The notes beneath the pieces are model-generated. The model saw only the letters and a program-made list of their open reading frames with translations. It did no database searches and was not told where the DNA came from. Shown here piece after piece: positions 1 through 59,778 of a stretch of 59,778 bases of DNA (its first letter is position 1; each line of letters begins with the position of its first letter). The DNA is from a virus: IMG/VR virus record IMGVR_UViG_3300044624_002493, positions 1 through 59,778 of that record; one strand, written 5' to 3'. Made by a program: the position numbers and the translations under genes.

Positions 1-413
1 ATACTGTCGGCAAAGGCCAGATAGTTATTGCGTCCAGTCAACTGAATTAGGCCACGTCCACAGTAACGGAATCCATCACCGCTTTCTTCGGAGCCATTGC
101 CCATCCTGTTGGCATAGATTCTGTTGGCTATGGCTTCGGCCTTGTTGGGTAGGCTGGCATACTGGTTGGCCAACTCATCTGTGGGGAAATACTTGGGAAA
201 TACCTTTCTTAGACTGGCTGCACGATAGTTCAAGTTCTCGTGCAAGGCTGTAAAGTTGCCGGATTCGTGAGCGCACTGTGCTAAGAAAGCGGCCACACGC
301 TGTGGAGTGTCAATACCGTAGTCGGGTAGAATTTTGTTTAAGGCGTCGCACCAATGTTCCACATAAGGATTATTGGGAATAATTTGTTGTAGCTGTTGTT
401 GCGTAATTTCCAT
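1..413 (-). CDS. GH19 (chitinase-type) endolysin, C-terminus cut by window edge
   Basis: The visible 137 residues read as the N-terminal part of a glycoside hydrolase family 19 lysozyme, a common phage endolysin that cleaves the peptidoglycan glycan backbone. Seen: AHESGNF followed by LHENLNY, the two glutamate-bearing segments expected for the GH19 active site, then a VFPKYF segment, YANRMGNG and the GRGLIQLTGR motif. The start ATG at 413 has an AGGAG ribosome site 6-7 nt upstream. The rest of the gene lies outside the window. A second, unrelated lysin (CwlJ/SleB type) is at 27097-27648. Confidence 0.9.
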   Translation of the reverse strand, partial: MEITQQQLQQIIPNNPYVEHWCDALNKILPDYGIDTPQRVAAFLAQCAHESGNFTALHENLNYRAASLRKVFPKYFPTDELANQYASLPNKAEAIANRIYANRMGNGSEESGDGFRYCGRGLIQLTGRNNYLAFADS

Positions 414-449
414 ATTGGCTCCTAAGATACCAATATTTACCGTTTTTAG

Positions 450-677
450 TTAGTCTTTTTCGTTGGTTATAATAGCAACTGTACCATCCCACACAATACG
501 GCCATTACAAGCTACATTCCATTTAGTTTCGCCGTATTCTGTGGTTGTTTCTGTATACAGCGGGCTGTGGATCCTGACGTCCGATGCCAGGTGTTCCACA
601 CCATCTTCAAATATGCGCCACACCAAATTGGTGTTGCCACCGTGTTTGGTATTGAATCTGATGTGGAATTTTGACAT
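450..677 (-). CDS. small conserved-looking phage protein, 75 aa
   Basis: Function not recognised. The product is compact, hydrophilic and aromatic-rich with alternating beta-like segments (HIRFNTKHG, NLVWRIFEDG). Its start ATG overlaps the stop of the upstream kinase fusion gene in a TAATG junction, so it is probably translated by coupling. No signal peptide, membrane segment or catalytic motif is visible. Confidence 0.7.
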   Translation of the reverse strand: MSKFHIRFNTKHGGNTNLVWRIFEDGVEHLASDVRIHSPLYTETTTEYGETKWNVACNGRIVWDGTVAIITNEKD

Positions 678-1516
678 TATTTAAGTCCTAGCTCTTTGCG
701 AATTTTTGTAGCAGAGATGGCATGCGTTGCGTCATCAAAGGTTTCCTGTTCAATCTTGTAGCCCACATCACGTCCATAGGTAATGTTCACAATGTTAGGC
801 ACAACTTGTATTTCGTACTGTCCTTGATAGATAGGATCTAAATCACGTTTAATAAACGATTTAACTTTTTCTATTTCAAAAGGATTTGATCCTTGCCAAC
901 CTTGGCAATCACGTATTTGAATCACTACTTGTCCGGTTTTAGCAATGGCACGTTCGAATAGTGCGCGGTGCCCATCGTGCCATGGTTGCCAACGACCCAA
1001 CATTTGCACTGTTTCTTTTTTCCAATCAAATGTGGGACGGCGACGGTTACTAACAATGTGTTCGCCAATGAATTCTGCCCACTTTTCTGCGTTTTGTTCA
1101 GTGATGCGGAAGTCGTATTGTTCGGGTGGCACAAATGCCTTGTTAGTATCTTCAAAACGACCTTGCTCAATGGTGTCTACCCAAATAGTCCAATCGGCTT
1201 TGAAGTTGTTACGCATTTCCACTAGTGGGGCAACAAAGTCGCAGATTACATAGTCGCCGCCGGCTTCCATACTGAACTGGAACATGCGAATACTTTGACG
1301 AATACGTCCATCATTACTGAAATCCCAGTCGTTGTACTTGCGACGAATATCGTCTGCATTGAACCAATTTACCGTGGCATTTAAACTGCCGATGTGTTGG
1401 TTCAAGGCACGGGCATAACTGATTTCGCCGTGCGCTTCTAAATACTTTTTAAGTTCACCAGCCAAGGTTGTTTTGCCTGAACCAGGCAGGCCCATAATTA
1501 AAATTCGTTGTGTCAT
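677..1516 (-). CDS. APS-kinase-like / nucleotidyltransferase fusion, 279 aa
   Basis: Two domains are visible. Residues 1-165 resemble adenylylsulfate kinase: Walker A GLPGSGKTT at 9-17, then the NADDIRRKYN stretch matching the GDNVR region of APS kinases and CDFVAPLVEMR matching the later ISPYR region. Residues 170-279 resemble an NMN/cytidylyl-type transferase: GRWQPWHDGH (HxGH at 180-183) and ISATKIR near 267-273. APS kinase makes the sulfate donor PAPS; the second domain should move a nucleotide onto a small substrate. Start 1516 is chosen over the ATG-like codon at 1540 because it forms an ATGA overlap with the upstream stop and has GGGAG 6 nt upstream. Substrates are inferred, not proven; a general small-molecule kinase is an alternative. 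Confidence 0.8.
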   Translation of the reverse strand: MTQRILIMGLPGSGKTTLAGELKKYLEAHGEISYARALNQHIGSLNATVNWFNADDIRRKYNDWDFSNDGRIRQSIRMFQFSMEAGGDYVICDFVAPLVEMRNNFKADWTIWVDTIEQGRFEDTNKAFVPPEQYDFRITEQNAEKWAEFIGEHIVSNRRRPTFDWKKETVQMLGRWQPWHDGHRALFERAIAKTGQVVIQIRDCQGWQGSNPFEIEKVKSFIKRDLDPIYQGQYEIQVVPNIVNITYGRDVGYKIEQETFDDATHAISATKIRKELGLK

Positions 1517-2301
1517 ATTGTCTCCCAAAGTGTTTTCCAATTCGTGTACGGCGTTACAATTTGCCGTGGTTCTGCATAACTCAAATGATAAGCCAAACTA
1601 GGTATAGGATTAAACACTGTGATTGGCGCTGTTTGATTTTGTAAACTGCTGTATAACTGATTTATTGTATCGTCCTCTGTGACCTTAGGATATTCCGTTG
1701 CCAGGCGCTGAAACACTTGTTCGTGTGCTTTGACTGTACTTCCACGAGTTAAAAAACTGTAGGTTGTGTGCGTTACATGACGCCAATATCTTATGCCACT
1801 ATGAAATAGTATTGTAAACTGTTCTCTTCCTGATTCATACCTAAATGGACAATCAAAAGGAAAAATCATTACCTGACTGTTGTTAAGTTTGGACGAAAAT
1901 ACCTCAAATGCATTGAGCATTTCACTAATGGCAGTTGGTTCGTGCAAGTAGTCGTCTTCGATGGTATAAACCAAATCGGGTGCTTCGGCTGCTAATCTAA
2001 ATTGTTCCATGCTAGACCAAGTAAATCCCGGCACTCCTTTGGGCGGCTTTAATTTTATAATTTTGGTTTTTTTTATTGGTTTAATTAACTCTTTGAGTTC
2101 TTTGACAAAGTCTGCATCACTGCGATCATCCAACACAGTTAATTGCACATCGTCTTGACTGTTTAGGATGCTGTTGACCAAGCTGGTCACACATTTGATT
2201 ACCATGCCTCTGCGATCCGGCCCACATATTCTGGTAAAGTCTTTTTGTACGTTTTTATCTAGCTCGGATCTTTGACAAGTTCTTAATATAATGTTGAGCA
2301 T
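1513..2301 (-). CDS. glycosyltransferase-like protein (GT-A/GT2 type), 262 aa
   Basis: The N-terminus (LNIILRTCQRS), a central VLDDRSD and the acidic YTIEDDY near residue 112 match the nucleotide-sugar and metal-binding pattern of GT-A fold glycosyltransferases. Length is typical of phage GT2 proteins. It lies between a sulfotransferase-like gene and the APS-kinase fusion, suggesting it builds a glycan that may then be sulfated. Acceptor unknown: virion protein, host surface glycan or DNA are all possible. Ends in an ATGA overlap with the next gene. Confidence 0.65.
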   Translation of the reverse strand: MLNIILRTCQRSELDKNVQKDFTRICGPDRRGMVIKCVTSLVNSILNSQDDVQLTVLDDRSDADFVKELKELIKPIKKTKIIKLKPPKGVPGFTWSSMEQFRLAAEAPDLVYTIEDDYLHEPTAISEMLNAFEVFSSKLNNSQVMIFPFDCPFRYESGREQFTILFHSGIRYWRHVTHTTYSFLTRGSTVKAHEQVFQRLATEYPKVTEDDTINQLYSSLQNQTAPITVFNPIPSLAYHLSYAEPRQIVTPYTNWKTLWETI

Positions 2302-2309
2302 GCAGTTAG

Positions 2310-2945
2310 TTATGACTTACTTGCTGGCGCTAAAATTTTTACTTTAATATCAGCTGAAGCATAATCATGAATTGGAACACCGGAGTCCAATCTAATACCC
2401 AGCGTGTTGGCCAGAGTGTAGTTATTATCTGCTTCGTGTCCGGTATATTGATGCCAGGCTCGTAGTATGTCTGCATTTTGCCGATCAATTTGCACGGCCA
2501 TGTTGGGTAGGTCGCGATAATAGGAATGATAGGTTGGATAACTTATATTAAAACCGCCACAACGTACCCACCAACCAAAACATGCATCGTCAGCTCGATA
2601 TACCAGTACAACGGGCGAGTCTGGCCAAGTCTTGTGTATAAAATCTATGTGGTGCGCCAGAGTATGGCTTTTAACTATACGCACACCAGGACCCGAGAAT
2701 GGTTGATCAAATATAGTTTCAATTTGATCTCGATGCATAGATTCTATGTTTTCTGGAAAATCAAATTCCATGCCGGGATCCCAGTACGCACCAATGTGCA
2801 TGGGTTGTCCATTATATTGGTCCTTGTGAGCATAGCTTCTTTCACTGACAAGATCGGTTTGGTCAAGATCTGCGCTCGAGTTGACATGCTTGACCACACT
2901 GCTCCATTTACTGCCGGGTGCGCCAGTTACAAAGATATATTTCAT
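2310..2945 (-). CDS. P-loop sulfotransferase-like protein, 211 aa
   Basis: An N-terminal phosphate-binding loop (TGAPGSKWSS, residues 7-16) and a later segment RIVKSHTLAHH followed by SPVVLVYRADDACFGWW match the 5' and 3' phosphate-binding elements of PAPS-dependent sulfotransferases. If so, it moves sulfate from PAPS to a glycan or protein. The gene is coupled (TAATG) to the Bug-type gene upstream and lies two genes from an APS-kinase-like enzyme that could supply PAPS. Family membership is a pattern match by eye; other P-loop kinases remain possible. Confidence 0.6.
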   Translation of the reverse strand: MKYIFVTGAPGSKWSSVVKHVNSSADLDQTDLVSERSYAHKDQYNGQPMHIGAYWDPGMEFDFPENIESMHRDQIETIFDQPFSGPGVRIVKSHTLAHHIDFIHKTWPDSPVVLVYRADDACFGWWVRCGGFNISYPTYHSYYRDLPNMAVQIDRQNADILRAWHQYTGHEADNNYTLANTLGIRLDSGVPIHDYASADIKVKILAPASKS

Positions 2946-3913
2946 TAGTTTTCAATTTTAATATTTTTAACCACGGGTGCAAACAAGGTTCTAATTTCTT
3001 CGGCGTATTTCATAACACCTTTGGGACTAAGCTCATCTTGATCTATAATGATATAATTTTGATCAGCCCAGACACGGTATTCAGTGCTTAAAATTGCCCG
3101 GATGAATTTATCTTGATACCATTCAACAATGGTATTTGGAGTGCTAGGCGGTAATACCAATATCCAACCTGCATATACTTTTAACCCAGGAACTACATCA
3201 CTCAATAATGGAACATTGGGCAACTGTTTTAATCGTGGCCCACCGGTCAATCCAATGGGCTTGACTTTGCCAGAATCGATCAATGTTTTAGCAATAGCCA
3301 CAGGCATGATACCAAATTCCGTGCCCGATTTACCGTCATAGCTGGCCACACTGGTTACTGCGGGCAACGGTCCGTTGAATTTAATATTTTGAACCAGTGC
3401 TGGATCAGCTTTGGTTTTAAGCATAATATATTCATAGGCCATTCTGTGTGCGCCGCCACCTACTGCAATGTTTATCTGACGTCCACTGTTTAGATATTGT
3501 ACAAATTCTTGTGGAGTGTTGACTGAACTTTTAACACTGGCTACCAACACCAATGGACTTTTGCCCAAGGTTATCACTGGTTTAAAACTGTTGTATTCAA
3601 ACTTTTTTAAATCACGTTGCCAGATGTCGTTGGTAACAAACAAACTCATATGACTGGGCACCATTAAATGCAGGCCGTCGCTGGGTGCTGTCATAAAGGC
3701 ATTGCTGGCCACAGCAGCATCAGCGCCAGGTTTTGTTTCAATTATAAATGTGGTGCCTGGATTTTGTTTCATAACAATTTCAGATGCTTTTCTAAATGAA
3801 ATTTCGTTTCCACTTCCGGGAGCAAATCCAATAAGAGTTTGTACTGGTTTGGATGGTTCCCAAGCAAATGCCAAAACAGGAGCCAACAGTAATACTGCTA
3901 ATAATTTTTTCAT
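2945..3913 (-). CDS. Bug/TctC-family periplasmic solute-binding protein, 322 aa
   Basis: The product begins with a clear Sec signal peptide (MKKLLAVLLLAPVLAFA, cleavage before W18) and continues with WEPSKPVQTLIGFAPGSGNE, the usual start of the tripartite tricarboxylate transporter receptor family, followed by the family-typical IETKPGADAAVASN and TGGPRLKQLPNVPLLSDVVPG-like region. These proteins bind carboxylates in the periplasm and deliver them to TctAB-type permeases; the family is greatly expanded in Burkholderiales. Start 3913 is chosen because AGGAA lies just upstream and the signal peptide begins there; a 66-residue upstream extension has no such support. No permease genes are nearby, so it would have to use host partners. 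A metabolic gene of host origin is the best reading. Confidence 0.9.
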   Translation of the reverse strand: MKKLLAVLLLAPVLAFAWEPSKPVQTLIGFAPGSGNEISFRKASEIVMKQNPGTTFIIETKPGADAAVASNAFMTAPSDGLHLMVPSHMSLFVTNDIWQRDLKKFEYNSFKPVITLGKSPLVLVASVKSSVNTPQEFVQYLNSGRQINIAVGGGAHRMAYEYIMLKTKADPALVQNIKFNGPLPAVTSVASYDGKSGTEFGIMPVAIAKTLIDSGKVKPIGLTGGPRLKQLPNVPLLSDVVPGLKVYAGWILVLPPSTPNTIVEWYQDKFIRAILSTEYRVWADQNYIIIDQDELSPKGVMKYAEEIRTLFAPVVKNIKIEN

Positions 3914-3928
3914 AAAAGTTCCTTTGTG

Positions 3929-3934
3929 TAAATA
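3929..3934 (+). promoter_or_regulatory. TAAATA late-type promoter box
   Basis: GTAAATAG lies 77 nt upstream of the methyltransferase ATG on the plus strand, in the gap between two divergent genes. It matches the recurring TAAATA box seen before virion genes here and resembles the T4 late promoter. It is close to the Bug gene start, so it is less certain than the others. Confidence 0.4.
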
Positions 3935-3984
3935 GTTATAGAAAATTACAGAGAGAGGCAAAATTTTTAACCTCTTTGTAAAAT

Positions 3985-3990
3985 TATTTA
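3985..3990 (-). promoter_or_regulatory. TAAATA late-type promoter box for the Bug gene
   Basis: Read on the minus strand, GGGTAAATAATTTTAC lies about 72 nt upstream of the Bug-family start codon. With the plus-strand box at 3929 it would form a pair of divergent late promoters. Confidence 0.45.
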
Positions 3991-4010
3991 CCCCAAAAGG
4001 AAAAATCTTA

Positions 4011-4751
4011 ATGAATACTAAAATTTTTAAGTTGATTACAGAAAATTTAACAGAAGCCTTTAAACTACCCAAGTATCTGGACATCAAGATCACCGACGAC
4101 ACTGTGATCAAAGACTTGCCATGGACCCCAGCTCGTTATCGTAAATTTGCCGACTCCATGAACAAAGAACTACAGTTGGATTTTGATTACACAGGCACGG
4201 TCAAGGCCGTAGTGGATGAATTAGATCGCCAGTATCTGCGTAGATTTTTTGGAGAAATTTGGAAACCCAGAACTGGAGATTATCAATGGACCGGCTGGCA
4301 ACTAGTGGACGAAATTAAAAAACACAATCCTACCAGTGTGTTAGATGTTGGTTGCGGGTACAATCAATTTAAAGAACGTTTGCCTAACTTAATCGGTATT
4401 GATCCCTACAATGACTGCGCAGATTACATGGTTGATATTTTAGACTATCGTGTACCAGGTGAACAGCACAATGCCATTATGGCCCTGGGTAGCATCAACT
4501 TCAACAGCCGTGAAGACATTGAAGAACGATTTGCACACTGTGTCAGCATGCTTGCACCAGGCGGCAGATTTTACATTCGTGCAAATCCTGGAATACAATG
4601 GTCCAATGGACCGTGGGTGGATATTTTTGCTTGGGACTTTGCTTTTGTAAAAGAGCTAGAAAAAAAGTACAATCTCAAATTAGAAACATTCAAACAAGAC
4701 GGCCCAAATAGTCCATCTGGTCGTTTGTATTTTGTCTACAGTAAACCCTGA
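4011..4751 (+). CDS. SAM-dependent class I methyltransferase, 246 aa
   Basis: LDVGCGYNQF at residues 111-120 is methyltransferase motif I, followed by GIDPYND (acidic post-I position) and a CVSMLAPGGRFYIRANP segment, the usual strand 5 region of class I Rossmann methyltransferases. Substrate cannot be told from sequence; neighbours (glycosyltransferase, sulfotransferase-like, SGNH) suggest a small molecule or glycan rather than DNA. AAAAGG precedes the ATG. The 3' end overlaps the convergent SGNH gene by 16 nt. Confidence 0.8.
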   Translation: MNTKIFKLITENLTEAFKLPKYLDIKITDDTVIKDLPWTPARYRKFADSMNKELQLDFDYTGTVKAVVDELDRQYLRRFFGEIWKPRTGDYQWTGWQLVDEIKKHNPTSVLDVGCGYNQFKERLPNLIGIDPYNDCADYMVDILDYRVPGEQHNAIMALGSINFNSREDIEERFAHCVSMLAPGGRFYIRANPGIQWSNGPWVDIFAWDFAFVKELEKKYNLKLETFKQDGPNSPSGRLYFVYSKP

Positions 4752-5386
4752 GCAATAACATAGTCTGCTGCTGCTGCATGTGCAGATTCTAAAGGATGCC
4801 AATTTTGACTAACTGGCATTTTTTTATCCTGTGCCCATTCTAAAAAAGTCCGGCCTTCAAATGTAAACATGTACGGCTGTATAGCCTGCTGTAAGTATTC
4901 TATAGCAGGACCAGAATGCCATTCAGTTTCAAATATCAATCTGTCCATATAAGTCATTATTACTGTGTGTCCTTGTTGGGTCAATGAGTCTTGAGCAGTT
5001 TTAATTGCTGTCAAGGTCTGAAATTTATCACGGTATTGACTGTGCAAATGTTTGTAATAGTATTCATTTTCAGGCGCACAATCCACGGGACGCAAAGTTG
5101 CCCAAGAATCATCCTTGGCATGCACATAATCAAAACGATCAATCCAAGTCCAATTTATAACAAATATAGCAGGTTCTGATTGAGCGTGGGCCAGCACACG
5201 CTCTAAGATCTGTAGGTTTCCTATACCGGCACTGGCATAGCACTCGTAGTCAAAATTATGCCGTTGCGCTACCAGGGCAGGCCATGTTGACGGACTGGCT
5301 GTGATCTCCAGTTGTGTGCCACCATCATTGGAATCGGCTAGGTCAGTGCCAAAGATAAAACTACACCCAAAACTTTTCAGTTTCAT
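4736..5386 (-). CDS. SGNH/GDSL-like hydrolase family protein 1, 216 aa
   Basis: FGCSFIFGTD at residues 6-15 resembles the block I G-x-S motif of SGNH hydrolases, SAGIGN near residue 53 the block II Gly, and NWHPLESAHAAAADYV near the C-terminus the block V catalytic His. These enzymes hydrolyse esters, often removing acetyl groups from glycans. It is one of four such genes in the window (also 8368, 24802 and 28034). No signal peptide, so it acts in the cytoplasm or as a virion part. No good ribosome site is visible at the ATG. Confidence 0.7.
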   Translation of the reverse strand: MKLKSFGCSFIFGTDLADSNDGGTQLEITASPSTWPALVAQRHNFDYECYASAGIGNLQILERVLAHAQSEPAIFVINWTWIDRFDYVHAKDDSWATLRPVDCAPENEYYYKHLHSQYRDKFQTLTAIKTAQDSLTQQGHTVIMTYMDRLIFETEWHSGPAIEYLQQAIQPYMFTFEGRTFLEWAQDKKMPVSQNWHPLESAHAAAADYVIAQGLL

Positions 5387-5417
5387 AGGTAGTATATATT
5401 GAGTTTCGTTGCAGGGA

Positions 5418-5972
5418 TTAAATTAAACCAGCAGCTGCTTGCATGGCTTGTATGGCCGGATCATTCTTTTCATAGATGGCTTTAACAGGAAGTCCTGCGG
5501 CTGTTCTAACTTCGTTGAGATCCTTGTCATAGCGTTCACGATAAGCACGTGGGCTCATAGGAACCATGCTTTCAAATGTTTCGCGAGTGAATGGAACTTC
5601 TTTACCTTTGTAATGCATGAGCCAATCATCTAGACCAAATTCAGTAAGAGTACCTAAGTCATCAATTATGGTTTCTAAATGGCCGCCGGCAGTGCTGCGA
5701 CGACGCAATTCAATATAAACTAGATAACGGTTGGGTTTGATTTCGCCTGGGCTACGGTCTGCATCAATCACAAAGTCGTAGCCTTTTTCAAACCACATCA
5801 TTAAGTCTTTTGCAACCTGAGCATCACGCACAAAGAAACTGACAACAATGATGTCGTCATCATCGCCCATTTTACTACTAAACTCATCTACGTGGACGGT
5901 AGGCTTCATCAAGCCTTCTAGGTCTTTATACTGTAGGCTTTCAAGCAAGCGACTGGACTTGAGATTGGACAT
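5418..5972 (-). CDS. conserved-looking phage protein, 184 aa
   Basis: Function not recognised. Soluble mixed alpha/beta protein with an acidic stretch (GDDDDIIVV, about residues 36-44) and a central region (YLVYIELRRRS) that looks like a beta-hairpin. The start overlaps the 3' end of the next upstream gene by 32 nt, so the two are probably made together. Confidence 0.75.
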   Translation of the reverse strand: MSNLKSSRLLESLQYKDLEGLMKPTVHVDEFSSKMGDDDDIIVVSFFVRDAQVAKDLMMWFEKGYDFVIDADRSPGEIKPNRYLVYIELRRRSTAGGHLETIIDDLGTLTEFGLDDWLMHYKGKEVPFTRETFESMVPMSPRAYRERYDKDLNEVRTAAGLPVKAIYEKNDPAIQAMQAAAGLI

Positions 5973-6522
5973 TTTGTGTTTGCTCTTGGTTAGTTTGTAA
6001 TTCTTGTTTGTCTAGATCCTGCTCGTAGGCACTATCTAAATCTGCCAGGTCAATTTCTTGATCTTCTAATTCAATGCTGCCGGTTTTGATATCGCTCATC
6101 AAGGATTTGGGTATGGTAATTTCTACCAACCAAACCTTTGCGTCACCGATGCGGGCTTTGTGTGTACCAGGTCGATAATCGCTGGGATCTGTGATTTTGA
6201 CCGGCACCTTCATTGTGGTTTTTTTGTATTTTACATCACAATCAAACGGCAACAATCTGCGGGCACCGCGTGGATCTGGCATGAGTTTTTCTGGCCACAT
6301 GAATATACAAGTTACTGTATATTTGCCAATGTCTGGCCCACTTACTAATTCGCCAATGATCCAATTTTTAAACGCATATAAATCTAGTTCATCTAGCACA
6401 CGTTCAAAATCCAGCAAACTCAGTAGACTACCTTCGCTCATGTAAATGTCGCGAATGTTTTCTGCTACCTGCCAGTAATCTTCGTTGTTTTTAAAGATCT
6501 GTTGATCGATGGTTTTGTTCAT
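5941..6522 (-). CDS. conserved-looking phage protein with acidic Q-rich tail, 193 aa
   Basis: Function not recognised. Residues 1-140 form a compact domain (DLYAFKNWIIGELVSGPDIG, FMWPEKLMPDPRGARRLLPF) and the last 50 residues are a low-complexity acidic then Gln-rich tail, as in proteins that bind a partner through a flexible end. A TAAATA box lies exactly 5 nt before the ATG, suggesting late, leaderless expression. Confidence 0.75.
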   Translation of the reverse strand: MNKTIDQQIFKNNEDYWQVAENIRDIYMSEGSLLSLLDFERVLDELDLYAFKNWIIGELVSGPDIGKYTVTCIFMWPEKLMPDPRGARRLLPFDCDVKYKKTTMKVPVKITDPSDYRPGTHKARIGDAKVWLVEITIPKSLMSDIKTGSIELEDQEIDLADLDSAYEQDLDKQELQTNQEQTQNVQSQVQSLA

Positions 6523-6527
6523 ACAAT

Positions 6528-6533
6528 TATTTA
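6528..6533 (-). promoter_or_regulatory. TAAATA late promoter, 5 nt from the ATG
   Basis: On the minus strand ATAAATA-ATTGT-ATG. By analogy with T4 late promoters, the start of transcription would fall at or next to the start codon of the 193-aa gene. Confidence 0.6.
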
Positions 6534-6646
6534 TGGTAGTTTACCCAGCGACAGCAGTTTGAACTCTGCGTTTTTTACTGCCAAGTCTAATACTTATACG
6601 AAATTTTTTAATTATCAACACCTATAGAACTTGTAAAAATACCACC

Positions 6647-6652
6647 TAAATA
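6647..6652 (+). promoter_or_regulatory. TAAATA late-type promoter of phoH
   Basis: CCTAAATACT on the plus strand, 52 nt upstream of the phoH start. It is followed immediately by the palindrome at 6658-6674 and then the CGGAG ribosome site. Confidence 0.5.
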
Positions 6653-6657
6653 CTTTG

Positions 6658-6674
6658 GACAGCACGGTGCTGTC
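6658..6674 (+). promoter_or_regulatory. 17-nt palindrome in the phoH leader
   Basis: GACAGCAC-G-GTGCTGTC is a perfect inverted repeat with 8-nt arms and a one-base centre, just after the TAAATA box. It could be an operator for a dimeric regulator or a short RNA hairpin in the phoH 5' leader. Confidence 0.5.
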
Positions 6675-6704
6675 AGCAGTGAGACAACTACAACGGAGTT
6701 TACT

Positions 6705-7439
6705 TTGAGTAGAAACAAAGCGGTAAAATCACAAAAACGTCAAATGACAAACCAAGAAAACACAATACGCTTTGATCAAGCAAAACCAGTAAAACAACGT
6801 CCTATTGATATTGTGCCACGCACAAGGAATCAAGAGCGTTTGGTCCTGGCGTTGCAAGATGACAGTCAGCATATTGTAGTTACAGCGGGCCCAGCTGGTA
6901 CAGGTAAAACCTATCTGGCCATGTTAGCCGCTGTAAAAGCATTTCGTGAAGGAGCTGTAGATCGTATAGTTTTAACACGCCCGGCAGTGGGTGTGGATGA
7001 TGAAAAGCACGGGTTCTTGCCCGGAGACTTGAATCAAAAGATGGATCCGTGGGTTCGTCCGCTTACTGATATCTTGCGCGAGTATTATCGTCAGCCCGAT
7101 ATTCAAGCCATGATTGAGGAGCAAAAAATAGAGATTGCTCCACTGGCCTTTATGCGTGGTCGTACTTTTAAGAACGCTTATATCATTGCTGATGAAATGC
7201 AAAATGCAACACCAGCACAATGTAAGATGCTAATGACCCGTATTGGGGAAAATAGTAAAATTGTTATCACAGGAGATGTGGAACAAACTGACCGTACTAA
7301 GGCTAACAATGGCCTGGCAGATTTATGCCAAAGATTGAAGGAAGGGGGTGTAAAGGGTATAGCTGTATGCGATTTAGATAATCGCGACATACAGCGGCAC
7401 AAGATCATTGATAGTGTGCTTGACCTTTATGCTGACTGA
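6705..7439 (+). CDS. phoH: PhoH-like P-loop ATPase, 244 aa
   Basis: AGPAGTGKTYLA at residues 61-72 is Walker A and IIADEMQN at 160-167 Walker B; LTRPAV, GFLPGDLNQKMDPWVRPL and ITGDVEQTD are the signature blocks of the PhoH family. PhoH-like genes are very common in large aquatic phages; the biochemical role there is unsettled (RNA metabolism and phosphate stress have been proposed). The start is TTG at 6705, supported by CGGAG 7 nt upstream; the next ATG (6744) has no ribosome site. The 3' end overlaps the convergent HAD gene by 13 nt. Confidence 0.93.
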   Translation: MSRNKAVKSQKRQMTNQENTIRFDQAKPVKQRPIDIVPRTRNQERLVLALQDDSQHIVVTAGPAGTGKTYLAMLAAVKAFREGAVDRIVLTRPAVGVDDEKHGFLPGDLNQKMDPWVRPLTDILREYYRQPDIQAMIEEQKIEIAPLAFMRGRTFKNAYIIADEMQNATPAQCKMLMTRIGENSKIVITGDVEQTDRTKANNGLADLCQRLKEGGVKGIAVCDLDNRDIQRHKIIDSVLDLYAD

Positions 7440-8038
7440 CCAGAAATCACTTCAAAGATTTCTCGCCAGTTTTTAACAATCTGAATGCCTTCGTGGTAGT
7501 AGTGCATATTATGTCCGTGCTCTACCAGAAGGCATTTCAGTCCTGCCTTATAGCCAGCCTCGGCATTTTCGGGCTTGTCTTCGACCCACCAACAACCAGT
7601 GCCTTCATATTCTTCCAAGGCTTCGTCCTTGTGTGCGCCAGTGTCCAAACACACAATTCTTTCGAATGCAGTAGGACCAAATAACTTGTGAATATTCATT
7701 TCACGTAATTTGATAGCATTAGGATCAAGGCTCACTGATGTGATAGCATGGAATCTGTATCCGTGTTCTTCGTGTAGACGTTTGATGTAGTACATGGCAT
7801 CACGTTGTGCTGGCAAGAATCCGATGGCAGCACTTTCGTTGAATACCTTGATTAGTTTTTTAACTTGTTCGCGACTGATACCGTACCTTATGCTCATGTC
7901 GTAGCTGAATTTGCTGCCTGGAATTTCTTCAAACCCATGCTCCTGCATCCAAACATTAAAGGCCCACTCCCAGTCAAGGCATACGCCATCACAGTCAGTC
8001 AGGATGAGTTTTTTTAGGTTCTTAAATTTCGATTTCAT
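7427..8038 (-). CDS. HAD-superfamily phosphatase (5'(3')-nucleotidase-like), 203 aa
   Basis: LILTDCDGVCLDW at residues 11-23 carries the HAD nucleophile motif (D15, D17), HAITSVS near 98-104 motif II, and WWVEDKPENAEAGYKAG near 150-166 the acidic motif IV. Size and motif IV fit deoxyribonucleotidases that dephosphorylate nucleotides, consistent with phage nucleotide metabolism; exact substrate unknown. A consensus sigma70 promoter ends 6 nt before the ATG, predicting a very short or absent leader. Confidence 0.85.
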   Translation of the reverse strand: MKSKFKNLKKLILTDCDGVCLDWEWAFNVWMQEHGFEEIPGSKFSYDMSIRYGISREQVKKLIKVFNESAAIGFLPAQRDAMYYIKRLHEEHGYRFHAITSVSLDPNAIKLREMNIHKLFGPTAFERIVCLDTGAHKDEALEEYEGTGCWWVEDKPENAEAGYKAGLKCLLVEHGHNMHYYHEGIQIVKNWREIFEVISGQSA

Positions 8039-8044
8039 AGTATA

Positions 8045-8073
8045 ATTATACTTGAAATTTAATTTAATGTCAA
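8045..8073 (-). promoter_or_regulatory. consensus sigma70 promoter (TTGACA-17-TATAAT)
   Basis: On the minus strand TTGACA (8073-8068), 17-nt spacer, TATAAT (8050-8045). It is followed by 6 nt and then the ATG of the HAD gene, so transcription would begin at about the start codon. Confidence 0.8.
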
Positions 8074-8074
8074 G

Positions 8075-8371
8075 TTAGTGTGGACTAACTTCCTCTACAG
8101 GTGGTGCTTCTTTGGATAATTCGTGCCCGTTTTCCGTAAACATACGTTCGATGGTAGCAGCATAATGTTTGTAATAGTAACTGACAATGGTGTCCCAATC
8201 TCGTGTGGCACTGAGTCCCTGAACGCTGGCCAACAATACTTTTTGGTCTTTGAAATCTAAAATAACGTTAGCAGTTTGCCAATCGCGTTTTTTAATTTTG
8301 GTAGCCACAGTCATGACTTCGTCAATTTGACCTGACGGTTTGGTATAGTAAGTTAATAATAGATATCTCAT
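8075..8371 (-). CDS. conserved-looking phage protein, 98 aa
   Basis: Function not recognised. MRYLLLTYYTKPSGQIDEVM and a following beta-rich domain end in an acidic Pro-rich tail. It is coupled by an ATGA overlap to the SGNH gene upstream and has AAGGAAAC before the ATG. Confidence 0.75.
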   Translation of the reverse strand: MRYLLLTYYTKPSGQIDEVMTVATKIKKRDWQTANVILDFKDQKVLLASVQGLSATRDWDTIVSYYYKHYAATIERMFTENGHELSKEAPPVEEVSPH

Positions 8372-9126
8372 TTGTTTCCTTGTGATAAAAAATTTGCTAT
8401 TTTTTTAGACATAGTTAAATGACTTTCTGGCCCAGGGTGATGCCCCAATGGACCTAAATCTGTCATGTTAGATTGAAAACTATCAAATATGTTTGCCCAG
8501 CAGGTTCGATCCAGAGTGGCAAATTTGGCCTTGAGTTGTGAATATAATTCTTCAATTTCGTCGTCGTTGCGATGATCAAAGTCCAATAGGCTTCGAGTGT
8601 AATCACTGATCATATTGAAATCTTTGTCGTCAACCATGAGATCTGCTTGCCAAGGAACCATGCCATTGACATGTATTATTTGCACACCATGTAAACGAGC
8701 CAGATCATTTAGTATTTGCACATAATCGATCAAATAAAAAATATTTTGATAATCATGATTTAATAATAACAAACGTTGTTCAAGCTGAGTTTTTTCTTTG
8801 GCACTGAGATGCACATCTCTATAATCAAATTGATCCTTGCCGTCACCGGTGGCATAATACCATATGTTGGGACCCGGGCTTAGCCATAAACGATTCAATG
8901 CTGTCCATTGTACAAACACAATATCATATTGACCGGATCGTATGGCTTCGCTGGTCAACATGAATATCATGTGATTACTAGCACCACTCACTGCTAGGTT
9001 GTCTGAATCAAACATAAAAGTTTGTGTGATGATTTGGGGCCAAGTTTGCTTGAGATCCTTGTTTTCAAATCCGTCACCTCGGGTCATGCTACACCCCACA
9101 AATGCAACTTTTAATTTATTTGACAC
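8368..9126 (-). CDS. SGNH/GDSL-like hydrolase family protein 2, 252 aa
   Basis: VAFVGCSMTRGDG at residues 7-19 is the block I region with the candidate nucleophile Ser, AVSGASNHM near 43-51 gives block II, FVQWTALNR block III, and GHHPGPESHL near the C-terminus a block V-like His. It starts with GTG inside the last codons of the clamp loader gene (16-nt overlap). It shares the GCS plus SGASN architecture with the proteins at 4736, 24802 and 28034. Likely an esterase or deacylase of surface glycans, inferred from the family only. Confidence 0.7.
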   Translation of the reverse strand: MSNKLKVAFVGCSMTRGDGFENKDLKQTWPQIITQTFMFDSDNLAVSGASNHMIFMLTSEAIRSGQYDIVFVQWTALNRLWLSPGPNIWYYATGDGKDQFDYRDVHLSAKEKTQLEQRLLLLNHDYQNIFYLIDYVQILNDLARLHGVQIIHVNGMVPWQADLMVDDKDFNMISDYTRSLLDFDHRNDDEIEELYSQLKAKFATLDRTCWANIFDSFQSNMTDLGPLGHHPGPESHLTMSKKIANFLSQGNK

Positions 9127-10031
9127 AATTCTACCAACGTGGCACTGAGATTGATTTCTTGATCTGCTACAAAACTAACGTTGACCAAGCCTTGTCGTAT
9201 TACCAAGATAGCTCGATCCTGTTGTTCATCACTGGATCCCCAAAGATCTAAATTGTCATACATCCAACGGAATACATCTTCCATTTCCTCTGGTCTAACA
9301 CTGGTACACATGAGTTTACGAGCTTCGTTAATTCGACCAGCTTTAAACAAATCCACAGCACTCAACTTCCAATCATGTGCGCTAGCAGAATCTGAACTGG
9401 GTGCTGTCAACTTGCCATCAATAGAATGCATCTGTAAGGTATTCAAACACTTGCGTAAATCTGGATAAGTGGCTCTAACATAGCTGTCCAGGTTGTCAAG
9501 ATCAAACTCTACTTCTTCAGTGACCAACACTGTGGCAACTCTGGCAGTAAACTCTGTAAGATCCACACGTTCGATATGAAACCCTTGACAACGACTATGC
9601 AGTGCCGGAATAACCTTGTTAGGATAATTACAGGTGAGAATGAATCGAGCACTTGCATGATATGTTTCCATAACTCCACGCAATGCTGCCTGTCCGTTGG
9701 GTGTGATATAATCAGCTTCGTCTAACAATACCACTTTAAAGATACCAAACGGCATGGTGGATACAAAATTTGTAATCTTGTCACGAATTGTATCTACACT
9801 ATTTTCACGACTGGCGTTGATTTCCAGTACATCATACTCATTGATACCGAGTGAATTGATTAGGATTTTTGCCAAGGTAGTTTTGCCTACACCCGGTGCA
9901 CCACTGAACAACAGGTGCGGAATAGTTTTACTTTTAATCCATGCCTCAATTTGATCGCGCTGTGTTAGATCTTTAAACACATAGCCATCTAATGTATCAG
10001 GGCGATACTTTTCTGTCCATAACTCTTTCAT
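9111..10031 (-). CDS. sliding-clamp loader ATPase, gp44/RFC-small-subunit type, 306 aa
   Basis: WTEKYRPDTLDGYV at the N-terminus, Walker A SGAPGVGKTT at 43-52, DEAD-type Walker B LLDEADYIT at 102-110, sensor 1 LTCNYPNK and the SRCQG arginine-finger motif at 146-150 are all present. This is the ATPase subunit that opens the sliding clamp and loads it on primed DNA (T4 gp44 equivalent). The small partner (gp62) and clamp (gp45) are not visible in this window. The ATG overlaps the upstream stop in ATGA with AAGGAAC upstream. Confidence 0.95.
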   Translation of the reverse strand: MKELWTEKYRPDTLDGYVFKDLTQRDQIEAWIKSKTIPHLLFSGAPGVGKTTLAKILINSLGINEYDVLEINASRENSVDTIRDKITNFVSTMPFGIFKVVLLDEADYITPNGQAALRGVMETYHASARFILTCNYPNKVIPALHSRCQGFHIERVDLTEFTARVATVLVTEEVEFDLDNLDSYVRATYPDLRKCLNTLQMHSIDGKLTAPSSDSASAHDWKLSAVDLFKAGRINEARKLMCTSVRPEEMEDVFRWMYDNLDLWGSSDEQQDRAILVIRQGLVNVSFVADQEINLSATLVELCQIN

Positions 10032-10396
10032 TCTTGTTCCTTGTAGATAAATGGTACTAGATCGGGTGGTGTCCAGCCGTCGGGTTTTAATACCTTGCCA
10101 TCTTCACGTTTGCAAACCTTGCCTGTGACTGGATCAATCTTGGCAAAGTTAGTGCGCATGACTTCTTGCCAGGCCGATTCTCCATTGGCACCTAGACTGT
10201 TAATGGCGCCAATAGTCACAACTAAAATATCAATAAGTGCATCAAGATCATCAACCTTGGTTGAACTTTCTACTAGTTCGTTAAATTCTTCTTTGATTAA
10301 ATTGCAGTACAGTTGATATTGGTCACGATTAAACTCGCCTACTGTTTGATCGCAAGCTCTCATAAATTTTTCTTGGTCAAGAAATGGATTGGTCAT
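10028..10396 (-). CDS. MazG/PRA-PH-like NTP pyrophosphohydrolase, 122 aa
   Basis: KEEFNELVES (about residues 31-40) and DALIDILVVTIGAINSLG (48-65) supply the ExxE and ExxD-like metal-binding helices of the all-alpha NTP-PPase superfamily, followed by NFAKIDPVTGKVCKREDGKV and KPDGWTPPDL, a tail typical of phage members. It would hydrolyse nucleoside triphosphates to monophosphates and PPi, either cleaning the nucleotide pool or altering host ppGpp signalling. Operon-coupled to the clamp loader by ATGA. Confidence 0.85.
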   Translation of the reverse strand: MTNPFLDQEKFMRACDQTVGEFNRDQYQLYCNLIKEEFNELVESSTKVDDLDALIDILVVTIGAINSLGANGESAWQEVMRTNFAKIDPVTGKVCKREDGKVLKPDGWTPPDLVPFIYKEQE

Positions 10397-10575
10397 TTTG
10401 TTCCTGTTGTTATATTTGAAGCAAATTTCATTGCCGGTCTACGGCGAGGTCGGTTCTCGGGGCATTTTAACGCCTCAATTAACTTTTCTTGTTCTTGTAT
10501 TTTACGCTGATCAGCTTGCTGTTGTCTACTCTTTTGGAGTATTGTCAACGGGTTTGTGATCTTTGGGATCTTCAT
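10393..10575 (-). CDS. small basic protein, 60 aa, start uncertain
   Basis: Function not recognised. A Gln/Lys/Arg-rich helical segment (KSRQQQADQRKIQEQEKLIE) is followed by NRPRRRPAMK. The stop is fused to the next start in ATGA, with AGGAAC as the shared ribosome site, which supports translation through this frame. The 5' half overlaps the 57-aa gene at 10526 in another frame and the ATG at 10575 lacks a good ribosome site, so a shorter protein or a frameshift product of the upstream gene is possible. Confidence 0.45.
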   Translation of the reverse strand: MKIPKITNPLTILQKSRQQQADQRKIQEQEKLIEALKCPENRPRRRPAMKFASNITTGTK

Positions 10576-10699
10576 CTGTTTTGTTATGTTTGGGATGTTT
10601 TGAACCAAATATAGTTTCCCAATTTGATTCTACTTGATTGTTAGGAGCAAGTTGTGGTCTGCGCCCGTAACCTTTACCACCATCACCGCTTAATGCCAT
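10526..10699 (-). CDS. small glycine-rich-start protein, 57 aa
   Basis: Function not recognised. The sequence begins MALSGDGGKGYGRRPQ and ends with an acidic/basic tail (KHPKHNKTDEDPKDHKPVD). It is hydrophilic and probably disordered. Its ATG overlaps the upstream stop in TAATG, and GGAAGAG lies about 10 nt upstream. Confidence 0.6.
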   Translation of the reverse strand: MALSGDGGKGYGRRPQLAPNNQVESNWETIFGSKHPKHNKTDEDPKDHKPVDNTPKE

Positions 10700-10878
10700 T
10701 ATACCAACTCTTCCCAGATACCTAATAATTCAGCAAACACTAGTAGGTATCCTGCTGATTGAATGTAGGGATTCATTTCTAACCAACCTCCACCAGCAAG
10801 TGCTAGTCCTGCCAAGATTCTAAGTCCGCTTTTTACTAGACTTATGTTTCTGTGTTTGACTGGATCTGGGTGTTTCAT
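10699..10878 (-). CDS. small membrane protein, 59 aa
   Basis: Function not recognised. Two hydrophobic stretches (about residues 19-33, ILAGLALAGGGWL, and 41-53, SAGYLLVFAELLG) suggest a hairpin or two short membrane helices. It sits in a chain of four tiny genes joined by TAATG overlaps on both sides, which supports it being real. Confidence 0.65.
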   Translation of the reverse strand: MKHPDPVKHRNISLVKSGLRILAGLALAGGGWLEMNPYIQSAGYLLVFAELLGIWEELV

Positions 10879-11060
10879 TATTTTCCTTTAAAAAATTTAA
10901 GTAAGTTTGATAATCTAATTTTATACGCTTTAGGAACCAGTTGATCGATCAGGCTAGGATTATGCGGGCAACGTCCTTGTTTCCAATCACAATTGGGTTT
11001 GGGAATTTGCCGACAAATACTACATTTAGGCGGACGCTTTGTTTTTACAATATTAGTCAT
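10878..11060 (-). CDS. small cysteine-rich, probably zinc-binding protein, 60 aa
   Basis: PPKCSICRQIPKPNCDWKQG followed by RCPHNP gives Cys-x2-Cys, a third Cys and a Cys-Pro-His, the layout of a small zinc ribbon. The tail is basic. The ATG at 11060 is chosen because it overlaps the GroES-like stop by 8 nt (ATGACTAA); an upstream in-frame start would extend into that gene. Nucleic-acid binding is a guess. Confidence 0.65.
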   Translation of the reverse strand: MTNIVKTKRPPKCSICRQIPKPNCDWKQGRCPHNPSLIDQLVPKAYKIRLSNLLKFFKGK

Positions 11061-11454
11061 GTAACATATCACTGGGTTTTTTATCAATGTGAATTGCTGT
11101 GCTAAATGTATCGTCCTGAGGTTCCGAGTCTGAAATCAATAAAATATCGTTTGGATCAATTTTTCTTACTGTGCGTTTACCAGTTTCGTCCTCGATGTCC
11201 AAACCTCTGGTCCAACGTCCGTGAGCGACCATAACCCATTGCCCTACTTGTACATCTGTTTGATCCTTGCCAATGGCATACACACGACCCCACCGTGGAC
11301 GAATGCCCAAGCTAGTTCCATTGTCATTGGGCAGAATAATTCCTCCACGACTGATGCGTTGATCAAACACCATGTCTGTTACTATGATATCTTTTTTTAG
11401 TGCTTTGAATTGACAATGATCAACTCGATGAGGAGCATATGCTGCCTTACTCAT
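11053..11454 (-). CDS. GroES/gp31-like co-chaperonin, 133 aa
   Basis: The region KALKKDIIVTDMVFDQRISRGGIILPND is the GroES N-terminal beta-strand, mobile loop and following IILP, then GRVYAIGKDQTDVQVGQWVMVAHGRW and a C-terminal DILLI match the GroES barrel. Such phage proteins cap host GroEL and help fold the major capsid protein (known for T4 gp31). Start 11454 gives an 8-nt overlap with the upstream stop and has AAGGAC at the right distance; an upstream in-frame Met lacks these. No phage GroEL is seen here. Confidence 0.85.
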   Translation of the reverse strand: MSKAAYAPHRVDHCQFKALKKDIIVTDMVFDQRISRGGIILPNDNGTSLGIRPRWGRVYAIGKDQTDVQVGQWVMVAHGRWTRGLDIEDETGKRTVRKIDPNDILLISDSEPQDDTFSTAIHIDKKPSDMLHD

Positions 11455-11848
11455 TGTTGTCCTTTTGCTTATTGGCTCGTGCCAAGGCACCTGCCAGTCC
11501 ACTAGTGGTTGGATCTACTGCTGTTGGAGCTGCCACTATTTGGTTGGGAACTTGATCTAATTCATTGAGAAATACTTGTTCATCAACTACCTTGGTGGTA
11601 GGTTTGGCTTGTTGTGCTGCACGTGAACTACGATGTACCGGAAGATCTTGTACATTAGTTTTGCTTTGAGTATTTTGTCGCTGAATCTGTTTATTTTTTC
11701 CTTCGATTACACGATCTGCACTGTCCAAAATATCTCCACGAGCATTCACACCCATGTTGCCTACAGCACGAACGTTTTCGTTTTGTAAGATCAATGCACC
11801 CATGTCGATGGTCTTGCCCATTGCTGTTTTCATAATTTTCTTAGTCAT
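11447..11848 (-). CDS. conserved-looking phage protein, 133 aa
   Basis: Function not recognised. The N-terminal half contains GKTIDMGALILQNENVRAVGNMG then a Gln/Asn/Ala-rich linker and a C-terminal LAGALARANKQKD helix. It lies directly upstream of the co-chaperonin with an 8-nt overlap, so they are co-expressed; a virion or assembly role would fit but is inferred from position only. Confidence 0.75.
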   Translation of the reverse strand: MTKKIMKTAMGKTIDMGALILQNENVRAVGNMGVNARGDILDSADRVIEGKNKQIQRQNTQSKTNVQDLPVHRSSRAAQQAKPTTKVVDEQVFLNELDQVPNQIVAAPTAVDPTTSGLAGALARANKQKDNNE

Positions 11849-11875
11849 AATATGCTTCCTTCTTTATATAGGTAT

Positions 11876-12388
11876 TTAACGCAAAAACTCCGAGGGGTCT
11901 AAATCATAGTACATGCTGTCAATACGATGCACTCCTAATTTATATAATACGTAACTGGCCACACTACTCCCGCGGCCTACTCCCCAGATGATCTGATTTT
12001 GTTGCATGACATCGACTAGATATCGAAGATATTGTAACAAATCAAACAAATCTCGTTCTTGATACATTAACAATTCTGCGCCGCATCTTTGCAATTCGTC
12101 TTGACTGGTACACAAATTTAAAATATGCTCGGCTATGTCAACATTTTTATATTCTTTGGGCATGTGCCAATTTGATTGTTGCTTTGCATGAAATTCAGAC
12201 ACAGTTGCGCTATGTTCTTGTTCACACACAAATTCTGGCACAGGATCCAATATGTCTAACAATCGGGCTAAATCCACGGTGTTGTCAACAATTAAATTTT
12301 TTAAATCAACTGTGCTTTGTCCTTGCATGAGCAAATCGCACACATCTGATTCAGAATATACTAATTCACCAAATTTATTTTGTATCAT
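11876..12388 (-). CDS. truncated DNA polymerase III alpha (DnaE)-like fragment, 170 aa
   Basis: Residues 76-170 follow the DnaE pattern just before the polymerase active site: MPKEYKNVDIAEHILNLC, then CGAELLMYQERDLFDLLQYL matching the ELEVI...YFLIVWD helix, and VGRGSSVASYVLYKLG (137-152) matching the GRGSAAGSLVAYALG palm motif, ending FLR exactly where DnaE continues to its PDxDxDF catalytic aspartates. No PHP nuclease domain and no catalytic Asp pair are present, so it cannot polymerise on its own. A second, catalytic-looking DnaE-like gene is at 36292-37965. The ATG at 12388 is preferred over a TTG six codons upstream. Confidence 0.7.
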   Translation of the reverse strand: MIQNKFGELVYSESDVCDLLMQGQSTVDLKNLIVDNTVDLARLLDILDPVPEFVCEQEHSATVSEFHAKQQSNWHMPKEYKNVDIAEHILNLCTSQDELQRCGAELLMYQERDLFDLLQYLRYLVDVMQQNQIIWGVGRGSSVASYVLYKLGVHRIDSMYYDLDPSEFLR

Positions 12389-12977
12389 CTTTTCCAAATT
12401 CTGCAAACACCACAGTATTATCTTCGGCCGATGCGGTGAGCTCTGGCCAATCTAATTCGAGCTCTCGCCAAGCGTTGATATTATTCATAGCAACCACTTT
12501 ATCATTGTTGGATTCTAAAGTAGATCTTGATGGCAAATCAACATTGTGCCACCACCCGGCGTCTTCAAACGGGCCCAAATTTTCATCTGCGGCATGTAGA
12601 TAAATCATACGTTCACCGAGGTCACTGCTGATTTCAATTTCGTTTATGATCATGCGCCCTTCCATGATGGCATTGAGCTTACAGTATAACATAATACCCA
12701 ACAGTTGATCAACTGGTTCGGCTGGCAACATCAACGTTTTGATGCCAGCTTGTTGATATTTTTCCAAAGCCAATTCATTGTTTTGGTTAATAAAAACACT
12801 GTGATTGAGCTGACTATAAATGTAATACTTTAATCGTTCAAAGGCAATGTTTTGGCTGACACTGTCAGAACAATTGGTCATCATGTACAACCTAATTGTA
12901 TAATTGTTCATGAGCATGGAGTTGTCCCAATGAACACCGCTGATAAATTCACTGCTATATTCTAATCTTACGTTCAT
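12375..12977 (-). CDS. conserved-looking phage protein, 200 aa
   Basis: Function not recognised. Soluble alpha/beta protein; features include AFERLKYYIYSQLNHSVFIN and a C-terminal acidic, Trp-rich region (WWHNVDLPS, WRELELDWPEL). It is joined by ATGA to the upstream 72-aa gene and overlaps the DnaE-like fragment by 14 nt, so the three form one operon. Confidence 0.75.
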   Translation of the reverse strand: MNVRLEYSSEFISGVHWDNSMLMNNYTIRLYMMTNCSDSVSQNIAFERLKYYIYSQLNHSVFINQNNELALEKYQQAGIKTLMLPAEPVDQLLGIMLYCKLNAIMEGRMIINEIEISSDLGERMIYLHAADENLGPFEDAGWWHNVDLPSRSTLESNNDKVVAMNNINAWRELELDWPELTASAEDNTVVFAEFGKDDTK

Positions 12978-13192
12978 GAGATGTCTATTACGTCGTCAAA
13001 CGGAGTAGGCCCTTTGCGTGTTTTTTGATCGTACATGGCTTGATAGCTTTCCAGAGCCATGCGTATTTGATCACACACATACCCATTACCGCTACGATAA
13101 GCTATGGTTAATTTTTTATGGAGTTCAGAAATCTTGGTGTTGAGTTCATCAACCGAAAGATGTTCTAAATTTGTTATCAATGGATGTTCCAT
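12974..13192 (-). CDS. small helical conserved-looking phage protein, 72 aa
   Basis: Function not recognised. MEHPLITNLEHLSVDELNTKISELHKKL forms a predicted coiled helix, followed by NGYVCDQIRMALESYQAMY. First gene of the operon running to the clamp loader; a sigma70 promoter lies 6 nt upstream of its ATG. Confidence 0.75.
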   Translation of the reverse strand: MEHPLITNLEHLSVDELNTKISELHKKLTIAYRSGNGYVCDQIRMALESYQAMYDQKTRKGPTPFDDVIDIS

Positions 13193-13198
13193 TGCTAC

Positions 13199-13227
13199 AG
13201 TTTACAACAAAGTTCAGCTAATGTCAA
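13199..13227 (-). promoter_or_regulatory. sigma70-type promoter (TTGACA-17-TAAACT)
   Basis: On the minus strand TTGACA (13227-13222), 17-nt spacer, TAAACT (13204-13199), then 6 nt to the ATG at 13192. It would drive the 13.2-9.1 kb replication operon, with a very short or absent leader. Confidence 0.65.
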
Positions 13228-13234
13228 CTACCTG

Positions 13235-14140
13235 TTAGCCCAAAACTGGGTAGGTATTGTTGGCGTCAGGACCTGTGGCAATGACATACCATTTGGAAGC
13301 AACATACATGACGATAGTACTTTGTCCTCGACTGTTGCCATTAAAAGTAATTGTTCCTGTGCCTGATGCTTTCCATCCTGCATTGGTTACAGTTACAGTC
13401 ATGTTACCAGCAACGACATTTTGTGCAACCAATACTTTGACTTGACCTTCAACACCAGCAGCCAAGGTAGCTGTTTCAGATCCACCAGTGGTAAAGTAGC
13501 TGGTTGTAGTGGCTAGACTAACAGCAGCGGTACTGGCCAGATCTTCTGAGCTGTTGTTGAACGGTTGCATTTTTTCATTGGTCTGATTGACAGCAATGGT
13601 TGTTCCGCCGTCACTGGTAGTAAACACAAAACTATAAACACCAGTGGATGCAAATGTAATTACGTTGTTGGTCAATCCTGGAATACCTACAGCATTAACA
13701 CTTACTGCTACAGGCAAAGTTAATGTGTGTGCTACGTTGCTGACAGTAACTACCACAGATACTACACCGGCAGAACCCGATGGGGGGAAATTTGTAAATG
13801 CCAAGCTGATGGCACCATTGGTAGTTACAGTTTGAACACTGCCTGCGGCATAGTTAATTGTTACAGAACCGCTGAGTGTTCCTAGTGCAACTCTGGTTTC
13901 GCTAACATCTTGAAGTTGTACATTGCTTAACACACTGCCTAGCATGTTGTTGTTAAGAGTGCCGCCAGTTAGTGCGGCTTTGAGAACAGCTTTGTTTTGC
14001 AGATCTGTAATTTCTTCTGCGGCGTATTCAAAGTTGGTTTTCGTGTTGGTAAAATTATCACGAAATCCTTGTGAATTGTTATCTTGTCCGGCTACTGGGT
14101 AAGCACCGTCGATGTTGTTTGGGTTAATTGCACTGGTCAT
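13235..14140 (-). CDS. virion surface/tail-associated protein, 301 aa
   Basis: The N-terminal 50 residues (AINPNNIDGAYPVAGQDNNS, then GFRDNFTNTKTNFEYAAEE) resemble the attachment region repeated at the start of the collagen-like fibres in this window ([11 protein letters not shown]...NSNFSELYA). The rest is Thr/Ser/Val/Gly-rich beta structure like fibre shafts. Late promoter box ATAAATA at 14165 and AGGAC ribosome site support a late structural gene. Exact position in the virion unknown. Confidence 0.7.
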   Translation of the reverse strand: MTSAINPNNIDGAYPVAGQDNNSQGFRDNFTNTKTNFEYAAEEITDLQNKAVLKAALTGGTLNNNMLGSVLSNVQLQDVSETRVALGTLSGSVTINYAAGSVQTVTTNGAISLAFTNFPPSGSAGVVSVVVTVSNVAHTLTLPVAVSVNAVGIPGLTNNVITFASTGVYSFVFTTSDGGTTIAVNQTNEKMQPFNNSSEDLASTAAVSLATTTSYFTTGGSETATLAAGVEGQVKVLVAQNVVAGNMTVTVTNAGWKASGTGTITFNGNSRGQSTIVMYVASKWYVIATGPDANNTYPVLG

Positions 14141-14164
14141 AAGTTGTCCTAATTTTTACCAAGA

Positions 14165-14171
14165 TATTTAT
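14165..14171 (-). promoter_or_regulatory. ATAAATA late promoter
   Basis: ATAAATA on the minus strand 25 nt upstream of the 301-aa virion gene. It overlaps a small hairpin (TATGGT-GTTTA-ACCATA, 14169-14185). Confidence 0.65.
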
Positions 14172-14222
14172 GGTGTTTAACCATAGATATTAAGATTTTT
14201 TACTTCTTTATATTTACCGAAA

Positions 14223-15443
14223 TTATGGAGTTCCGGTTACTTGAGTAAGTTGCACTGGATATACGTATACTCCTGTGATTTTTGTTATGGCAAAACTTTC
14301 GCCCCATCCTGCTGCCAATGAGCCTCGATCAGCAGACTGCCACTCAGTAAGTACTCCTACTTGTACAGGGCTGTTAGTGGTAACCAACGAGTTAGTGCCC
14401 AATTGTCCATTGCTATTGCTGCCCCAGGCCCATAATGTTCCATCAGTTTTAACAGCCAACATATGATAACGCCCGCAACAGATCTGAGCCCAGTTGTTTT
14501 GGGCACCAACTTGTACAGGACTAGTAAGTACACCAACACCGGCTCCTTGTCCCAGCATATTGCTGCCGGGTCCCCAGGTCCACAAAGTGCCGTCGGTTTT
14601 GATAGCAGCTGTGACCATAGTATCTTGAGTGGATACCGCTACTTTGTCCCAGTTGGTTTGTAAACCAATTTGTACTGGACTAGATCGATTTATAAGATCG
14701 CCTTGTGCTAATTGTCCTTGAGTGTTTCGACCCCAGCCCCACAAGGTACCGTCGGTTTTAACAGCCATGGCTCCTTGGCCATCGCAAGCGGCAACCTGAG
14801 ACCAATTGTTTAACGACCCAACCTGTACTGGGCTACTGCGTTGAGCAAGGGAACCTGCGGTGTTTTGACCCAGTTGTCCGTTAAAATTATTACCCCAAGA
14901 CCATAGTGTGCCATCGGCCTTGACCGCAAAAGTCGATCGTCCGGCAGTGCCTTCAATCTGTGCCCAGTTGGTTTGTGTGCCAACTTGTTTTGGTGAGGCA
15001 TAGTCAGATTGATTATTAAGACCCAGTTGTCCATTGGCACCCCCGCCCCAGGCCCAAAGTGTGCCATTGGTTTTGATTGCAAAACCACAGTTATTTCCCA
15101 TGGATATTTTACTCCAGGTGGCCAATGTACCAACCTGTACAGGGGACGAGCAGTTGTTACCAGAATAACTACCTTGTCCGAGTGCTCCACTGGCATTGTT
15201 ACCCCAAGTCCATAAGGTGCCGTCGTTGGCAACAGCGCCAGAGAATAAACTTTGCCCATTTTTGCCACTGGCTACTTGTGTCCATGCTCCGCTACCTACT
15301 TGTGTTGGCTCGGAGCGACTTACTAGATCACCTAGTCCTAATTGACCATAAATTCCGTTATAACCCCAGGCATATAATTTTCCAACTGTTGTACTGGTAG
15401 AAACCGTTACGCCGCCGTTGAATGTAACTCCTATTATGTCCAT
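14223..15443 (-). CDS. RCC1-repeat beta-propeller protein, 406 aa
   Basis: At least seven RCC1-type repeats are visible, each with GTLW(A/T/S)WG, a following GQLG or equivalent, a SPVQVG turn and a xxWxxxxxG segment; the spacing (about 50 residues) fits the seven blades of a propeller. It lies inside the fibre module between two virion genes, has no signal peptide, and is probably a virion decoration or receptor-binding domain rather than a nucleotide-exchange factor. Its ribosome site is weak, so co-translation from upstream is likely. Confidence 0.88.
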   Translation of the reverse strand: MDIIGVTFNGGVTVSTSTTVGKLYAWGYNGIYGQLGLGDLVSRSEPTQVGSGAWTQVASGKNGQSLFSGAVANDGTLWTWGNNASGALGQGSYSGNNCSSPVQVGTLATWSKISMGNNCGFAIKTNGTLWAWGGGANGQLGLNNQSDYASPKQVGTQTNWAQIEGTAGRSTFAVKADGTLWSWGNNFNGQLGQNTAGSLAQRSSPVQVGSLNNWSQVAACDGQGAMAVKTDGTLWGWGRNTQGQLAQGDLINRSSPVQIGLQTNWDKVAVSTQDTMVTAAIKTDGTLWTWGPGSNMLGQGAGVGVLTSPVQVGAQNNWAQICCGRYHMLAVKTDGTLWAWGSNSNGQLGTNSLVTTNSPVQVGVLTEWQSADRGSLAAGWGESFAITKITGVYVYPVQLTQVTGTP

Positions 15444-15458
15444 TGTTATTTTTTAATG

Positions 15459-18077
15459 TTAAACTGCAGAATTGTCACTTACATAACTCCAGCGGCTGTT
15501 TGTGGTGTCCCAAAATGCTAATCTTCCGCCCGATGTTGGGCTGTTAGAAACTGATGCAATTGCACCTGTGGAACCAGTGATAGCGGTCAATGCACTGGCC
15601 GTGAACACAGATACTGTAAAAATAGCTGGATTAACAATTATAACATTGCCATATGCATTATAATTGCTCGAAGTGGACAAAGTGGTAAATCCTCCAGTGC
15701 CTGGAAAACTAAAACCAATGTTAAAACGTTCAATGTTAGAGGTACCGACACCACTACCTTCAATGTTGCCTGTGGTTGATATGTATCCTGTTCGAACATT
15801 ACCACTAACAACATTGCCAGTGGTGCTTATTAGTCCAGTGCTTGTAAATCCGCCACCTGTAATTGTGCCAGATGCAGAGAATACATTTGCCGTAACAACA
15901 TTGGCGCCGGTGATGTCGCCACCTACTCCGCCAGCGATGACCAAACTGTTTGCAGTCAACACATTGCCAGCAGCACTGATAAATCCAATAGAAGTAATAT
16001 TGCCGGTCATTGACAAATTACCAGCTTGGAATGTGCCAATGTTTGAAACACTGTAACCCATGCCATCCATGTTGGCAGTCAGCACCCCGGTGAATGCACC
16101 AGTGGCACCTGTTGATCCTGTTAATCCAGAGGCACCGGTTGCACCTATGGTTCCTTGTATACCACTTGCTCCAGTAGCACCTATGGTTCCTTGTGGTCCA
16201 GTACTACCAGTTAAACCAGTAGCTCCATCAAATCCAGTGGCTCCAATGCCAGTTGCGCCAGTCAATCCAGTTGCACCGGACCCAGTGGCTCCGGTCAGTC
16301 CGCTAGCTCCTTGCAAGCCCGCAATGGAAAAGTTCCAACTGTTGCCGGTATATCCATTGCCCGCAGTGCTTACAATATCTGCGTCAATCCAAAAATCAGT
16401 GCCCGATGCCAATACCAATTGACCTTCTGCCCAATAGACGTAGGTGCCGCTGTCAATTACTCTTACGCGATCACCTACAATATATGCAGTGTTAGCAGTA
16501 TTGACATTGGTAACAAATGCAAGTGTCGCTGGTGCTGATAGTGTTTTTGTTGTTGAACTTGTTAATCCGGCATATCCTGGTCCAGTAATGGCTTGTCCTG
16601 TAGCTCCAGTCAATCCAGTGGCACCCTGCAATCCAACTACACTGAACTTCCAATCATCATAATAACCAGAGCCACTGATTAGTTGCGGATCTATCACTAG
16701 GGTGGTTCCGCTGATTGATTGAATAATACCATCTATGAAAGCATCTTCGTCGAGTGTGGCACTGGCACGAATTCGCATGTTGGTGAAGTACGCACTTAAA
16801 TTGGTATTAAATGTTGTGGTAAATGTTCTATTAGAAGCCAGGGTTATTTCTACATTTGATAAACTGTTGAGCGCATATCCTAGGCCTGTGGCACCAGACA
16901 GTCCACTGGCACCTGTGGCGCCTTGGTTACCCTGTAGTGTAAAATTCCATGGACCTGGTTGCGACCCTGATCCTGACAAGGTATCAACTATCAATGTCAA
17001 ACTGGTGCCGCTGAAACTGGAGATTATACCTTCTAAAAATATGGTTGGTCCAACACCTTGCAGAGCTCGAACTCGTACACCACCGGTATAAGCAGACTGG
17101 GTGGATGCAGTCAAATTGGTAGTAAAGGTCACTAGGCCTAGGTTCATAGCCACAGTGGTGGATGATTGTAAAGTGTATCCGGGTCCAGTGGCCCCAGTTA
17201 ACCCTGTGGCTCCTGTTAAACCACTTGCTCCTGTGGCACCAATCAGTCCAGGATCACCTTGTGGTCCTTGAATACCGTCTGGTCCGGTGGCGCCCCGTAG
17301 GCCAATAATACCACTTGCACCTGTAGCACCAATTCCGGTGGCGCCTTGTAAACCAGTGGCACCAACAAAGCCTGTTAGACCAGGAGTACCGGTTGCACCC
17401 TGAAATCCAGTGGTGCCTTGTAAGCCAGTAGCTCCAGTTAGTCCACTTGCTCCGGTGGCGCCTGGACTCACTCCGGTGAGTAAACTACCGTTACCAATAA
17501 AATATGGAGCAGTTACATTGCCAGCAACACTGAGATTTGCTAGCGTACCAACGGTGGTCAAACTACTAAACAACACATTACTGCTTAAGGTGTTTCCGGT
17601 TATGTTTGAAGCATTACTGCTGGTCACAATACCAGTTAACAAACTACCGTTACCAAGAACATAGTTGCCGGTCACATTGCCAGTCACGTTGACATTGCCT
17701 GTGACACTGAGATTTGCCAAGTTTCCAACGGTGGTCAAACTACTGAATAGCACATTGCTGCTCAATGTGTTACCAATCAACAAACTAGCAGCCGATTGAC
17801 TTTGTAGGCCGGTTAATAAACTACCATTGCCCAAGAAAAATTCGCTGGTGCTTACGTTGCCAGAAACTGATACTGATGTCAGCGTACCTACCGAAGTTAT
17901 TGATGGTTGAGCATTGTTTGTAACTGTTGCAGCAGTCTGCGCTGTGATTGCAGTTGTAGCAGTACCAGCAGCATTAGCATAAGGTGGTACAGCACTGGAT
18001 AAAGTTGAAAAGTTAGCATCCAGCTCACTTAGCGGAATGTTACCTGATTGATTGGCAAACGTATATGGTACTGACAT
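15459..18077 (-). CDS. collagen-like tail fibre protein, 872 aa
   Basis: After an N-terminal segment ([18 protein letters not shown]) and repeats built on LGNGSLLTG and [14 protein letters not shown], several blocks of Gly-X-Y triplets occur (about residues 206-295, 400-415, 480-495 and 590-660), rich in GAT, GLT and GLQ. Non-collagen beta domains alternate with them and the C-terminus is a compact domain ([16 protein letters not shown]). Gly-X-Y blocks in phage fibres form trimeric triple helices. AGGATAACC precedes the ATG. Likely a host-recognition fibre. Confidence 0.88.
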
Positions 18078-18080
18078 TGG

Positions 18081-20483
18081 TTATCCTAATATTGTGCGTT
18101 TTGGGAATACGAGATATTTATCGTATTCTGTGGTGTTGGTGTACATGTCAACAGGATCAATAAACATCATGCTGTTGCCATCAAATGTGGTTGGGGTACT
18201 AAATTCACTGCTGTACCAGGCAACTACACTGGTAGAACTGTTAATCCATTGAACTGTTTGATTCGATGCATTGGTCCAACTGGACGGAATGATAAGATTA
18301 ACGTCAAAAGTGGTGTAACTAGGTGGTGATGGCACCCATTCGTCGGTTGCTGGATTCCAATTTTTACTTAACAATCGATCTAATTCATAACGGTCTACTT
18401 CAAAATCTATTAGATTTAGGGTGTTGCCAATTGCTGACGTGATATTATATGCCAGCTGTGCGCCCTTTCCAGGCTTGGCATAGGCTATGACCCAGCTGGG
18501 AGTAAATCCCAGCACACGTCCATTGGCTTGTTTGCTCAGCATCCATGTTGGTAAAATATTTCCAATTTGCCCCACTGTGTCAATGACTTGGTCACGCATG
18601 TTAATTAAACTATTTGGGTAAACCACACTAACTTCAGTGCTGTCAGCTTCGTTGATTGGATATGGCAGGGTAACTTGTTTACTCACGCTTTGCCCGGCAT
18701 CATTTAGTAAATTATCAATAACTCGACTGTAAACTACCTCATAAATTACTTCGCCGGCAGCATTGGTAGCCTGAGCCACTTCTATTTCGCCCAATGTTAA
18801 ATTTTTCCAGTAATGATTTTCATACAAACTGCTGTAGTATTCTTCCAAGGTACTGCTAGTAAGTCCAAAGGCATGATTATAAATCACACGTGTTGACACG
18901 CCAAAATTTGGATCAGTGGGTCGATACAAAAGACTTTGTGGAAATATACTGGCATTTTGCAACAAGCCGTTGATTAGTGCTCGATCATCAGCTGGTGGCA
19001 TGGCCTGAATATAAAGATTTTCGTATGGCTCGTTGTACAAACGCACCACAGTAATGTAAAATTGTTTGGTAACATTGACAATATTGTTGATACTGGTAAC
19101 TTGCACAGTGAAATAAAATCTTAAATCAAAGGTAGTAGGTGTATCAATACCGTTCTGTGGTGACACATCAAACGTGGTAGTTCCTGTGTCCAAGGTAAAT
19201 GTGTCAAAACTACAACGCCCGGCAATGTCTCCAGATGGTAACAATTGCAACCCTTGTGGCAAGCTACTGGCACTGCCTGATAACAATTGATATTGCAATT
19301 CTAATCCGCTTACACTAATTGCTTTGACATACAGTGTGCTAGTTGAGCCATTGACAATGGTTCCAAGATTAGTTGGAGTCACCCACTGAATTTCACTGTT
19401 GATAGGACCGGTCACTGTTAGGCTGTAATCATACGGATTACTGATATACGTTGGATTGTCTAGTTTATAAACTTGTATGCTGAAATTGTAAATAGTTTCA
19501 GTGAGTCCTAGATTGGGAATGTATCCATAGTACCAACCAGTAACTGGATCTAATGTTAATCCCGGCACACCCGAACTGTCATCACCGTTTAAAACAAAAC
19601 GATATTGATCACCATCCAAGTCCATGCCAATAAACTGGAAGGCAAAGAAGTTGTCGCTTCTAGTAACTCCAATACTGCCTTCGGGGGTAGTGATAATAGG
19701 AATTCTAACCGGTGTGCCATCTGCAGTGATAAATGTGTTGTCGGCAGTTATTGTGGTATTGTCTGCTGTGAGACTGTTGCGACTGTAAACTGCAATGTTA
19801 AAAGTTCGTACGTTGGCCGTTTTGCCGTCAGTAACTTCTAACATAAATTCGTAAGTGGCATTGCCAGCCAAGGTAGTAAAGTCAAACGGAAATTGATCGT
19901 AACCTTGATCGGTACGACTAAAGCCTGCTGGCTCGCCAATGGCAGTGTAGGGATCAGTAAATCCAGAAATTAACCCAGTACGACTGATGGTCAATCCCGG
20001 TGGTAAACTGCCTGAAATCAAACGCACAAATACAATGTCGTCCGGATCAGTGTCAGTGTAACCAATTTGTAATCCTGCGACAACACTACCGTCGTAGTAT
20101 GATGCTATGTTACCAGCTGGGGTTGTGAACACTGGAGCATCTTGACCGGTGACTGTTAATGTAAATGTTCTGTCAGCCAAACGATTGACCACAGTTTTGC
20201 CAGCAATGGTGATCGTGGTATAAGCTCTGACAGCAAACTTGCTGGTAACATCTCGGCTGACTTCTTTGGGCACTCCTTGCACATTGGCAATTGCCCTGGG
20301 TATTCCGGCTAGTAATCCATTGGTTGAAATTTGTACGCCAGCTGGTAATTGCCCGGCAATTATTTCAAAATATACTGTTTCCTCGGTATCGGGCTCATAG
20401 GCCTGCAACGGTACCTGATAAAATACACCTTCGGCAATGGTGCCTAAGCTACCTGCAGCAGTTATCCAGATGGGTTGCGCCAT
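18081..20483 (-). CDS. large virion protein with Ig-like (He-PIG type) repeats, 800 aa
   Basis: The sequence begins IWITAAGSLGTIAEGVFYQV and contains repeated putative Ig-type units with the pattern xxGxLPxGxxIxxxGxxxGxP (for instance AGQLPAGVQISTNGLLAGIP and GSLPPGLTISRTGLISGF), usual in beta-sandwich adhesion modules. The last third (LYENHYWKNLTLGEIEVAQA onward) is non-repetitive and probably docks to the tail. AAGGAC ribosome site and a CTAAATA box upstream. Interpreted as a baseplate or fibre protein of the late module. Confidence 0.8.
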   Translation of the reverse strand: MAQPIWITAAGSLGTIAEGVFYQVPLQAYEPDTEETVYFEIIAGQLPAGVQISTNGLLAGIPRAIANVQGVPKEVSRDVTSKFAVRAYTTITIAGKTVVNRLADRTFTLTVTGQDAPVFTTPAGNIASYYDGSVVAGLQIGYTDTDPDDIVFVRLISGSLPPGLTISRTGLISGFTDPYTAIGEPAGFSRTDQGYDQFPFDFTTLAGNATYEFMLEVTDGKTANVRTFNIAVYSRNSLTADNTTITADNTFITADGTPVRIPIITTPEGSIGVTRSDNFFAFQFIGMDLDGDQYRFVLNGDDSSGVPGLTLDPVTGWYYGYIPNLGLTETIYNFSIQVYKLDNPTYISNPYDYSLTVTGPINSEIQWVTPTNLGTIVNGSTSTLYVKAISVSGLELQYQLLSGSASSLPQGLQLLPSGDIAGRCSFDTFTLDTGTTTFDVSPQNGIDTPTTFDLRFYFTVQVTSINNIVNVTKQFYITVVRLYNEPYENLYIQAMPPADDRALINGLLQNASIFPQSLLYRPTDPNFGVSTRVIYNHAFGLTSSTLEEYYSSLYENHYWKNLTLGEIEVAQATNAAGEVIYEVVYSRVIDNLLNDAGQSVSKQVTLPYPINEADSTEVSVVYPNSLINMRDQVIDTVGQIGNILPTWMLSKQANGRVLGFTPSWVIAYAKPGKGAQLAYNITSAIGNTLNLIDFEVDRYELDRLLSKNWNPATDEWVPSPPSYTTFDVNLIIPSSWTNASNQTVQWINSSTSVVAWYSSEFSTPTTFDGNSMMFIDPVDMYTNTTEYDKYLVFPKRTILG

Positions 20484-20503
20484 AAAATTCTGTCCTTATA
20501 CCA

Positions 20504-20509
20504 TATTTA
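20504..20509 (-). promoter_or_regulatory. CTAAATA late-type promoter
   Basis: CTAAATATGG on the minus strand about 20 nt upstream of the Ig-like virion gene start. Same box as at the other virion genes. Confidence 0.5.
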
Positions 20510-20541
20510 GTAGAAATTAAGCAAGTAACTTATTGCCAATT

Positions 20542-22215
20542 TTATCTACGTATTTGTGGTCTAGGCCAAACAGCGCCGCTAGTGGGCCTTATAAAGAAGT
20601 TACTAACCGGAAATGTGTTGCCATCGTCTGGGCGCAGTTTTTTAGCAAAAAGATACTGATTTGGAGCACCACGCAGGGCAGTAGGATCACGTTGCTCACC
20701 GCCGGTATCGGTTATCTGGCTTTTGGTTGAATAATAATCAATCCATTGTTTGGCCTGTGTTGCGGTTAGATTTAGATTGCTCTGCATCAGGCAGGCCAAC
20801 ATGCCACAAACCTGCGGACTGGACATGCTGGTTCCACTGAGTTTGGTAATCCAGTAGCTGGGATTCACAGGGTCCGGTATACCGCCAAAACTGCCGGGGC
20901 TGTTGACACTGCTCATGATATCAGAACCGGGAGCAAAAACATCTATGCCAGGTCCATTGTTGCTGAAACTAGACTTGTATTCCTGACTGGCTGTGCCAAC
21001 GGAACCAACACAGATAACTCCGGGCACCGATCCAGGAGTGGTACCTTTGCTGATGTCCCAGTAGTAATTTGTACCACCGTATGTGGCGTTGATGCGATTG
21101 CCAACGAGTCCATCATAGTTGGGATCCGTGGGCAACAAGATCACAGTATTGAGATTTCCTGCTGCACCCACTACCACTATGCCATCATCGAGAGCATCCT
21201 GTACATCAGCTTCAATGGCTGGATTGTAGTAATTGGTTGTGGCCACACCTCCTACAGCATAGATGCTTCGATCCAACAAGGTATCGTTGCTCAAGCCTGA
21301 GGAATTGATACTGGTTACTCCTCCCCAACGAGCCAAGGTCACTGGACCAAACGCTGGCACTGTGGCGGTATTTGGCCATCTGACAAACTGCCCATAGCTA
21401 CAATTACAAATAGTAGGGTTGCGCTGATTGATGGCAGGATTTATGGGCTTGGTGGCATGAAAAGCTCTGACGTAGTCCCATAACAAGAAAAAATCCATGC
21501 TGTTGGGATCCGTGCCATAGGGATTGATATTGTAGATATTGGAACTGCGAGCCCAACCATAATTTGAACCGCAGGCAATACCGGCCACGTTACAACCATG
21601 ATTGTTGTCAGTAGTTCTTTGAGCATTTCCGGGGTCTACAACGGGGGTATACACATATGGACTTTGAGCCGGTCGCCCCAGATAACTGTTGAGACTGAAC
21701 CAATTGAATTGATTGACACGAGTACCCCCTGTGCCGTCAGAATTTACCGCAAATTCTGGGTGCGTAGGGTCCATGAATCCATCGATGATGACCACATCAA
21801 CGTTAAGTCCTGCGGCATTGTATTGCGCTGTTCCAGTTTGATCTGGCGTACCGTCGGTGCCCCAGCCAGGAATTTGCACGCCGTCTACGCAACGCAACAC
21901 TCCCCAATTTAGATCGTTGGTGTTATCTGTGGATGTTTTGCTAAAGGTTCCGGTCTGTTCCCAAACAGGTTCTACCCCATATCGTCCTATATCGCCCATG
22001 GTAACAGCGGCCACTCTAGGATCATTTTGCAAAGCCTCGGCTTCGGCAGCAGTCAACCAATAGTGAGTGTTACGGCTTATGGGTCTGCGATTTGCACATT
22101 CTACAGCACGATCGGGAATGCAGTCTGTGCCACCAGGAGTTTCCATGTCGTCATAAAAACAGTCACAGTCCTGACCTTTTTTCAGTGTGACTACGTATTC
22201 GTTGATATCACTCAT
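20542..22215 (-). CDS. subtilisin-like (S8) serine protease, probably virion-associated, 557 aa
   Basis: The catalytic triad of family S8 is visible: Asp145 in VVIIDGFMD, His206 in DNNHGCNVAG and Ser463 in LSGTSMSSPQ, with the oxyanion Asn354 in VVGAAGN. Residues 1-100 look like an I9-type propeptide or docking region (EYVVTLKKGQDCDCF, then NDPRVAAVTMGD). No signal peptide. It lies between two fibre genes in the late module, so it may mature virion proteins or cut surface proteins of the host. The start is just after the stop of the 844-aa fibre gene. Confidence 0.9.
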   Translation of the reverse strand: MSDINEYVVTLKKGQDCDCFYDDMETPGGTDCIPDRAVECANRRPISRNTHYWLTAAEAEALQNDPRVAAVTMGDIGRYGVEPVWEQTGTFSKTSTDNTNDLNWGVLRCVDGVQIPGWGTDGTPDQTGTAQYNAAGLNVDVVIIDGFMDPTHPEFAVNSDGTGGTRVNQFNWFSLNSYLGRPAQSPYVYTPVVDPGNAQRTTDNNHGCNVAGIACGSNYGWARSSNIYNINPYGTDPNSMDFFLLWDYVRAFHATKPINPAINQRNPTICNCSYGQFVRWPNTATVPAFGPVTLARWGGVTSINSSGLSNDTLLDRSIYAVGGVATTNYYNPAIEADVQDALDDGIVVVGAAGNLNTVILLPTDPNYDGLVGNRINATYGGTNYYWDISKGTTPGSVPGVICVGSVGTASQEYKSSFSNNGPGIDVFAPGSDIMSSVNSPGSFGGIPDPVNPSYWITKLSGTSMSSPQVCGMLACLMQSNLNLTATQAKQWIDYYSTKSQITDTGGEQRDPTALRGAPNQYLFAKKLRPDDGNTFPVSNFFIRPTSGAVWPRPQIRR

Positions 22216-22216
22216 G

Positions 22217-24751
22217 TTATAGTTCAGTTTGCAGTATGGTCAATTCAACCGTGATAGCCACAGTGTTTCCACTGTTGTTGGTAATGGCCACTGGAATATT
22301 AGTGTTGGGCGGTGTTTCATCGTTGTAACAAACCACGCCTGGGCTCATCAATATGGTTTGATTACCTGTGGTAATTACTTCAGCTAGTACACCAGCACCC
22401 GGGTTTGGATCATTGCCTTGAGTACGACTTGCGTCGGCAGTTCTTGCTGCATCACTGGTATAAATTCTAACCCAAGCAGAATCTGTGGTGGATATTTTGT
22501 ATAAATTATATCCTTTGTATCCAATAATTGTTGCGTTAGCGGTAGCTGCATTGCCTAAACTACCAGTACTTACATTAGCTGTAGTTCTGCTAGTTGCGCC
22601 AACACCAGTGGCTCCAGTTGGGCCAGTGGCTCCAGTTGGTCCGCCACTAGGACCAGTCGCACCAGTGAATCCAGTTGAGCCAACACCACCTGCTCCTGTT
22701 GCGCCGGTTGGGCCGGTAGGGCCAGTTGCGCCAACACCGCCAGGACCGGTTGCTCCGGTTGCTCCTATAGGACCGCCACTTGGACCAGTTGCTCCCTGTG
22801 GGCCAGTTGCTCCAGTTGTGCCTGCGCCAGTTGCGCCTGTGGTACCTGTTCCAGTTGCTCCTGTGATACCAGTTGCTCCCTGTGGGCCAGTTGCTCCAGT
22901 TGTGCCTGCGCCAGTTGCGCCTGTGGTACCTGTTCCAGTTGCTCCTGTGATACCAGTTGCTCCCTGTGGGCCAGTTGCTCCCTGTGGGCCAGTTGCTCCA
23001 ATACCACCACTACCACCGGATATACCGGTTAAGAAAGCACCGTTACCTACAAAGTAATTTCCAGTAACATTACCAATGGCAGAAACATTTTGAGCAAAAG
23101 AAATATTGCTGGTAAAGTTAATGTTTCCAGCTACGTTTGGACTATTGTAAAAAGTAACATTGTTTGAATAAAGATTAAAACTAAATCCAGGACCACTACC
23201 TATGGTCACATAGCTACTGGTTATGTCAATATCAGATGATCCACCACCGGCTAGATATATTCCATTTGACTGATTTAGTATGTTTAATTTTTGACCACTT
23301 TGACCAGAGATGTAACTGCCAACTTGAACTCCGGGTACTGTGGTACTGCTAGAATTTAAATTAACTGCACCAGTGACTGATAAATTTGCAGTGGATATAT
23401 TAGCAGTATTACTGATGCTGTAACCTTGACCATTGATGTTACCAGTCATGTCTCCGTTTAGTACACCAGTGCCAGTTGCACCTTGCAGGCCAGTTGCTCC
23501 TACAGGACCGCCACTTGGTCCAGTTGCACCGGTAGGGCCAGTTGCGCCTACGCCAGTTGCGCCTGCGGTGCCAGTAGCACCAGTGAGACCAGTTGCTCCT
23601 GTAATACCAGTTGCACCGGCAGGGCCAGTTGCGCCTACGCCAGTTGCTCCAGTTGTACCTGCGCCAGTTGCGCCTGCGGTGCCAGTAGCACCAGTGAGAC
23701 CAGTAGTACCAGTAAGTCCAGTTGCACCATTAGCACCATTGGCGCCATTGACCCCGGATACTCCGTCAAGTCCAGCTGGCCCAGTTGCACCAGTTAATCC
23801 TGTAGATCCATTAGTACCTGCTGTGCCAGTTGCACCAGTTAACCCTGTTGTGCCTGTTGCACCTTGAAGGCCGGTTGTGCCAGTGGCGCCAGTAAGACCT
23901 GTTGCTCCAGTGGCACCTGCGCCTCCTGCAACAACCACGCCAGTTAAAAATGCACCATTGCCTAAGAAGTAATCGCCAGATACATTTCCAGTGGTAGTAA
24001 TATCACCAGCAATAGCAGTATTGGCTGTGACCACTTCTTGTCCATCAACCTGAAGTCCGCCAGTAGAACCTTCATTGATAACCACGTTGCCAAGATAAAT
24101 TGAACTGTTGCTGAGGTACAGATCTTTCCAGAAATTATCCACGTTACCTAGACTGTAGATAGCGTTTCCGTAAGGAATAAGATTGGCCACAATGCCACCT
24201 TCGGCATAGGCAACAACATTGGCATTGCTATAAGCAGCCGGAATTCCAGCCATGGTAGATGCATTACCAAAGAAATAAGCACCTGTGATGTTGCCACTGG
24301 AATTAACTATTCCGGTAGTTATTAAATTTCCTGCGTTTACATTCCCGGTGGCAGAAACCGATCCGCTTACACGTATACCTTGATCTGTGAAAGTGGCTAC
24401 GTTGGCAGTGCCAGCCACAGTGACCAGCACATTACCGCCCGACGATGGGATAGTTACATTTGTTGTGCCAAAGTTGATACTAGGAGTAGTGATGTTGGCA
24501 ATTTGAGTAACCTGGGCCCAGATCACACTGCTTCCGTCATAGTTAGCAAAACAATAGTAAAAATAGGTACTGTCAAAGGCATACATGCCGGCCACGTCAC
24601 CAATGCTGCCTACCAAAGTCGGTGGCGGTGATGATTGTGCTCGTGCGTATAATTCGCTAAAATTGCTGTTAGTTTTTTGAAAACTAGTGCGTATAGGATC
24701 GCCTTGCCCGTCGTTGGGTGAAGTGCCTACGTTGATTATTTGTTGTGCCAT
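22217..24751 (-). CDS. collagen-like tail fibre protein, 844 aa
   Basis: The N-terminus ([20 protein letters not shown], then [10 protein letters not shown]) is the attachment motif shared with the other fibre proteins here. Two Gly-X-Y blocks (about residues 280-430 and 580-730), with units such as [10 protein letters not shown] and [13 protein letters not shown], flank a non-collagen domain containing repeated [18 protein letters not shown]. Near 22.80-23.00 kb the second block contains a DNA-level tandem repeat with small breaks in the Gly register. GAGGAC precedes the ATG. Confidence 0.88.
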
Positions 24752-24772
24752 AGATTAGAGTCCTCTGATGTG

Positions 24773-24778
24773 TATTTA
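24773..24778 (-). promoter_or_regulatory. TAAATA late promoter of the 844-aa fibre gene
   Basis: GGTAAATACA on the minus strand, 21 nt upstream of the ATG, with the GAGGAC ribosome site between. Confidence 0.6.
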
Positions 24779-24801
24779 CCAGAAGATGTACTATGGCAGT
24801 T

Positions 24802-25557
24802 TTAGGTTCGTAACTCTGTTAATTCGTTTTTAATTTTGTGTGCCAAACGCAAGTGCATACCAGCACCATAATGCGTTAAATCTCTAGCTTTGCCGCCACT
24901 AATTTCTCCACGTCCACAAAATTCGGTTTCTGGATAGTAAAATAGTATAGGGATTTGATGTTGTGCGCAGATCTGTTGCATGGCCAATACGTTTTTTCTA
25001 CGATTTATATGAGAATTATCACAGTGATCTATCCAACAACTATAGAAGTCTTTCATAAAATCGCTCGTGGTCCAAGGTCCACAACTTTCGACTCTGGCAT
25101 CATTTAACACAACTTCGACACGATCAACGTGAGGGACCAGGACCACAACTGCTTCAACGTTAAGATGCTCAATCCAGTATTCTAACAGCCTAAAACAAGT
25201 GTCTAAACTGCCGCCGCCGACACCCAAATTCCACGCTTGTTTGCCTAGTTGTGCGGCCAACACTTCGGTCCAGATTTGATGCCGATGCAGTCCTACACCT
25301 TGTGTGTAGCTGCAACCCAAGGTCAATATTCTAGGACTTGAATCAAACTCATCGGTTCTAAATCCGTGATAGTTGAATTGATAGTCTATGTCTGAATATG
25401 GATACCAGCCAGCCCGTTCAAGACGAGCTCGTTGTTCTGGATCGTGGCAGTTGTTATCGTAGAGTAATTGTGTGTCAGTGCCAAGCCATTTGAGTGTTTT
25501 TCCACCGTGGCTTTGCCATCTATGATAGGGCGGTCTAGAGTCGTTCGCTACAGACAT
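24802..25557 (-). CDS. SGNH/GDSL-like hydrolase family protein 3, 251 aa
   Basis: RILTLGCSYTQGVG near residues 78-91 is block I with the candidate Ser, NLGVGGGSLDT near 113-123 block II, and the C-terminal LTHYGAGMHLRLAHKI gives a candidate block V His. An N-terminal extension (HRWQSHGGKTLKWLG, then FNYHGFRTDEFD) resembles the part found before SGNH domains of glycan O-acyl esterases. Overlaps the SOD gene by 23 nt, so the two are co-translated. Confidence 0.75.
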   Translation of the reverse strand: MSVANDSRPPYHRWQSHGGKTLKWLGTDTQLLYDNNCHDPEQRARLERAGWYPYSDIDYQFNYHGFRTDEFDSSPRILTLGCSYTQGVGLHRHQIWTEVLAAQLGKQAWNLGVGGGSLDTCFRLLEYWIEHLNVEAVVVLVPHVDRVEVVLNDARVESCGPWTTSDFMKDFYSCWIDHCDNSHINRRKNVLAMQQICAQHQIPILFYYPETEFCGRGEISGGKARDLTHYGAGMHLRLAHKIKNELTELRT

Positions 25558-26089
25558 TCCAGTTGATAATTTTCCATATATTATCTAGGTACCGTTCTTT
25601 GTCCCATTGATAATCTAGAGCCCAGACATGTTCCCACCAGTCAACAAGCACACAGATATCTGTTCTAACTTGATGATTTGGGATGGTTTTAATCGTGCCC
25701 GATGTGCTAAGATATACCCAGCCCGATCCCTGGACGGCCATGGCCACCTTTTTAAATTCTGCTTTAAAGTCTTCATAGGTTTTGAAGTTGGTTTCGATTA
25801 GTTCTAGCACAGCACCTTTGGGACGATTGGCGCCTTTAGGTGCTTGTAATTGTGGGAAAAATTTGTTATGCAAAAACGATCCGGCACGGTTAAAATCTGC
25901 ATTGCCTTCGCCGGCGTTGTAGCGTCGGGCATAACCTTTGGCCAAATGCTCATAATGATAATCGATACTGGCCTTGCTCAGAACAGGATCCAGTGCTTTT
26001 TCGCTGTAGGGCAGGGGAGTAGTTTCCAGCTTGGCTGGACGAGTAGTTGCTTCAAGCAAGTCTAGATCTTGTCGTATATTAAAGTGCAT
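25535..26089 (-). CDS. iron/manganese superoxide dismutase, 184 aa
   Basis: All four metal ligands of the Fe/Mn-SOD family can be placed: His45 (IDYHYEHL), His74 (GSFLHNKFF), Asp150 and His154 (VDWWEHVWALDY). The N-terminal LPYSEKALDPVLS and C-terminal YLDNIWKIINW blocks also fit, and the length is normal for the family apart from a short N-terminal extension. It converts superoxide to peroxide and oxygen in the cytoplasm. Fe or Mn preference cannot be decided. A TAAATA box exactly 5 nt before the ATG suggests late expression. A rubrerythrin (35685) could remove the peroxide made. Confidence 0.93.
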   Translation of the reverse strand: MHFNIRQDLDLLEATTRPAKLETTPLPYSEKALDPVLSKASIDYHYEHLAKGYARRYNAGEGNADFNRAGSFLHNKFFPQLQAPKGANRPKGAVLELIETNFKTYEDFKAEFKKVAMAVQGSGWVYLSTSGTIKTIPNHQVRTDICVLVDWWEHVWALDYQWDKERYLDNIWKIINWNVCSERL

Positions 26090-26094
26090 AAGAA

Positions 26095-26101
26095 TATTTA
26101 T
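26095..26101 (-). promoter_or_regulatory. ATAAATA late promoter, 5 nt from the SOD ATG
   Basis: ATAAATA-TTCTT-ATG on the minus strand. The box overlaps the stop codon of the IF-1 gene, so SOD can be transcribed separately late in infection. Confidence 0.65.
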
Positions 26102-26316
26102 CGGCGACGTGTAATACGACCACGACCAAGATCGTAAGGGCTAAATTCCATTTCCACAGTATCACCCATTAGCACTTTGATGTTATTTTGGCGCATACGA
26201 CCGCTGAGATTAGCAAGCACAGGTTTTTCAAAGTTTTCAATTTGAACTCTATACATGGTGTTGGGAAGCACTTCTGCTATAACACCTTCCATTTTGATCA
26301 CATCTTCTTTACCCAA
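26098..26316 (-). CDS. infA: translation initiation factor IF-1, 72 aa
   Basis: The sequence follows bacterial IF-1 from end to end: KEDVIKMEGVIAEVLPNTMY, RVQIENFEKPVLANLSGRMR, a MGDTVEMEFSPYDLGRGRIT end, and exactly 72 residues. IF-1 is an OB-fold protein that blocks the ribosomal A site during initiation. The acidic ENGH loop of hosts is replaced by ENFEK. The start is TTG at 26316, giving the canonical length; GAGGAG lies 12 nt upstream. An ATT at 26325 would overlap the previous stop (TAATT) and add three residues. Placed between an unknown gene and SOD. Confidence 0.93.
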   Translation of the reverse strand: MGKEDVIKMEGVIAEVLPNTMYRVQIENFEKPVLANLSGRMRQNNIKVLMGDTVEMEFSPYDLGRGRITRRR

Positions 26317-26324
26317 TTGGCTAA

Positions 26325-26720
26325 TTATCTCCTCATCGTACTTATGTCTTTTGCTTCCTGATCGCTAAAAACGGGCACAGCATTTGACTTGTGCATAGTG
26401 CCAATACCTTTAATCTTGGTGCCGGTATATTCCTTATCTTGAACTTTAACACAGGTAATCCAACCGGTATCTACACTAGTAACCGGAGCAGTTTCACGTC
26501 CTGGTGGAGTTTTGGGCATGTAGTCAGAAATGGTTTTCTTGGGACTGTTGTAAGGTCCTGTGCTAAACTTAGGAGCCATAGCATCAAATTCAATCAGCTT
26601 GCGATCCCATTCGGCCTGGCGAGTCTGTGCTGTTCGCTTGGCTTCGGCACTGGCCCACTTTTTAGGGCCACGTGGTTTGCCAGTGGTTGAAAGCCAAGGT
26701 CCTTCAAGATGAAATGCCAT
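26325..26720 (-). CDS. conserved-looking phage protein, 131 aa
   Basis: Function not recognised. Basic, Pro/Lys-rich start (HLEGPWLSTTGKPRGPKKW) and a central helix (KRTAQTRQAEWDRKLIEF), ending VPVFSDQEAKDISTMRR. No membrane segment. First gene of the IF-1/SOD group, preceded by a sigma70 promoter. Confidence 0.75.
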   Translation of the reverse strand: MAFHLEGPWLSTTGKPRGPKKWASAEAKRTAQTRQAEWDRKLIEFDAMAPKFSTGPYNSPKKTISDYMPKTPPGRETAPVTSVDTGWITCVKVQDKEYTGTKIKGIGTMHKSNAVPVFSDQEAKDISTMRR

Positions 26721-26752
26721 TACGTAACCTCGCAGGTGTTATTCATACTACA

Positions 26753-26781
26753 ATTATAACACCTTGCAAGTTTAGAGTCAA
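26753..26781 (-). promoter_or_regulatory. sigma70 promoter (TTGACT-17-TATAAT)
   Basis: TTGACT (26781-26776), 17-nt spacer, TATAAT (26758-26753) on the minus strand, 33 nt before the ATG of the 131-aa gene. It would drive the 131-aa gene and IF-1. Confidence 0.75.
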
Positions 26782-26785
26782 CCTG

Positions 26786-27100
26786 TTACTTGAACAGGAT
26801 CATGGCCATGATCACAGCTTGTGCAATAAAGCCTAGGCCAATTGTGATAATGTTCAGCAGGTTGCGTAACACTACAGCTCTAAAAAACAGGAGCACTAGT
26901 CCAGCCCACATGAACATGACTATGTCCAGATTGGGTACATTATCACTGAGTCCGGTCATGAGTGCCAACAAGGTGGGAATGGTTGCTGAATGGATTAAGA
27001 TTACTGCCAACCACTCCAGGGTTTCAGCACTTACTTTGGGCAAGTGTTGTTCTAACCAGATTCTTGAACCACTCACTAATTTTTCTAAATTTTTGATCAT
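26786..27100 (-). CDS. membrane protein next to lysin, possible holin, 104 aa
   Basis: Three hydrophobic stretches can be drawn: about residues 28-48 (LEWLAVILIHSATIPTLLAL), 58-75 (LDIVMFMWAGLVLLFFRAVV) and 83-102 (IITIGLGFIAQAVIMAMIL). It is coupled to the CwlJ/SleB-type lysin by ATGA. Position and size would suit a holin, but no family motif is recognised, so this is inference. Confidence 0.7.
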   Translation of the reverse strand: MIKNLEKLVSGSRIWLEQHLPKVSAETLEWLAVILIHSATIPTLLALMTGLSDNVPNLDIVMFMWAGLVLLFFRAVVLRNLLNIITIGLGFIAQAVIMAMILFK

Positions 27101-27648
27101 ATTTTTTCCGCATAAAAGATGTGCCTTCCAAATTTTGCTACCTGAGGTTTACCCCACCGCGGATTCACATAGTCCGCATGAAAGTAAAGTGCGTTTTTTA
27201 CGCTGGGCAGTCTGAAGCCTTCCAGCAGAACCTTTTTGGCCACTTCTTCACTCTCTTTCCAGTGTGCAGGATAAATGGGTCGGATCTTGCTACTGCCGTC
27301 GCAGAACCAGGAAAACTGACAGACCACCCGATCGTAAACCACATTCTTTTGATATACCACACCGCAGATGTCGGGAGCAAAACGTCCTGATTCTACGCGG
27401 TTGATGGTGACCTGTGCCACAGCCACCTTGCCTTCGAACGGCTCGGTTGCACTTTCCCAATAGATGTTACGGGTAAGACAATCCAACTGTCGGGCACGAT
27501 CTGCGGCACTGACAAATCCTTGTCGAGCTACTTCGTTAGTGGTTTTGAGTGTGTCCAATTTGACATTGGTCACATGCACCACGGCTGCTGTTACTGCTAC
27601 AAAACAAAATACTTTTACTGCTAAGTTGGATATTGAGATAAGTTTCAA
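27097..27648 (-). CDS. CwlJ/SleB-type cell-wall hydrolase, 183 aa
   Basis: Residues 55-180 match the Hydrolase_2 family: LTRNIYWESATEPFEGKVAV with the catalytic Glu, AQVTINRVESGRFAPDIC, a CQFSW segment and ALYFHADYVNPRWG. These enzymes cut peptidoglycan. Residues 8-26 (NLAVKVFCFVAVTAAVVHV) form a signal anchor. The start is TTG at 27648 with a strong AAAGGAG ribosome site. With the GH19 lysin at the window start, the phage carries two unrelated peptidoglycan hydrolases; this one may be used at entry or for lysis. Confidence 0.88.
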   Translation of the reverse strand: MKLISISNLAVKVFCFVAVTAAVVHVTNVKLDTLKTTNEVARQGFVSAADRARQLDCLTRNIYWESATEPFEGKVAVAQVTINRVESGRFAPDICGVVYQKNVVYDRVVCQFSWFCDGSSKIRPIYPAHWKESEEVAKKVLLEGFRLPSVKNALYFHADYVNPRWGKPQVAKFGRHIFYAEKI

Positions 27649-27664
27649 TGTCTTCTCCTTTCGG

Positions 27665-27997
27665 TTATAGTGAACCGTTCACCGGAGTGCCCAGGATGGA
27701 CGCATAGACAAAGTCGCAGGACAGATAAAGACCTCGGGCCTCAGTGCCATACTCTCTAAGCGCGGTTTTGTTTCTCCCCGGGCTCATACCATTTGTCAAT
27801 GAAGAGGATTTCCGAAGTCCTCTTTTACTACTGCTTGCTTTACGGCACAAGCCAATCCGTTTTGAAGTAGATCTAGATTGTAATCCTCCGCTGTTCGAAC
27901 AAACGACAGCCCGGTTGTGTTTTCTACTCTCTAAAATACTTAGTTCCTGACGCAAATCAGGCCCAAATAACACCAAATTTTCATGCATTTTTACCAT
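27665..27997 (-). other. region of doubtful coding: structured RNA or frameshifted small gene
   Basis: A 110-codon frame is open, but its middle is Ser/Arg/Lys-rich like an out-of-frame reading. In the next frame a stretch reading VENTTGLSFVRTAEDYNLDL and ending EDFGNPLH then stop looks protein-like, and would join the first 20 codons (MHENLVLFGPDLRQELSILE) if one base were skipped near the GAGAGTA. The sequence also holds several hairpins (CCTGA/TCAGG, AAGAGGA/TCCTCTT, CGGTT/AACCG) directly behind a perfect sigma70 promoter. Candidate readings: a small non-coding RNA, a gene with a programmed frameshift, or a sequencing error. Confidence 0.4.
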
Positions 27998-28008
27998 AAT
28001 ATACAGCT

Positions 28009-28037
28009 ATTATAACATGCAAATCGGTTCTTGTCAA
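28009..28037 (-). promoter_or_regulatory. perfect consensus sigma70 promoter (TTGACA-17-TATAAT)
   Basis: TTGACA (28037-28032), 17-nt spacer, TATAAT (28014-28009) on the minus strand. It is one of the strongest promoters in the window and fires into the unusual 27665-27997 region and then the lysin operon. It overlaps the end of the SGNH gene by 4 nt. Confidence 0.85.
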
Positions 28038-28726
28038 TCTAATACATTGTTCAAAATAAAATTGCTGAATTTTTTATGACCATTTTCAGACAGATGTCCG
28101 GTCACAGGATGACATTCTGGATCATTTTCTTTGGCCCACTGCATTACACAAAAATCGTGTAGTTTAAAAATATTTGGATTATTTGCCACCCACTTCACTT
28201 GTAGCAGAGATTCGATATAAGGAAAACAATGTATAGGGCAATCGGTATTTCTTGCTGCTGAGAAAAAAACATAATTTAAATTTTGAGATTCTAAAATGCG
28301 TGCAAACATATACAAGTTTGTATAGAAATCCATCAATTGTTTATGAACAAACAAATCCTCATTGATCAATGCCTTTTGTTCTAATGTTGCTTCACCGGCA
28401 TTGATTATTCGGTCAAGTGTTATAAATCTTGATATTGGAGAATCGGGTATTTGTTTTATTATTTTTTGTTCGTTTCCATAATACCAAACTTCCAATCTAC
28501 GGACAAAGCTCCATCCAATTATTATCAAGGGATTTTGAAATTCTGCTTTAATTGTATGTAAATGCTCAATGGAACTTCTCAGTATGCGTTGATTGCTACT
28601 GCCAGGAATAGCATAGTTTCTTACCGGAATATTAAAATGTTCTGATAAAAAATCCCCATATACTTTTTGGTTAGGCATGGGTGCAGAATAACTATCACCG
28701 TTGATCAAAATGCAATCATATTCCAT
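28034..28726 (-). CDS. SGNH/GDSL-like hydrolase family protein 4, 230 aa
   Basis: CILINGDSYSAPM at residues 5-17 is the GDS motif with the nucleophile, NYAIPGSSNQRIL near 38-50 gives block II, and HPVTGHLSENGHKKFSNFIL near the C-terminus gives the block V His. Length fits a single-domain GDSL esterase. Coupled (TAATG) to the upstream structural-looking gene, suggesting a virion or late role. Confidence 0.75.
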   Translation of the reverse strand: MEYDCILINGDSYSAPMPNQKVYGDFLSEHFNIPVRNYAIPGSSNQRILRSSIEHLHTIKAEFQNPLIIIGWSFVRRLEVWYYGNEQKIIKQIPDSPISRFITLDRIINAGEATLEQKALINEDLFVHKQLMDFYTNLYMFARILESQNLNYVFFSAARNTDCPIHCFPYIESLLQVKWVANNPNIFKLHDFCVMQWAKENDPECHPVTGHLSENGHKKFSNFILNNVLD

Positions 28727-29184
28727 TATTCAATCTCAGGTGGCGGCATGGCCTTTAATTTAGTCCACATTTCGCCTTGTTCCGTTAACTTAGCTTCTAA
28801 AGCACGATATTGTTCACCCAACTTGCGAAGTTCTTCCCATTCTGTTTCCAGCTCAGGATTTGGAACTAACATGTTTAATCGTTGTTCCAGAGCTTGAATT
28901 GTTTTTGAAAGACTTTTACCATTGATTTCAACATCAGCACCTTCACCGGTGAGTTTTAACCGTCCGGTTCCTGCAGGATCACTGGTAATGCCATTGCCCA
29001 ACCATGGACTGGCAGTGTTGGCCCAAGGACTGGAAAAGGTGGTTCCTGTGGTAAACGTCACGCCAGGTGCTGATATAGATCCACTATTAAGAACCGGGCT
29101 AATATTGGAAAAAGTGTAAGTAGGTGTACTAGCCGACTTATCATCGGCTAGTTCTTCCTTGGGTGGAAAAATTATATGACCCAT
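28726..29184 (-). CDS. conserved-looking phage protein with C-terminal coiled coil, 152 aa
   Basis: Function not recognised. The N-terminal half is Ser/Thr/Pro/Gly-rich (low complexity), then RLKLTGEGADVEINGKSLSK and a long charged helix ending in PPPEIE. Such layouts are common in phage assembly or accessory structural proteins. It lies between a basic 61-aa protein and the SGNH protein. Confidence 0.75.
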   Translation of the reverse strand: MGHIIFPPKEELADDKSASTPTYTFSNISPVLNSGSISAPGVTFTTGTTFSSPWANTASPWLGNGITSDPAGTGRLKLTGEGADVEINGKSLSKTIQALEQRLNMLVPNPELETEWEELRKLGEQYRALEAKLTEQGEMWTKLKAMPPPEIE

Positions 29185-29186
29185 TG

Positions 29187-29372
29187 TTACTTGGCGGCCA
29201 ATGCTTCTTTCTCTGCTGTGATTTCTTTGCGGCGCTCTTTAATGGCCTTGCTCATCTCTTGCAGGGCCTTGCGAGCACGTGCGGCCGAAGCTTTTACACC
29301 TTTGCTTGTAAATTTTTCATTTTCCGCGATGTATGTGTCGAATGCTGCTTTTAGTGTTTCATGATTGCTCAT
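29187..29372 (-). CDS. small Lys/Ala-rich helical protein, histone H1-like in composition, 61 aa
   Basis: Almost the whole chain is a charged helix: FTSKGVKASAARARKALQEM then KAIKERRKEITAEKEAL. The composition resembles H1-type or nucleoid-associated proteins, so DNA binding is possible but unproven. AAGGAAAT ribosome site and a sigma70-type promoter upstream. Confidence 0.7.
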   Translation of the reverse strand: MSNHETLKAAFDTYIAENEKFTSKGVKASAARARKALQEMSKAIKERRKEITAEKEALAAK

Positions 29373-29411
29373 TTAATTTCCTTTATTATAAAGTGCCGTA
29401 GCACACTGTTA

Positions 29412-29439
29412 ATTATATACTATTTGCCTAGTATGTCAA
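29412..29439 (-). promoter_or_regulatory. sigma70 promoter (TTGACA-16-TATAAT)
   Basis: TTGACA (29439-29434), 16-nt spacer, TATAAT (29417-29412) on the minus strand, about 40 nt before the 61-aa gene. Confidence 0.7.
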
Positions 29440-29444
29440 GAAAA

Positions 29445-29687
29445 TTAAAGGTTTATATGCCGTTTTGCCCAAGGATCCCATATGACCAAATTGTTCCAAC
29501 CATTTTCCCAGGTTACCATGAATAAACTCAAGGTATTGTGATCAAAAATATGCATACGGTTGTCTTCCACTCGGGCTTGTATGCTTCGGCTTGTGGTAAT
29601 CCATTTAGATAACTTGGTACGAGCATCTAGGTCACGCACAATTACAATGTATAAAGGATCACCGCTTTTAAATATTGGTAAGGTCAT
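29445..29687 (-). CDS. conserved-looking phage protein, 80 aa
   Basis: Function not recognised. Small beta-rich protein with a Trp-rich C-terminus (TWENGWNNLVIWDPWAKRH). Start 29687 is the ATG one base after the upstream stop; a start 12 codons earlier would run into that gene. Confidence 0.7.
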   Translation of the reverse strand: MTLPIFKSGDPLYIVIVRDLDARTKLSKWITTSRSIQARVEDNRMHIFDHNTLSLFMVTWENGWNNLVIWDPWAKRHINL

Positions 29688-29688
29688 T

Positions 29689-29925
29689 CTAATGTAGAGT
29701 TTGATCGGTGGGCCTAGGCTCATTGATAGCTTCTACATACTTAGCAAAATCCTCATCAACTTCGACCAGCTGGTCGTCGTAGGTAGCAGACACTTCATTG
29801 CTTACTCCAAGAATACGCATGAGTCCGCCAAGGTGTATTTCCTTGATCCCGCAATCATACAACACCAACATAAGATTTAATATGTTCAGGCGAAGAGTTT
29901 CTTCTAATTTTAGATCGTCGAGCAT
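29689..29925 (-). CDS. conserved-looking phage protein, 78 aa
   Basis: Function not recognised. Mostly helical and acidic (DDLKLEETLRLNILNLMLVL, then VEVDEDFAKYVEAINEP); the GLMRILGV segment could be part of a helix-turn-helix but this is weak. The TAAATT box 5 nt before the ATG suggests a late or leaderless transcript. Confidence 0.7.
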   Translation of the reverse strand: MLDDLKLEETLRLNILNLMLVLYDCGIKEIHLGGLMRILGVSNEVSATYDDQLVEVDEDFAKYVEAINEPRPTDQTLH

Positions 29926-29930
29926 ATAAT

Positions 29931-29936
29931 AATTTA
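29931..29936 (-). promoter_or_regulatory. TAAATT, variant late-type box 5 nt from an ATG
   Basis: ATAAATT-ATTAT-ATG on the minus strand. The spacing equals that of the four TAAATA boxes at other genes, but the last base differs. Confidence 0.4.
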
Positions 29937-29943
29937 TCGTGAG

Positions 29944-29963
29944 AAAGCGGCCAAAGCCGCTTT
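29944..29963 (-). terminator. hairpin terminator after the DUF805 gene
   Basis: Perfect stem AAAGCGGC / GCCGCTTT with a 4-nt loop; read on the minus strand it ends in GCCGCTTTC, read on the plus strand in GCCGCTTTTATT. It separates the DUF805 gene from the 78-aa gene. Confidence 0.75.
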
Positions 29964-29985
29964 TATTGCTTGGTCAAATCAACTG

Positions 29986-30354
29986 TTAGATACAGCTGGC
30001 GCCGTAACGGTTTTCGCCTTCGCTACTGGGTACAAACATGATGGCCAAACTGACAATCCATCCAACATATGGGATCAATGTCAGCAAAATCCATACTCCT
30101 GAATGACCAAAGTCACGAATTCGTTGACTACCGCTGGCCCAGCCGCTGACAAACACCGCAACAAATCCAGCCACTACTGCAATCAACAATAGATATGCCA
30201 AGGGTGCCACCGAAGCAATCATGGCTGTTGCAATCACGGCTACAATACTGAGGCCAATCAATGCGCCAATTTGTGACAGCAACAAATAAATGTAACTTTG
30301 ACGATTACGACGCCCTGAAAATTTAAACAGGTCTTGAAATACTGGCTTGCTCAT
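29986..30354 (-). CDS. DUF805-family membrane protein, 122 aa
   Basis: FKFSGRRNRQSYIYLLL at the start, four hydrophobic segments, and SQRIRDFGHSGVWILL followed by a final SEGENRYG are the marks of the DUF805 (YhaH-like) inner-membrane family, function unknown. Strong AAGGAG ribosome site. A bacterial-type membrane protein of this family is unusual cargo for a phage; it may alter the host membrane. Confidence 0.85.
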   Translation of the reverse strand: MSKPVFQDLFKFSGRRNRQSYIYLLLSQIGALIGLSIVAVIATAMIASVAPLAYLLLIAVVAGFVAVFVSGWASGSQRIRDFGHSGVWILLTLIPYVGWIVSLAIMFVPSSEGENRYGASCI

Positions 30355-30374
30355 TTACTTCTCCTTGGTTAAAA

Positions 30375-30494
30375 ATATTTGTTTTGCTATCGGACTATTT
30401 GCTATAGATCATATGCATTACTCGAGTTTACATCTTATCTCTATAGTTACTCAGGCCTGATCAAGCCCATGGCTTCCAATAGCAAAACAAATAT
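30375..30494. repeat. 16-bp perfect inverted repeat enclosing about 88 bp
   Basis: ATATTTGTTTTGCTAT at 30375-30390 is the exact reverse complement of 30479-30494. The pairing can extend inward past one mismatch (GG/CC). The inner sequence codes for nothing obvious. Immediately beyond the second arm is a further hairpin, CAGGGG/CCCCTG (30495-30517), that may end the transcript of the 109-aa gene. The whole could be one folded RNA element or the remnant of a small mobile element. Confidence 0.6.
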
Positions 30495-30521
30495 CAGGGG
30501 ACTTATGGTTGCCCCTGGGTA

Positions 30522-30851
30522 TTAGGCTGTTACTTTTTCTGCTTTGGCAGATGCCTTGACCTTTGCACCACTGACTTTTACTTCGCCTTTCTTAGCGAGC
30601 TTGGTCTTCTCAGCCAACTTGTTTGCTACTGCGTAACCAGCATCACCTTCAGTGATACCAACGCTTTGCAAATGTTGGAGAGCTTGCAATTTGGTCATTG
30701 GGCTTGGGAGCTCAATTAAATTGATTGCAGTGCAACCTGCCTTGTTCAAAATCTTAATACGAGCTACCAAATCGTTAGCGAAACGAGCCTTAACTGTGCC
30801 GTTGGGATTTGTTGCTGTACCTGCTACTGTAAATAATTTTTCTGTTGCCAT
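30522..30851 (-). CDS. conserved-looking phage protein with basic Ala/Lys-rich tail, 109 aa
   Basis: Function not recognised. An N-terminal domain (FTVAGTATNPNGTVKARFAN, then AINLIELPSPMTKLQALQHL) is followed by a tail of KVSGAKVKASAKAEK type. The small domain plus basic tail could contact nucleic acid. Perfect sigma70 promoter upstream and AAAGGC ribosome site suggest strong early expression. Confidence 0.75.
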   Translation of the reverse strand: MATEKLFTVAGTATNPNGTVKARFANDLVARIKILNKAGCTAINLIELPSPMTKLQALQHLQSVGITEGDAGYAVANKLAEKTKLAKKGEVKVSGAKVKASAKAEKVTA

Positions 30852-30916
30852 TTTGTGTTGCCTTTCTAAGTTGCCTTACTAGTTTAAATTAAAATTTACT
30901 ACCTACTACAATAACC

Positions 30917-30945
30917 ATTATACTTGAAATCTGTTCGAATGTCAA
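30917..30945 (-). promoter_or_regulatory. perfect consensus sigma70 promoter (TTGACA-17-TATAAT)
   Basis: TTGACA (30945-30940), 17-nt spacer, TATAAT (30922-30917) on the minus strand, 65 nt before the 109-aa gene. Confidence 0.85.
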
Positions 30946-30979
30946 CCATAATTGCTATATTGGGTTTGCCAAAACGACA

Positions 30980-31105
30980 TTATTTGGCAGATTCTTTGCT
31001 CACGGCCTGCACATGATTCAGACCATTGTTGACCAAATTGATGGTTCCGGTGAGACCAATTGAGCCCACTATGAAACCAAAGATAAACACTGCAATAGTT
31101 TTCAT
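30980..31105 (-). CDS. tiny single-span membrane protein, 41 aa
   Basis: MKTIAVFIFGFIVGSIGLTG begins a single hydrophobic helix, followed by a short polar tail ending KESAK. GGAGG lies 6 nt before the ATG and the ATG overlaps the upstream stop (ATGA), which supports the gene despite its size. Function unknown. Confidence 0.65.
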   Translation of the reverse strand: MKTIAVFIFGFIVGSIGLTGTINLVNNGLNHVQAVSKESAK

Positions 31106-31758
31106 GCTGATACCTCCACAAGTTTGACACGGTTGAGTTGAGTGGCAGAATCAGTGTGTCGTTTGATGGTGCCACGTATATTTAGAGTACTTTCTGGGCG
31201 AATCTCTTCTCGATAAGCAAAGAACACCGCATGGTCGTCTGTGGTAACGGCTGACACAAACCATGTATTGTACTTGGCACTGTAATTGTTACGCACAACC
31301 TCTATGGCCAATTCGACCTTGTCACCCGGCTTGCCAACTAGTCCGTCGCAACGAGCTAGCCTAGCATCCACGGATTCTTTTTTCAATTGCTTGACATAAC
31401 TGTGTGGCATGGCTGTGATAACCGAAAAGTCATACATGCTGGTGATCCGGCTCAGATCACACACCCGGGCTGTAATTCGTGACCACTCACCCAGTTCGGA
31501 TCGAAGAGCTTGCAAGGTTACGGCTGCGGCCATATGTCTACGACAGTTCCGGGCCAGCTCGCGGTCGGCATCGGTAATCAACCCATCTTGATCCAATGCT
31601 CTACGCACAAGGTCACGGTTGGTAGGGCGAATCACTTGATCGCCAATCATTTCTGGCTCTTTGAGATAACCACCATTGATACGATATGCTGTACAGGCCG
31701 CTGACCAAACAAGATCTGCGTCTATAGCATCAATTGAGTCGCGGGTTTTCTTGCTCAC
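31102..31758 (-). CDS. conserved-looking protein with C-terminal OB-like domain, 218 aa
   Basis: Not firmly recognised. The N-terminal half is helical (VWSAACTAYRINGGYLKE). Residues 135-215 run GLVGKPGDKVELAIEVVRNN, then TTDDHAVFFA and GTIKRHTDSATQLNRVKLVE, the strand and turn order of OB-fold nucleic-acid-binding ends found in several DNA enzymes. The start is GTG at 31758, overlapping the 54-aa gene in GTGA. A DNA-binding or replication accessory role is an inference. Confidence 0.7.
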   Translation of the reverse strand: MSKKTRDSIDAIDADLVWSAACTAYRINGGYLKEPEMIGDQVIRPTNRDLVRRALDQDGLITDADRELARNCRRHMAAAVTLQALRSELGEWSRITARVCDLSRITSMYDFSVITAMPHSYVKQLKKESVDARLARCDGLVGKPGDKVELAIEVVRNNYSAKYNTWFVSAVTTDDHAVFFAYREEIRPESTLNIRGTIKRHTDSATQLNRVKLVEVSA

Positions 31759-31919
31759 GCAGGTTCCTTTGTGGCGGCCATAAACACGTTGACTGCCAGG
31801 CGTTGCTCAACCGGCAAGGTACGATAGTTCCTGACCATCAACTCAATGGCACCAAGACTATCCGTACCATGGGCCACACTGTAGGTCATGATTTCTGCCA
31901 GAGCTTGATCTAGGGTCAT
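31755..31919 (-). CDS. small helical protein, 54 aa
   Basis: Function not recognised. MTLDQALAEIMTYSVAHGTD followed by LGAIELMVRNYRTLPVEQRL reads as two helices with no special motif. Joined to both neighbours by TAATG and GTGA overlaps, so it is translated as part of the operon. Confidence 0.6.
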   Translation of the reverse strand: MTLDQALAEIMTYSVAHGTDSLGAIELMVRNYRTLPVEQRLAVNVFMAATKEPA

Positions 31920-32266
31920 TAGTCTAACCTTGATCCAGCATAGGCTGTAAAGCCGTATTTCTTGAACACTTGAGCGGCTGCTTCGGCGCCTGCTTCAAGG
32001 GTATCCACATTCTGCACCGGCATATCTGCTGGATTCCAGATTTGGTATGAACCGGTGTAGGATTTACGAATGCCTGCGGCCTTGAAAGCCTTGCCAAGAC
32101 GGGTGTTGCCTTTGACACCAAAAATGTCGACCCAGGCAAAACCACACGCAAATTGATCTACACCGCCCAACTTCTCCTGGAAGTATTTTTCGGCAGCTTC
32201 GCGGGCGGCCTGTTTGGCTTCGTTCACGATTGTATTAACTTGGATGATGTTGTTGATGTCAGTCAT
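31919..32266 (-). CDS. conserved-looking phage protein, 115 aa
   Basis: Function not recognised. N-terminal charged helix (EAKQAAREAAEKYFQEKLGG), then a compact domain FACGFAWVDIFGVKGNTRLG and YQIWNPADMPVQNVDTLEAG, ending YAGSRLD. Cytoplasmic. The ATG at 32266 is preferred over one four codons upstream because it follows the preceding stop directly. Confidence 0.75.
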   Translation of the reverse strand: MTDINNIIQVNTIVNEAKQAAREAAEKYFQEKLGGVDQFACGFAWVDIFGVKGNTRLGKAFKAAGIRKSYTGSYQIWNPADMPVQNVDTLEAGAEAAAQVFKKYGFTAYAGSRLD

Positions 32267-32267
32267 A

Positions 32268-32423
32268 TTAAACTCCACATGCGGTTAAAAAACGAGCCTG
32301 GTCAAATCTTGGGTTTACCATGGCAGCCACTTTGCAAAATGCAATTGCCACGGTTAATGCGTCTGCCTTGTTAGGCATTTGGCTGATTTCTTTTGCCATT
32401 GCTACAAAATGTTTTTTGGTCAT
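32268..32423 (-). CDS. small conserved-looking phage protein, 51 aa
   Basis: Function not recognised. MTKKHFVAMAKEISQMPNKA, then AIAFCKVAAMVNPRFDQARF and LTACGV; the NPRFDQxRFLxACG ending is a pattern I associate with small phage proteins. Preceded by a sigma70 promoter at 32455-32483. Confidence 0.7.
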   Translation of the reverse strand: MTKKHFVAMAKEISQMPNKADALTVAIAFCKVAAMVNPRFDQARFLTACGV

Positions 32424-32454
32424 TTTCTGCTCCGTTTTTCGACTGTATGTAACT

Positions 32455-32483
32455 ATTATACCCTAAATGCCTTATTTGGTCAA
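32455..32483 (-). promoter_or_regulatory. sigma70 promoter (TTGACC-17-TATAAT)
   Basis: TTGACC (32483-32478), 17-nt spacer, TATAAT (32460-32455) on the minus strand. It drives the 51-aa, 115-aa, 54-aa, 218-aa and 41-aa genes. Confidence 0.75.
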
Positions 32484-32508
32484 CCGGGCAGGTTAGTGCC
32501 CGCTAACC

Positions 32509-32781
32509 TCACATGGACCAATATGCTTCACTACTTGGGCTACAAAAACGTGGTGTATCGTAGCGTTCCTGATACTCTTTACCGCCCATGAGATTGGTAC
32601 GGGTCACAAAGGTTTCAAACAGTTTGACAACGAAACCCTGTGCAATCTTGTCCGATACCACCGTTTGGATATAATCCTGGGTAACTGGGCAGAAGTCCTT
32701 CTTCTCAACCAATCGTTGACCTTCTTTGATTCTGCGGTCTTTTTTGTAAATTTCTAAAGTGTATGCTGTAAGTTTGCTCAT
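32509..32781 (-). CDS. hypothetical protein, 90 aa
   Basis: Function not recognised. MSKLTAYTLEIYKKDRRIKE begins a basic alpha/beta protein. The ATG at 32781 has AAGGAGC at the right distance; an earlier in-frame ATG does not. Confidence 0.7.
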   Translation of the reverse strand: MSKLTAYTLEIYKKDRRIKEGQRLVEKKDFCPVTQDYIQTVVSDKIAQGFVVKLFETFVTRTNLMGGKEYQERYDTPRFCSPSSEAYWSM

Positions 32782-32811
32782 TTTCTGCTCCTTGTTATTC
32801 ACTATAATGCT

Positions 32812-32840
32812 AGTATAACAAATCGGGCATTTTGGGTCAA
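32812..32840 (-). promoter_or_regulatory. sigma70 promoter (TTGACC-17-TATACT)
   Basis: TTGACC (32840-32835), 17-nt spacer, TATACT (32817-32812) on the minus strand, 31 nt before the 90-aa gene. Confidence 0.7.
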
Positions 32841-32860
32841 CCTTTTGGTAAACCCGTAAA

Positions 32861-32882
32861 AAAGCCCGTTTTACCGGGCTTT
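32861..32882 (-). terminator. rho-independent terminator after the glycosyltransferase
   Basis: Stem AAAGCCCG / CGGGCTTT with a 6-nt loop; on the minus strand it runs into a T tract (CGGGCTTTTTTAC). It ends the LpxH-like/GT4 operon just before the next promoter. Confidence 0.85.
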
Positions 32883-32895
32883 AAATGTGTTGTTT

Positions 32896-33903
32896 TTATG
32901 CCACAGAACAGTCTACTAAGTTTTCCTCAAATATACGCCAACATTCGGCCCAGGTCCATTTTAAACTGGCCGTTTCCACATCCGCACGATCCAAGGTCAA
33001 GCACTGCTCCACTGCTAACCGTAAATGGTCATTTAGAAATCCAGTAAGTCCAGGTTCAACAATATCCTTGGGTCCAGGCACTGGATAAGCCGCAACCGGA
33101 GTTCCGCAGGCTAGTGCTTCGATATTGACCACACCAAAGGTATCTGCTCGACTGGCAAAAACAAACACATCGGCCTGGGCATAGTAACGAACCAAGTCGA
33201 TTCCTCGTTTGGCACCTGCAAAAACAATGTCAGGATACCGGCGTTCTAGTTCTCGTCGGTATGGACCATCACCTACTACAATTTTAGTAGCATTGGGCAT
33301 GTCTAACCGGCAAAAATCATCTAGGCCTTTTTCCACACTGACCCGACCAACACTTAATAATATGGGACGGCCTGCCACAGTTTCTCCACGATGAGTGCTG
33401 TTGAATATGGTTCGGTCTACTCCACGAGTCCACACACGCAAATTGTCAAACCCACGTACCAATAGGTCTTGCCGTATGCTTTCTGTAGTGACCAGTACCC
33501 GATGACTGTTTTTGTGGAACCAACGCAGATACCACCAGGTCCAGGACTCAGGCACATGATACATTCGTTTCAAAAACTTGGCAAAGTCTGTGTGGTAGCT
33601 GGTGTTGTAAGGAACATGATTGCGTTCGCACCACCAGCGGGCAAATAGGCCTACTGGTCCTTCGGTCGCAATGTGAATATACGACGGCTGTAGCGCCTTA
33701 ATTTTTTTGCTGATACCGTGCGGCCAGCACAGACGAACTTCAGCATAACCAGGGCAAGCAATATTAGGGAACTGCCCGGGATCAATATATACAATACGAT
33801 GCCCGTTGCTATCAGCGTGATCTTCCAGGTTTTTGAAAGTTGTGACCACGCCGTTGATTTGATCTGGGACATTGTCAGTTATTATTAAGATCGTTTTTGA
33901 CAT
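32896..33903 (-). CDS. GT4-family glycosyltransferase, 335 aa
   Basis: GT-B fold, family 4 features: N-terminal ILIITDNVPDQINGVVTTFK with Gly-Val-Val loop, ATEGPVGLFARWW, SYHTDFAKF, then RGVDRTIFN, LLSVGRVSVEKGLDDF, VGDGPYRRELE and the C-terminal E-x7-E motif (FASRADTFGVVNIEALACGT). It resembles mannosyl- or sulfoquinovosyl-type transferases acting on lipids or glycans at the membrane. Adjacent to a LpxH-like gene transcribed with it, which suggests host-envelope modification. Confidence 0.92.
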   Translation of the reverse strand: MSKTILIITDNVPDQINGVVTTFKNLEDHADSNGHRIVYIDPGQFPNIACPGYAEVRLCWPHGISKKIKALQPSYIHIATEGPVGLFARWWCERNHVPYNTSYHTDFAKFLKRMYHVPESWTWWYLRWFHKNSHRVLVTTESIRQDLLVRGFDNLRVWTRGVDRTIFNSTHRGETVAGRPILLSVGRVSVEKGLDDFCRLDMPNATKIVVGDGPYRRELERRYPDIVFAGAKRGIDLVRYYAQADVFVFASRADTFGVVNIEALACGTPVAAYPVPGPKDIVEPGLTGFLNDHLRLAVEQCLTLDRADVETASLKWTWAECWRIFEENLVDCSVA

Positions 33904-34034
33904 TTGGTGGTCACTCGGAAAGAATCAAATTTCAACCAGGACTGCACGGTAGACTGAGCCCGCACACATTCAGATTCGGTAGCAAACTCAATGCTTACTC
34001 TTCCTGGTATGTCGTTTGGATTGTTTATGTTCAC
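33885..34034 (-). CDS. possible small overlapping gene, 49 aa
   Basis: A GTG-started frame reads NINNPNDIPGRVSIEFATES, then ECVRAQSTVQSWLKFDSFRV, filling the 84-nt gap between the LpxH-like and GT4 genes and overlapping both ends (47 nt and 19 nt). The sequence looks protein-like, and no other explanation of the gap is visible, but the ribosome site is weak. Function unknown. Confidence 0.45.
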   Translation of the reverse strand: MNINNPNDIPGRVSIEFATESECVRAQSTVQSWLKFDSFRVTTKCQKRS

Positions 34035-34812
34035 TGCCAACAGTATCAGTATCCACATTGTCGTGTTCCTTGGTCCAGGTTACTATTTCCCATGTGCCTG
34101 AATGATGTTCAACCAAAGCAGTCATGCTTTCAACCCAGTCGCCATCATTCATATACATTATGCCATCTATCTCTTTGATCTCTGCGTGATGTATGTGTCC
34201 GCAGATAACCCCATCATAGCCACGCTTCTTGCAGTAGGTAGCAAGATTACGTTCAAACTGAAACAAAAAATCAGCGGCTTTTTTAACTTTGTATTTGAGA
34301 TATCGGCTCAGACTCCAATAACCAAAACCCATACGGTGGCGTAACCAATTAAATTTGCTGTTAAGGCCAAGCACAAAATCGTAGGCTTTGTCTCCAAGAA
34401 ACGCCAGCCACGGTGCCAGTCTAGTGATACCATCAAACAGGTCACCGTGCGTGACCAAGTAGTGTCGGCCGTCCACACCAATATGTTCTGCTTGATTTAC
34501 CACTTCAATTAGGCCAAAGCCAATGCCCAGGGGTATAAGTGGTCTTAAGAATTCGTCATGATTGCCGGCCACATAGATTACTCTGGTGCCGCGTTTGGCA
34601 TGTCCCATTACTCTGCGTATCACGTTGGTGTGGCTTTGTTTCCAACGCCATTTGTTTTGTTGTATTTTCCAGGCATCTATCACATCGCCAACCAAATACA
34701 AAGTTTCACAGGTGTTGTGTTTGAGAAAGTTGTTGAGTGCTTCGGCCTTGCAGTCACGTGTACCAAGATGCACATCACTAATTGCTATTGTCCGGTAGGT
34801 TTTCTCTGACAT
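33988..34812 (-). CDS. LpxH-like UDP-2,3-diacylglucosamine pyrophosphatase family metallophosphoesterase, 274 aa
   Basis: Metallophosphoesterase motifs in order: SDVHLG (D13, H15), VGDVIDAW (D43), AGNHDEF (N84, H85, D86), VTHGDLFDG (about 121-129) and ICGHIHHAEI (about 202-211), followed by MNDGDWVES. The DVIDAW and GHIHHAEI forms are typical of LpxH-like enzymes, which cleave UDP-diacylglucosamine in lipid A synthesis, rather than of generic phosphoesterases. The basic C-terminal tail is extra. A TAAATA box sits 5 nt before the ATG. Substrate not proven; related proteins act on other lipids. Confidence 0.82.
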   Translation of the reverse strand: MSEKTYRTIAISDVHLGTRDCKAEALNNFLKHNTCETLYLVGDVIDAWKIQQNKWRWKQSHTNVIRRVMGHAKRGTRVIYVAGNHDEFLRPLIPLGIGFGLIEVVNQAEHIGVDGRHYLVTHGDLFDGITRLAPWLAFLGDKAYDFVLGLNSKFNWLRHRMGFGYWSLSRYLKYKVKKAADFLFQFERNLATYCKKRGYDGVICGHIHHAEIKEIDGIMYMNDGDWVESMTALVEHHSGTWEIVTWTKEHDNVDTDTVGSEHKQSKRHTRKSKH

Positions 34813-34817
34813 ACAGT

Positions 34818-34823
34818 TATTTA
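34818..34823 (-). promoter_or_regulatory. TAAATA late promoter, 5 nt from the LpxH-like ATG
   Basis: GTAAATA-ACTGT-ATG on the minus strand; predicts a leaderless late transcript of the LpxH-like/GT4 pair. Confidence 0.6.
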
Positions 34824-34857
34824 CTGCAATGCCAGAGAAAAAGATATTACACTTGTG

Positions 34858-35016
34858 TTACACCGTTATCAGTGTCCATTTGGTGTCAAATGATTTGCCT
34901 GCGGCCTTGTGCTTAACGATCTTGGCGAATTCCTTCCGGCGAAGTTTCTGCTGTTTCTCGGCGTCATGGTCGATACAGGCCCGGTAAACTTTGCGAACCA
35001 ATTTACTTTGTTTCAT
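34858..35016 (-). CDS. small basic protein, 52 aa
   Basis: Function not recognised. MKQSKLVRKVYRACIDHDAE then KLRRKEFAKIVKHKAAGKSF; positively charged helices and no other motif. The ATG at 35016 has a perfect AAGGAGG ribosome site, so upstream in-frame starts are rejected. Confidence 0.7.
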   Translation of the reverse strand: MKQSKLVRKVYRACIDHDAEKQQKLRRKEFAKIVKHKAAGKSFDTKWTLITV

Positions 35017-35041
35017 AACCCAATCCTCCTTCAGTAATAAA

Positions 35042-35071
35042 ACTGTAACACAAGTATATATCACAAGTCAA
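35042..35071 (-). promoter_or_regulatory. weak sigma70-like promoter (TTGACT-18-TACAGT)
   Basis: TTGACT (35071-35066), 18-nt spacer, TACAGT (35047-35042) on the minus strand, upstream of the 52-aa gene and just after a terminator. Confidence 0.4.
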
Positions 35072-35092
35072 ACAGAAAATTGTGACAAAGAA

Positions 35093-35113
35093 AAAGAGCC
35101 CTTAGGGCTCTTT
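35093..35113 (-). terminator. rho-independent terminator after the 101-aa gene
   Basis: Stem AAAGAGCCC / GGGCTCTTT with a 3-nt loop; on the minus strand followed by TTC after the T run (CTCTTTTTC). Confidence 0.85.
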
Positions 35114-35177
35114 AGTACTGGTTACGGATCCAGTGATCACCTTATCTTGTGTCCGGTTGAGTTATTTACTGGTTATA

Positions 35178-35483
35178 TTATGACAATCGTATTACAGCCA
35201 TGAGAGCTTCGTCTCGATTCCAAAATGCCCAATACCAGCGTTGGTGTGTGTCTGTGTCCAAGAACACAGGTTCGGCACGATAATGTAAATCTCTAATGCT
35301 GTTGTCCATGGCTTCCCAGGTTGACCAGGCAAAACCACGATGTCCTACCCGTCGATTGCGATCTGTAGGATCTACAACCAAGACCGCGGCTGGTGGATTG
35401 TCGTAGTAACGATCCGTTTGCCGTTGTTTCTCGTAATAGGGGATGTGGCGTTCAAGCCACGTGGGCCAGTCTACAACTTGCAT
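35178..35483 (-). CDS. hypothetical protein, 101 aa
   Basis: Function not recognised. Trp/Tyr/Arg-rich soluble protein (VDWPTWLERHIPYYEKQRQT, then HQRWYWAFWNRDEALM). It follows the DUF2061 gene with touching stop and start, so it belongs to the rubrerythrin operon. Confidence 0.7.
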   Translation of the reverse strand: MQVVDWPTWLERHIPYYEKQRQTDRYYDNPPAAVLVVDPTDRNRRVGHRGFAWSTWEAMDNSIRDLHYRAEPVFLDTDTHQRWYWAFWNRDEALMAVIRLS

Positions 35484-35684
35484 TCACTTGCGGCCCCAGG
35501 CAATGTGTGTCCAGAGTCGGTCGTACAGGTAGTAGGACGTCATCCAGACACAGTTTATTACAATAGTTGGAACAAGAGCTTCGTCAAGAGTTTTGCCGGT
35601 AAGCAACAACATCGTATAGGTGGTAAGGATCACCCAACACCGATAGATCACAGTCTTGACAAGAGTTCTTGTTCTAGTTTCCAA
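35484..35684 (-). CDS. DUF2061-like small membrane protein, 66 aa
   Basis: [20 protein letters not shown] then [20 protein letters not shown] and [14 protein letters not shown] match the DUF2061 layout: a basic start, two membrane helices and a YYLxxRxWxxIxWG end. Function unknown. The start is TTG at 35684 directly after the rubrerythrin stop, with no clear ribosome site, so translational coupling is likely. Confidence 0.75.
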
Positions 35685-36125
35685 TTACTTGATGTCTTCC
35701 AAATGCGCTGTCAAGGTCTTGGTGAACTTGTTTGCGTGGCTACGCTCAGCCTTGGCCAAAGTCTCAAACCAGTCAGCGATTTCGTCAAAGCCTTCGTCGC
35801 GTGCAGTCTTGGCCATGCCTGGGTACATGTCGGTGTACTCGTGTGTCTCGCCTGCGATAGCACTTTCCAAGGCTTCTTTGACTGAACCAGCTGGAAGACC
35901 TGTTTCAGGATCGCCTGCACCACCTGTGATCAAATATTCCATGTGACCATGTGCATGGCCTGTTTCGCCTTCGGCTGTGCTACGGAATACTGCTGCTACG
36001 TCGCCTGCACCTGCCACGTCGGCCATGTTTGCGAAATACAAGTAGCGACGATTTGCTTTGCTTTCACCTGCGAATGCATCCTTCAAACAGATTTCTGTTT
36101 TGGTACCTTTTACTGATTTTGCCAT
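35685..36125 (-). CDS. rubrerythrin (diiron peroxidase domain only), 146 aa
   Basis: The ferritin-like diiron site is complete: E21 ([13 protein letters not shown]), E54 and H57 (GETGHAHGH), E93/E96 ([11 protein letters not shown]), E127 and H130 (KAERSHAN). The sequence runs closely with rubrerythrins, but the C-terminal rubredoxin domain (two CxxC pairs) is absent, as in sulerythrin-type members. Rubrerythrin reduces hydrogen peroxide in low-oxygen bacteria. AAGGAG precedes the ATG; a palindrome and TAAATA box lie upstream. Pairs logically with the SOD at 25535. Confidence 0.92.
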
Positions 36126-36159
36126 TTACTTCTCCTTTATAAAAAATTGGGGCTACTAG

Positions 36160-36180
36160 ATAATAGTATACTATTATTTA
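36160..36180 (-). promoter_or_regulatory. 18-bp perfect palindrome overlapping a TAAATA box
   Basis: ATAATAGTATACTATTAT (36160-36177) is identical to its reverse complement. The minus-strand TAAATA (36180-36175) overlaps its edge, about 50 nt upstream of rubrerythrin. This is a good candidate operator for a dimeric repressor or activator of the rubrerythrin operon. Confidence 0.6.
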
Positions 36181-36291
36181 CTCTATAAGTCTACAATTCT
36201 TAATTGATTTTATCTATGGACCTACAAATATATTTTTATGGAACCACCAACACCGGTAAGTACATGGCAAGGCAACTCAAGTAAGGCAACC

Positions 36292-37965
36292 ATGAACAGC
36301 AGATACGACGAACTAGAAATCTTAATCTCTAAATTTACCAGAACACTACCACAACAGACCGAATACGCACAACGGCTAGAAGAAGAATTAGAAATTATAG
36401 CAAATCTCAACTTTGCACGACATTTCTTGCGTGTGCGTGAAATTCTTGATCTCACTCGCGACATACCACACATAACCCGCGGCTCAGCAGGATCATCATT
36501 GATTTGTTGGCTTATGGGCATAAGTGATGTTGATCCCATAGCAGAACGTATACCACTCAGCAGATTTATGAATCCCAAACGTGATGACTTGCCCGACATA
36601 GATCTAGACTTTCCACACTGGCAACAGATCACAGTGATGAACAGGATATTTAGACGTTGGCCTGGACAAAGTGCTAGAGTTTCAAACTATGTGATGTACA
36701 AGGAAAAATCAGCCCGACGTGAAGCGGCTAAACGCATGGGTGCCAAGGGCACACTGAAACGCAACTTTACTTTTGAAGATGTGGTGCCCGACTATGTGGA
36801 TGAAGCTGAACGCATCACACAAAAGCTCATGGGCAAGAAACGCTGTATATCAAAACACTGCGGTGGCATACTAATCTTTGACCGAGCTGTGCCCAAGAGC
36901 TTGATTAACGGCAATAATCAGATACTCCTGGACAAGCACGAAGTGGAAGATCTGGAACATTTCAAAATTGATATCCTGGCCAATCGTGGACTCAGCCAGT
37001 TGTGGGACATAGAACAGCGTGATTTGCTAGATTATCCTGAATATGACGAAGCCACAGCTGATCTCCTGTGCCGTGGAGATGTGTTGGGTGTTACCCAGGC
37101 CGAAAGCCCGGCCATGAAACGCCTGGTACGGGCTATACGTCCACGTACCCGTAGTGACTGTGTGTTGGCAACTGCCTTGATACGGCCGGTGGCTACCATG
37201 GGCCGACGCCGTGCATCAGCGTTTCAGGATTGGAGCACAGATCAATTACAAGACACCATAGTGTTCGAAGATGATGCCATACATTTGATATCGGAAATCC
37301 TGGGTTGTGATCAATACACCGCAGACATGTGGCGCAGAGCTTTTGCCAAAAAAAACGAAGAAAAAATATTTGAATTCATGGTGCTGGTTGGTGATCATCC
37401 CAAGAAAGATGAAATATTCCTGGCTCTGCGAGAACTCAGTCACTTTGGCTTGTGCCGTGCTCATGCTATCAATCTGGGCAGGCTGATCTGGGCCTTGGCC
37501 TATCAGAAAGCACACAATCCACAGCGATTCTGGGAAGCAGCCTTGCGCCACTGTCAAGGATCCTATTCACAGTGGGTCTACTGGCAAGAAGCCAAGTTGG
37601 CCGGCGCTGTTCCAGCCATCTCCGAAGGTGGTGAAGTGGCCGAACTGCGTGCCATGGGTCGATGGAGCAGCCATAGATTCATTCCGGCTTGCCAGGAACG
37701 TCGTGGTCCTGGCACTGTGGAGTTTTGTGGGCTAGTGGCCAACTATAGGGTGTTCAAGGCCGACCGCAAAAAATACATAACTTTTGTGACCTTAGGCACC
37801 GGTAACGGTCGTTACCTGGATGTAATCGTGCCGCACGCCATATCTTTCCATGATCAACCAATTCTTTGGGGTCAGGGCAAATTGGGGTACAAAAACAATT
37901 CAGAATATGTTACAGTATATAAACATAAAAAATTAGATCTCAAGGACATAGAACACTACCAATGA
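36292..37965 (+). CDS. PHP-less DNA polymerase III alpha (DnaE)-like catalytic core, 557 aa
   Basis: Alignment by eye to bacterial DnaE: YAQRLEEELEIIANLNFARH (helix before the palm), TRGSAGSSLICWLMGISDVDP (62-82) for GRGSAAGSLVAY, FMNPKRDDLPDIDLDF with the catalytic pair D102/D104, SKHCGGILI for the KHAGG motif, and HFKIDILANRGL with the third Asp D227. Fingers-like regions follow. The PHP exonuclease domain (about 280 residues before this point) and the C-terminal OB and tau-binding parts are absent, so the protein is half normal length. Start 36292 has AAGG 6 nt upstream; an earlier ATG at 36238 adds 18 unmatched residues. A 22-codon ORF (36216-36284) ends just before it. Confidence 0.82.
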   Translation: MNSRYDELEILISKFTRTLPQQTEYAQRLEEELEIIANLNFARHFLRVREILDLTRDIPHITRGSAGSSLICWLMGISDVDPIAERIPLSRFMNPKRDDLPDIDLDFPHWQQITVMNRIFRRWPGQSARVSNYVMYKEKSARREAAKRMGAKGTLKRNFTFEDVVPDYVDEAERITQKLMGKKRCISKHCGGILIFDRAVPKSLINGNNQILLDKHEVEDLEHFKIDILANRGLSQLWDIEQRDLLDYPEYDEATADLLCRGDVLGVTQAESPAMKRLVRAIRPRTRSDCVLATALIRPVATMGRRRASAFQDWSTDQLQDTIVFEDDAIHLISEILGCDQYTADMWRRAFAKKNEEKIFEFMVLVGDHPKKDEIFLALRELSHFGLCRAHAINLGRLIWALAYQKAHNPQRFWEAALRHCQGSYSQWVYWQEAKLAGAVPAISEGGEVAELRAMGRWSSHRFIPACQERRGPGTVEFCGLVANYRVFKADRKKYITFVTLGTGNGRYLDVIVPHAISFHDQPILWGQGKLGYKNNSEYVTVYKHKKLDLKDIEHYQ

Positions 37966-38276
37966 AACCCACCGGAAGATTACACATTTATCCGCCCACT
38001 GGCCCCCGCGGCACTGGCTACGTTGTGGCAGATCGACAGGCCCTGCGAGGCCTAGCACAGGCAGCACAGACGGCAAGTGCTGGCAATTTTGGATTTGAAA
38101 CTATAAAATTATACAGTGCCGACGGTCATGAATATGAACTAGTGCTTACTAGTGCGGTGGGCGAAGAAGAATGGCAGACCATAGAAAGCCACTACGCCAA
38201 AGAAATAGTACCTACTGTCTGTACCATACAAGATTATCAAGATCTAAAACAAATAGCCAAAGAAAAAGGGCATTAG
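37962..38276 (+). CDS. protein coupled to the DnaE-like gene, 104 aa
   Basis: Function not recognised. LHIYPPTGPRGTGYVVADRQ then FGFETIKLYSADGHEYELVL suggests a small beta-rich fold, and the C-terminal half is helical (QDYQDLKQIAKEKGH). The ATG overlaps the polymerase stop in ATGA, so it is made with the polymerase and may be its partner. The 3' end overlaps the convergent 38273 gene by 4 nt. Confidence 0.7.
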   Translation: MKPTGRLHIYPPTGPRGTGYVVADRQALRGLAQAAQTASAGNFGFETIKLYSADGHEYELVLTSAVGEEEWQTIESHYAKEIVPTVCTIQDYQDLKQIAKEKGH

Positions 38277-38527
38277 CCCCATTTCTCTTGATACCGTTCT
38301 AAAGCCCGTTTACGGGCCAAAACAAGTCTAAGTTTTATTTCATCTGAAACATCGTCGATTACTTCACCAGTTTGATTAACCAGTTCTGGACGACGATACC
38401 CGACCTGGAACTCTGGAGGTTCGTCATAGTAGTCAGGTTCGTCGTCCTCGAGGCGAAGATTACTTAGCGGCTTTTGCGTCCTTGGCAGGTGCTGTCTTGG
38501 CTTCGCTTTTTGCAGGCGCTTTGGCAT
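38273..38527 (-). CDS. hypothetical acidic protein, 84 aa, start uncertain
   Basis: Function not recognised. The certain part is the C-terminal 60 residues (LEDDEPDYYDEPPEFQVGYR, then DEIKLRLVLARKRALERYQE). The first 22 residues come from sequence that also codes the Lys/Ala-rich secreted protein in another frame, so the real start may be later at a non-ATG codon. Confidence 0.5.
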   Translation of the reverse strand: MPKRLQKAKPRQHLPRTQKPLSNLRLEDDEPDYYDEPPEFQVGYRRPELVNQTGEVIDDVSDEIKLRLVLARKRALERYQEKWG

Positions 38528-38639
38528 CCTTGGCAGGTGCTACAGCGGCTGGCTTAGCTTCTTCTTTCTTGGCAGGTGCTGTCTGAGCGAACGCTGATAC
38601 AGCAAATACACTTGCTACAATTAAAAATATTGATTTCAT
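38460..38639 (-). CDS. secreted Lys/Ala/Pro-rich repeat protein, 59 aa
   Basis: A short Sec signal peptide (MKSIFLIVASVFAVSAFA, cleavage before Q19) is followed by repeats of the type TAPAKK, VAPAKDAK, APAKSEAK and TAPAKDAK. The mature part is about 40 residues, basic and unfolded, and should be exported to the periplasm or beyond. Similar low-complexity secreted peptides exist in proteobacteria; function unknown. AAAAGGAAA precedes the ATG, which overlaps the upstream stop (ATGA). Confidence 0.7.
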   Translation of the reverse strand: MKSIFLIVASVFAVSAFAQTAPAKKEEAKPAAVAPAKDAKAPAKSEAKTAPAKDAKAAK

Positions 38640-38791
38640 TTTGAATTTCCTTTTGAGTTAGATATGCCAGGATGACTACAAGGACCGCTACGACGTTTAT
38701 CACAGTCAGGACATTTCATTCGCAGATATGAATCTTGAGGATAATATCCTGTTTTGGGATCTTTGTGTATCGGTTTTGTATTTGTTAACAT
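38636..38791 (-). CDS. small zinc-ribbon-like protein, 51 aa
   Basis: The core RMKCPDCDKRRSGPCSHPG gives Cys-x2-Cys and a later Cys-x-His, a likely zinc site. AGGAGG lies 6 nt before the ATG and a sigma70 promoter follows upstream. Function unknown. Confidence 0.65.
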   Translation of the reverse strand: MLTNTKPIHKDPKTGYYPQDSYLRMKCPDCDKRRSGPCSHPGISNSKGNSK

Positions 38792-38806
38792 AATGCCTCC
38801 TAGCAT

Positions 38807-38835
38807 ACTATATTAACGCTTTGAGTTGATATCAA
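38807..38835 (-). promoter_or_regulatory. sigma70 promoter (TTGATA-17-TATAGT)
   Basis: TTGATA (38835-38830), 17-nt spacer, TATAGT (38812-38807) on the minus strand, 15 nt before the zinc-ribbon gene. Confidence 0.65.
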
Positions 38836-38847
38836 GTTGACAACTGT

Positions 38848-39909
38848 TTACTCTTTTTTGCCAATATATTCGTGACTATAGCAAACACGGTTTGCATCTC
38901 TTAGAGCAATTTGAGCATTTCCACCGTAGCCGGGCATGGCCCTGATCGTGCCGTCTTTGAGTAGATAACTACCTTTTCGACTTTTCTTGTTAGTACTAGT
39001 GGCTCGCCACAATGGTGATTTTTCTCTGTGTTCACCAAAACTAGGATGGGCAGTTTTGCTAAAGTATCGCATGCCCTTGCTGACATACATTTCAGCAATG
39101 GCGTCACTGAACCGTGTACCTATACCCATGCCTTGAAACTCTGGGAGTATAACAGTTCTATGCCCGCGCCAGTACGAATGAATATCTCTATTGGTAGAAT
39201 GTATTGCGGCATGAAATGCAATAGGTTTGTCACCAAGCAAGCCCACATAGCAATGAACACTACGACTCATGCGGGTATCTAGATAGTGATACTTAGAAAA
39301 GTATCGCCACATTTCTGGACTTGTGCCGCGGATGGTGAGTGTAAGTTCTGGTCTGGTCCCCAGTCGAAAGGGTGACCTCCGATTATCTAATACCTGTAGG
39401 TCGGTATCGTACACCCATTCTGGATCTAACCAGTCAATGATATCTCTGTGGCAACTGGCAATGTATAACGGCTCAGTGGTGCCACGTTGATCATAATACT
39501 TACGCACACTATATGCAAGACTTTTGGCAGTGTCTCGGTCTACTACACTGGTAAATTCATCTATCTTGTTGATTCCTTGATCCAAACACATGGCCATTTC
39601 AAAGCGGTGATGCTCACCATTGCTTAAGGTATGTGGTGGCCGGAACCAAGTTGGGATACTACGCAAACCACAGGCCAATAGTAACTCTTCCCCACGCTCA
39701 GGAGTAGAGAAGTTTTCAATAACTGAGTTATAAAATTCAATTTTGGGTTGACCGTGCTCGCCTAGACCACGCAAGATAGTGCTTTTACCACTGCCGCTTG
39801 TACCAACAATCAATACAATACCATCTTGGGGAAGCTCGGGTATTACTACCTTGGCCTCCTTGTAGTCAGCAATGTCGTATTTTCGTTTAATTTCTTCTAG
39901 GTAACTCAT
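38848..39909 (-). CDS. ABC-type ATPase fused to a GNAT acetyltransferase-like domain, 353 aa
   Basis: N-terminal ABC ATPase: Walker A VGTSGSGKST (35-44), signature-like TLSNGEHHRFEMA (94-106) and Walker B INKIDEFTSVVD (113-124), with a later SCHR switch His. No membrane domain, so it is not a transporter. The C-terminal half (about 190-340) is GNAT-like: FSKYHYLDTR, a VGLLGDKPIAFHAAI strand pair and LPEFQGMGIGTRFSDAIAE, which is the Q/RxxGxG/A acetyl-CoA loop. The fusion suggests ATP-driven delivery of an acyl-transfer or base-modifying domain to a nucleic acid or protein. Coupled to the gene upstream by ATGA. Confidence 0.82.
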   Translation of the reverse strand: MSYLEEIKRKYDIADYKEAKVVIPELPQDGIVLIVGTSGSGKSTILRGLGEHGQPKIEFYNSVIENFSTPERGEELLLACGLRSIPTWFRPPHTLSNGEHHRFEMAMCLDQGINKIDEFTSVVDRDTAKSLAYSVRKYYDQRGTTEPLYIASCHRDIIDWLDPEWVYDTDLQVLDNRRSPFRLGTRPELTLTIRGTSPEMWRYFSKYHYLDTRMSRSVHCYVGLLGDKPIAFHAAIHSTNRDIHSYWRGHRTVILPEFQGMGIGTRFSDAIAEMYVSKGMRYFSKTAHPSFGEHREKSPLWRATSTNKKSRKGSYLLKDGTIRAMPGYGGNAQIALRDANRVCYSHEYIGKKE

Positions 39910-40463
39910 ACAACTCCAAAAAAGTCAAAGTGCTTGTCTAACGTCCATTCATGTGGATTTTTAATTTCTTGTCCATTGTATGTAGTAAACTTAGCATCGT
40001 CAAACATTTCGTATCTATCAAAGAAATGCCAATAATCAGGGCTACTGCTTACATGCCCTTCTTCACGTAATATATCATCATTGCGGTTACTAATCAAACA
40101 GGTAGGAGTATTTAGAGCTTGTGGCACTGTAAGAACCCCCTGCAATAACATGTCACGTACTTTGGCTGCCGGAATTACATGTTCAAATATGCAATTACTT
40201 TTATCTACGCCAACCTGAATATAATGACTGCCTATGCTACCTTCAATTGCATAGCCATGATATCGTCGTACCCAATGATCCATGCTGTCGCGCAATAATC
40301 TAGCAGTCTGACCGGCTGTAGTTAACTGCTTGTACATACCCACCAACCGGTCTAACTCACTCACAGTTAGTTCATAGGTTTCATTGTAAGACGTTTCACC
40401 ACGTTGTACACGACTATAACTTACAGGTTGAAAGCTCTCAACTAGTTCTTTGGTAATAGGCAT
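39906..40463 (-). CDS. protein of the ABC-GNAT operon, 185 aa
   Basis: Not recognised with confidence. The central CIFEHVIPAAKVRDMLLQG and LISNRNDDIL recall small nuclease-type folds (Cys then Glu-His), but a full HNH motif is not visible. The start overlaps the upstream stop (TAATG) and the end overlaps the ABC-GNAT start (ATGA), so the three genes are a translational unit. Confidence 0.7.
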   Translation of the reverse strand: MPITKELVESFQPVSYSRVQRGETSYNETYELTVSELDRLVGMYKQLTTAGQTARLLRDSMDHWVRRYHGYAIEGSIGSHYIQVGVDKSNCIFEHVIPAAKVRDMLLQGVLTVPQALNTPTCLISNRNDDILREEGHVSSSPDYWHFFDRYEMFDDAKFTTYNGQEIKNPHEWTLDKHFDFFGVV

Positions 40464-40831
40464 TATACTAGTCCTTTCAAGGCAGGTTTAACGCTATCAC
40501 ACACATTATTACGCCCGTCACCATCGGGCAAAATACCCAGTCCGTGTCCTTTGGTGGGTAGGGTTAATTTGCCGCCGTGTAACTTATACATCTCACGCAT
40601 AAACTTGCTCATACCATCTGGAGCAGACCAGTTACCTACTGCAAAAGCCCATTGATCTTTGGCCATTTTATGCACCACATGACTATCGTTAAATGTTCGA
40701 GCCACTCCATCACGCAGGACTTCAATCATCCAATCCTTGGGCTGATTTACTGTGAGTTCGGTATTAAGACTTGCCATCTGCATAAGCCCAATGAACACGC
40801 CTTGGTCGATTTCATCTTGATTAGGAAACAC
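40463..40831 (-). CDS. protein of the ABC-GNAT operon, 122 aa
   Basis: Function not recognised. Helical N-terminus (IDQGVFIGLMQMASLNTELT) and a Gly-rich end (LTLPTKGHGLGILPDGDGRN). The best start visible is GTG at 40831 without a ribosome site; the frame stays open for a further 16 codons upstream (LNNILKAIRT), so the protein may be longer. Confidence 0.6.
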   Translation of the reverse strand: MFPNQDEIDQGVFIGLMQMASLNTELTVNQPKDWMIEVLRDGVARTFNDSHVVHKMAKDQWAFAVGNWSAPDGMSKFMREMYKLHGGKLTLPTKGHGLGILPDGDGRNNVCDSVKPALKGLV

Positions 40832-40856
40832 TGTGCGAATTGCTTTGAGAATGTTG

Positions 40857-41537
40857 TTAAGCGTTTTGCCCGACGGGGTCTTGTTTCATACATTTGATAG
40901 AACTGTCAAAGTGGCTATACCAATAAAAATTTGGCCCACACTTGCCTGGGCTTTCTCGATGACTTTTTTCTTGCAAATCAACTTCATTGGCATCAAATTG
41001 ATCTTGCAGTTTGCGAGCTGTTAATACTTCCCTGTCTTCACTGCCTTTGGTAAACAAGTGCAAACGAATACGATGTAGGTCTGGTTTGCCAATTTTTTTA
41101 ATACCAGAGTCATTAAGAATTTCAAATGCTTCGCTGGCAAAACGATCGTTGTCGGTTTCAACATAACAAGCAGGCACCTCAGTATAACCCAGGATCCACA
41201 TGGCCAGCATGCGATGTTGACCATCATAGGCATAGTAACGACTTGGGAATTTGCTCTTGGGCAGTCTTACGCAACTTGCAGCACCAACAATTCTTGGATC
41301 AAATTTACGAATAATATTAAGAACGTGTTTAACAATTACGTCACGTTGAACTTCGTAATCAATCCAAATTGAATCAAAATTTAATAGTGCAAGTCCGATT
41401 GGAAATCCGTATCCGGTAGATTTAATACGAGTTTGAATACGAGCAAGTTCTTTGTCTGTGAAACCGTGATTCTCTCTGAGATCTGCAAGAGTTTCTTTGG
41501 CAACATCTGACAAGAGGCGCGATAATCGCTTAGTCAT
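40857..41537 (-). CDS. DGQHR/ParB-like domain protein, 226 aa
   Basis: Residues 60-125 read IDYEVQRDVIVKHVLNIIRK, then RYYAYDGQHRMLAMWILGYT. The YDGQHR motif (104-109) with a preceding basic beta-strand is the mark of DGQHR/ParB-type nuclease or regulator domains, which bind DNA or nucleotides and occur next to DNA-modification genes (DndB for example). The C-terminus is helical and basic. It is the first gene of the operon that ends with the ABC-GNAT fusion; a perfectly spaced sigma70 promoter and AAGGAC lie upstream. Confidence 0.75.
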   Translation of the reverse strand: MTKRLSRLLSDVAKETLADLRENHGFTDKELARIQTRIKSTGYGFPIGLALLNFDSIWIDYEVQRDVIVKHVLNIIRKFDPRIVGAASCVRLPKSKFPSRYYAYDGQHRMLAMWILGYTEVPACYVETDNDRFASEAFEILNDSGIKKIGKPDLHRIRLHLFTKGSEDREVLTARKLQDQFDANEVDLQEKSHRESPGKCGPNFYWYSHFDSSIKCMKQDPVGQNA

Positions 41538-41581
41538 AATAGTCCTTAGGTAAAATGGTTAAATTTTATACTGCAAACTAT

Positions 41582-41610
41582 ATTATAAAAGAAAACAACT
41601 TTTTGGTCAA
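41582..41610 (-). promoter_or_regulatory. sigma70 promoter (TTGACC-17-TATAAT)
   Basis: TTGACC (41610-41605), 17-nt spacer, TATAAT (41587-41582) on the minus strand, 44 nt before the DGQHR gene. It marks the start of the DGQHR/ABC-GNAT operon. Confidence 0.78.
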
Positions 41611-41611
41611 C

Positions 41612-42148
41612 CTACTTTAACAAGTCTAAAAGTTCTTGATACGTAAGGGTTTTTATTAGAAATCTGTCCAAATGTGTTTGCAGAGTTTGGTGAGTAATGT
41701 GGAATTGTCCTTCTCCAACATTGCCTTTGTGTTGTTTATCACCGTAACCAATGGACGAATCAATCTCTGCGGGCAGTATGGTAAAGATCTTGACCACGTC
41801 ATCAAAGAACATACCGTAATACAATTGATCAAATTCTGCACGTTTGACCTGCTGTATGTTGCAAGCAAATTGATTGGTTGCCCATTGACCGAATGCCACT
41901 CGACGATCTGATGCAATTTCACGTGATAGGATTTCTAAAATTTTATCTTCGTTTAGCTTTTCCAATGATCGTTGCACTGTGCTAAACTTGACTTCAATTC
42001 GTTGACCGGTGGGTGTGTTCCAAAGATCATGGTGACGACTGCGAGGCTTATCAAACTGATAAAGTCGTTTGATCATAATCTCGGCTAGTCTTCCTAACCG
42101 GCGAGTGTTGATTGTAAAAATTATATCACGTAATTGTTCTGGAGTCAT
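41612..42148 (-). CDS. PD-(D/E)XK nuclease-like protein (restriction-endonuclease fold), 178 aa
   Basis: GRLAEIMIKRLY (E23) followed by HHDLWNTPTGQRIEVKFSTV supplies the D41...E52-x-K54 catalytic signature of PD-(D/E)XK nucleases; size and position fit a small restriction-type enzyme. No methyltransferase lies beside it, so it may act on unmodified host DNA, with phage DNA protected by another modification. It ends just before the promoter of the DGQHR operon. Confidence 0.72.
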   Translation of the reverse strand: MTPEQLRDIIFTINTRRLGRLAEIMIKRLYQFDKPRSRHHDLWNTPTGQRIEVKFSTVQRSLEKLNEDKILEILSREIASDRRVAFGQWATNQFACNIQQVKRAEFDQLYYGMFFDDVVKIFTILPAEIDSSIGYGDKQHKGNVGEGQFHITHQTLQTHLDRFLIKTLTYQELLDLLK

Positions 42149-42371
42149 AAAAGTTAATAAAAATGCTCTACCCCTCCCGGCGGTCCTGTTGTTCTATACT
42201 CATCAGGTTGGGCGATAGCCCTCAGCTGAGACTAGTACGAAAGAACTCATCCGCTACACGACGGAGGGTGCTATCGTGTTGCCAACGCCAGTTAGGTTAG
42301 ACTGGGACCACCCGTGGCAGTCACGCCACTATCATGCGGGTCGCACTATCCGCTGACTAGGCGGTCAAAAA
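42149..42371 (-). other. 223-nt gap with strong RNA-structure potential
   Basis: No gene assigned. Complementary arms are visible: CGATAGC(CCTC) near 42214-42224 with (GAGG)GTGCTATCG near 42265-42277 enclosing a smaller TGAG/CTCA hairpin, and GTGGC-AGTCAC-GCCAC (42315-42330) enclosed by ACCC/GGGT. Composition is richer in G+C than nearby gaps. A plus-strand frame reading TKELIRYTTEGAIVLPTPVR is open but has no start. A structured RNA, in the leader of the nuclease gene or independent, is the best guess; strand is uncertain. Confidence 0.4.
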
Positions 42372-42707
42372 CTACACAATAACCGACTGACCAACTTCAA
42401 GTCGGTTACTATAAAAACATTCACCACGACTACGAATTAAGTCTGCAAATCCTTGCGGATCACGCCTGAACATATCTTGAATGTTCTCTTCGGTTATGCC
42501 TTCCTCTACTGCAAAATAATAGATCTCATAGTGCCGTTGAGTATTAAATTGTGCTCGTAGCCTTAAATGGAACGGATTAGCGTAAGCGTGTCTAGGACTA
42601 TCTCGTCCTTGCAACTTTTCCCACATAACCCGTTGATCATCAGCAGTAATGTCGGCCACATATTCTAAACCTTCGTTGCACCACATGACAATAAACGTAT
42701 GATCCAT
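42372..42707 (-). CDS. conserved-looking phage protein, 111 aa
   Basis: Function not recognised. HTFIVMWCNEGLEYVADITA then LRLRAQFNTQRHYEIYYFAV suggests a small alpha/beta domain. Coupled to the upstream 63-aa gene by TAATG. Confidence 0.75.
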   Translation of the reverse strand: MDHTFIVMWCNEGLEYVADITADDQRVMWEKLQGRDSPRHAYANPFHLRLRAQFNTQRHYEIYYFAVEEGITEENIQDMFRRDPQGFADLIRSRGECFYSNRLEVGQSVIV

Positions 42708-42898
42708 TACTGTAATACATTGCCTTCGATGCCGTCGAACACACTACATCCACGAGCTTCTGCTTCCTCCATCAATTTGGCTGTACTAGCATCGCAAGCA
42801 ATTTCAAACAACTCATCAATCTCATCTTGGGTCAAGTAGTATTCTGGAATCTGTCCTGCTAATACTGCTTCAGCTACCATTAAACGATCCTCGGTCAT
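42707..42898 (-). CDS. small acidic protein, 63 aa
   Basis: Function not recognised. Acidic and helical (TEDRLMVAEAVLAGQIPEYY, then DEIDELFEIACDASTAKLME). AGGAG ribosome site inside the 3' end of the heme oxygenase gene, with a 29-nt overlap. Confidence 0.7.
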   Translation of the reverse strand: MTEDRLMVAEAVLAGQIPEYYLTQDEIDELFEIACDASTAKLMEEAEARGCSVFDGIEGNVLQ

Positions 42899-43433
42899 TG
42901 AGTTTCTCCTGTAGTTCGTTAAAAAATTCTATGGCCAAATCAAATGCCACTAATGCTTCATCTACAATGTCTGTGGACAGTTTGGCGTCCAGGGCTTTGA
43001 TCAACGCCGGACGATCTTCAAATCCGTAGCACTTGCCACTACCCGGTACTTTCTTGGCAATAATTTTGCCACCGTACATATCGCCCATGTGCCTGACATA
43101 TACATGTGCAAGAATTTGACTTTTGTCAGTGTAGTACAGATGTACAATGCGTTCACACCACTTTTTAATACTGGGTAGGGGTTCTTCGGTGACATTATAC
43201 CCCAATTCTTTAAGATCTTCACGCATGTAATCAGCACGTTTGATATCCGGTAAATCGTGTAACAGGTGACTGATTTCGGCAAAATATTCAATGTTGCGAT
43301 ATACCAATTCCATCTGTTGTAAAAACACAGCATAGTCATCTGCGGTTATATTACCATGTAACATGTACTGAACAAAGGGCGTGGCTTCGGCGGCTCTGTG
43401 TTTTTCGTTGGTGTAGTTGCGTAAGATGCTCAT
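42870..43433 (-). CDS. heme oxygenase (HO-1 family), 187 aa
   Basis: Proximal His12 in NEKHRAAEATPFVQYML and the distal glycine helix YVRHMGDMYGGKIIAKKVPG (112-131) are both present, with LEEL/DLKELG-type helices between, as in biliverdin-forming heme oxygenases. It cleaves heme to biliverdin, iron and CO using reduced ferredoxin. Cyanophage relatives feed bilin synthesis; no bilin reductase is visible here, so iron release or heme removal is an alternative role. Start 43433 is the ATG in an ATGA overlap; an earlier in-frame start lies in the upstream gene. Confidence 0.88.
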   Translation of the reverse strand: MSILRNYTNEKHRAAEATPFVQYMLHGNITADDYAVFLQQMELVYRNIEYFAEISHLLHDLPDIKRADYMREDLKELGYNVTEEPLPSIKKWCERIVHLYYTDKSQILAHVYVRHMGDMYGGKIIAKKVPGSGKCYGFEDRPALIKALDAKLSTDIVDEALVAFDLAIEFFNELQEKLNDRGSFNGS

Positions 43434-43594
43434 TCCTGTTCTACCGCCCAAAATCTAAAATCAAAGCTGTCTTGCAAACAGGTAAATTCATCACCTGTGG
43501 TATTTTTGTATCGCACCCAGGCCTTGTGATCCACAATATAGCGTTCTATCACATAGAAAAAACGTGAGTGCCCGTCGGTATAAACTATAGCCAT
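43430..43594 (-). CDS. small protein upstream of heme oxygenase, 54 aa
   Basis: Function not recognised. MAIVYTDGHSRFFYVIERYI begins a small beta-rich domain, ending FDFRFWAVEQE. Start 43594 is fixed by the TAATG overlap with the upstream stop; the stop overlaps the heme oxygenase ATG. Confidence 0.7.
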   Translation of the reverse strand: MAIVYTDGHSRFFYVIERYIVDHKAWVRYKNTTGDEFTCLQDSFDFRFWAVEQE

Positions 43595-43944
43595 TAAAAT
43601 TGTGCCCGGGCCAGTCTTTGTGCTCGATGATTTTCCCAACTGTTATCTAGGTCGACGCTGTCGCGGAAAAACTTATTGTAAGCTCGGTCTGAGATTCCGT
43701 GCCCGGTGTATTCGGCTCGTTCGTAGTAATTGTAATCCACAGTCCAGCGTGGAATAATAGTAACCATAGCATCTGCATCATGCAAGATGGGCAACTGGCG
43801 CCATTGAAACAATAACCGTTCTACAGCACTGGCCCAATATTGTTTTGCCCAGGTACTTTTAGCACCGGCTAGACTTTTGCGAGCAGCATCTAATCTACGT
43901 CCCAATACTTCGGCTTCTTCACCTAAAAATCGATATGATTTCAT
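43594..43944 (-). CDS. conserved-looking phage protein, 116 aa
   Basis: Function not recognised. Helical N-terminus (FLGEEAEVLGRRLDAARKSL, then YWASAVERLLFQWRQLPILH), then a mixed region ending RAQRLARAQF. First gene of the heme oxygenase operon, with a sigma70 promoter upstream. Confidence 0.75.
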   Translation of the reverse strand: MKSYRFLGEEAEVLGRRLDAARKSLAGAKSTWAKQYWASAVERLLFQWRQLPILHDADAMVTIIPRWTVDYNYYERAEYTGHGISDRAYNKFFRDSVDLDNSWENHRAQRLARAQF

Positions 43945-43973
43945 GTTTACTCCTGTAGTTGGTATATGCTATT

Positions 43974-44003
43974 ATTATAACTAAAACGGTAGTTTAGTGT
44001 CAA
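43974..44003 (-). promoter_or_regulatory. sigma70 promoter (TTGACA-18-TATAAT)
   Basis: TTGACA (44003-43998), 18-nt spacer, TATAAT (43979-43974) on the minus strand, 29 nt before the 116-aa gene. It drives the heme oxygenase operon. Confidence 0.72.
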
Positions 44004-44004
44004 C

Positions 44005-44241
44005 CTAAGACCATTTCATAACAAACGCCAGATAATCTCGTTCGTCATCAAAATAAAATATATAACGCCCAGGTTTTTGGTCACTGCTGACTTCTACCAA
44101 TTGCCAGCGCCATTCATCAACCAATTCACTTTTACACCAGTCAAGCACATGTTCTACTTCGCCAAATCGTTTGGTAATTTCCTGTGCGTGATTAAAACTA
44201 GCACGATCACGATGCCATTCTACAGGACTTTTTAGGAGCAT
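44005..44241 (-). CDS. hypothetical protein, 78 aa
   Basis: Function not recognised. MLLKSPVEWHRDRASFNHAQ, then a Trp-rich middle (VLDWCKSELVDEWRWQLVEV) and YFDDERDYLAFVMKWS. It shares with the 73-aa protein at 44618 the theme of a C-terminal DxxDALxFxxxxS-like end. Start 44241 overlaps the upstream stop by 10 nt. Confidence 0.7.
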   Translation of the reverse strand: MLLKSPVEWHRDRASFNHAQEITKRFGEVEHVLDWCKSELVDEWRWQLVEVSSDQKPGRYIFYFDDERDYLAFVMKWS

Positions 44242-44624
44242 AGTTCCATGGGTTGGTTGATACCCCAAAATTGGTAACTTTCTTGTATGTCTTGGACATA
44301 GCCCAAACTCGGTCGGCCGCTTTTGGGATCAGTCATTTCATAAAAGAAAAACTGTACGCCATCTTGAATCCATGTGCGTTTTGTGTAGTAACTGGGATAA
44401 CCCTCAAACGCATCCAATGCCATCTCACAATCGGGAGTAATTTCCCACAACACTCCACCCACGCTTGTGCCAGTCTGGGGTTCGATGGTAGCATGACTGT
44501 ATAACTTTAGTTGCCAGTCTCTGAGAACAAATGTACCTTTGGCCAAGGCTTGAGGACAACGCCAGCTCATGTTTTCTGGATGCATGTTTGCGCCATAAGC
44601 AAAATAAAGTTGTCGTTCTAACAT
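44232..44624 (-). CDS. gamma-glutamylcyclotransferase-like protein (GGCT/AIG2 fold), 130 aa
   Basis: LYFAYGANMHPENMSWRCPQ is the nucleotide-free substrate loop YGxN of the GGCT fold; TSVGGVLWEI and LDAFEGYPSYYTKR, with the catalytic Glu in EGYP, complete the pattern. Enzymes of this fold release 5-oxoproline from gamma-glutamyl compounds such as glutathione derivatives. A role in thiol metabolism or in breaking an isopeptide bond is possible; the substrate is not known. Confidence 0.82.
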   Translation of the reverse strand: MLERQLYFAYGANMHPENMSWRCPQALAKGTFVLRDWQLKLYSHATIEPQTGTSVGGVLWEITPDCEMALDAFEGYPSYYTKRTWIQDGVQFFFYEMTDPKSGRPSLGYVQDIQESYQFWGINQPMELCS

Positions 44625-44839
44625 ACTGCCTCAGAAAATTTGAGTTTAAAAAGTAATGCGTCTTTTTCATTGCAAAAACTCCATGTCATAGAATGTTCGC
44701 TGATATCTGTTATATATCTGTTGCCCGGAAGACCAAATAATTCTACAGCATTAGCGCACAAGGTATCCCAATAATACATGGGATTTTGTCGATCCGTCCA
44801 GGGCACTGTGCAATGATAGATATACTTAGGCTCTCTCAA
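44618..44839 (-). CDS. hypothetical protein, 73 aa
   Basis: Function not recognised. EPKYIYHCTVPWTDRQNPMY then HSMTWSFCNEKDALLFKLKF. The start is TTG at 44839, inside the last codons of the upstream gene; no better start is seen. Confidence 0.6.
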   Translation of the reverse strand: MREPKYIYHCTVPWTDRQNPMYYWDTLCANAVELFGLPGNRYITDISEHSMTWSFCNEKDALLFKLKFSEAVC

Positions 44840-45077
44840 GATATGTTTTCTTTATATACGCATCGGCCCACTCTACGCCGCCAGTGTTATAGTACAAGTG
44901 ATTGTCTTGAATGTTAAACCTATTGCAAAAACTTTGCCCATAGCGTTGACCATGTAGGGCTTCCCAAGTATAATCTTGTCGCCAAATGTCATAGTCTTCT
45001 TTATTGATTAACGGCACTGGTTCTCCTGGAGAATTAGCAAAAGCTACAATTTGTTCAAATGCGTTATGTCCTATCAT
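44826..45077 (-). CDS. hypothetical protein, 83 aa
   Basis: Function not recognised. Trp/Tyr-rich soluble protein (INKEDYDIWRQDYTWEALHG, then NRFNIQDNHLYYNTGGVEWA). A sigma70-like promoter ends 5 nt before the ATG, suggesting a leaderless or very short-leader mRNA. Confidence 0.7.
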   Translation of the reverse strand: MIGHNAFEQIVAFANSPGEPVPLINKEDYDIWRQDYTWEALHGQRYGQSFCNRFNIQDNHLYYNTGGVEWADAYIKKTYLERA

Positions 45078-45080
45078 ATA

Positions 45081-45578
45081 CTATTTTAACACGCTTTCTC
45101 CATTGTTGTCAACTTCCGTCCAGGTGTAATCCCCTAACCATTTTACACGGCAAACATATTCATAATAGTCTGGTTTAGCAGTGGTCCATTCATCCGGTCC
45201 GGTTTGAACTAAGATGGTGCCACCATGCCTATGATCACGGGCCAACCAATAGCATTGACCATGATAAATCTGGAATGAGTATTTGGCCGCATGTACAAGG
45301 TCGGTTATATCCAGACGTTTGCGAACTTCATCTGCTTGGCGTTGTAGTACCTCAACCAATTCCATAATACGACGGTATTCTTGGTGGCCGTGCATTCGGG
45401 CCACATTGACCATAATATCTTTTTGCTTTTCGACCGGAATAAGATCAAAACTAGGACCACTTACTTCGGTCGGATAAGGTGTTACATTTCGGTTGAAGAA
45501 CTGTATTAGCTCGCCAGAACTGGTTGAATCGTAACTGTCTCGACCATCAGCTGAGTTAGGTTTATCTTTGTCCGACAT
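45081..45578 (-). CDS. DUF2452-like protein, 165 aa
   Basis: The C-terminal YHGQCYWLARDHRHGGTILV, then KPDYYEYVCRVKWLGDYTWT, follows a pattern I associate with DUF2452-type proteins found in bacteria and T4-like phages; function unknown. A central helix (EYRRIMELVEVLQRQADEVR) is coiled-coil-like. Start 45578 is fixed by the TGATG overlap with the upstream stop. Confidence 0.7.
   Translation of the reverse strand: MSDKDKPNSADGRDSYDSTSSGELIQFFNRNVTPYPTEVSGPSFDLIPVEKQKDIMVNVARMHGHQEYRRIMELVEVLQRQADEVRKRLDITDLVHAAKYSFQIYHGQCYWLARDHRHGGTILVQTGPDEWTTAKPDYYEYVCRVKWLGDYTWTEVDNNGESVLK
45083..45112 (-). promoter_or_regulatory. sigma70-like promoter (TTGACA-18-TAAAAT) inside a gene end
   Basis: TTGACA (45112-45107), 18-nt spacer, TAAAAT (45088-45083) on the minus strand, lying in the last codons of the DUF2452-like gene and 5 nt before the ATG of the 83-aa gene. 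Confidence 0.55.
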
Positions 45579-46228
45579 CAATCCCAAAGTGCTTCGTAGT
45601 ATTTTCCAAACAAGCGGAAGCCATTGCGTTTACGCTCTAACCAAACTTGATGCCCGTCTTTGTCATACTTAACTTTACTTACTCCTTCGTTTAAATCATC
45701 TAACCACTTGTCATGCTTGGTATCAGCTTCATAAGCACTGTGATCAAAGAATTGACTGTCTGCATCATCCTTGACCTTTTGTTCAAATGCCCAGATCATT
45801 TCATCTAAGATCCAATCCCAACGCATGAAGTGTAGGCTGTCAGTGTCCCACTCGTTCTCTTTGGGTTGTGCCATATAGCTACGCAAGTATTCAGGAACAT
45901 CTTCGTCATCGGTGCACGGTGCACCGTGCTTGGTAGCCCGTAATTGTTTGAGTCCAGGAAGAATGATGTCGGCTAGGGTGTGATCAAATGACCAGGTATC
46001 CCAGGGATCAAGTCGTACATAGTTCCATCGTGGATGCACAAAATCTAAAACGGCCATCCATGCTGTACAAATAGGATTTAAAAAGTTAACCCATTTAACA
46101 TAGGGATTGTTAGGCTCGTCTTTGAGATTGTAGATACGGTCTTCATCCTTCTCCCAAAAACACACAGCCTTGAGAATTGTGTAAGGTGAGATCCAGTGAT
46201 TTCGATATTTTGAGCTCCAAACTTTCAT
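45578..46228 (-). CDS. conserved-looking phage protein, 216 aa
   Basis: Function not recognised. Contains HWISPYTILKAVCFWEKDED, VLDFVHPRWNYVRLDPWDTW, DHTLADIILPGLKQLRATKH and HFMRWDWILDEMIWAFEQKV. The regular His/Asp pattern of the middle (DHTLAD, KHGAP, DDEDVP) could bind metal. Start 46228 is fixed by ATGA overlap with the upstream gene. Confidence 0.78.
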   Translation of the reverse strand: MKVWSSKYRNHWISPYTILKAVCFWEKDEDRIYNLKDEPNNPYVKWVNFLNPICTAWMAVLDFVHPRWNYVRLDPWDTWSFDHTLADIILPGLKQLRATKHGAPCTDDEDVPEYLRSYMAQPKENEWDTDSLHFMRWDWILDEMIWAFEQKVKDDADSQFFDHSAYEADTKHDKWLDDLNEGVSKVKYDKDGHQVWLERKRNGFRLFGKYYEALWD

Positions 46229-46605
46229 TCCAATCCCTTTTCTTTTATACCAGCTACCAACCACTCAGTTAATGGCTCACCCTGTGTGCAACGTATCTTC
46301 AACATACGGCCATCCATAAACAAGGCCCGGTATTCTTCTTGATCCTCGTCAGATCTGTAATAATAAAAACGTATTTCACCATCAAAATCATCGCAACGTA
46401 CCCAACGCTCGTTGCTTTGTACTAAGGTTCCTCCAAGGAACCCATCCTCACTGTCGATCCATTCTGCATCGTATTCTTCGTGCCACAAATACCAATGACC
46501 ACTGTCTTGATCCTGTTCTATCTTGTAATTATCCAGAGTTTGTAGCGGAGTATCTTTAGTTTGATACTGACGGCCCCGATACTCGAGATTGTCGAACATG
46601 CCCAT
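46225..46605 (-). CDS. conserved-looking GMFDN-type phage protein, 126 aa
   Basis: Function not recognised. GMFDNLEYRGRQYQTKDTPL then acidic beta-rich sequence (EEYDAEWIDSEDGFLGGTLV) and EPLTEWLVAGIKEKGL at the end. The C-terminal EPLTEW...G...KGL also ends the YubB-like protein at 49173, so the two share a short terminal element. Confidence 0.75.
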   Translation of the reverse strand: MGMFDNLEYRGRQYQTKDTPLQTLDNYKIEQDQDSGHWYLWHEEYDAEWIDSEDGFLGGTLVQSNERWVRCDDFDGEIRFYYYRSDEDQEEYRALFMDGRMLKIRCTQGEPLTEWLVAGIKEKGLE

Positions 46606-46826
46606 TAGGGTTTGATTCCTAATGTCTCTGGGGCATGATCAACACAGTCACCTTTTTCATCACTATAAAAGAACGCATCAGAATCTATAATTTTAATCCG
46701 CATGTCACTATGACGAAGATCGTAGTCTACAAAGTTATGATATAGGTCATAGATTCTAAACACATAACGATCACCGCCACACCAAATCAAGTAGCCTTCA
46801 CGACCGTCGGCCGATTCTATCTTCAT
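46605..46826 (-). CDS. hypothetical protein, 73 aa
   Basis: Function not recognised. MKIESADGREGYLIWCGGDR and VFRIYDLYHNFVDYDLRHSD suggest a small beta-barrel-like domain. Start 46826 is fixed by a TGATG overlap. Confidence 0.7.
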   Translation of the reverse strand: MKIESADGREGYLIWCGGDRYVFRIYDLYHNFVDYDLRHSDMRIKIIDSDAFFYSDEKGDCVDHAPETLGIKP

Positions 46827-47020
46827 CACCAACTCCCATCATCTAAATATAACAATACAGTTACAAATAACCAACCTGTTCTCCACTGCCGCCATGGACT
46901 TCCCCATTCATTATTATGCTCTTTTCGAGCAAATGGTAACCCGTACCAATGGCAAGGATTTAAATTTAAGTTGACGGTAATGCCTGAATATCTTAACCAT
47001 TTATACACGGTCAACTCCAT
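46826..47020 (-). CDS. hypothetical protein, 64 aa
   Basis: Function not recognised. MELTVYKWLRYSGITVNLNL and WRTGWLFVTVLLYLDDGSW: small beta-rich protein, Trp-rich. The ATG at 47020 lies in the last codons of the upstream gene (20-nt overlap). Confidence 0.65.
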   Translation of the reverse strand: MELTVYKWLRYSGITVNLNLNPCHWYGLPFARKEHNNEWGSPWRQWRTGWLFVTVLLYLDDGSW

Positions 47021-47372
47021 TGGCAATAAACTGCTGTAGTGCATCATAGTCTAACCCTGACCAATCAGTGTCCTCGGGCATGATTTCCATTGTGGCACCT
47101 TGACCGGGCATCTTGTCAATAAAGCCTTGTAGTACTGAGCCGCCGTAGCCATTGGTTCCGTATGCGTCCTTATGGCAACTGTAAACCGATCCTGAGTAAC
47201 CATCAAACTCCCATAAATCATCAACTAGGGTAGCTCGAGTAATACCTGAGTTCATCTTCCATGACTCAGAGCCGTTGTAGCCTCCATACCAACAAGCAAA
47301 CACCTTGTACAAGCGTTCCTTAGGTGTGACTATTTTTACAACAACCCAACGGTCGGGTGAGTAATCACTCAT
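47001..47372 (-). CDS. conserved-looking phage protein, 123 aa
   Basis: Function not recognised. RWVVVKIVTPKERLYKVFAC, then CWYGGYNGSESWKMNSGITR and SGSVYSCHKDAYGTNGYGGS: beta-rich, Tyr/Gly-rich protein. The ATG overlaps the 33-aa gene upstream by 8 nt. Confidence 0.75.
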   Translation of the reverse strand: MSDYSPDRWVVVKIVTPKERLYKVFACWYGGYNGSESWKMNSGITRATLVDDLWEFDGYSGSVYSCHKDAYGTNGYGGSVLQGFIDKMPGQGATMEIMPEDTDWSGLDYDALQQFIANGVDRV

Positions 47373-47466
47373 TTTTCATTGCCTCTCTAATAATTGGTCT
47401 AATCATAAACACCCATACAGCGTGACTGAGCCAGCCCACAATAACACCCCAAATAAATGCAGTCAT
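47365..47466 (-). CDS. tiny single-span membrane protein, 33 aa
   Basis: MTAFIWGVIVGWLSHAVWVF then MIRPIIREAMKNE: one hydrophobic helix with a basic end. It fills the space between two genes with an ATGA overlap on one side and an 8-nt overlap on the other, which supports translation. Function unknown. Confidence 0.5.
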   Translation of the reverse strand: MTAFIWGVIVGWLSHAVWVFMIRPIIREAMKNE

Positions 47467-47669
47467 TCTGGTATTGCATGCAATTCAATAATACGATACA
47501 ATCTATCACATTCAATTTGTAATTCGTCAGCTCTGATCATTTCGTGCGAGTGTGCTTTAAACAATAAATCTCTTTCTGTTTGTAATTTAATTAGATAATC
47601 ATAAATTTCCAACATGGCAGATTCATCGGCATTCCATAGTTTTTGATTTGTTCTAATCCGTTCGTTCAT
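47463..47669 (-). CDS. small helical protein, 68 aa
   Basis: Function not recognised. A long amphipathic helix or coiled coil (EIYDYLIKLQTERDLLFKAH, then MIRADELQIECDRLYRIIEL). ATGA overlaps on both sides. Confidence 0.7.
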   Translation of the reverse strand: MNERIRTNQKLWNADESAMLEIYDYLIKLQTERDLLFKAHSHEMIRADELQIECDRLYRIIELHAIPE

Positions 47670-47899
47670 AACTTAGCCTCGTCTAGTGGGTGCATAGCGC
47701 CAGGGAATCTACTAGTATAAAACTTTTCATCCGGAATCGCAATGACCATTACTTGATCAATGGTATTACAATATGCATCCGCAGGATTGGCATACTTGAT
47801 TATGGCACAGGCTGTGTCATCTCCGGTCTCCAGACGATCCAACTTGCTCAATAACGCCAGTAAATTGCGTCTTGACAGGTAAAGTGTGTGTTGTTTCAT
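47666..47899 (-). CDS. small conserved-looking protein, 77 aa
   Basis: Function not recognised. HTLYLSRRNLLALLSKLDRL helix, then CAIIKYANPADAYCNTIDQV and VMVIAIPDEKFYTSRFPGAM. AGAGG ribosome site. It follows the metallophosphoesterase by one base. Confidence 0.75.
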   Translation of the reverse strand: MKQHTLYLSRRNLLALLSKLDRLETGDDTACAIIKYANPADAYCNTIDQVMVIAIPDEKFYTSRFPGAMHPLDEAKL

Positions 47900-47900
47900 A

Positions 47901-48821
47901 TTATACCTCTATGTATTGTAGTTTAAACCAGTCTGCACTGGCCTCGTGCCCAATGTATCCACGTGGGTTACAGACCACCCTAGTTTCACCAATCCAGTAA
48001 TTAAAGTTAAAATGTGTGTGCCCATGAAGCCAATAACGAATCTGCGGGCGAGCTTCAATAAAATCATCTAGACTGCTACGGAATGCACCATTCAGTAGAT
48101 TGCCCTTGTAGCATTCGGCCACACTCTGTTCGCTTGGACAATGATGCCCAACCACAATATAACTGCCGGGTTCACGGGTTGCATGGTCAATATAGGCCAA
48201 CATTTTTTCATGATCCACAACACTGTCTTCCGGCGACCAACGACTTGGCTCTTCTTTGAATTTGACACCATTAGGAATTAAGTTGCCCTTTTCATCCTTG
48301 ACATACCGGCCGCCGTTTTTACCATCATCGGTGTAGAGCGAATTTTCCATGTACAAAGGAACTCGTCGCACTACCACTCTGTTGCTGTTGAGCACTTCGC
48401 GGAAGTCATTCATGGCATCTTTACAGTAGCTCAAGGTTAGTGAATCGCTATTGTCCATGTTGGTCCACAAGGTGCCACACACAAAGGTATGGCCCTGGTG
48501 TGTCCATGTTTCTTTTTCGAGAATATGTAGATTGCCGTAATCCAAGTGTTCTCTTAGAATATTATAAGTCTTAGCAACATCGCCAGAATAATGTTCGTGA
48601 TTGCCCATGATATAAACCACCTGTGGAAATTCTTGACACACATGGTCAAAGAAAGCACGATACTCTTGAGCCAGGTGTTGCATATAGGTAGGACGGCCAT
48701 CCGCAAAGTGTTTGGCCACACAGATATCGCCAGCAAGAACTAAGACATCAGCACTTTCGGTGTTATCTAAAGTAATGGGTCCAAATTCTAAATGTATGTC
48801 AGACGCTAGGGCTAGTTTCAT
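47901..48821 (-). CDS. calcineurin-like metallophosphoesterase, 306 aa
   Basis: Five motifs are in order: ASDIHLEF (D8, H10), LAGDICVAKH (D31), IMGNHEHY (N and H about 72-73), VVGHHCPS (about 224-231) and WLHGHTHFNF (about 266-275). It hydrolyses phosphodiesters or phosphomonoesters; substrate unknown. Distinct from the LpxH-like enzyme at 33988. AAGGAAA ribosome site within the upstream gene end (23-nt overlap). Confidence 0.88.
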   Translation of the reverse strand: MKLALASDIHLEFGPITLDNTESADVLVLAGDICVAKHFADGRPTYMQHLAQEYRAFFDHVCQEFPQVVYIMGNHEHYSGDVAKTYNILREHLDYGNLHILEKETWTHQGHTFVCGTLWTNMDNSDSLTLSYCKDAMNDFREVLNSNRVVVRRVPLYMENSLYTDDGKNGGRYVKDEKGNLIPNGVKFKEEPSRWSPEDSVVDHEKMLAYIDHATREPGSYIVVGHHCPSEQSVAECYKGNLLNGAFRSSLDDFIEARPQIRYWLHGHTHFNFNYWIGETRVVCNPRGYIGHEASADWFKLQYIEV

Positions 48822-49173
48822 TTTTCCTTAATTCGTCTATTTGTTTTCGTAGTTCTGCAATGACCTCTGGATCACCTTTGTCCAAGTAAGCTGTTTTGTC
48901 TGGAAAGCGCAGAGCAAATGCTGTTTTGATTTCTGTTAAATCAATTCCTTGTGCCACAAATGTGCCATCTTCTAAATAGCAATAAATTCGGCCATTTTCA
49001 CGCTCGACTGTGAGTCCAACAATGTGTTGTTCGGCTTCACGCACGACTTCTTTGACCACACGATCAATTTCATTCTTGATCCGGCGGTACAATGACCAAA
49101 TGTATAATCCTACCATGCTAACCCCAAGCATGGCTCCAATTACAACAGCAGTGACAATATCTGTAAGTTCCAT
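48799..49173 (-). CDS. membrane-anchored protein, 124 aa
   Basis: One N-terminal membrane helix (IVTAVVIGAMLGVSMVGLYI, residues 5-24), then a charged helix and a small soluble domain (GRIYCYLEDGTFVAQGIDLT). Type and orientation suggest a cytoplasmic domain tethered to the inner membrane. Function unknown. Start 49173 is fixed by TAATG overlap. Confidence 0.72.
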   Translation of the reverse strand: MELTDIVTAVVIGAMLGVSMVGLYIWSLYRRIKNEIDRVVKEVVREAEQHIVGLTVERENGRIYCYLEDGTFVAQGIDLTEIKTAFALRFPDKTAYLDKGDPEVIAELRKQIDELRKNETSPSV

Positions 49174-49685
49174 TACGTTAGTCCTTTGGCTTCTACACCC
49201 GTTTTGTACCACTCAGTTAAAGGTTCGGGTTCGTTGTACTCTTCGTAGCCCCAAACGTCTGACGCAATTTCTTTATAGCGTTCTGGGTCTGAACTACAGT
49301 CCACATAATTCTGATCAATAAACTCGCCATCATAATTTAATGATCCTACAAATCCAACACCTGGTTCCCAATATTCTAAATTAAACTGCACACGCCCATC
49401 GTTAATAGCCCAAGTTTCAAATGCTGCCTCGGGCGGGCCCCATGGACTACAAAACGAAAATTCTATACTGTCTTCTTCGGCTTGATTTTCAAAATAAACA
49501 TCGCAGATGTCCCATTTACAGCCCCAATTATTTACTCGCCAATCATACCAACCTTCGTTGTCCTTGGGTTCGGGTACCATCCAGTTCAACAGCGGAGTGT
49601 TATCTTGATTTAGTATATCCGTGATTTCTTTAATCACAGGTGCTGGGCCTGTAATAGTTGCACGATTTGAACACCAGTTTGGAAT
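49173..49685 (-). CDS. YubB/DUF1281-like protein with probable ATT start, 170 aa
   Basis: The reading frame continues upstream of the first GTG (49637) into PNWCSNRATITGPAPVIKE, exactly how YubB/Api92-type proteins begin (MPNWCxN). At that place the codon is ATT (49685-49683), preceded 6-7 nt by AGAGGAA, and a sigma70 promoter lies just before. The rest shows DWRVNNWGCKWDICDVYFEN, another hallmark of the family, and ends EPLTEWYKTGVEAKGL. Function of the family is unknown (ferredoxin-like fold). ATT initiation is rare (known for infC); a sequencing or mutational change from ATG is possible. Confidence 0.75.
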   Translation of the reverse strand: MPNWCSNRATITGPAPVIKEITDILNQDNTPLLNWMVPEPKDNEGWYDWRVNNWGCKWDICDVYFENQAEEDSIEFSFCSPWGPPEAAFETWAINDGRVQFNLEYWEPGVGFVGSLNYDGEFIDQNYVDCSSDPERYKEIASDVWGYEEYNEPEPLTEWYKTGVEAKGLT

Positions 49686-49721
49686 TTTGGGTTCCTCTTT
49701 CTAAAAGTTTACAATATTACT

Positions 49722-49750
49722 ATTATACGCAATTTGTATTTATTAGTCAA
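49722..49750 (-). promoter_or_regulatory. sigma70 promoter (TTGACT-17-TATAAT)
   Basis: TTGACT (49750-49745), 17-nt spacer, TATAAT (49727-49722) on the minus strand, 36 nt before the ATT start of the YubB-like gene. It drives the long 49.7-46 kb operon. Confidence 0.75.
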
Positions 49751-49775
49751 TATCTTTCTAAACACCAATTTGGCA

Positions 49776-49781
49776 TAAATA
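49776..49781 (+). promoter_or_regulatory. TAAATA late promoter, 5 nt from the HNH ATG
   Basis: ATAAATA-ACTGC-ATG on the plus strand. There is no ribosome site at this ATG, which fits a leaderless late mRNA. Confidence 0.6.
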
Positions 49782-49786
49782 ACTGC

Positions 49787-50374
49787 ATGAATCCATTGCC
49801 TAACAAATACACCAAATATTACAATCAGTTAGTAGAATCTCGAAAACTACTAAATCGAACATTCCAAACCGGGTTTGAAAAACATCATATTGTTCCTAAA
49901 AGTTTAGGTGGTAACGATACCAAATCCAATTTGGTTGTTTTTACGCCTCGAGAACATTGTTTGGCTCATATGCTTTTAGCTAAAATGTATAGTGGCACAC
50001 CTAAAGCTAGAATGATTATGGCACTTAATGCGTTAATGAAATTAAGGAATAATAACCGAAATACATTAACTACAAAAGAATATGAAAGACTTAGACAAGC
50101 TCACTATAAAGCTATCATGGATCCAGATTTTCGAGCATACCGATCAGAACTTACCAAAAAACAATGGACTCCAGAACGCAGGGCTCAAGTAGCAGAAAAG
50201 ACCCGGCAACAATGGGCAACAGGTCCAAAAAGAGAAATATACGCAAGTGATGAATATCGATTAAAAAAATCTAAACAAATGAAAGAGCGTTGGAAGGACC
50301 CTGCTTATATTGAAGAACAATCTAATAAAGCTAAAATTCAGTGGGCAGAGGGCGGATCTTTACGCAACAAATAA
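49787..50374 (+). CDS. HNH endonuclease, 195 aa
   Basis: FEKHHIVPKSLGGNDTKSNL with FTPREHCLAHMLLAK (about 30-63) is a complete HNH motif of the homing/phage type. The C-terminal half is basic and contains repeats like ERWKDPAYIEEQSNKAKIQW, resembling NUMOD3-type DNA-binding helices. Free-standing HNH genes of this sort are common intron-less homing elements in T4-like phages. It stands alone between opposed genes, with its own promoter and terminator. Confidence 0.9.
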   Translation: MNPLPNKYTKYYNQLVESRKLLNRTFQTGFEKHHIVPKSLGGNDTKSNLVVFTPREHCLAHMLLAKMYSGTPKARMIMALNALMKLRNNNRNTLTTKEYERLRQAHYKAIMDPDFRAYRSELTKKQWTPERRAQVAEKTRQQWATGPKREIYASDEYRLKKSKQMKERWKDPAYIEEQSNKAKIQWAEGGSLRNK

Positions 50375-50381
50375 CCAAAGA

Positions 50382-50406
50382 AAAAGCCCGCATTGCACGG
50401 GCTTTT
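50382..50406. terminator. bidirectional terminator between HNH and HTH genes
   Basis: Stem AAAAGCCCG / CGGGCTTTT with a 7-nt loop; A and T runs on both sides allow it to end both the plus-strand HNH gene and the minus-strand HTH gene. Confidence 0.85.
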
Positions 50407-50447
50407 ATTACTAAGTGCTCAGTCTGAATTGAGCAGCGAAGAAGCTA

Positions 50448-50717
50448 TTAGAGGGTGATACCCATAGCCTGAGCTTTATAACCTAATGCTACCAACTTGC
50501 GTGATGGTTTTCCAAGTACGTATTCTGTAACTTGAACACCATTGCCTGCTTTGCGACTGTTAGTATAGATGGCAAAACCGTTGGCACGAATACGGCTTAC
50601 TTCAGCTGACAAATTCTTAACACCCATCTTGGATGCTTGGCTAGCTGTCAATGCTTTGCCTGACTGTAGTGCTTGGAATACACGGAAAGTCTTAGTTTCT
50701 GGATTGAAATATTTCAT
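50448..50717 (-). CDS. helix-turn-helix protein (HTH_39-like), 89 aa
   Basis: TFRVFQALQSGKALTASQAS, KMGVKNLSAEVSRIRANGFA and the wing VQVTEYVLGKPSRKLVALGY follow a winged-helix pattern used by small phage regulators. AAAGGTAAC precedes the ATG. It may regulate early or late genes; the palindromes at 6658 and 36160 are candidate targets, without evidence. Confidence 0.82.
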   Translation of the reverse strand: MKYFNPETKTFRVFQALQSGKALTASQASKMGVKNLSAEVSRIRANGFAIYTNSRKAGNGVQVTEYVLGKPSRKLVALGYKAQAMGITL

Positions 50718-50763
50718 TTGTGTTACCTTTCGTAAAATAGCTATTTTTCAACAGCATAGGTGT

Positions 50764-50793
50764 ATTGTAGCACGATTCTTGCGCAAATTGCAA
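50764..50793 (-). promoter_or_regulatory. weak sigma70-like promoter of the HTH gene
   Basis: TTGCAA (50793-50788), 18-nt spacer, TACAAT (50769-50764) on the minus strand. Confidence 0.35.
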
Positions 50794-50817
50794 CAAGGTT
50801 TGGATATCAACTTAACC

Positions 50818-50824
50818 ATAAATA
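50818..50824 (+). promoter_or_regulatory. ATAAATA late promoter of the 1400-aa fibre gene
   Basis: CATAAATAAC on the plus strand 26 nt upstream of the ATG, with AAGGAT as ribosome site between. Confidence 0.65.
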
Positions 50825-50850
50825 ACTAAAAAGGCTAACAAGGATCCTGC

Positions 50851-53800
50851 ATGACTGTTTATACAACTACTGCCACTGGTACTGATAGTACCGGTAACAT
50901 ACTCATAGTAAGTTCAACTGCCAACATGGCAATCGGTTTGCCAATATCGTTTTCAGGCACTGTTTTTGGCGGAATTGTTGCGGGGGATACCTATTACATT
51001 CTTAGCATTGTAAGTGGAACTCAAATTACTCTGAGCGGAACTGCCGGAGGAGCCGTGGTAGGATTAACCACTGCCACTGGATCAATGACTGCCACTTTCC
51101 AGAGTGGCGGACAACAAGTCATTGATGTTGGCGCTAGTGCCAATGATGGATCTGGTGAGCCGCTAAGAAACGCATTCACATCAATAAACACCAATTTTGA
51201 CCAGATTTGGGCATCAGGCCCAGTGGGGTCAAACGTGTTTATCGAAGACAATTCGATCAAAACTTTAAACACCAATGGTAATTTGGTGCTGGCACCAAAT
51301 GGTATAGCCAAAGTCGTCAGTAATGTAGATGTAGTGCCAAACAGTGCAAACATCAGAAATCTTGGTAGTAGTAACCTGCGTTGGAACACAGTATATGCAC
51401 AAAATTTAGATGTCACCGGCAGTGTAACCTACGAAAATTTAGCAGTCACAGGCAATGTTTCTGTAGGCGGATTTGTCAGTGTTGCAGGCAATGTCACAGG
51501 CAATTACATTTACGGTAATGGTGCATTTTTAACTGGCATTTCTGGTGGTGGAGGTGGTGGAATTGGAGCAACTGGATTAACAGGTGCAACTGGACAAGCA
51601 GGAGCTACTGGACCTGAAGGTACTCATGGAGCCACAGGTGGCGTTGGAGCTACCGGTACAGCAGGTAGTCAAGGCGTACAAGGCTATGTTGGAGCAACCG
51701 GCGCTACTGGTCTAACTGGAGCAACTGGTCTCAACGGTTTAAATGGATCCACGGGCCCACAGGGTGCCACTGGTGTTGGTGCAACTGGAGCCACAGGTCC
51801 TGCAGGTAGTGCTGGAACAGCAGGAGCTACAGGAGCAAGTGGTATTGAAGGACACCAAGGTGCTACTGGACCCACCGGTGCCACAGGTGCAAGTGGTCCA
51901 CAAGGCTATACAGGCGCAACTGGTACCGTAGGACAAACAGGATCTACAGGACTTACCGGAGCAACAGGTGAAATTGGAGCCACGGGTGTTGCAGGAACAA
52001 ACGGAGCCACCGGAGCAAGTGGTATTGCTGGCACAAATGGCGCAACTGGTGCGAGTGGCGTACAAGGTGACATAGGTGCTACTGGTGCGTCAGGCATACA
52101 AGGAACTGTTGGAGCCACAGGAGCAAGCGGAACAAACGGAGCCACTGGCGCAAGTGGTCCTCAAGGATTAACCGGCGGTACAGGACCAGTTGGACAGACC
52201 GGAGCTACCGGACTTACTGGAGCCACAGGTCAAACAGGTAACACAGGTGACATTGGTGCCACAGGTGCAAGTGGCGTACAGGGATTAACAGGATCCACTG
52301 GCTTTCAAGGAGCTACTGGAGAATTTGGAGCAACTGGTGCAAGTGGCATACAGGGATTAACTGGATCCACAGGTGGAGTTGGTGCCACAGGTGCAAGTGG
52401 GCTACAAGGAGCCACAGGCGTACAAGGCCTTAGTGGAGCAACAGGCGCTACTGGGTTGGCTGGCGCTACTGGTAGTGTTGGAGCCACAGGTGGAGTTGGA
52501 GCAACTGGAACACAAGGAACAATTGGTGCAACAGGTGCAAGTGGTATTCAAGGAACTGCTGGAGATCAAGGTGCCACTGGTGTAACTGGTGATATTGGCG
52601 CAACTGGTGCTACAGGAGTGACTGGTAGTACAGGACCACAAGGTGAAATTGGAGCTACTGGTGCAAGTGGCGTACAGGGATTAACAGGATCCACTGGACA
52701 AACAGGCGCTACAGGTGCCAGTGGCACACAAGGAGCCACAGGTGTACAAGGACTTACTGGCGCAACAGGAGCCACTGGTGTCCAGGGCGAAATAGGCGCC
52801 ACAGGTGCCTCAGGATTAGATGGTGCCACAGGTGCCACTGGTTTAATAGGTGCCACTGGTGTACCCGGTACTTCGGTAGCAATCACCGGATCTGTTGCCA
52901 ACGTAAATGACACCTATCCAGGCGGCGGCCCAAACGATCCAGATGGACTTCTTGATTATTATTTCCCTACTGCCGTTGCCGGTGACGGAGTAGTTGATCA
53001 AAACACTGGAAACTTATGGGTTTATGATGGCGCACAATGGGATGATGTTGGACAAATTGTTGGACCAGACGGTGCAACAGGTCTCACAGGTGCCACAGGC
53101 GTTGGAGCCACAGGCCCACAAGGAGCCACAGGCACAATTGGAGCCACTGGTGCCACGGGTGTACAGGGCGAAATCGGAGCCACTGGTCTTACAGGTGATG
53201 TGGGTGCCACAGGTGCGTCAGGCATACAGGGAACCATAGGTGCCACAGGTGCGTCAGGCATACAGGGAACCATAGGTGCCACTGGTGCTACTGGTGTGCA
53301 GGGACTCGAGGGTGCCACAGGTGTACAGGGCGAAATAGGTGCCACAGGCTTACAAGGCAACATAGGTGCCACTGGTGCGTCAGGCATACAGGGCGAAATT
53401 GGAGCAACTGGTGCGTCAGGTGTACAAGGTGATATTGGAGCCACTGGAGCAAGTGGCCTAACAGGAAGCACAGGACCACAAGGTGAAATTGGTGCCACTG
53501 GCCTACAGGGTGAAATTGGAGCAACTGGTGCAAGTGGCGTACAGGGATTCGATGGCGCAACAGGAGCAAGTGGATTAAATGGTGCTACTGGCCTAACTGG
53601 TAGTACAGGACCACAAGGAACAATTGGTGCCACTGGAGCAAGTGGTGTACAGGGATTAACTGGAGCCACTGGCGTACAAGGATTTGAGGGTGCTACTGGT
53701 GTACAAGGCGATATTGGTTCTACAGGCGTACAGGGATTTGATGGAGCCACTGGACCACAAGGTGAAATTGGAGCCACTGGAGTACAGGGCAATGTAGGTG

Positions 53801-55053
53801 CCACTGGTGCCACTGGATACAATGGTGCAACTGGTGCAACTGGCTTGCCAGGCATTGTTGAATCACCGACTGCACCATCAAACACCGACGTATTATGGTT
53901 GGATACCGGTGCTTCTGGCATAGTAGGTCAAGGAGCAACCGGACTTACTGGAGCAACTGGCGCATTTGGCGGCACACTGACCGGCAATATCAACGGCGCT
54001 GGATACAGCATTAGCAATGTTAATTCTTATACTGGAAATACCGTGTCGGTATCTGGTAACATTACTTCGGGCGACTTCCTAACAAGCGGCCAAATAACAT
54101 CTACCGGAGCAGGTAATACAGCTACCAATGGTGGACAGATTTTCCTAAACGGTGCAACCCTCAATAGAATTGATTGGAATACCAACGGTACTGGAGCTCC
54201 AGAATACACTACAAGAAGTGTAGGAGCCAAAGTTGTGCTTTATCCATCCATAGGTGGCAGTGCCGCCGATTATGCATTGGGCGTTGAAGCAGGTGCATTA
54301 TGGTCAGGTATTCCGGGCAACGACGGAGGACAGTTCTTTAAATGGTACGGAGGAAATATTCCAGTAGCAAGTTTATCAGGCACAGGTGTTTTCTCAGCCA
54401 CAGGCAATGTAACAGGTGGAAATATCTTAACTGGTGGTTTGATCTCAGCCACAGGCAACATCTCAGCTAACAACCTGTCACTCGCTGGCAATGTTACCAG
54501 CAACATTAGCTTTACTGGTGTCGACATTACTATAAACAATGCTCCAGGTGGCAACGAAGGTGCTGAAATTAAGTGGGCTTTACCAGCGGTGGCTAATACA
54601 TCTTTAAGCGGTACTTTAGTACAAGATGTCTACACAAACGGCATGCGGTTCTTTGAATCAGGTGGCAACACTCGTGGCCTATACATGGATCTGGGCAATG
54701 CACCTAATGTATCTACTACAGCAGTGGGCTACAGAGATATTCCGCAGGTCTCATTCACTGCCAACACAACCATTGCCACCACAGACGCTGGTAGACATTA
54801 TTACTCAACCCTGAGCACAGGAAATGTGCTGACCATTGCCAACAACGCAAGCCAAGGTTTCCAAGTTGGTGCCGCTATCTCAATCATCAATCAAGGCTCA
54901 GGCAATATTACTGTGGCACAGGGTTCTGGCGTTACCTTGTATCTTGCTGGCAATGCCACATCGGGCAACAGAAGCGTGGCCACATTTGGTATGGCCACCT
55001 TGATCAAAGTAGCAACAGACACTTGGTTCATCAACGGCACCGGAGTTAGTTAA
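50851..55053 (+). CDS. giant collagen-like tail fibre protein, 1400 aa
   Basis: N-terminal beta domain (1-85), the attachment motif [20 protein letters not shown] then [10 protein letters not shown] (about 90-122), a beta-repeat region, then very long Gly-X-Y blocks (about 230-675 and 730-1005) made of units such as [19 protein letters not shown]. They are interrupted by a non-collagen insert ([30 protein letters not shown]). The C-terminal 390 residues are TGNV-type beta repeats ending in a globular tip ([20 protein letters not shown]). Probably a long trimeric host-binding fibre. TAATG overlap with the LamG-like gene. Confidence 0.9.
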
Positions 55054-55808
55054 TGACCGGCATTATGATGGCCATGGCCAACAACAATGTGACTAGTTCT
55101 GTAAATTACACTGCCCTGGACGGCAGCCTGCAGTTCAACGGCAGTAGTCAATTTCTTTCATTGTCGCCGGGCTTTGCATTAGGTACCAGTGCTTACACCA
55201 TAGAAGGTTGGTTCTACAACAATGCCAACTATACCGCTCAAAGGGCATTGGTTGCCCCACAGCACCCTAGCGGTGCCTCGGGTGCCCTAAGTCTATACAC
55301 CAATGATGCACAATCATTTACCCTGGACGCATATGGTGGTCTTGGTGTTAGGACTTATACTTTTCCCACTAGCACTCTTCAGATCAACAAGTGGCAGTAC
55401 ATCATACTGAACCGCAATTCCAGCACCTCGGTAGAAACCATGTGGGTGGGTACCTTTGTCAATACCAGTTCATTGGTAACTTGCAGTCGTGCTACCAGTT
55501 GCACGGGCGGAACCAGTATCAGCGGTGGCACACAGGTTAACACACTAAATTACTCGGGTGTATGCAACAACATAGGCAAATTTTATGGGGGCTATTGGCC
55601 TGGCTTTATTACCAATTTTCGTGCCACAGTGGGCACAGCAGTTTACAACAGCACCAGTAGTACTGTGACTGCACCTACGGCACCATTGACCAGTTTGGCC
55701 AATACCAAGTATTTGATGCTGGGTGCGGCAGTGACCACCGACACCTCGGGTGTTCAAACTGTCACAAACAACGGCACAGTAACGCAGAGTGCTACCAAGC
55801 CATTCTAA
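55053..55808 (+). CDS. LamG/concanavalin-like domain protein, 251 aa
   Basis: LDGSLQFNGSSQFLSLSPGF, YTIEGWFYNN and LQINKWQYIILNRNSST are the strands of the LamG-type jelly roll (Laminin_G_3 pattern), followed by a GFITNFRATVGTAVYNS segment typical of the family end. Such domains bind carbohydrates. It is coupled to the giant fibre by TAATG, so it is likely a receptor-binding tip or fibre partner. Confidence 0.8.
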   Translation: MTGIMMAMANNNVTSSVNYTALDGSLQFNGSSQFLSLSPGFALGTSAYTIEGWFYNNANYTAQRALVAPQHPSGASGALSLYTNDAQSFTLDAYGGLGVRTYTFPTSTLQINKWQYIILNRNSSTSVETMWVGTFVNTSSLVTCSRATSCTGGTSISGGTQVNTLNYSGVCNNIGKFYGGYWPGFITNFRATVGTAVYNSTSSTVTAPTAPLTSLANTKYLMLGAAVTTDTSGVQTVTNNGTVTQSATKPF

Positions 55809-55810
55809 GA

Positions 55811-55816
55811 TAAATA
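55811..55816 (+). promoter_or_regulatory. TAAATA late-type promoter
   Basis: GATAAATATA on the plus strand between the LamG-like stop and the ATG of the 760-aa fibre gene. Confidence 0.55.
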
Positions 55817-55832
55817 TACAGAGATATTCACA

Positions 55833-58115
55833 ATGAGCCAGTTAAAATACTATAATTCACTTACCTCCGCCTGGGAACCAGCCATAGTTGGGGCCCAAGG
55901 CGCTACTGGAGCGACTGGCCCGCAGGGCAATATAGGCGCTACAGGTGCTAGTGGCATACAGGGATTCGATGGAGCAACCGGACCGCAGGGATTTGATGGC
56001 GCTACGGGTCCAATCGGCGATGCTGGCGCAACAGGCCCGCAGGGATTTGATGGCGCAACAGGACCACAAGGCGATGCTGGCGCAACAGGCCCACAAGGCC
56101 AAATTGGTTCTACGGGTGCAAGTGGTGTACAAGGACTTACAGGCGCTACTGGACAATTTGGTGCCACAGGATCACAAGGATTTGAAGGCAGTACTGGTCC
56201 ACAGGGATTCACAGGATCAACTGGACCCATTGGTATCACAGGAGCCACAGGACTTACTGGAGCCACAGGCGGACAAGGCGTACAAGGATACGATGGTTCC
56301 ACAGGAGCCACAGGCCCACAGGGCTCCACTGGTGTTGGTTTACAAGGCTCCACCGGTGCTCAAGGTGCCACTGGACTTGCCGGGCAAGATGGTGGCAGTA
56401 GTACCTACTATAATTATGCAGCGTTAACTACTGCTACGTCAGGTGACCCCGGTAATGGTAATATTCTGTGGAACACTGCTATACAGACCAATGCTTCCCA
56501 ACTTAACATTGACCATTTAACCACAACCAATGTGGACATTGATGTATTTTTAGCCTTGTTAAAAATCAATGATTCGTTGATCGTACAAGATTCTACAAGC
56601 AGTACCAACTATCAGCGTTGGACTATCAATGGCACACCAACTTCGCCTGGAGACAACCTTTATTGGACAGTGCCGGTGTCCTTACAGAGCAGTGCTGGAA
56701 CAGGAACAACTGGTTTTTCCAATGGTCAAAGCCTATTACTGATTGTTATCAGTACTGGTCAACAAGGTGCCACTGGTTTAGCTGGCGCAACAGGCCTAAC
56801 TGGCGCTACAGGACAATTTGGAGCTACAGGTGCTAGTGGACTAACTGGTGCCACTGGATTTGATGGTGCCACTGGAGCAAGTGGTATTACTGGATTGACT
56901 GGTAGTACTGGTGTGCAAGGATTTGTAGGAGCCACTGGAGCTCAAGGCGATAAAGGTGCCACAGGTGTTGCTGGTGCTACAGGAGCATTTGATGGCAATT
57001 TAACTGCTAATATTGATGGCAACGGCTATAACATTAGCAATGTCAATGTTGTTACTACTAATATTATTGCTAACCCAAAAACTATCACAGCCAATGTACT
57101 GGTGCCAAATGATGTAAATGCACTAGTGATTGGTCCAGTGGTGTTTAGTAATGGTGCTATGGCTATAGTGCCCAGCAGTTCAACGTTTGATGTGTTTGAT
57201 CCAGCTGCGCTGGGTGGCACTATGACTGCCAATATCAACGGTGCTGGTTACAATATTAGTAATGTTTCATTTATATCAGCGACTGGTAATATATCCGGTG
57301 ATTATTTTGTTGGTAATGGTAGTTTATTAACTGGAATAGCGTCGGGCAATGCCAACGCCATTGTCAATGGCAACAGCAATGTGACCATAAACACAGCCAA
57401 CGGCAATGTAACAGTGGCCATAGATGGACAGGGCAATGTGGTAGAAATCGGTCAAGGCAGTTTGAATGTAGCTGGTACTATTAGCAATCCCAAAACCATC
57501 ACAGCCAACGTTTATGTGCCAGACAATGTTAATGCACTCATGATCGGACCTGTGAGTTTTGCCAATGGTGCTATGGCAGTGGTGCCTGCCTCATCCACAT
57601 TTGATGTGTTTGATCCAGCTGCGCTGGGTGGCACTATGACCAGTAATATTGATGGTGCTGGTTACGGTATCAGCAACATAGGAAGTTTGAGCTCAACTGG
57701 CAATATTTCTGGCGTGGGTGCTTTGAACATCGAAGGTGTTTTGAGCAATCCCAAAACCATCACAGCCAATGTTTATGTGCCGGACAGCGTAAATGCACTC
57801 ATGATCGGACCAGTGACATTTGCCAACGGTAGCCAGGCCATAGTGCCAGGAAACAGCACTTTTGACATATTTGATCCAGCTGCCCTGGGCGGCACAATGA
57901 CCAGTAATATTGATGGCGCTGGTTACAACATCAGCAATGTAAGCAATGTCAGCAGCAATTTAAACTTTGTTACCAACGGCATCAGTTTGTTGGCAAACCA
58001 AGTTACAGCAAATGTTACATTCCCTGCAAATTACAATGGAATGAGTGTGGGTCCGCTGACTGTGGCCACAGGAATAGCAGTTAATGTGGGCACAAACAAC
58101 TGGGTAATTTTATAA
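55833..58115 (+). CDS. collagen-like tail fibre protein, 760 aa
   Basis: A Gly-X-Y block begins almost at once (about residues 22-188, [19 protein letters not shown] type), then a non-collagen domain, a second block (about 305-390), and a C-terminal region holding three related units (NPKTITANVLVPNDVNALVI...DVFDPAALGGTMT) of about 95-110 residues. It has no TSF/NSNF attachment motif at the N-terminus, instead MSQLKYYNSLTSAWEPAIVG, suggesting attachment to another fibre. Late box upstream. Confidence 0.88.
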   Translation: MSQLKYYNSLTSAWEPAIVGAQGATGATGPQGNIGATGASGIQGFDGATGPQGFDGATGPIGDAGATGPQGFDGATGPQGDAGATGPQGQIGSTGASGVQGLTGATGQFGATGSQGFEGSTGPQGFTGSTGPIGITGATGLTGATGGQGVQGYDGSTGATGPQGSTGVGLQGSTGAQGATGLAGQDGGSSTYYNYAALTTATSGDPGNGNILWNTAIQTNASQLNIDHLTTTNVDIDVFLALLKINDSLIVQDSTSSTNYQRWTINGTPTSPGDNLYWTVPVSLQSSAGTGTTGFSNGQSLLLIVISTGQQGATGLAGATGLTGATGQFGATGASGLTGATGFDGATGASGITGLTGSTGVQGFVGATGAQGDKGATGVAGATGAFDGNLTANIDGNGYNISNVNVVTTNIIANPKTITANVLVPNDVNALVIGPVVFSNGAMAIVPSSSTFDVFDPAALGGTMTANINGAGYNISNVSFISATGNISGDYFVGNGSLLTGIASGNANAIVNGNSNVTINTANGNVTVAIDGQGNVVEIGQGSLNVAGTISNPKTITANVYVPDNVNALMIGPVSFANGAMAVVPASSTFDVFDPAALGGTMTSNIDGAGYGISNIGSLSSTGNISGVGALNIEGVLSNPKTITANVYVPDSVNALMIGPVTFANGSQAIVPGNSTFDIFDPAALGGTMTSNIDGAGYNISNVSNVSSNLNFVTNGISLLANQVTANVTFPANYNGMSVGPLTVATGIAVNVGTNNWVIL

Positions 58116-58145
58116 TGCAACGTGACCAAATTGATAATCCGGTGC

Positions 58146-58151
58146 TAAATA
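58146..58151 (+). promoter_or_regulatory. TAAATA late-type promoter
   Basis: GCTAAATAAG on the plus strand 32 nt upstream of the last fibre gene, followed by AAGGA. Confidence 0.5.
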
Positions 58152-58183
58152 AGTATAAGAAATAATTAACAAGGAATAAAACT

Positions 58184-59778
58184 ATGGCAATTTCACTAGA
58201 CGGTACTTCGGGTATATCAGCAAGCGGTAATATTACCGGTGCTTATCTTAATGGAAATGGTGCTGGAATCACCGGCATTGCTGGAACTGGTGGCGCTACT
58301 GGTCCACAAGGCGCAACAGGTACTGCTGGCCCAACTGGCGCAACAGGTGCAAGTGGAGTCGCTGGCACAAATGGCGCAACTGGCCTAACTGGTGCCACTG
58401 GCGTTGCGGGCCCAACTGGCGCAACAGGGGCAAGTGGAGTCGCTGGTGTAGATGGAGCAACTGGTCTTACAGGTGCCACTGGCGTTGCTGGCCCAACTGG
58501 CGCAACTGGTGCAAGTGGAGTCGCTGGTGTAGATGGAGCAACTGGCCTAACTGGTGCCACTGGCGTTGCTGGCCCAACTGGCGCAACTGGTGCAAGTGGA
58601 GTCGCTGGTGTAGATGGAGCAACTGGCCTAACTGGTGCCACTGGCGTTGCTGGCACAAATGGTGCAACTGGCCTAACAGGTGCTACCGGCACATTTAGTG
58701 GAAATCTTTCCGGCAACGTTGACGGATTTGGTTTTGGAATTGCCAATGTATCCTATCTATCATCCACAGGTAACGTCACTGGTGCCAATTTAAATGTTAC
58801 CAACAATGCTGTGATCACTGGTAATCTAACAGTTAACGGAACTACGGTCACAGTTAACAGTAACACGGTCACAATCAACGACAAATTCTTTAACACAGCC
58901 AACAACGCTGCCACGGCTGCTGAAGCCAATGGTGGTGGTATTGGTGTTGGTCCTATTGGTGGCGAATACGCTAGTTTGACTTTCAATAGTACATCAACAG
59001 CATGGAATACTAATATTCCAATCAGTGCCAATGGCAACGTCACTGGCACTAACTTGTTAACTGCTGGATTGATCAGTGCCGCAGGTAACGTAACTGCTAG
59101 TAACTTTACCGCAACAGCAGGTATTACCACTGGTACTTTTACTGGTGAAGATTTCTTGGCATCAAGTACAGTAAGTGCCGCTGGCAACGTCACTGGTAGT
59201 AATGTCCTAACAGGTGGATTGATCAGTGCCACAGGCAACGTATCTGGTGGCAACTTGAATGTCACAGGTAATATTGTTGATACAGGTGCGTTAACTATCA
59301 TCACAGGTAACTCGGGCGCAATCGCGTTGGCGCCTAATGGTGGCGCCAATGTATTAGTGACTTCGACTACAGGAGTGGCAATTATTGGAACAGTCAGCGC
59401 CTCTGGCAACGTAACAGGTTCTAATTTCACAACCGTTGGCGTAATGTCAGCCACTGGTAACGTACAAGCTGGCAACGTTTTAACCGCAGGTCTAGTAAGT
59501 GCCACAGGCAACGTCGCAGGTGCAAACTTTACAACTACTGGACTAATCACAGCCACTGGTAACGTACAAGCTGGCAACGTTTTAACCGCAGGTCTAGTAA
59601 GTGCCACAGGCAACGTCGCAGGTGCAAACTTTACAACTACTGGACTAATCACAGCCACTGGTAACGTACAAGCTGGCAACGTTTTAACCGCAGGTCTAGT
59701 AAGTGCCACAGGCAACGTCGCAGGTGCAAACTTTACAACTACTGGACTAATCACAGCCACTGGTAACGTACAAGCTGG
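58184..59778 (+). CDS. collagen-like fibre protein, 3' end beyond the window (531 codons visible)
   Basis: [20 protein letters not shown] begins the protein; Gly-X-Y triplets follow (about residues 28-168) as five 27-residue units, then [20 protein letters not shown]-type beta repeats that turn into an exact 34-residue tandem repeat ([34 protein letters not shown]) running off the window edge. AAGGA lies before the ATG. Same architecture as the other fibres here. Confidence 0.88.
58319..58720 (+). repeat. 81-bp tandem repeat in the collagen block of the last fibre gene
   Basis: Units begin at 58319, 58400, 58481, 58562 and 58643 with period 81 nt (27 residues, nine Gly-X-Y triplets). The third and fourth units are nearly identical, while the first and last differ at several positions. 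Confidence 0.85.
59448..59778 (+). repeat. exact 102-bp tandem repeat, continuing past the window end
   Basis: The sequence starting CAGCCACTGGTAACGTACAA repeats at 59448, 59550, 59652 and 59754 with a period of 102 nt (34 residues). The copies look identical by eye, a sign of very recent expansion or of an assembly-difficult region. Confidence 0.9.

What the first reader, a model, noticed from the sequence alone, without database searches (positions are those of the whole stretch)
38848..42148. Candidate DNA-modification or conflict module: PD-(D/E)XK nuclease, DGQHR protein, two unknowns and an ABC-GNAT fusion
Four genes coupled or close to each other (41537 to 38848) share one promoter: a DGQHR/ParB-like protein, two unrecognised proteins (one with Cys...Glu-His) and an ABC ATPase fused to a GNAT-like domain. 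A restriction-fold nuclease precedes them. DGQHR proteins and GNAT-fold enzymes (Mu Mom as a precedent) are tied to DNA base modification, and ABC ATPases to DNA transactions. The set is a good candidate for a new system that modifies phage DNA or cuts unmodified host DNA.
Basis: inference. Interest (0 to 1): 0.75.

Follow-up and report, generated by a model that had tools for sequence, protein, structure and literature searches.

The report
Phage DNA-modification and nuclease cassette
A phage related to giant phages carries, at a hotspot where relatives keep swapping such genes, a predicted DNA-base-acylating enzyme (ABC-GNAT) beside two kinds of predicted DNA-cutting proteins; distant relatives of the acylating enzyme sit next to genes that hint at what chemical group it attaches.

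Summary
DGQHR (40857-41537) and the first "unknown" (40463-40831) are two halves of one gene: in intact relatives they form one ~351-aa ORF, and the window copy has a +1 frameshift near 40869-40878. The 353-aa ABC-GNAT fusion is PHROG 11143. Aravind's group already predicted ABC-GNAT as an uncharacterised DNA-acylation system. It is widespread; 65 of 76 bacterial copies follow a ParB-like gene. The DGQHR protein has a ParB/Srx fold. With the EH-motif protein (39906-40463) it resembles, by motifs and weak profile similarity, the two halves of GmrSD nucleases. The upstream gene is a type-II-REase-like PD-(D/E)XK protein. DNA similarity to relatives breaks at gene borders, so this is a mosaic of exchangeable cassettes at a conflict hotspot. 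DGQHR+u185 travel together; ABC-GNAT and the nuclease assort separately. Best reading: ABC-GNAT acylates phage DNA while the nucleases attack unmodified or differently modified DNA. No activity is shown and joint action is unproven. The most useful new clue lies outside the window: other ABC-GNAT genes are followed by formyltransferases (8 loci) or by aspartate decarboxylase plus CoA-transferase (4 loci).

The parts
38848..39909 (-). ABC ATPase - GNAT fusion, 353 aa; predicted acyl-CoA-dependent DNA-base acyltransferase (PHROG 11143)
   Evidence: Walker A GTSGSGKS, signature LSNGE, Walker B/D-loop IDEFTSVVDR, H-switch CHRD, GNAT loop VxxPEFQGMGIG; mostly invariant or nearly so across 19 homologues.
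39906..40463 (-). u185: conserved protein of unknown fold with FEHVIP...N...N motif; possible HNH-like (GmrD-like) subunit
   Evidence: AF2 pLDDT 94; no fold match; weak profile match to GmrSD_C at the EHxxP motif, better than all 150 column shuffles.
40857..41537 (-). N-terminal 226 aa of the DGQHR (ParB/Srx-fold) protein; ORF cut short by a frameshift
   Evidence: QR and FxxxN motifs invariant, DGQHR nearly so, in 16 homologues.
40463..40831 (-).
   Evidence: one ORF of ~351 aa in L023-L026 and in the other intact relatives.
40869..40878 (-). site of the +1 frameshift (one extra base, in or near a CCCC run) relative to intact relatives
   Evidence: alignment; no second copy of this junction found in viral contigs, so a real mutation and an assembly error cannot be told apart.
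41612..42148 (-). 178-aa PD-(D/E)XK nuclease, type II REase-like
   Evidence: REase_II 4e-7; 47% identity to a phage-plasmid protein of B. licheniformis; relatives in three other viral contigs.
41582..41610 (-). promoter-like TTGACC-17-TATAAT upstream of the DGQHR gene
   Evidence: consensus match only.
42372..42707 (-). u111: gene flanking the hotspot on the upstream side; its homologue lies directly before the nuclease in L026
   Evidence: similar-looking upstream genes directly before the nuclease in L236 and L237.
36238..38276 (+). flank on the other side: DNA polymerase III alpha-like gene and u104, conserved beside ABC-GNAT in L017 and L022 (79-81% DNA identity)

Best explanation
The locus is a mosaic of exchangeable conflict cassettes in a lineage related to jumbo phages. 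(1) ABC-GNAT: the GNAT half transfers an acyl group from an acyl-CoA to a base of phage DNA, and the ABC half uses ATP to engage or scan the DNA (inferred). (2) DGQHR + u185: a two-subunit unit that works like GmrSD, with a ParB/Srx-fold NTP-binding subunit that senses DNA and an EH-N-N, HNH-like subunit that cuts it (inferred). (3) A type-II-like PD-(D/E)XK nuclease. Together they would mark the phage's own DNA and attack host or rival-phage DNA that lacks the mark or carries another. In this copy the DGQHR frame is broken, so the DGQHR-u185 unit may be inactive unless the break is an assembly error. Shown: gene content, folds and motifs, frameshift, gene-border mosaicism and linkage patterns. 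Inferred: all activities, and the idea that the three cassettes act together.
For: ABC-GNAT family: PHROG 11143; 81 phage records, including Tenacibaculum phage pT24, which the jumbo-phage review names for the predicted ABC-ATPase/GNAT acyl modification; 354 bacterial-genome stretches. A ParB-like gene lies directly upstream in 65 of 76 bacterial copies and 10 of 15 phage records. Acyl-donor partners of distant homologues: Formyl_trans_N just downstream in 8 loci, PanD in 4 and CoA-transferase III in 5. DGQHR: Foldseek KorB/ParB/sulfiredoxin, E 5e-3 to 5e-2, prob up to 1.0. DGQHR and u185 profiles match GmrS and GmrD better than all 150 column shuffles, with unrelated profiles far weaker; motifs as described in PMC4619093. 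Nuclease: REase_II 4e-7. Hotspot: the only two PF01555 methyltransferase matches in 2.66 Mb of related contigs both lie within about 0.2 kb of module genes; L061 has u185 - REase_II (9.6e-17) - a protein with an SPPY methylase motif. DNA similarity breaks at gene borders.
Against: Independent assortment: ABC-GNAT occurs without DGQHR or u185, and u185 (with or without DGQHR) occurs without ABC-GNAT even in 320-355-kb contigs, so functional coupling in the window is not established. u185 has no fold match and no GmrSD_C Pfam hit; the hhalign probabilities for the GmrSD relation are only 12-18%. The window copy of DGQHR is disrupted. No acyl-donor gene (PanD, formyltransferase) lies in the window or in nine related contigs. 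No biochemical data.
Confidence: 0.5

Rival explanations
1. Accessory hotspot without a joint system: ABC-GNAT, DGQHR-u185 and the nuclease are separate cassettes (anti-restriction modification, a stand-alone Type IV-like or homing-type nuclease, a stray REase) that merely share an insertion site.
For: DNA similarity breaks at gene borders; each unit is found without the others; the nuclease is followed by DGQHR+u185, by a different gene pair or by yet another gene in different contigs; the DGQHR gene is broken here.
Against: u185 and ABC-GNAT overlap in the window and are directly adjacent in many independent contigs; DGQHR or its DAQHT relative is paired with u185 in nearly every locus not cut by a contig end.
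Confidence: 0.38
2. ABC-GNAT acylates a protein, tRNA or small molecule (for example a host-takeover target) rather than DNA.
For: Most GNATs acylate proteins or small molecules (own knowledge); a phage GNAT that acetylates host RNA polymerase is known (PMC7824862).
Against: Conserved neighbours across phyla are DNA-handling: ParB-like genes, methyltransferases, and terminase or packaging genes directly downstream in several phages and bacterial loci.
Confidence: 0.15
3. DGQHR-u185 is not a nuclease but a regulator or specificity pair for the modification enzyme (DndB- or DpdB-like ParB NTPase plus adaptor), swapped to change the target sequence.
For: ParB-family proteins regulate or drive DNA modification in Dnd and Dpd systems (PMC10853773, PMC12839542). 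u185 sits directly before ABC-GNAT, and in L017 and L022 ABC-GNAT is 79-81% identical where u185 and DGQHR are only 35-44% identical.
Against: DGQHR-u185 is common without ABC-GNAT; u185 keeps the E-H...N pattern expected of an HNH site.
Confidence: 0.25

Closest known systems
ABC-ATPase/GNAT DNA-modification system predicted by Iyer and Aravind (review PMC7824862; example phage pT24), PHROG 11143
   Same: Same ABC plus GNAT architecture; pT24 locus found at 33.5% identity over 92%.
   Different: Here fused in one chain and preceded by u185 and a large DGQHR protein rather than the ~180-aa ParB-like gene; set in a nuclease/methylase hotspot.
Mom (phage Mu, PF25680) momylation
   Same: GNAT-fold DNA-modifying enzyme; jumbo-phage Mom domains are also tied to REase domains (PMC7824862).
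   Different: No detectable profile relation (hhalign prob 0.1; no PF25680 hit); Mom has no ABC ATPase.
GmrSD / BrxU Type IV restriction enzymes (DUF262 + DUF1524)
   Same: ParB/Srx subunit with QR, DGQ(Q/H)R and FxxxN motifs plus a partner with an (E/D)H(x)xP...N...N motif (PMC4619093).
   Different: Two separate genes of about 350 and 185 aa; below Pfam detection for both domains; helical N-terminal half in u185; no fold match to solved structures for u185.
Type II restriction-modification (PADLOC REase_II)
   Same: The 178-aa nuclease matches REase_II (4e-7); relatives of the hotspot carry methyltransferases.
   Different: No PF01555 methyltransferase in the window; an acyltransferase would take its place.
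DndB / DpdB ParB-like proteins with the DGQHR motif
   Same: DGQHR pentapeptide and ParB/Srx fold.
   Different: No Dnd or Dpd modification genes were recognised beside it; no NCBIfam hit for the window half and no relevant Pfam hit for the intact protein.

Membership tests
ABC-GNAT predicted DNA-modification family (PHROG 11143) | ABC ATPase with all NTP-binding motifs joined or coupled to a GNAT domain with an intact CoA loop | tested here: met
   invariant G36 S38 G39 G41 K42, S96 G98, D117 E118, H154, and R251 V253 P256 G260 G262 of the CoA loop.
ABC-GNAT predicted DNA-modification family (PHROG 11143) | Linkage to a ParB-like gene | tested here: inconclusive
   ParB-like gene upstream in 65/76 bacterial and 10/15 phage-record copies, 0/36 in the jumbo group; the window has a DGQHR protein of ParB/Srx fold instead.
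ABC-GNAT predicted DNA-modification family (PHROG 11143) | Acylates a DNA base | not testable with these tools
   Needs nucleoside mass spectrometry.
Mom (PF25680) | Sequence or profile similarity to Mu Mom | tested here: not met
   hhalign prob 0.1, E 0.66; Pfam lists no PF25680 hit.
GmrSD | ParB/Srx-fold subunit with QR, DGQ(Q/H)R and FxxxN motifs | tested here: met
   A2 invariant Q64 R65, D105 Q107 H108 R109, F138 N142; fold; hhalign to GmrS E 0.0024, 0/150 shuffles as good.
GmrSD | HNH subunit with (I/L/V)(E/D)H(I/L/V)xPQ and L(G/A)NLxLLxxxN motifs | tested here: inconclusive
   u185 has FEH(V/I/M/L)IP(A/Q) and ALNxPTCxISxxN; hhalign E 0.0013, prob 18%, 0/150 shuffles as good, aligned over the first motif only; no PF07510 hit.
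GmrSD | Pfam GmrSD_N / GmrSD_C match | tested here: not met
   Neither reported for A1 or A2 members.
GmrSD | Cleaves modified DNA | not testable with these tools
   Needs purified protein.
Type II R-M | Restriction endonuclease with PD-(D/E)XK site | tested here: met
   REase_II 4e-7; conserved D41, E52-V-K54; no solved-structure match, so the fold itself is inferred.
Type II R-M | Cognate methyltransferase next to the nuclease | tested here: not met
   No PF01555 in the window; present at this hotspot in G007 (weak) and G015, not in the window. Other methylase families were not searched.
Dnd / Dpd systems | DndC-E or DpdA/C modification genes nearby | not tested
   No dedicated search; none recognised among the neighbours scanned.

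The most novel reading that the evidence does not exclude
The ABC-GNAT family writes an undescribed aminoacyl-type DNA base. Some members carry their own donor pathway (aspartate decarboxylase plus CoA-transferase giving a beta-alanyl-CoA-like donor) and others a formyltransferase that caps the group. In the jumbo lineage the same writer is paired with interchangeable nuclease modules, including a split GmrSD-like DGQHR+u185 pair, as an R-M-like weapon against host or rival-phage DNA.
Probability: 0.25. Interest if true: 0.85.

Novelty: new variant of a known kind. Interest (0 to 1): 0.58.

Why it matters
ABC-GNAT genes are common in phages and prophages across many phyla, yet I found no report of the modification they make. 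The recurring PanD + CoA-transferase and formyltransferase neighbours give a concrete, testable guess about the group they add. A phage hotspot that keeps one DNA-acylating enzyme while exchanging its nuclease partners would be a clear case of phage-borne, modular R-M-like weaponry.

Tried and rejected
(a) Treating 40463-40831 as a gene of its own: rejected, it is the C-terminal half of DGQHR. (b) Filing ABC-GNAT under Mom: rejected. (c) Equating u185 with the ~180-aa ParB-like gene that precedes ABC-GNAT elsewhere: rejected, u185 has no ParB motif and the jumbo group gives no hit to the ParB-like profile. (d) Fold search for u185 in PDB and BFVD: no match. (e) A sister copy of the window phage to judge the frameshift: none found. 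(f) Donor-pathway genes in the window or in related jumbo contigs: none. (g) Reports of ABC-GNAT chemistry: only the prediction in PMC7824862 was found in the held library; the 2013 source paper is not held, so I cannot say whether the PanD, CoA-transferase and formyltransferase links were reported before.
Full report
What is in the window. The window is a 59,778-base viral record from IMG/VR, classed as a possible fragment. u185 and ABC-GNAT overlap by 4 bases.

The gene count changes. In relatives fetched from viral contigs, DGQHR and the 122-aa ORF match two halves of one ORF of about 351 aa (L023-L026 and the other intact relatives). A DNA alignment shows one extra base in the window at about 40869-40878, in or near a CCCC run. 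After it the DGQHR frame stops, and the 122-aa ORF continues the same protein in another frame. No other copy of this junction was found, so a real mutation and an assembly error cannot be separated. There are therefore three genes plus the nuclease, one of the three being broken in this copy.

ABC-GNAT. It matches PHROG 11143 (3.9e-82, unknown function). Walker A, signature, Walker B/D-loop and H-switch are intact, as is the GNAT CoA loop; most are invariant in 19 homologues. [quoted passage not shown] The window protein finds that pT24 locus, so this part is a member of a known, predicted family. It is not a Mom: profile comparison with Mu Mom gives probability 0.1.

Family context. A ParB-like gene lies directly upstream of ABC-GNAT in 65 of 76 bacterial loci and 10 of 15 phage records, often overlapping (PF02195 in Jace, MismyG and LE4). 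Terminase or packaging genes follow in several phages and bacterial loci. A formyltransferase (PF00551) lies right downstream in eight loci: Komp_PAO1_1, Axumite and Porphyromonas phage011a, plus Stappia, Thiohalomonas, Desulfovibrio, Rhizobium and Opitutaceae contigs. Aspartate decarboxylase (PanD) follows in four loci (Rhodococcus phage Jace, a Thermoanaerobaculia MAG, two Gemmataceae contigs), each with a CoA-transferase family III gene; one further locus (Hyphomicrobium) has the CoA-transferase about 2 kb away without a PanD hit. PanD makes beta-alanine and CoA-transferases make acyl-CoAs (established biochemistry), so these neighbours fit an acyl-CoA donor pathway for the GNAT (inference). 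The loci are the best matches of two scans, not a random sample. None of these genes lies in the window or in nine related contigs, so the donor used by the window enzyme is open.

DGQHR and u185. The intact DGQHR protein (from L026) gives a model with pLDDT 83.5 whose best PDB matches are KorB, ParB and sulfiredoxin (E 5e-3 to 5e-2, probability up to 1.0). Its QR, D-QHR and FxxxN motif residues are invariant in 16 homologues. u185 gives a confident model (pLDDT 94) with no match in PDB or BFVD. Its conserved FEH(V/I/M/L)IP(A/Q)...N...N pattern resembles the GmrD motifs (I/L/V)(E/D)H(I/L/V)xPQ and L(G/A)NLxLLxxxN, and the DGQHR motifs are those described for GmrS (PMC4619093). In profile comparisons u185 aligns best to GmrSD_C at the first motif (E 0.0013) and DGQHR to GmrS (E 0.0024); none of 150 column shuffles did as well, and unrelated profiles gave E 0.09 or worse. 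The hhalign probabilities are only 12-18%, the comparison was chosen after the motif had been noticed, and Pfam's GmrSD models do not fire. I claim that the pair may work like GmrSD, not that it belongs to that family.

The nuclease. The 178-aa protein matches PADLOC REase_II (4e-7). An HD...EVKFS site is conserved in three aligned homologues, one in a Bacillus phage-plasmid. It has relatives in three other viral contigs. Only one of those (L026, same contig as L238) has it beside DGQHR+u185; in L236 it precedes two genes that resemble by inspection the pair before ABC-GNAT in L019, the second of which there has a weak methyltransferase match, and in L237 another gene follows.

Do the genes travel together? 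Partly. DGQHR or a related DAQHT protein (profile similarity) is paired with u185 in nearly all loci not cut by a contig end. Of 30 contigs tested, u185 is in 27, DGQHR in 15 and ABC-GNAT in 12, with u185 present and ABC-GNAT absent in three contigs of 320-355 kb; these contigs were fetched with the three proteins as queries, so the counts are not population frequencies. DNA similarity between the window and relatives starts and stops at gene borders: about 38855-39909 for ABC-GNAT and 39912-41537 for DGQHR+u185. The place behaves as a hotspot for modification and nuclease genes: the only two PF01555 methyltransferase matches in ten contigs (2.66 Mb) both lie within about 0.2 kb of module genes (one is weak), and L061 carries u185, a REase_II (9.6e-17) and a protein with an SPPY methylase motif in a row. 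Several other nuclease assignments at the hotspot (L011, L048, L050, L064) rest on motifs read by eye, without a convincing database match.

Verdict. A DNA-modification/conflict reading is reasonable for the parts, but joint action of the three cassettes is unproven and independent cassettes at one hotspot are a close rival. Novelty lies in the DGQHR+u185 pair, the exchange of partners around a conserved ABC-GNAT, and the donor-pathway neighbours of the wider family; whether the last point was noted in the 2013 source paper could not be checked.

Noticed in passing
L006 5960-7071; L218 1508-2576; L183; L225: ABC-GNAT is followed by aspartate 1-decarboxylase and a CoA-transferase family III gene in an actinobacteriophage and in bacterial contigs: a possible donor pathway for the modification.
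   Followed up: partly
L003 6074-6691; L071 1805-2452; L074 5020-5493; L203, L220, L222, L232, L233: A formyltransferase-domain gene follows ABC-GNAT in eight loci of different phyla; in most of them the upstream ParB-like ORF is very short (about 40-75 aa).
   Followed up: partly
window 42870-43451 (-): Heme oxygenase-like gene in the phage (Pfam 2e-16).
   Followed up: no
window 36238-37965 (+): DNA polymerase III alpha-like protein of 575 aa that matches only the NTPase and finger domains.
   Followed up: no
window 44232-44624 (-): Gamma-glutamyl cyclotransferase (AIG2-like) gene.
   Followed up: no
window 15459-24751 (-) and 50851-58115 (+): Several large collagen-repeat tail-fibre proteins, 760-1400 aa.
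   Followed up: no
window 14223-15443 (-): Protein matching phage 'regulator of chromosome condensation' (RCC1-like) families.
   Followed up: no
L013, L015, L020: ORFs before ABC-GNAT that look like halves of a split methyltransferase (GEVFTP-type N-terminal part, Eco57I-like part elsewhere).
   Followed up: partly
L157, L163, L177, L193, L209, L210, L217 (bacterial genomes): In Planctomycetes the ParB - ABC-GNAT pair sits before a terminase-small-subunit-like HTH gene or a terminase (judged by eye), which suggests prophage or packaging loci.
   Followed up: no
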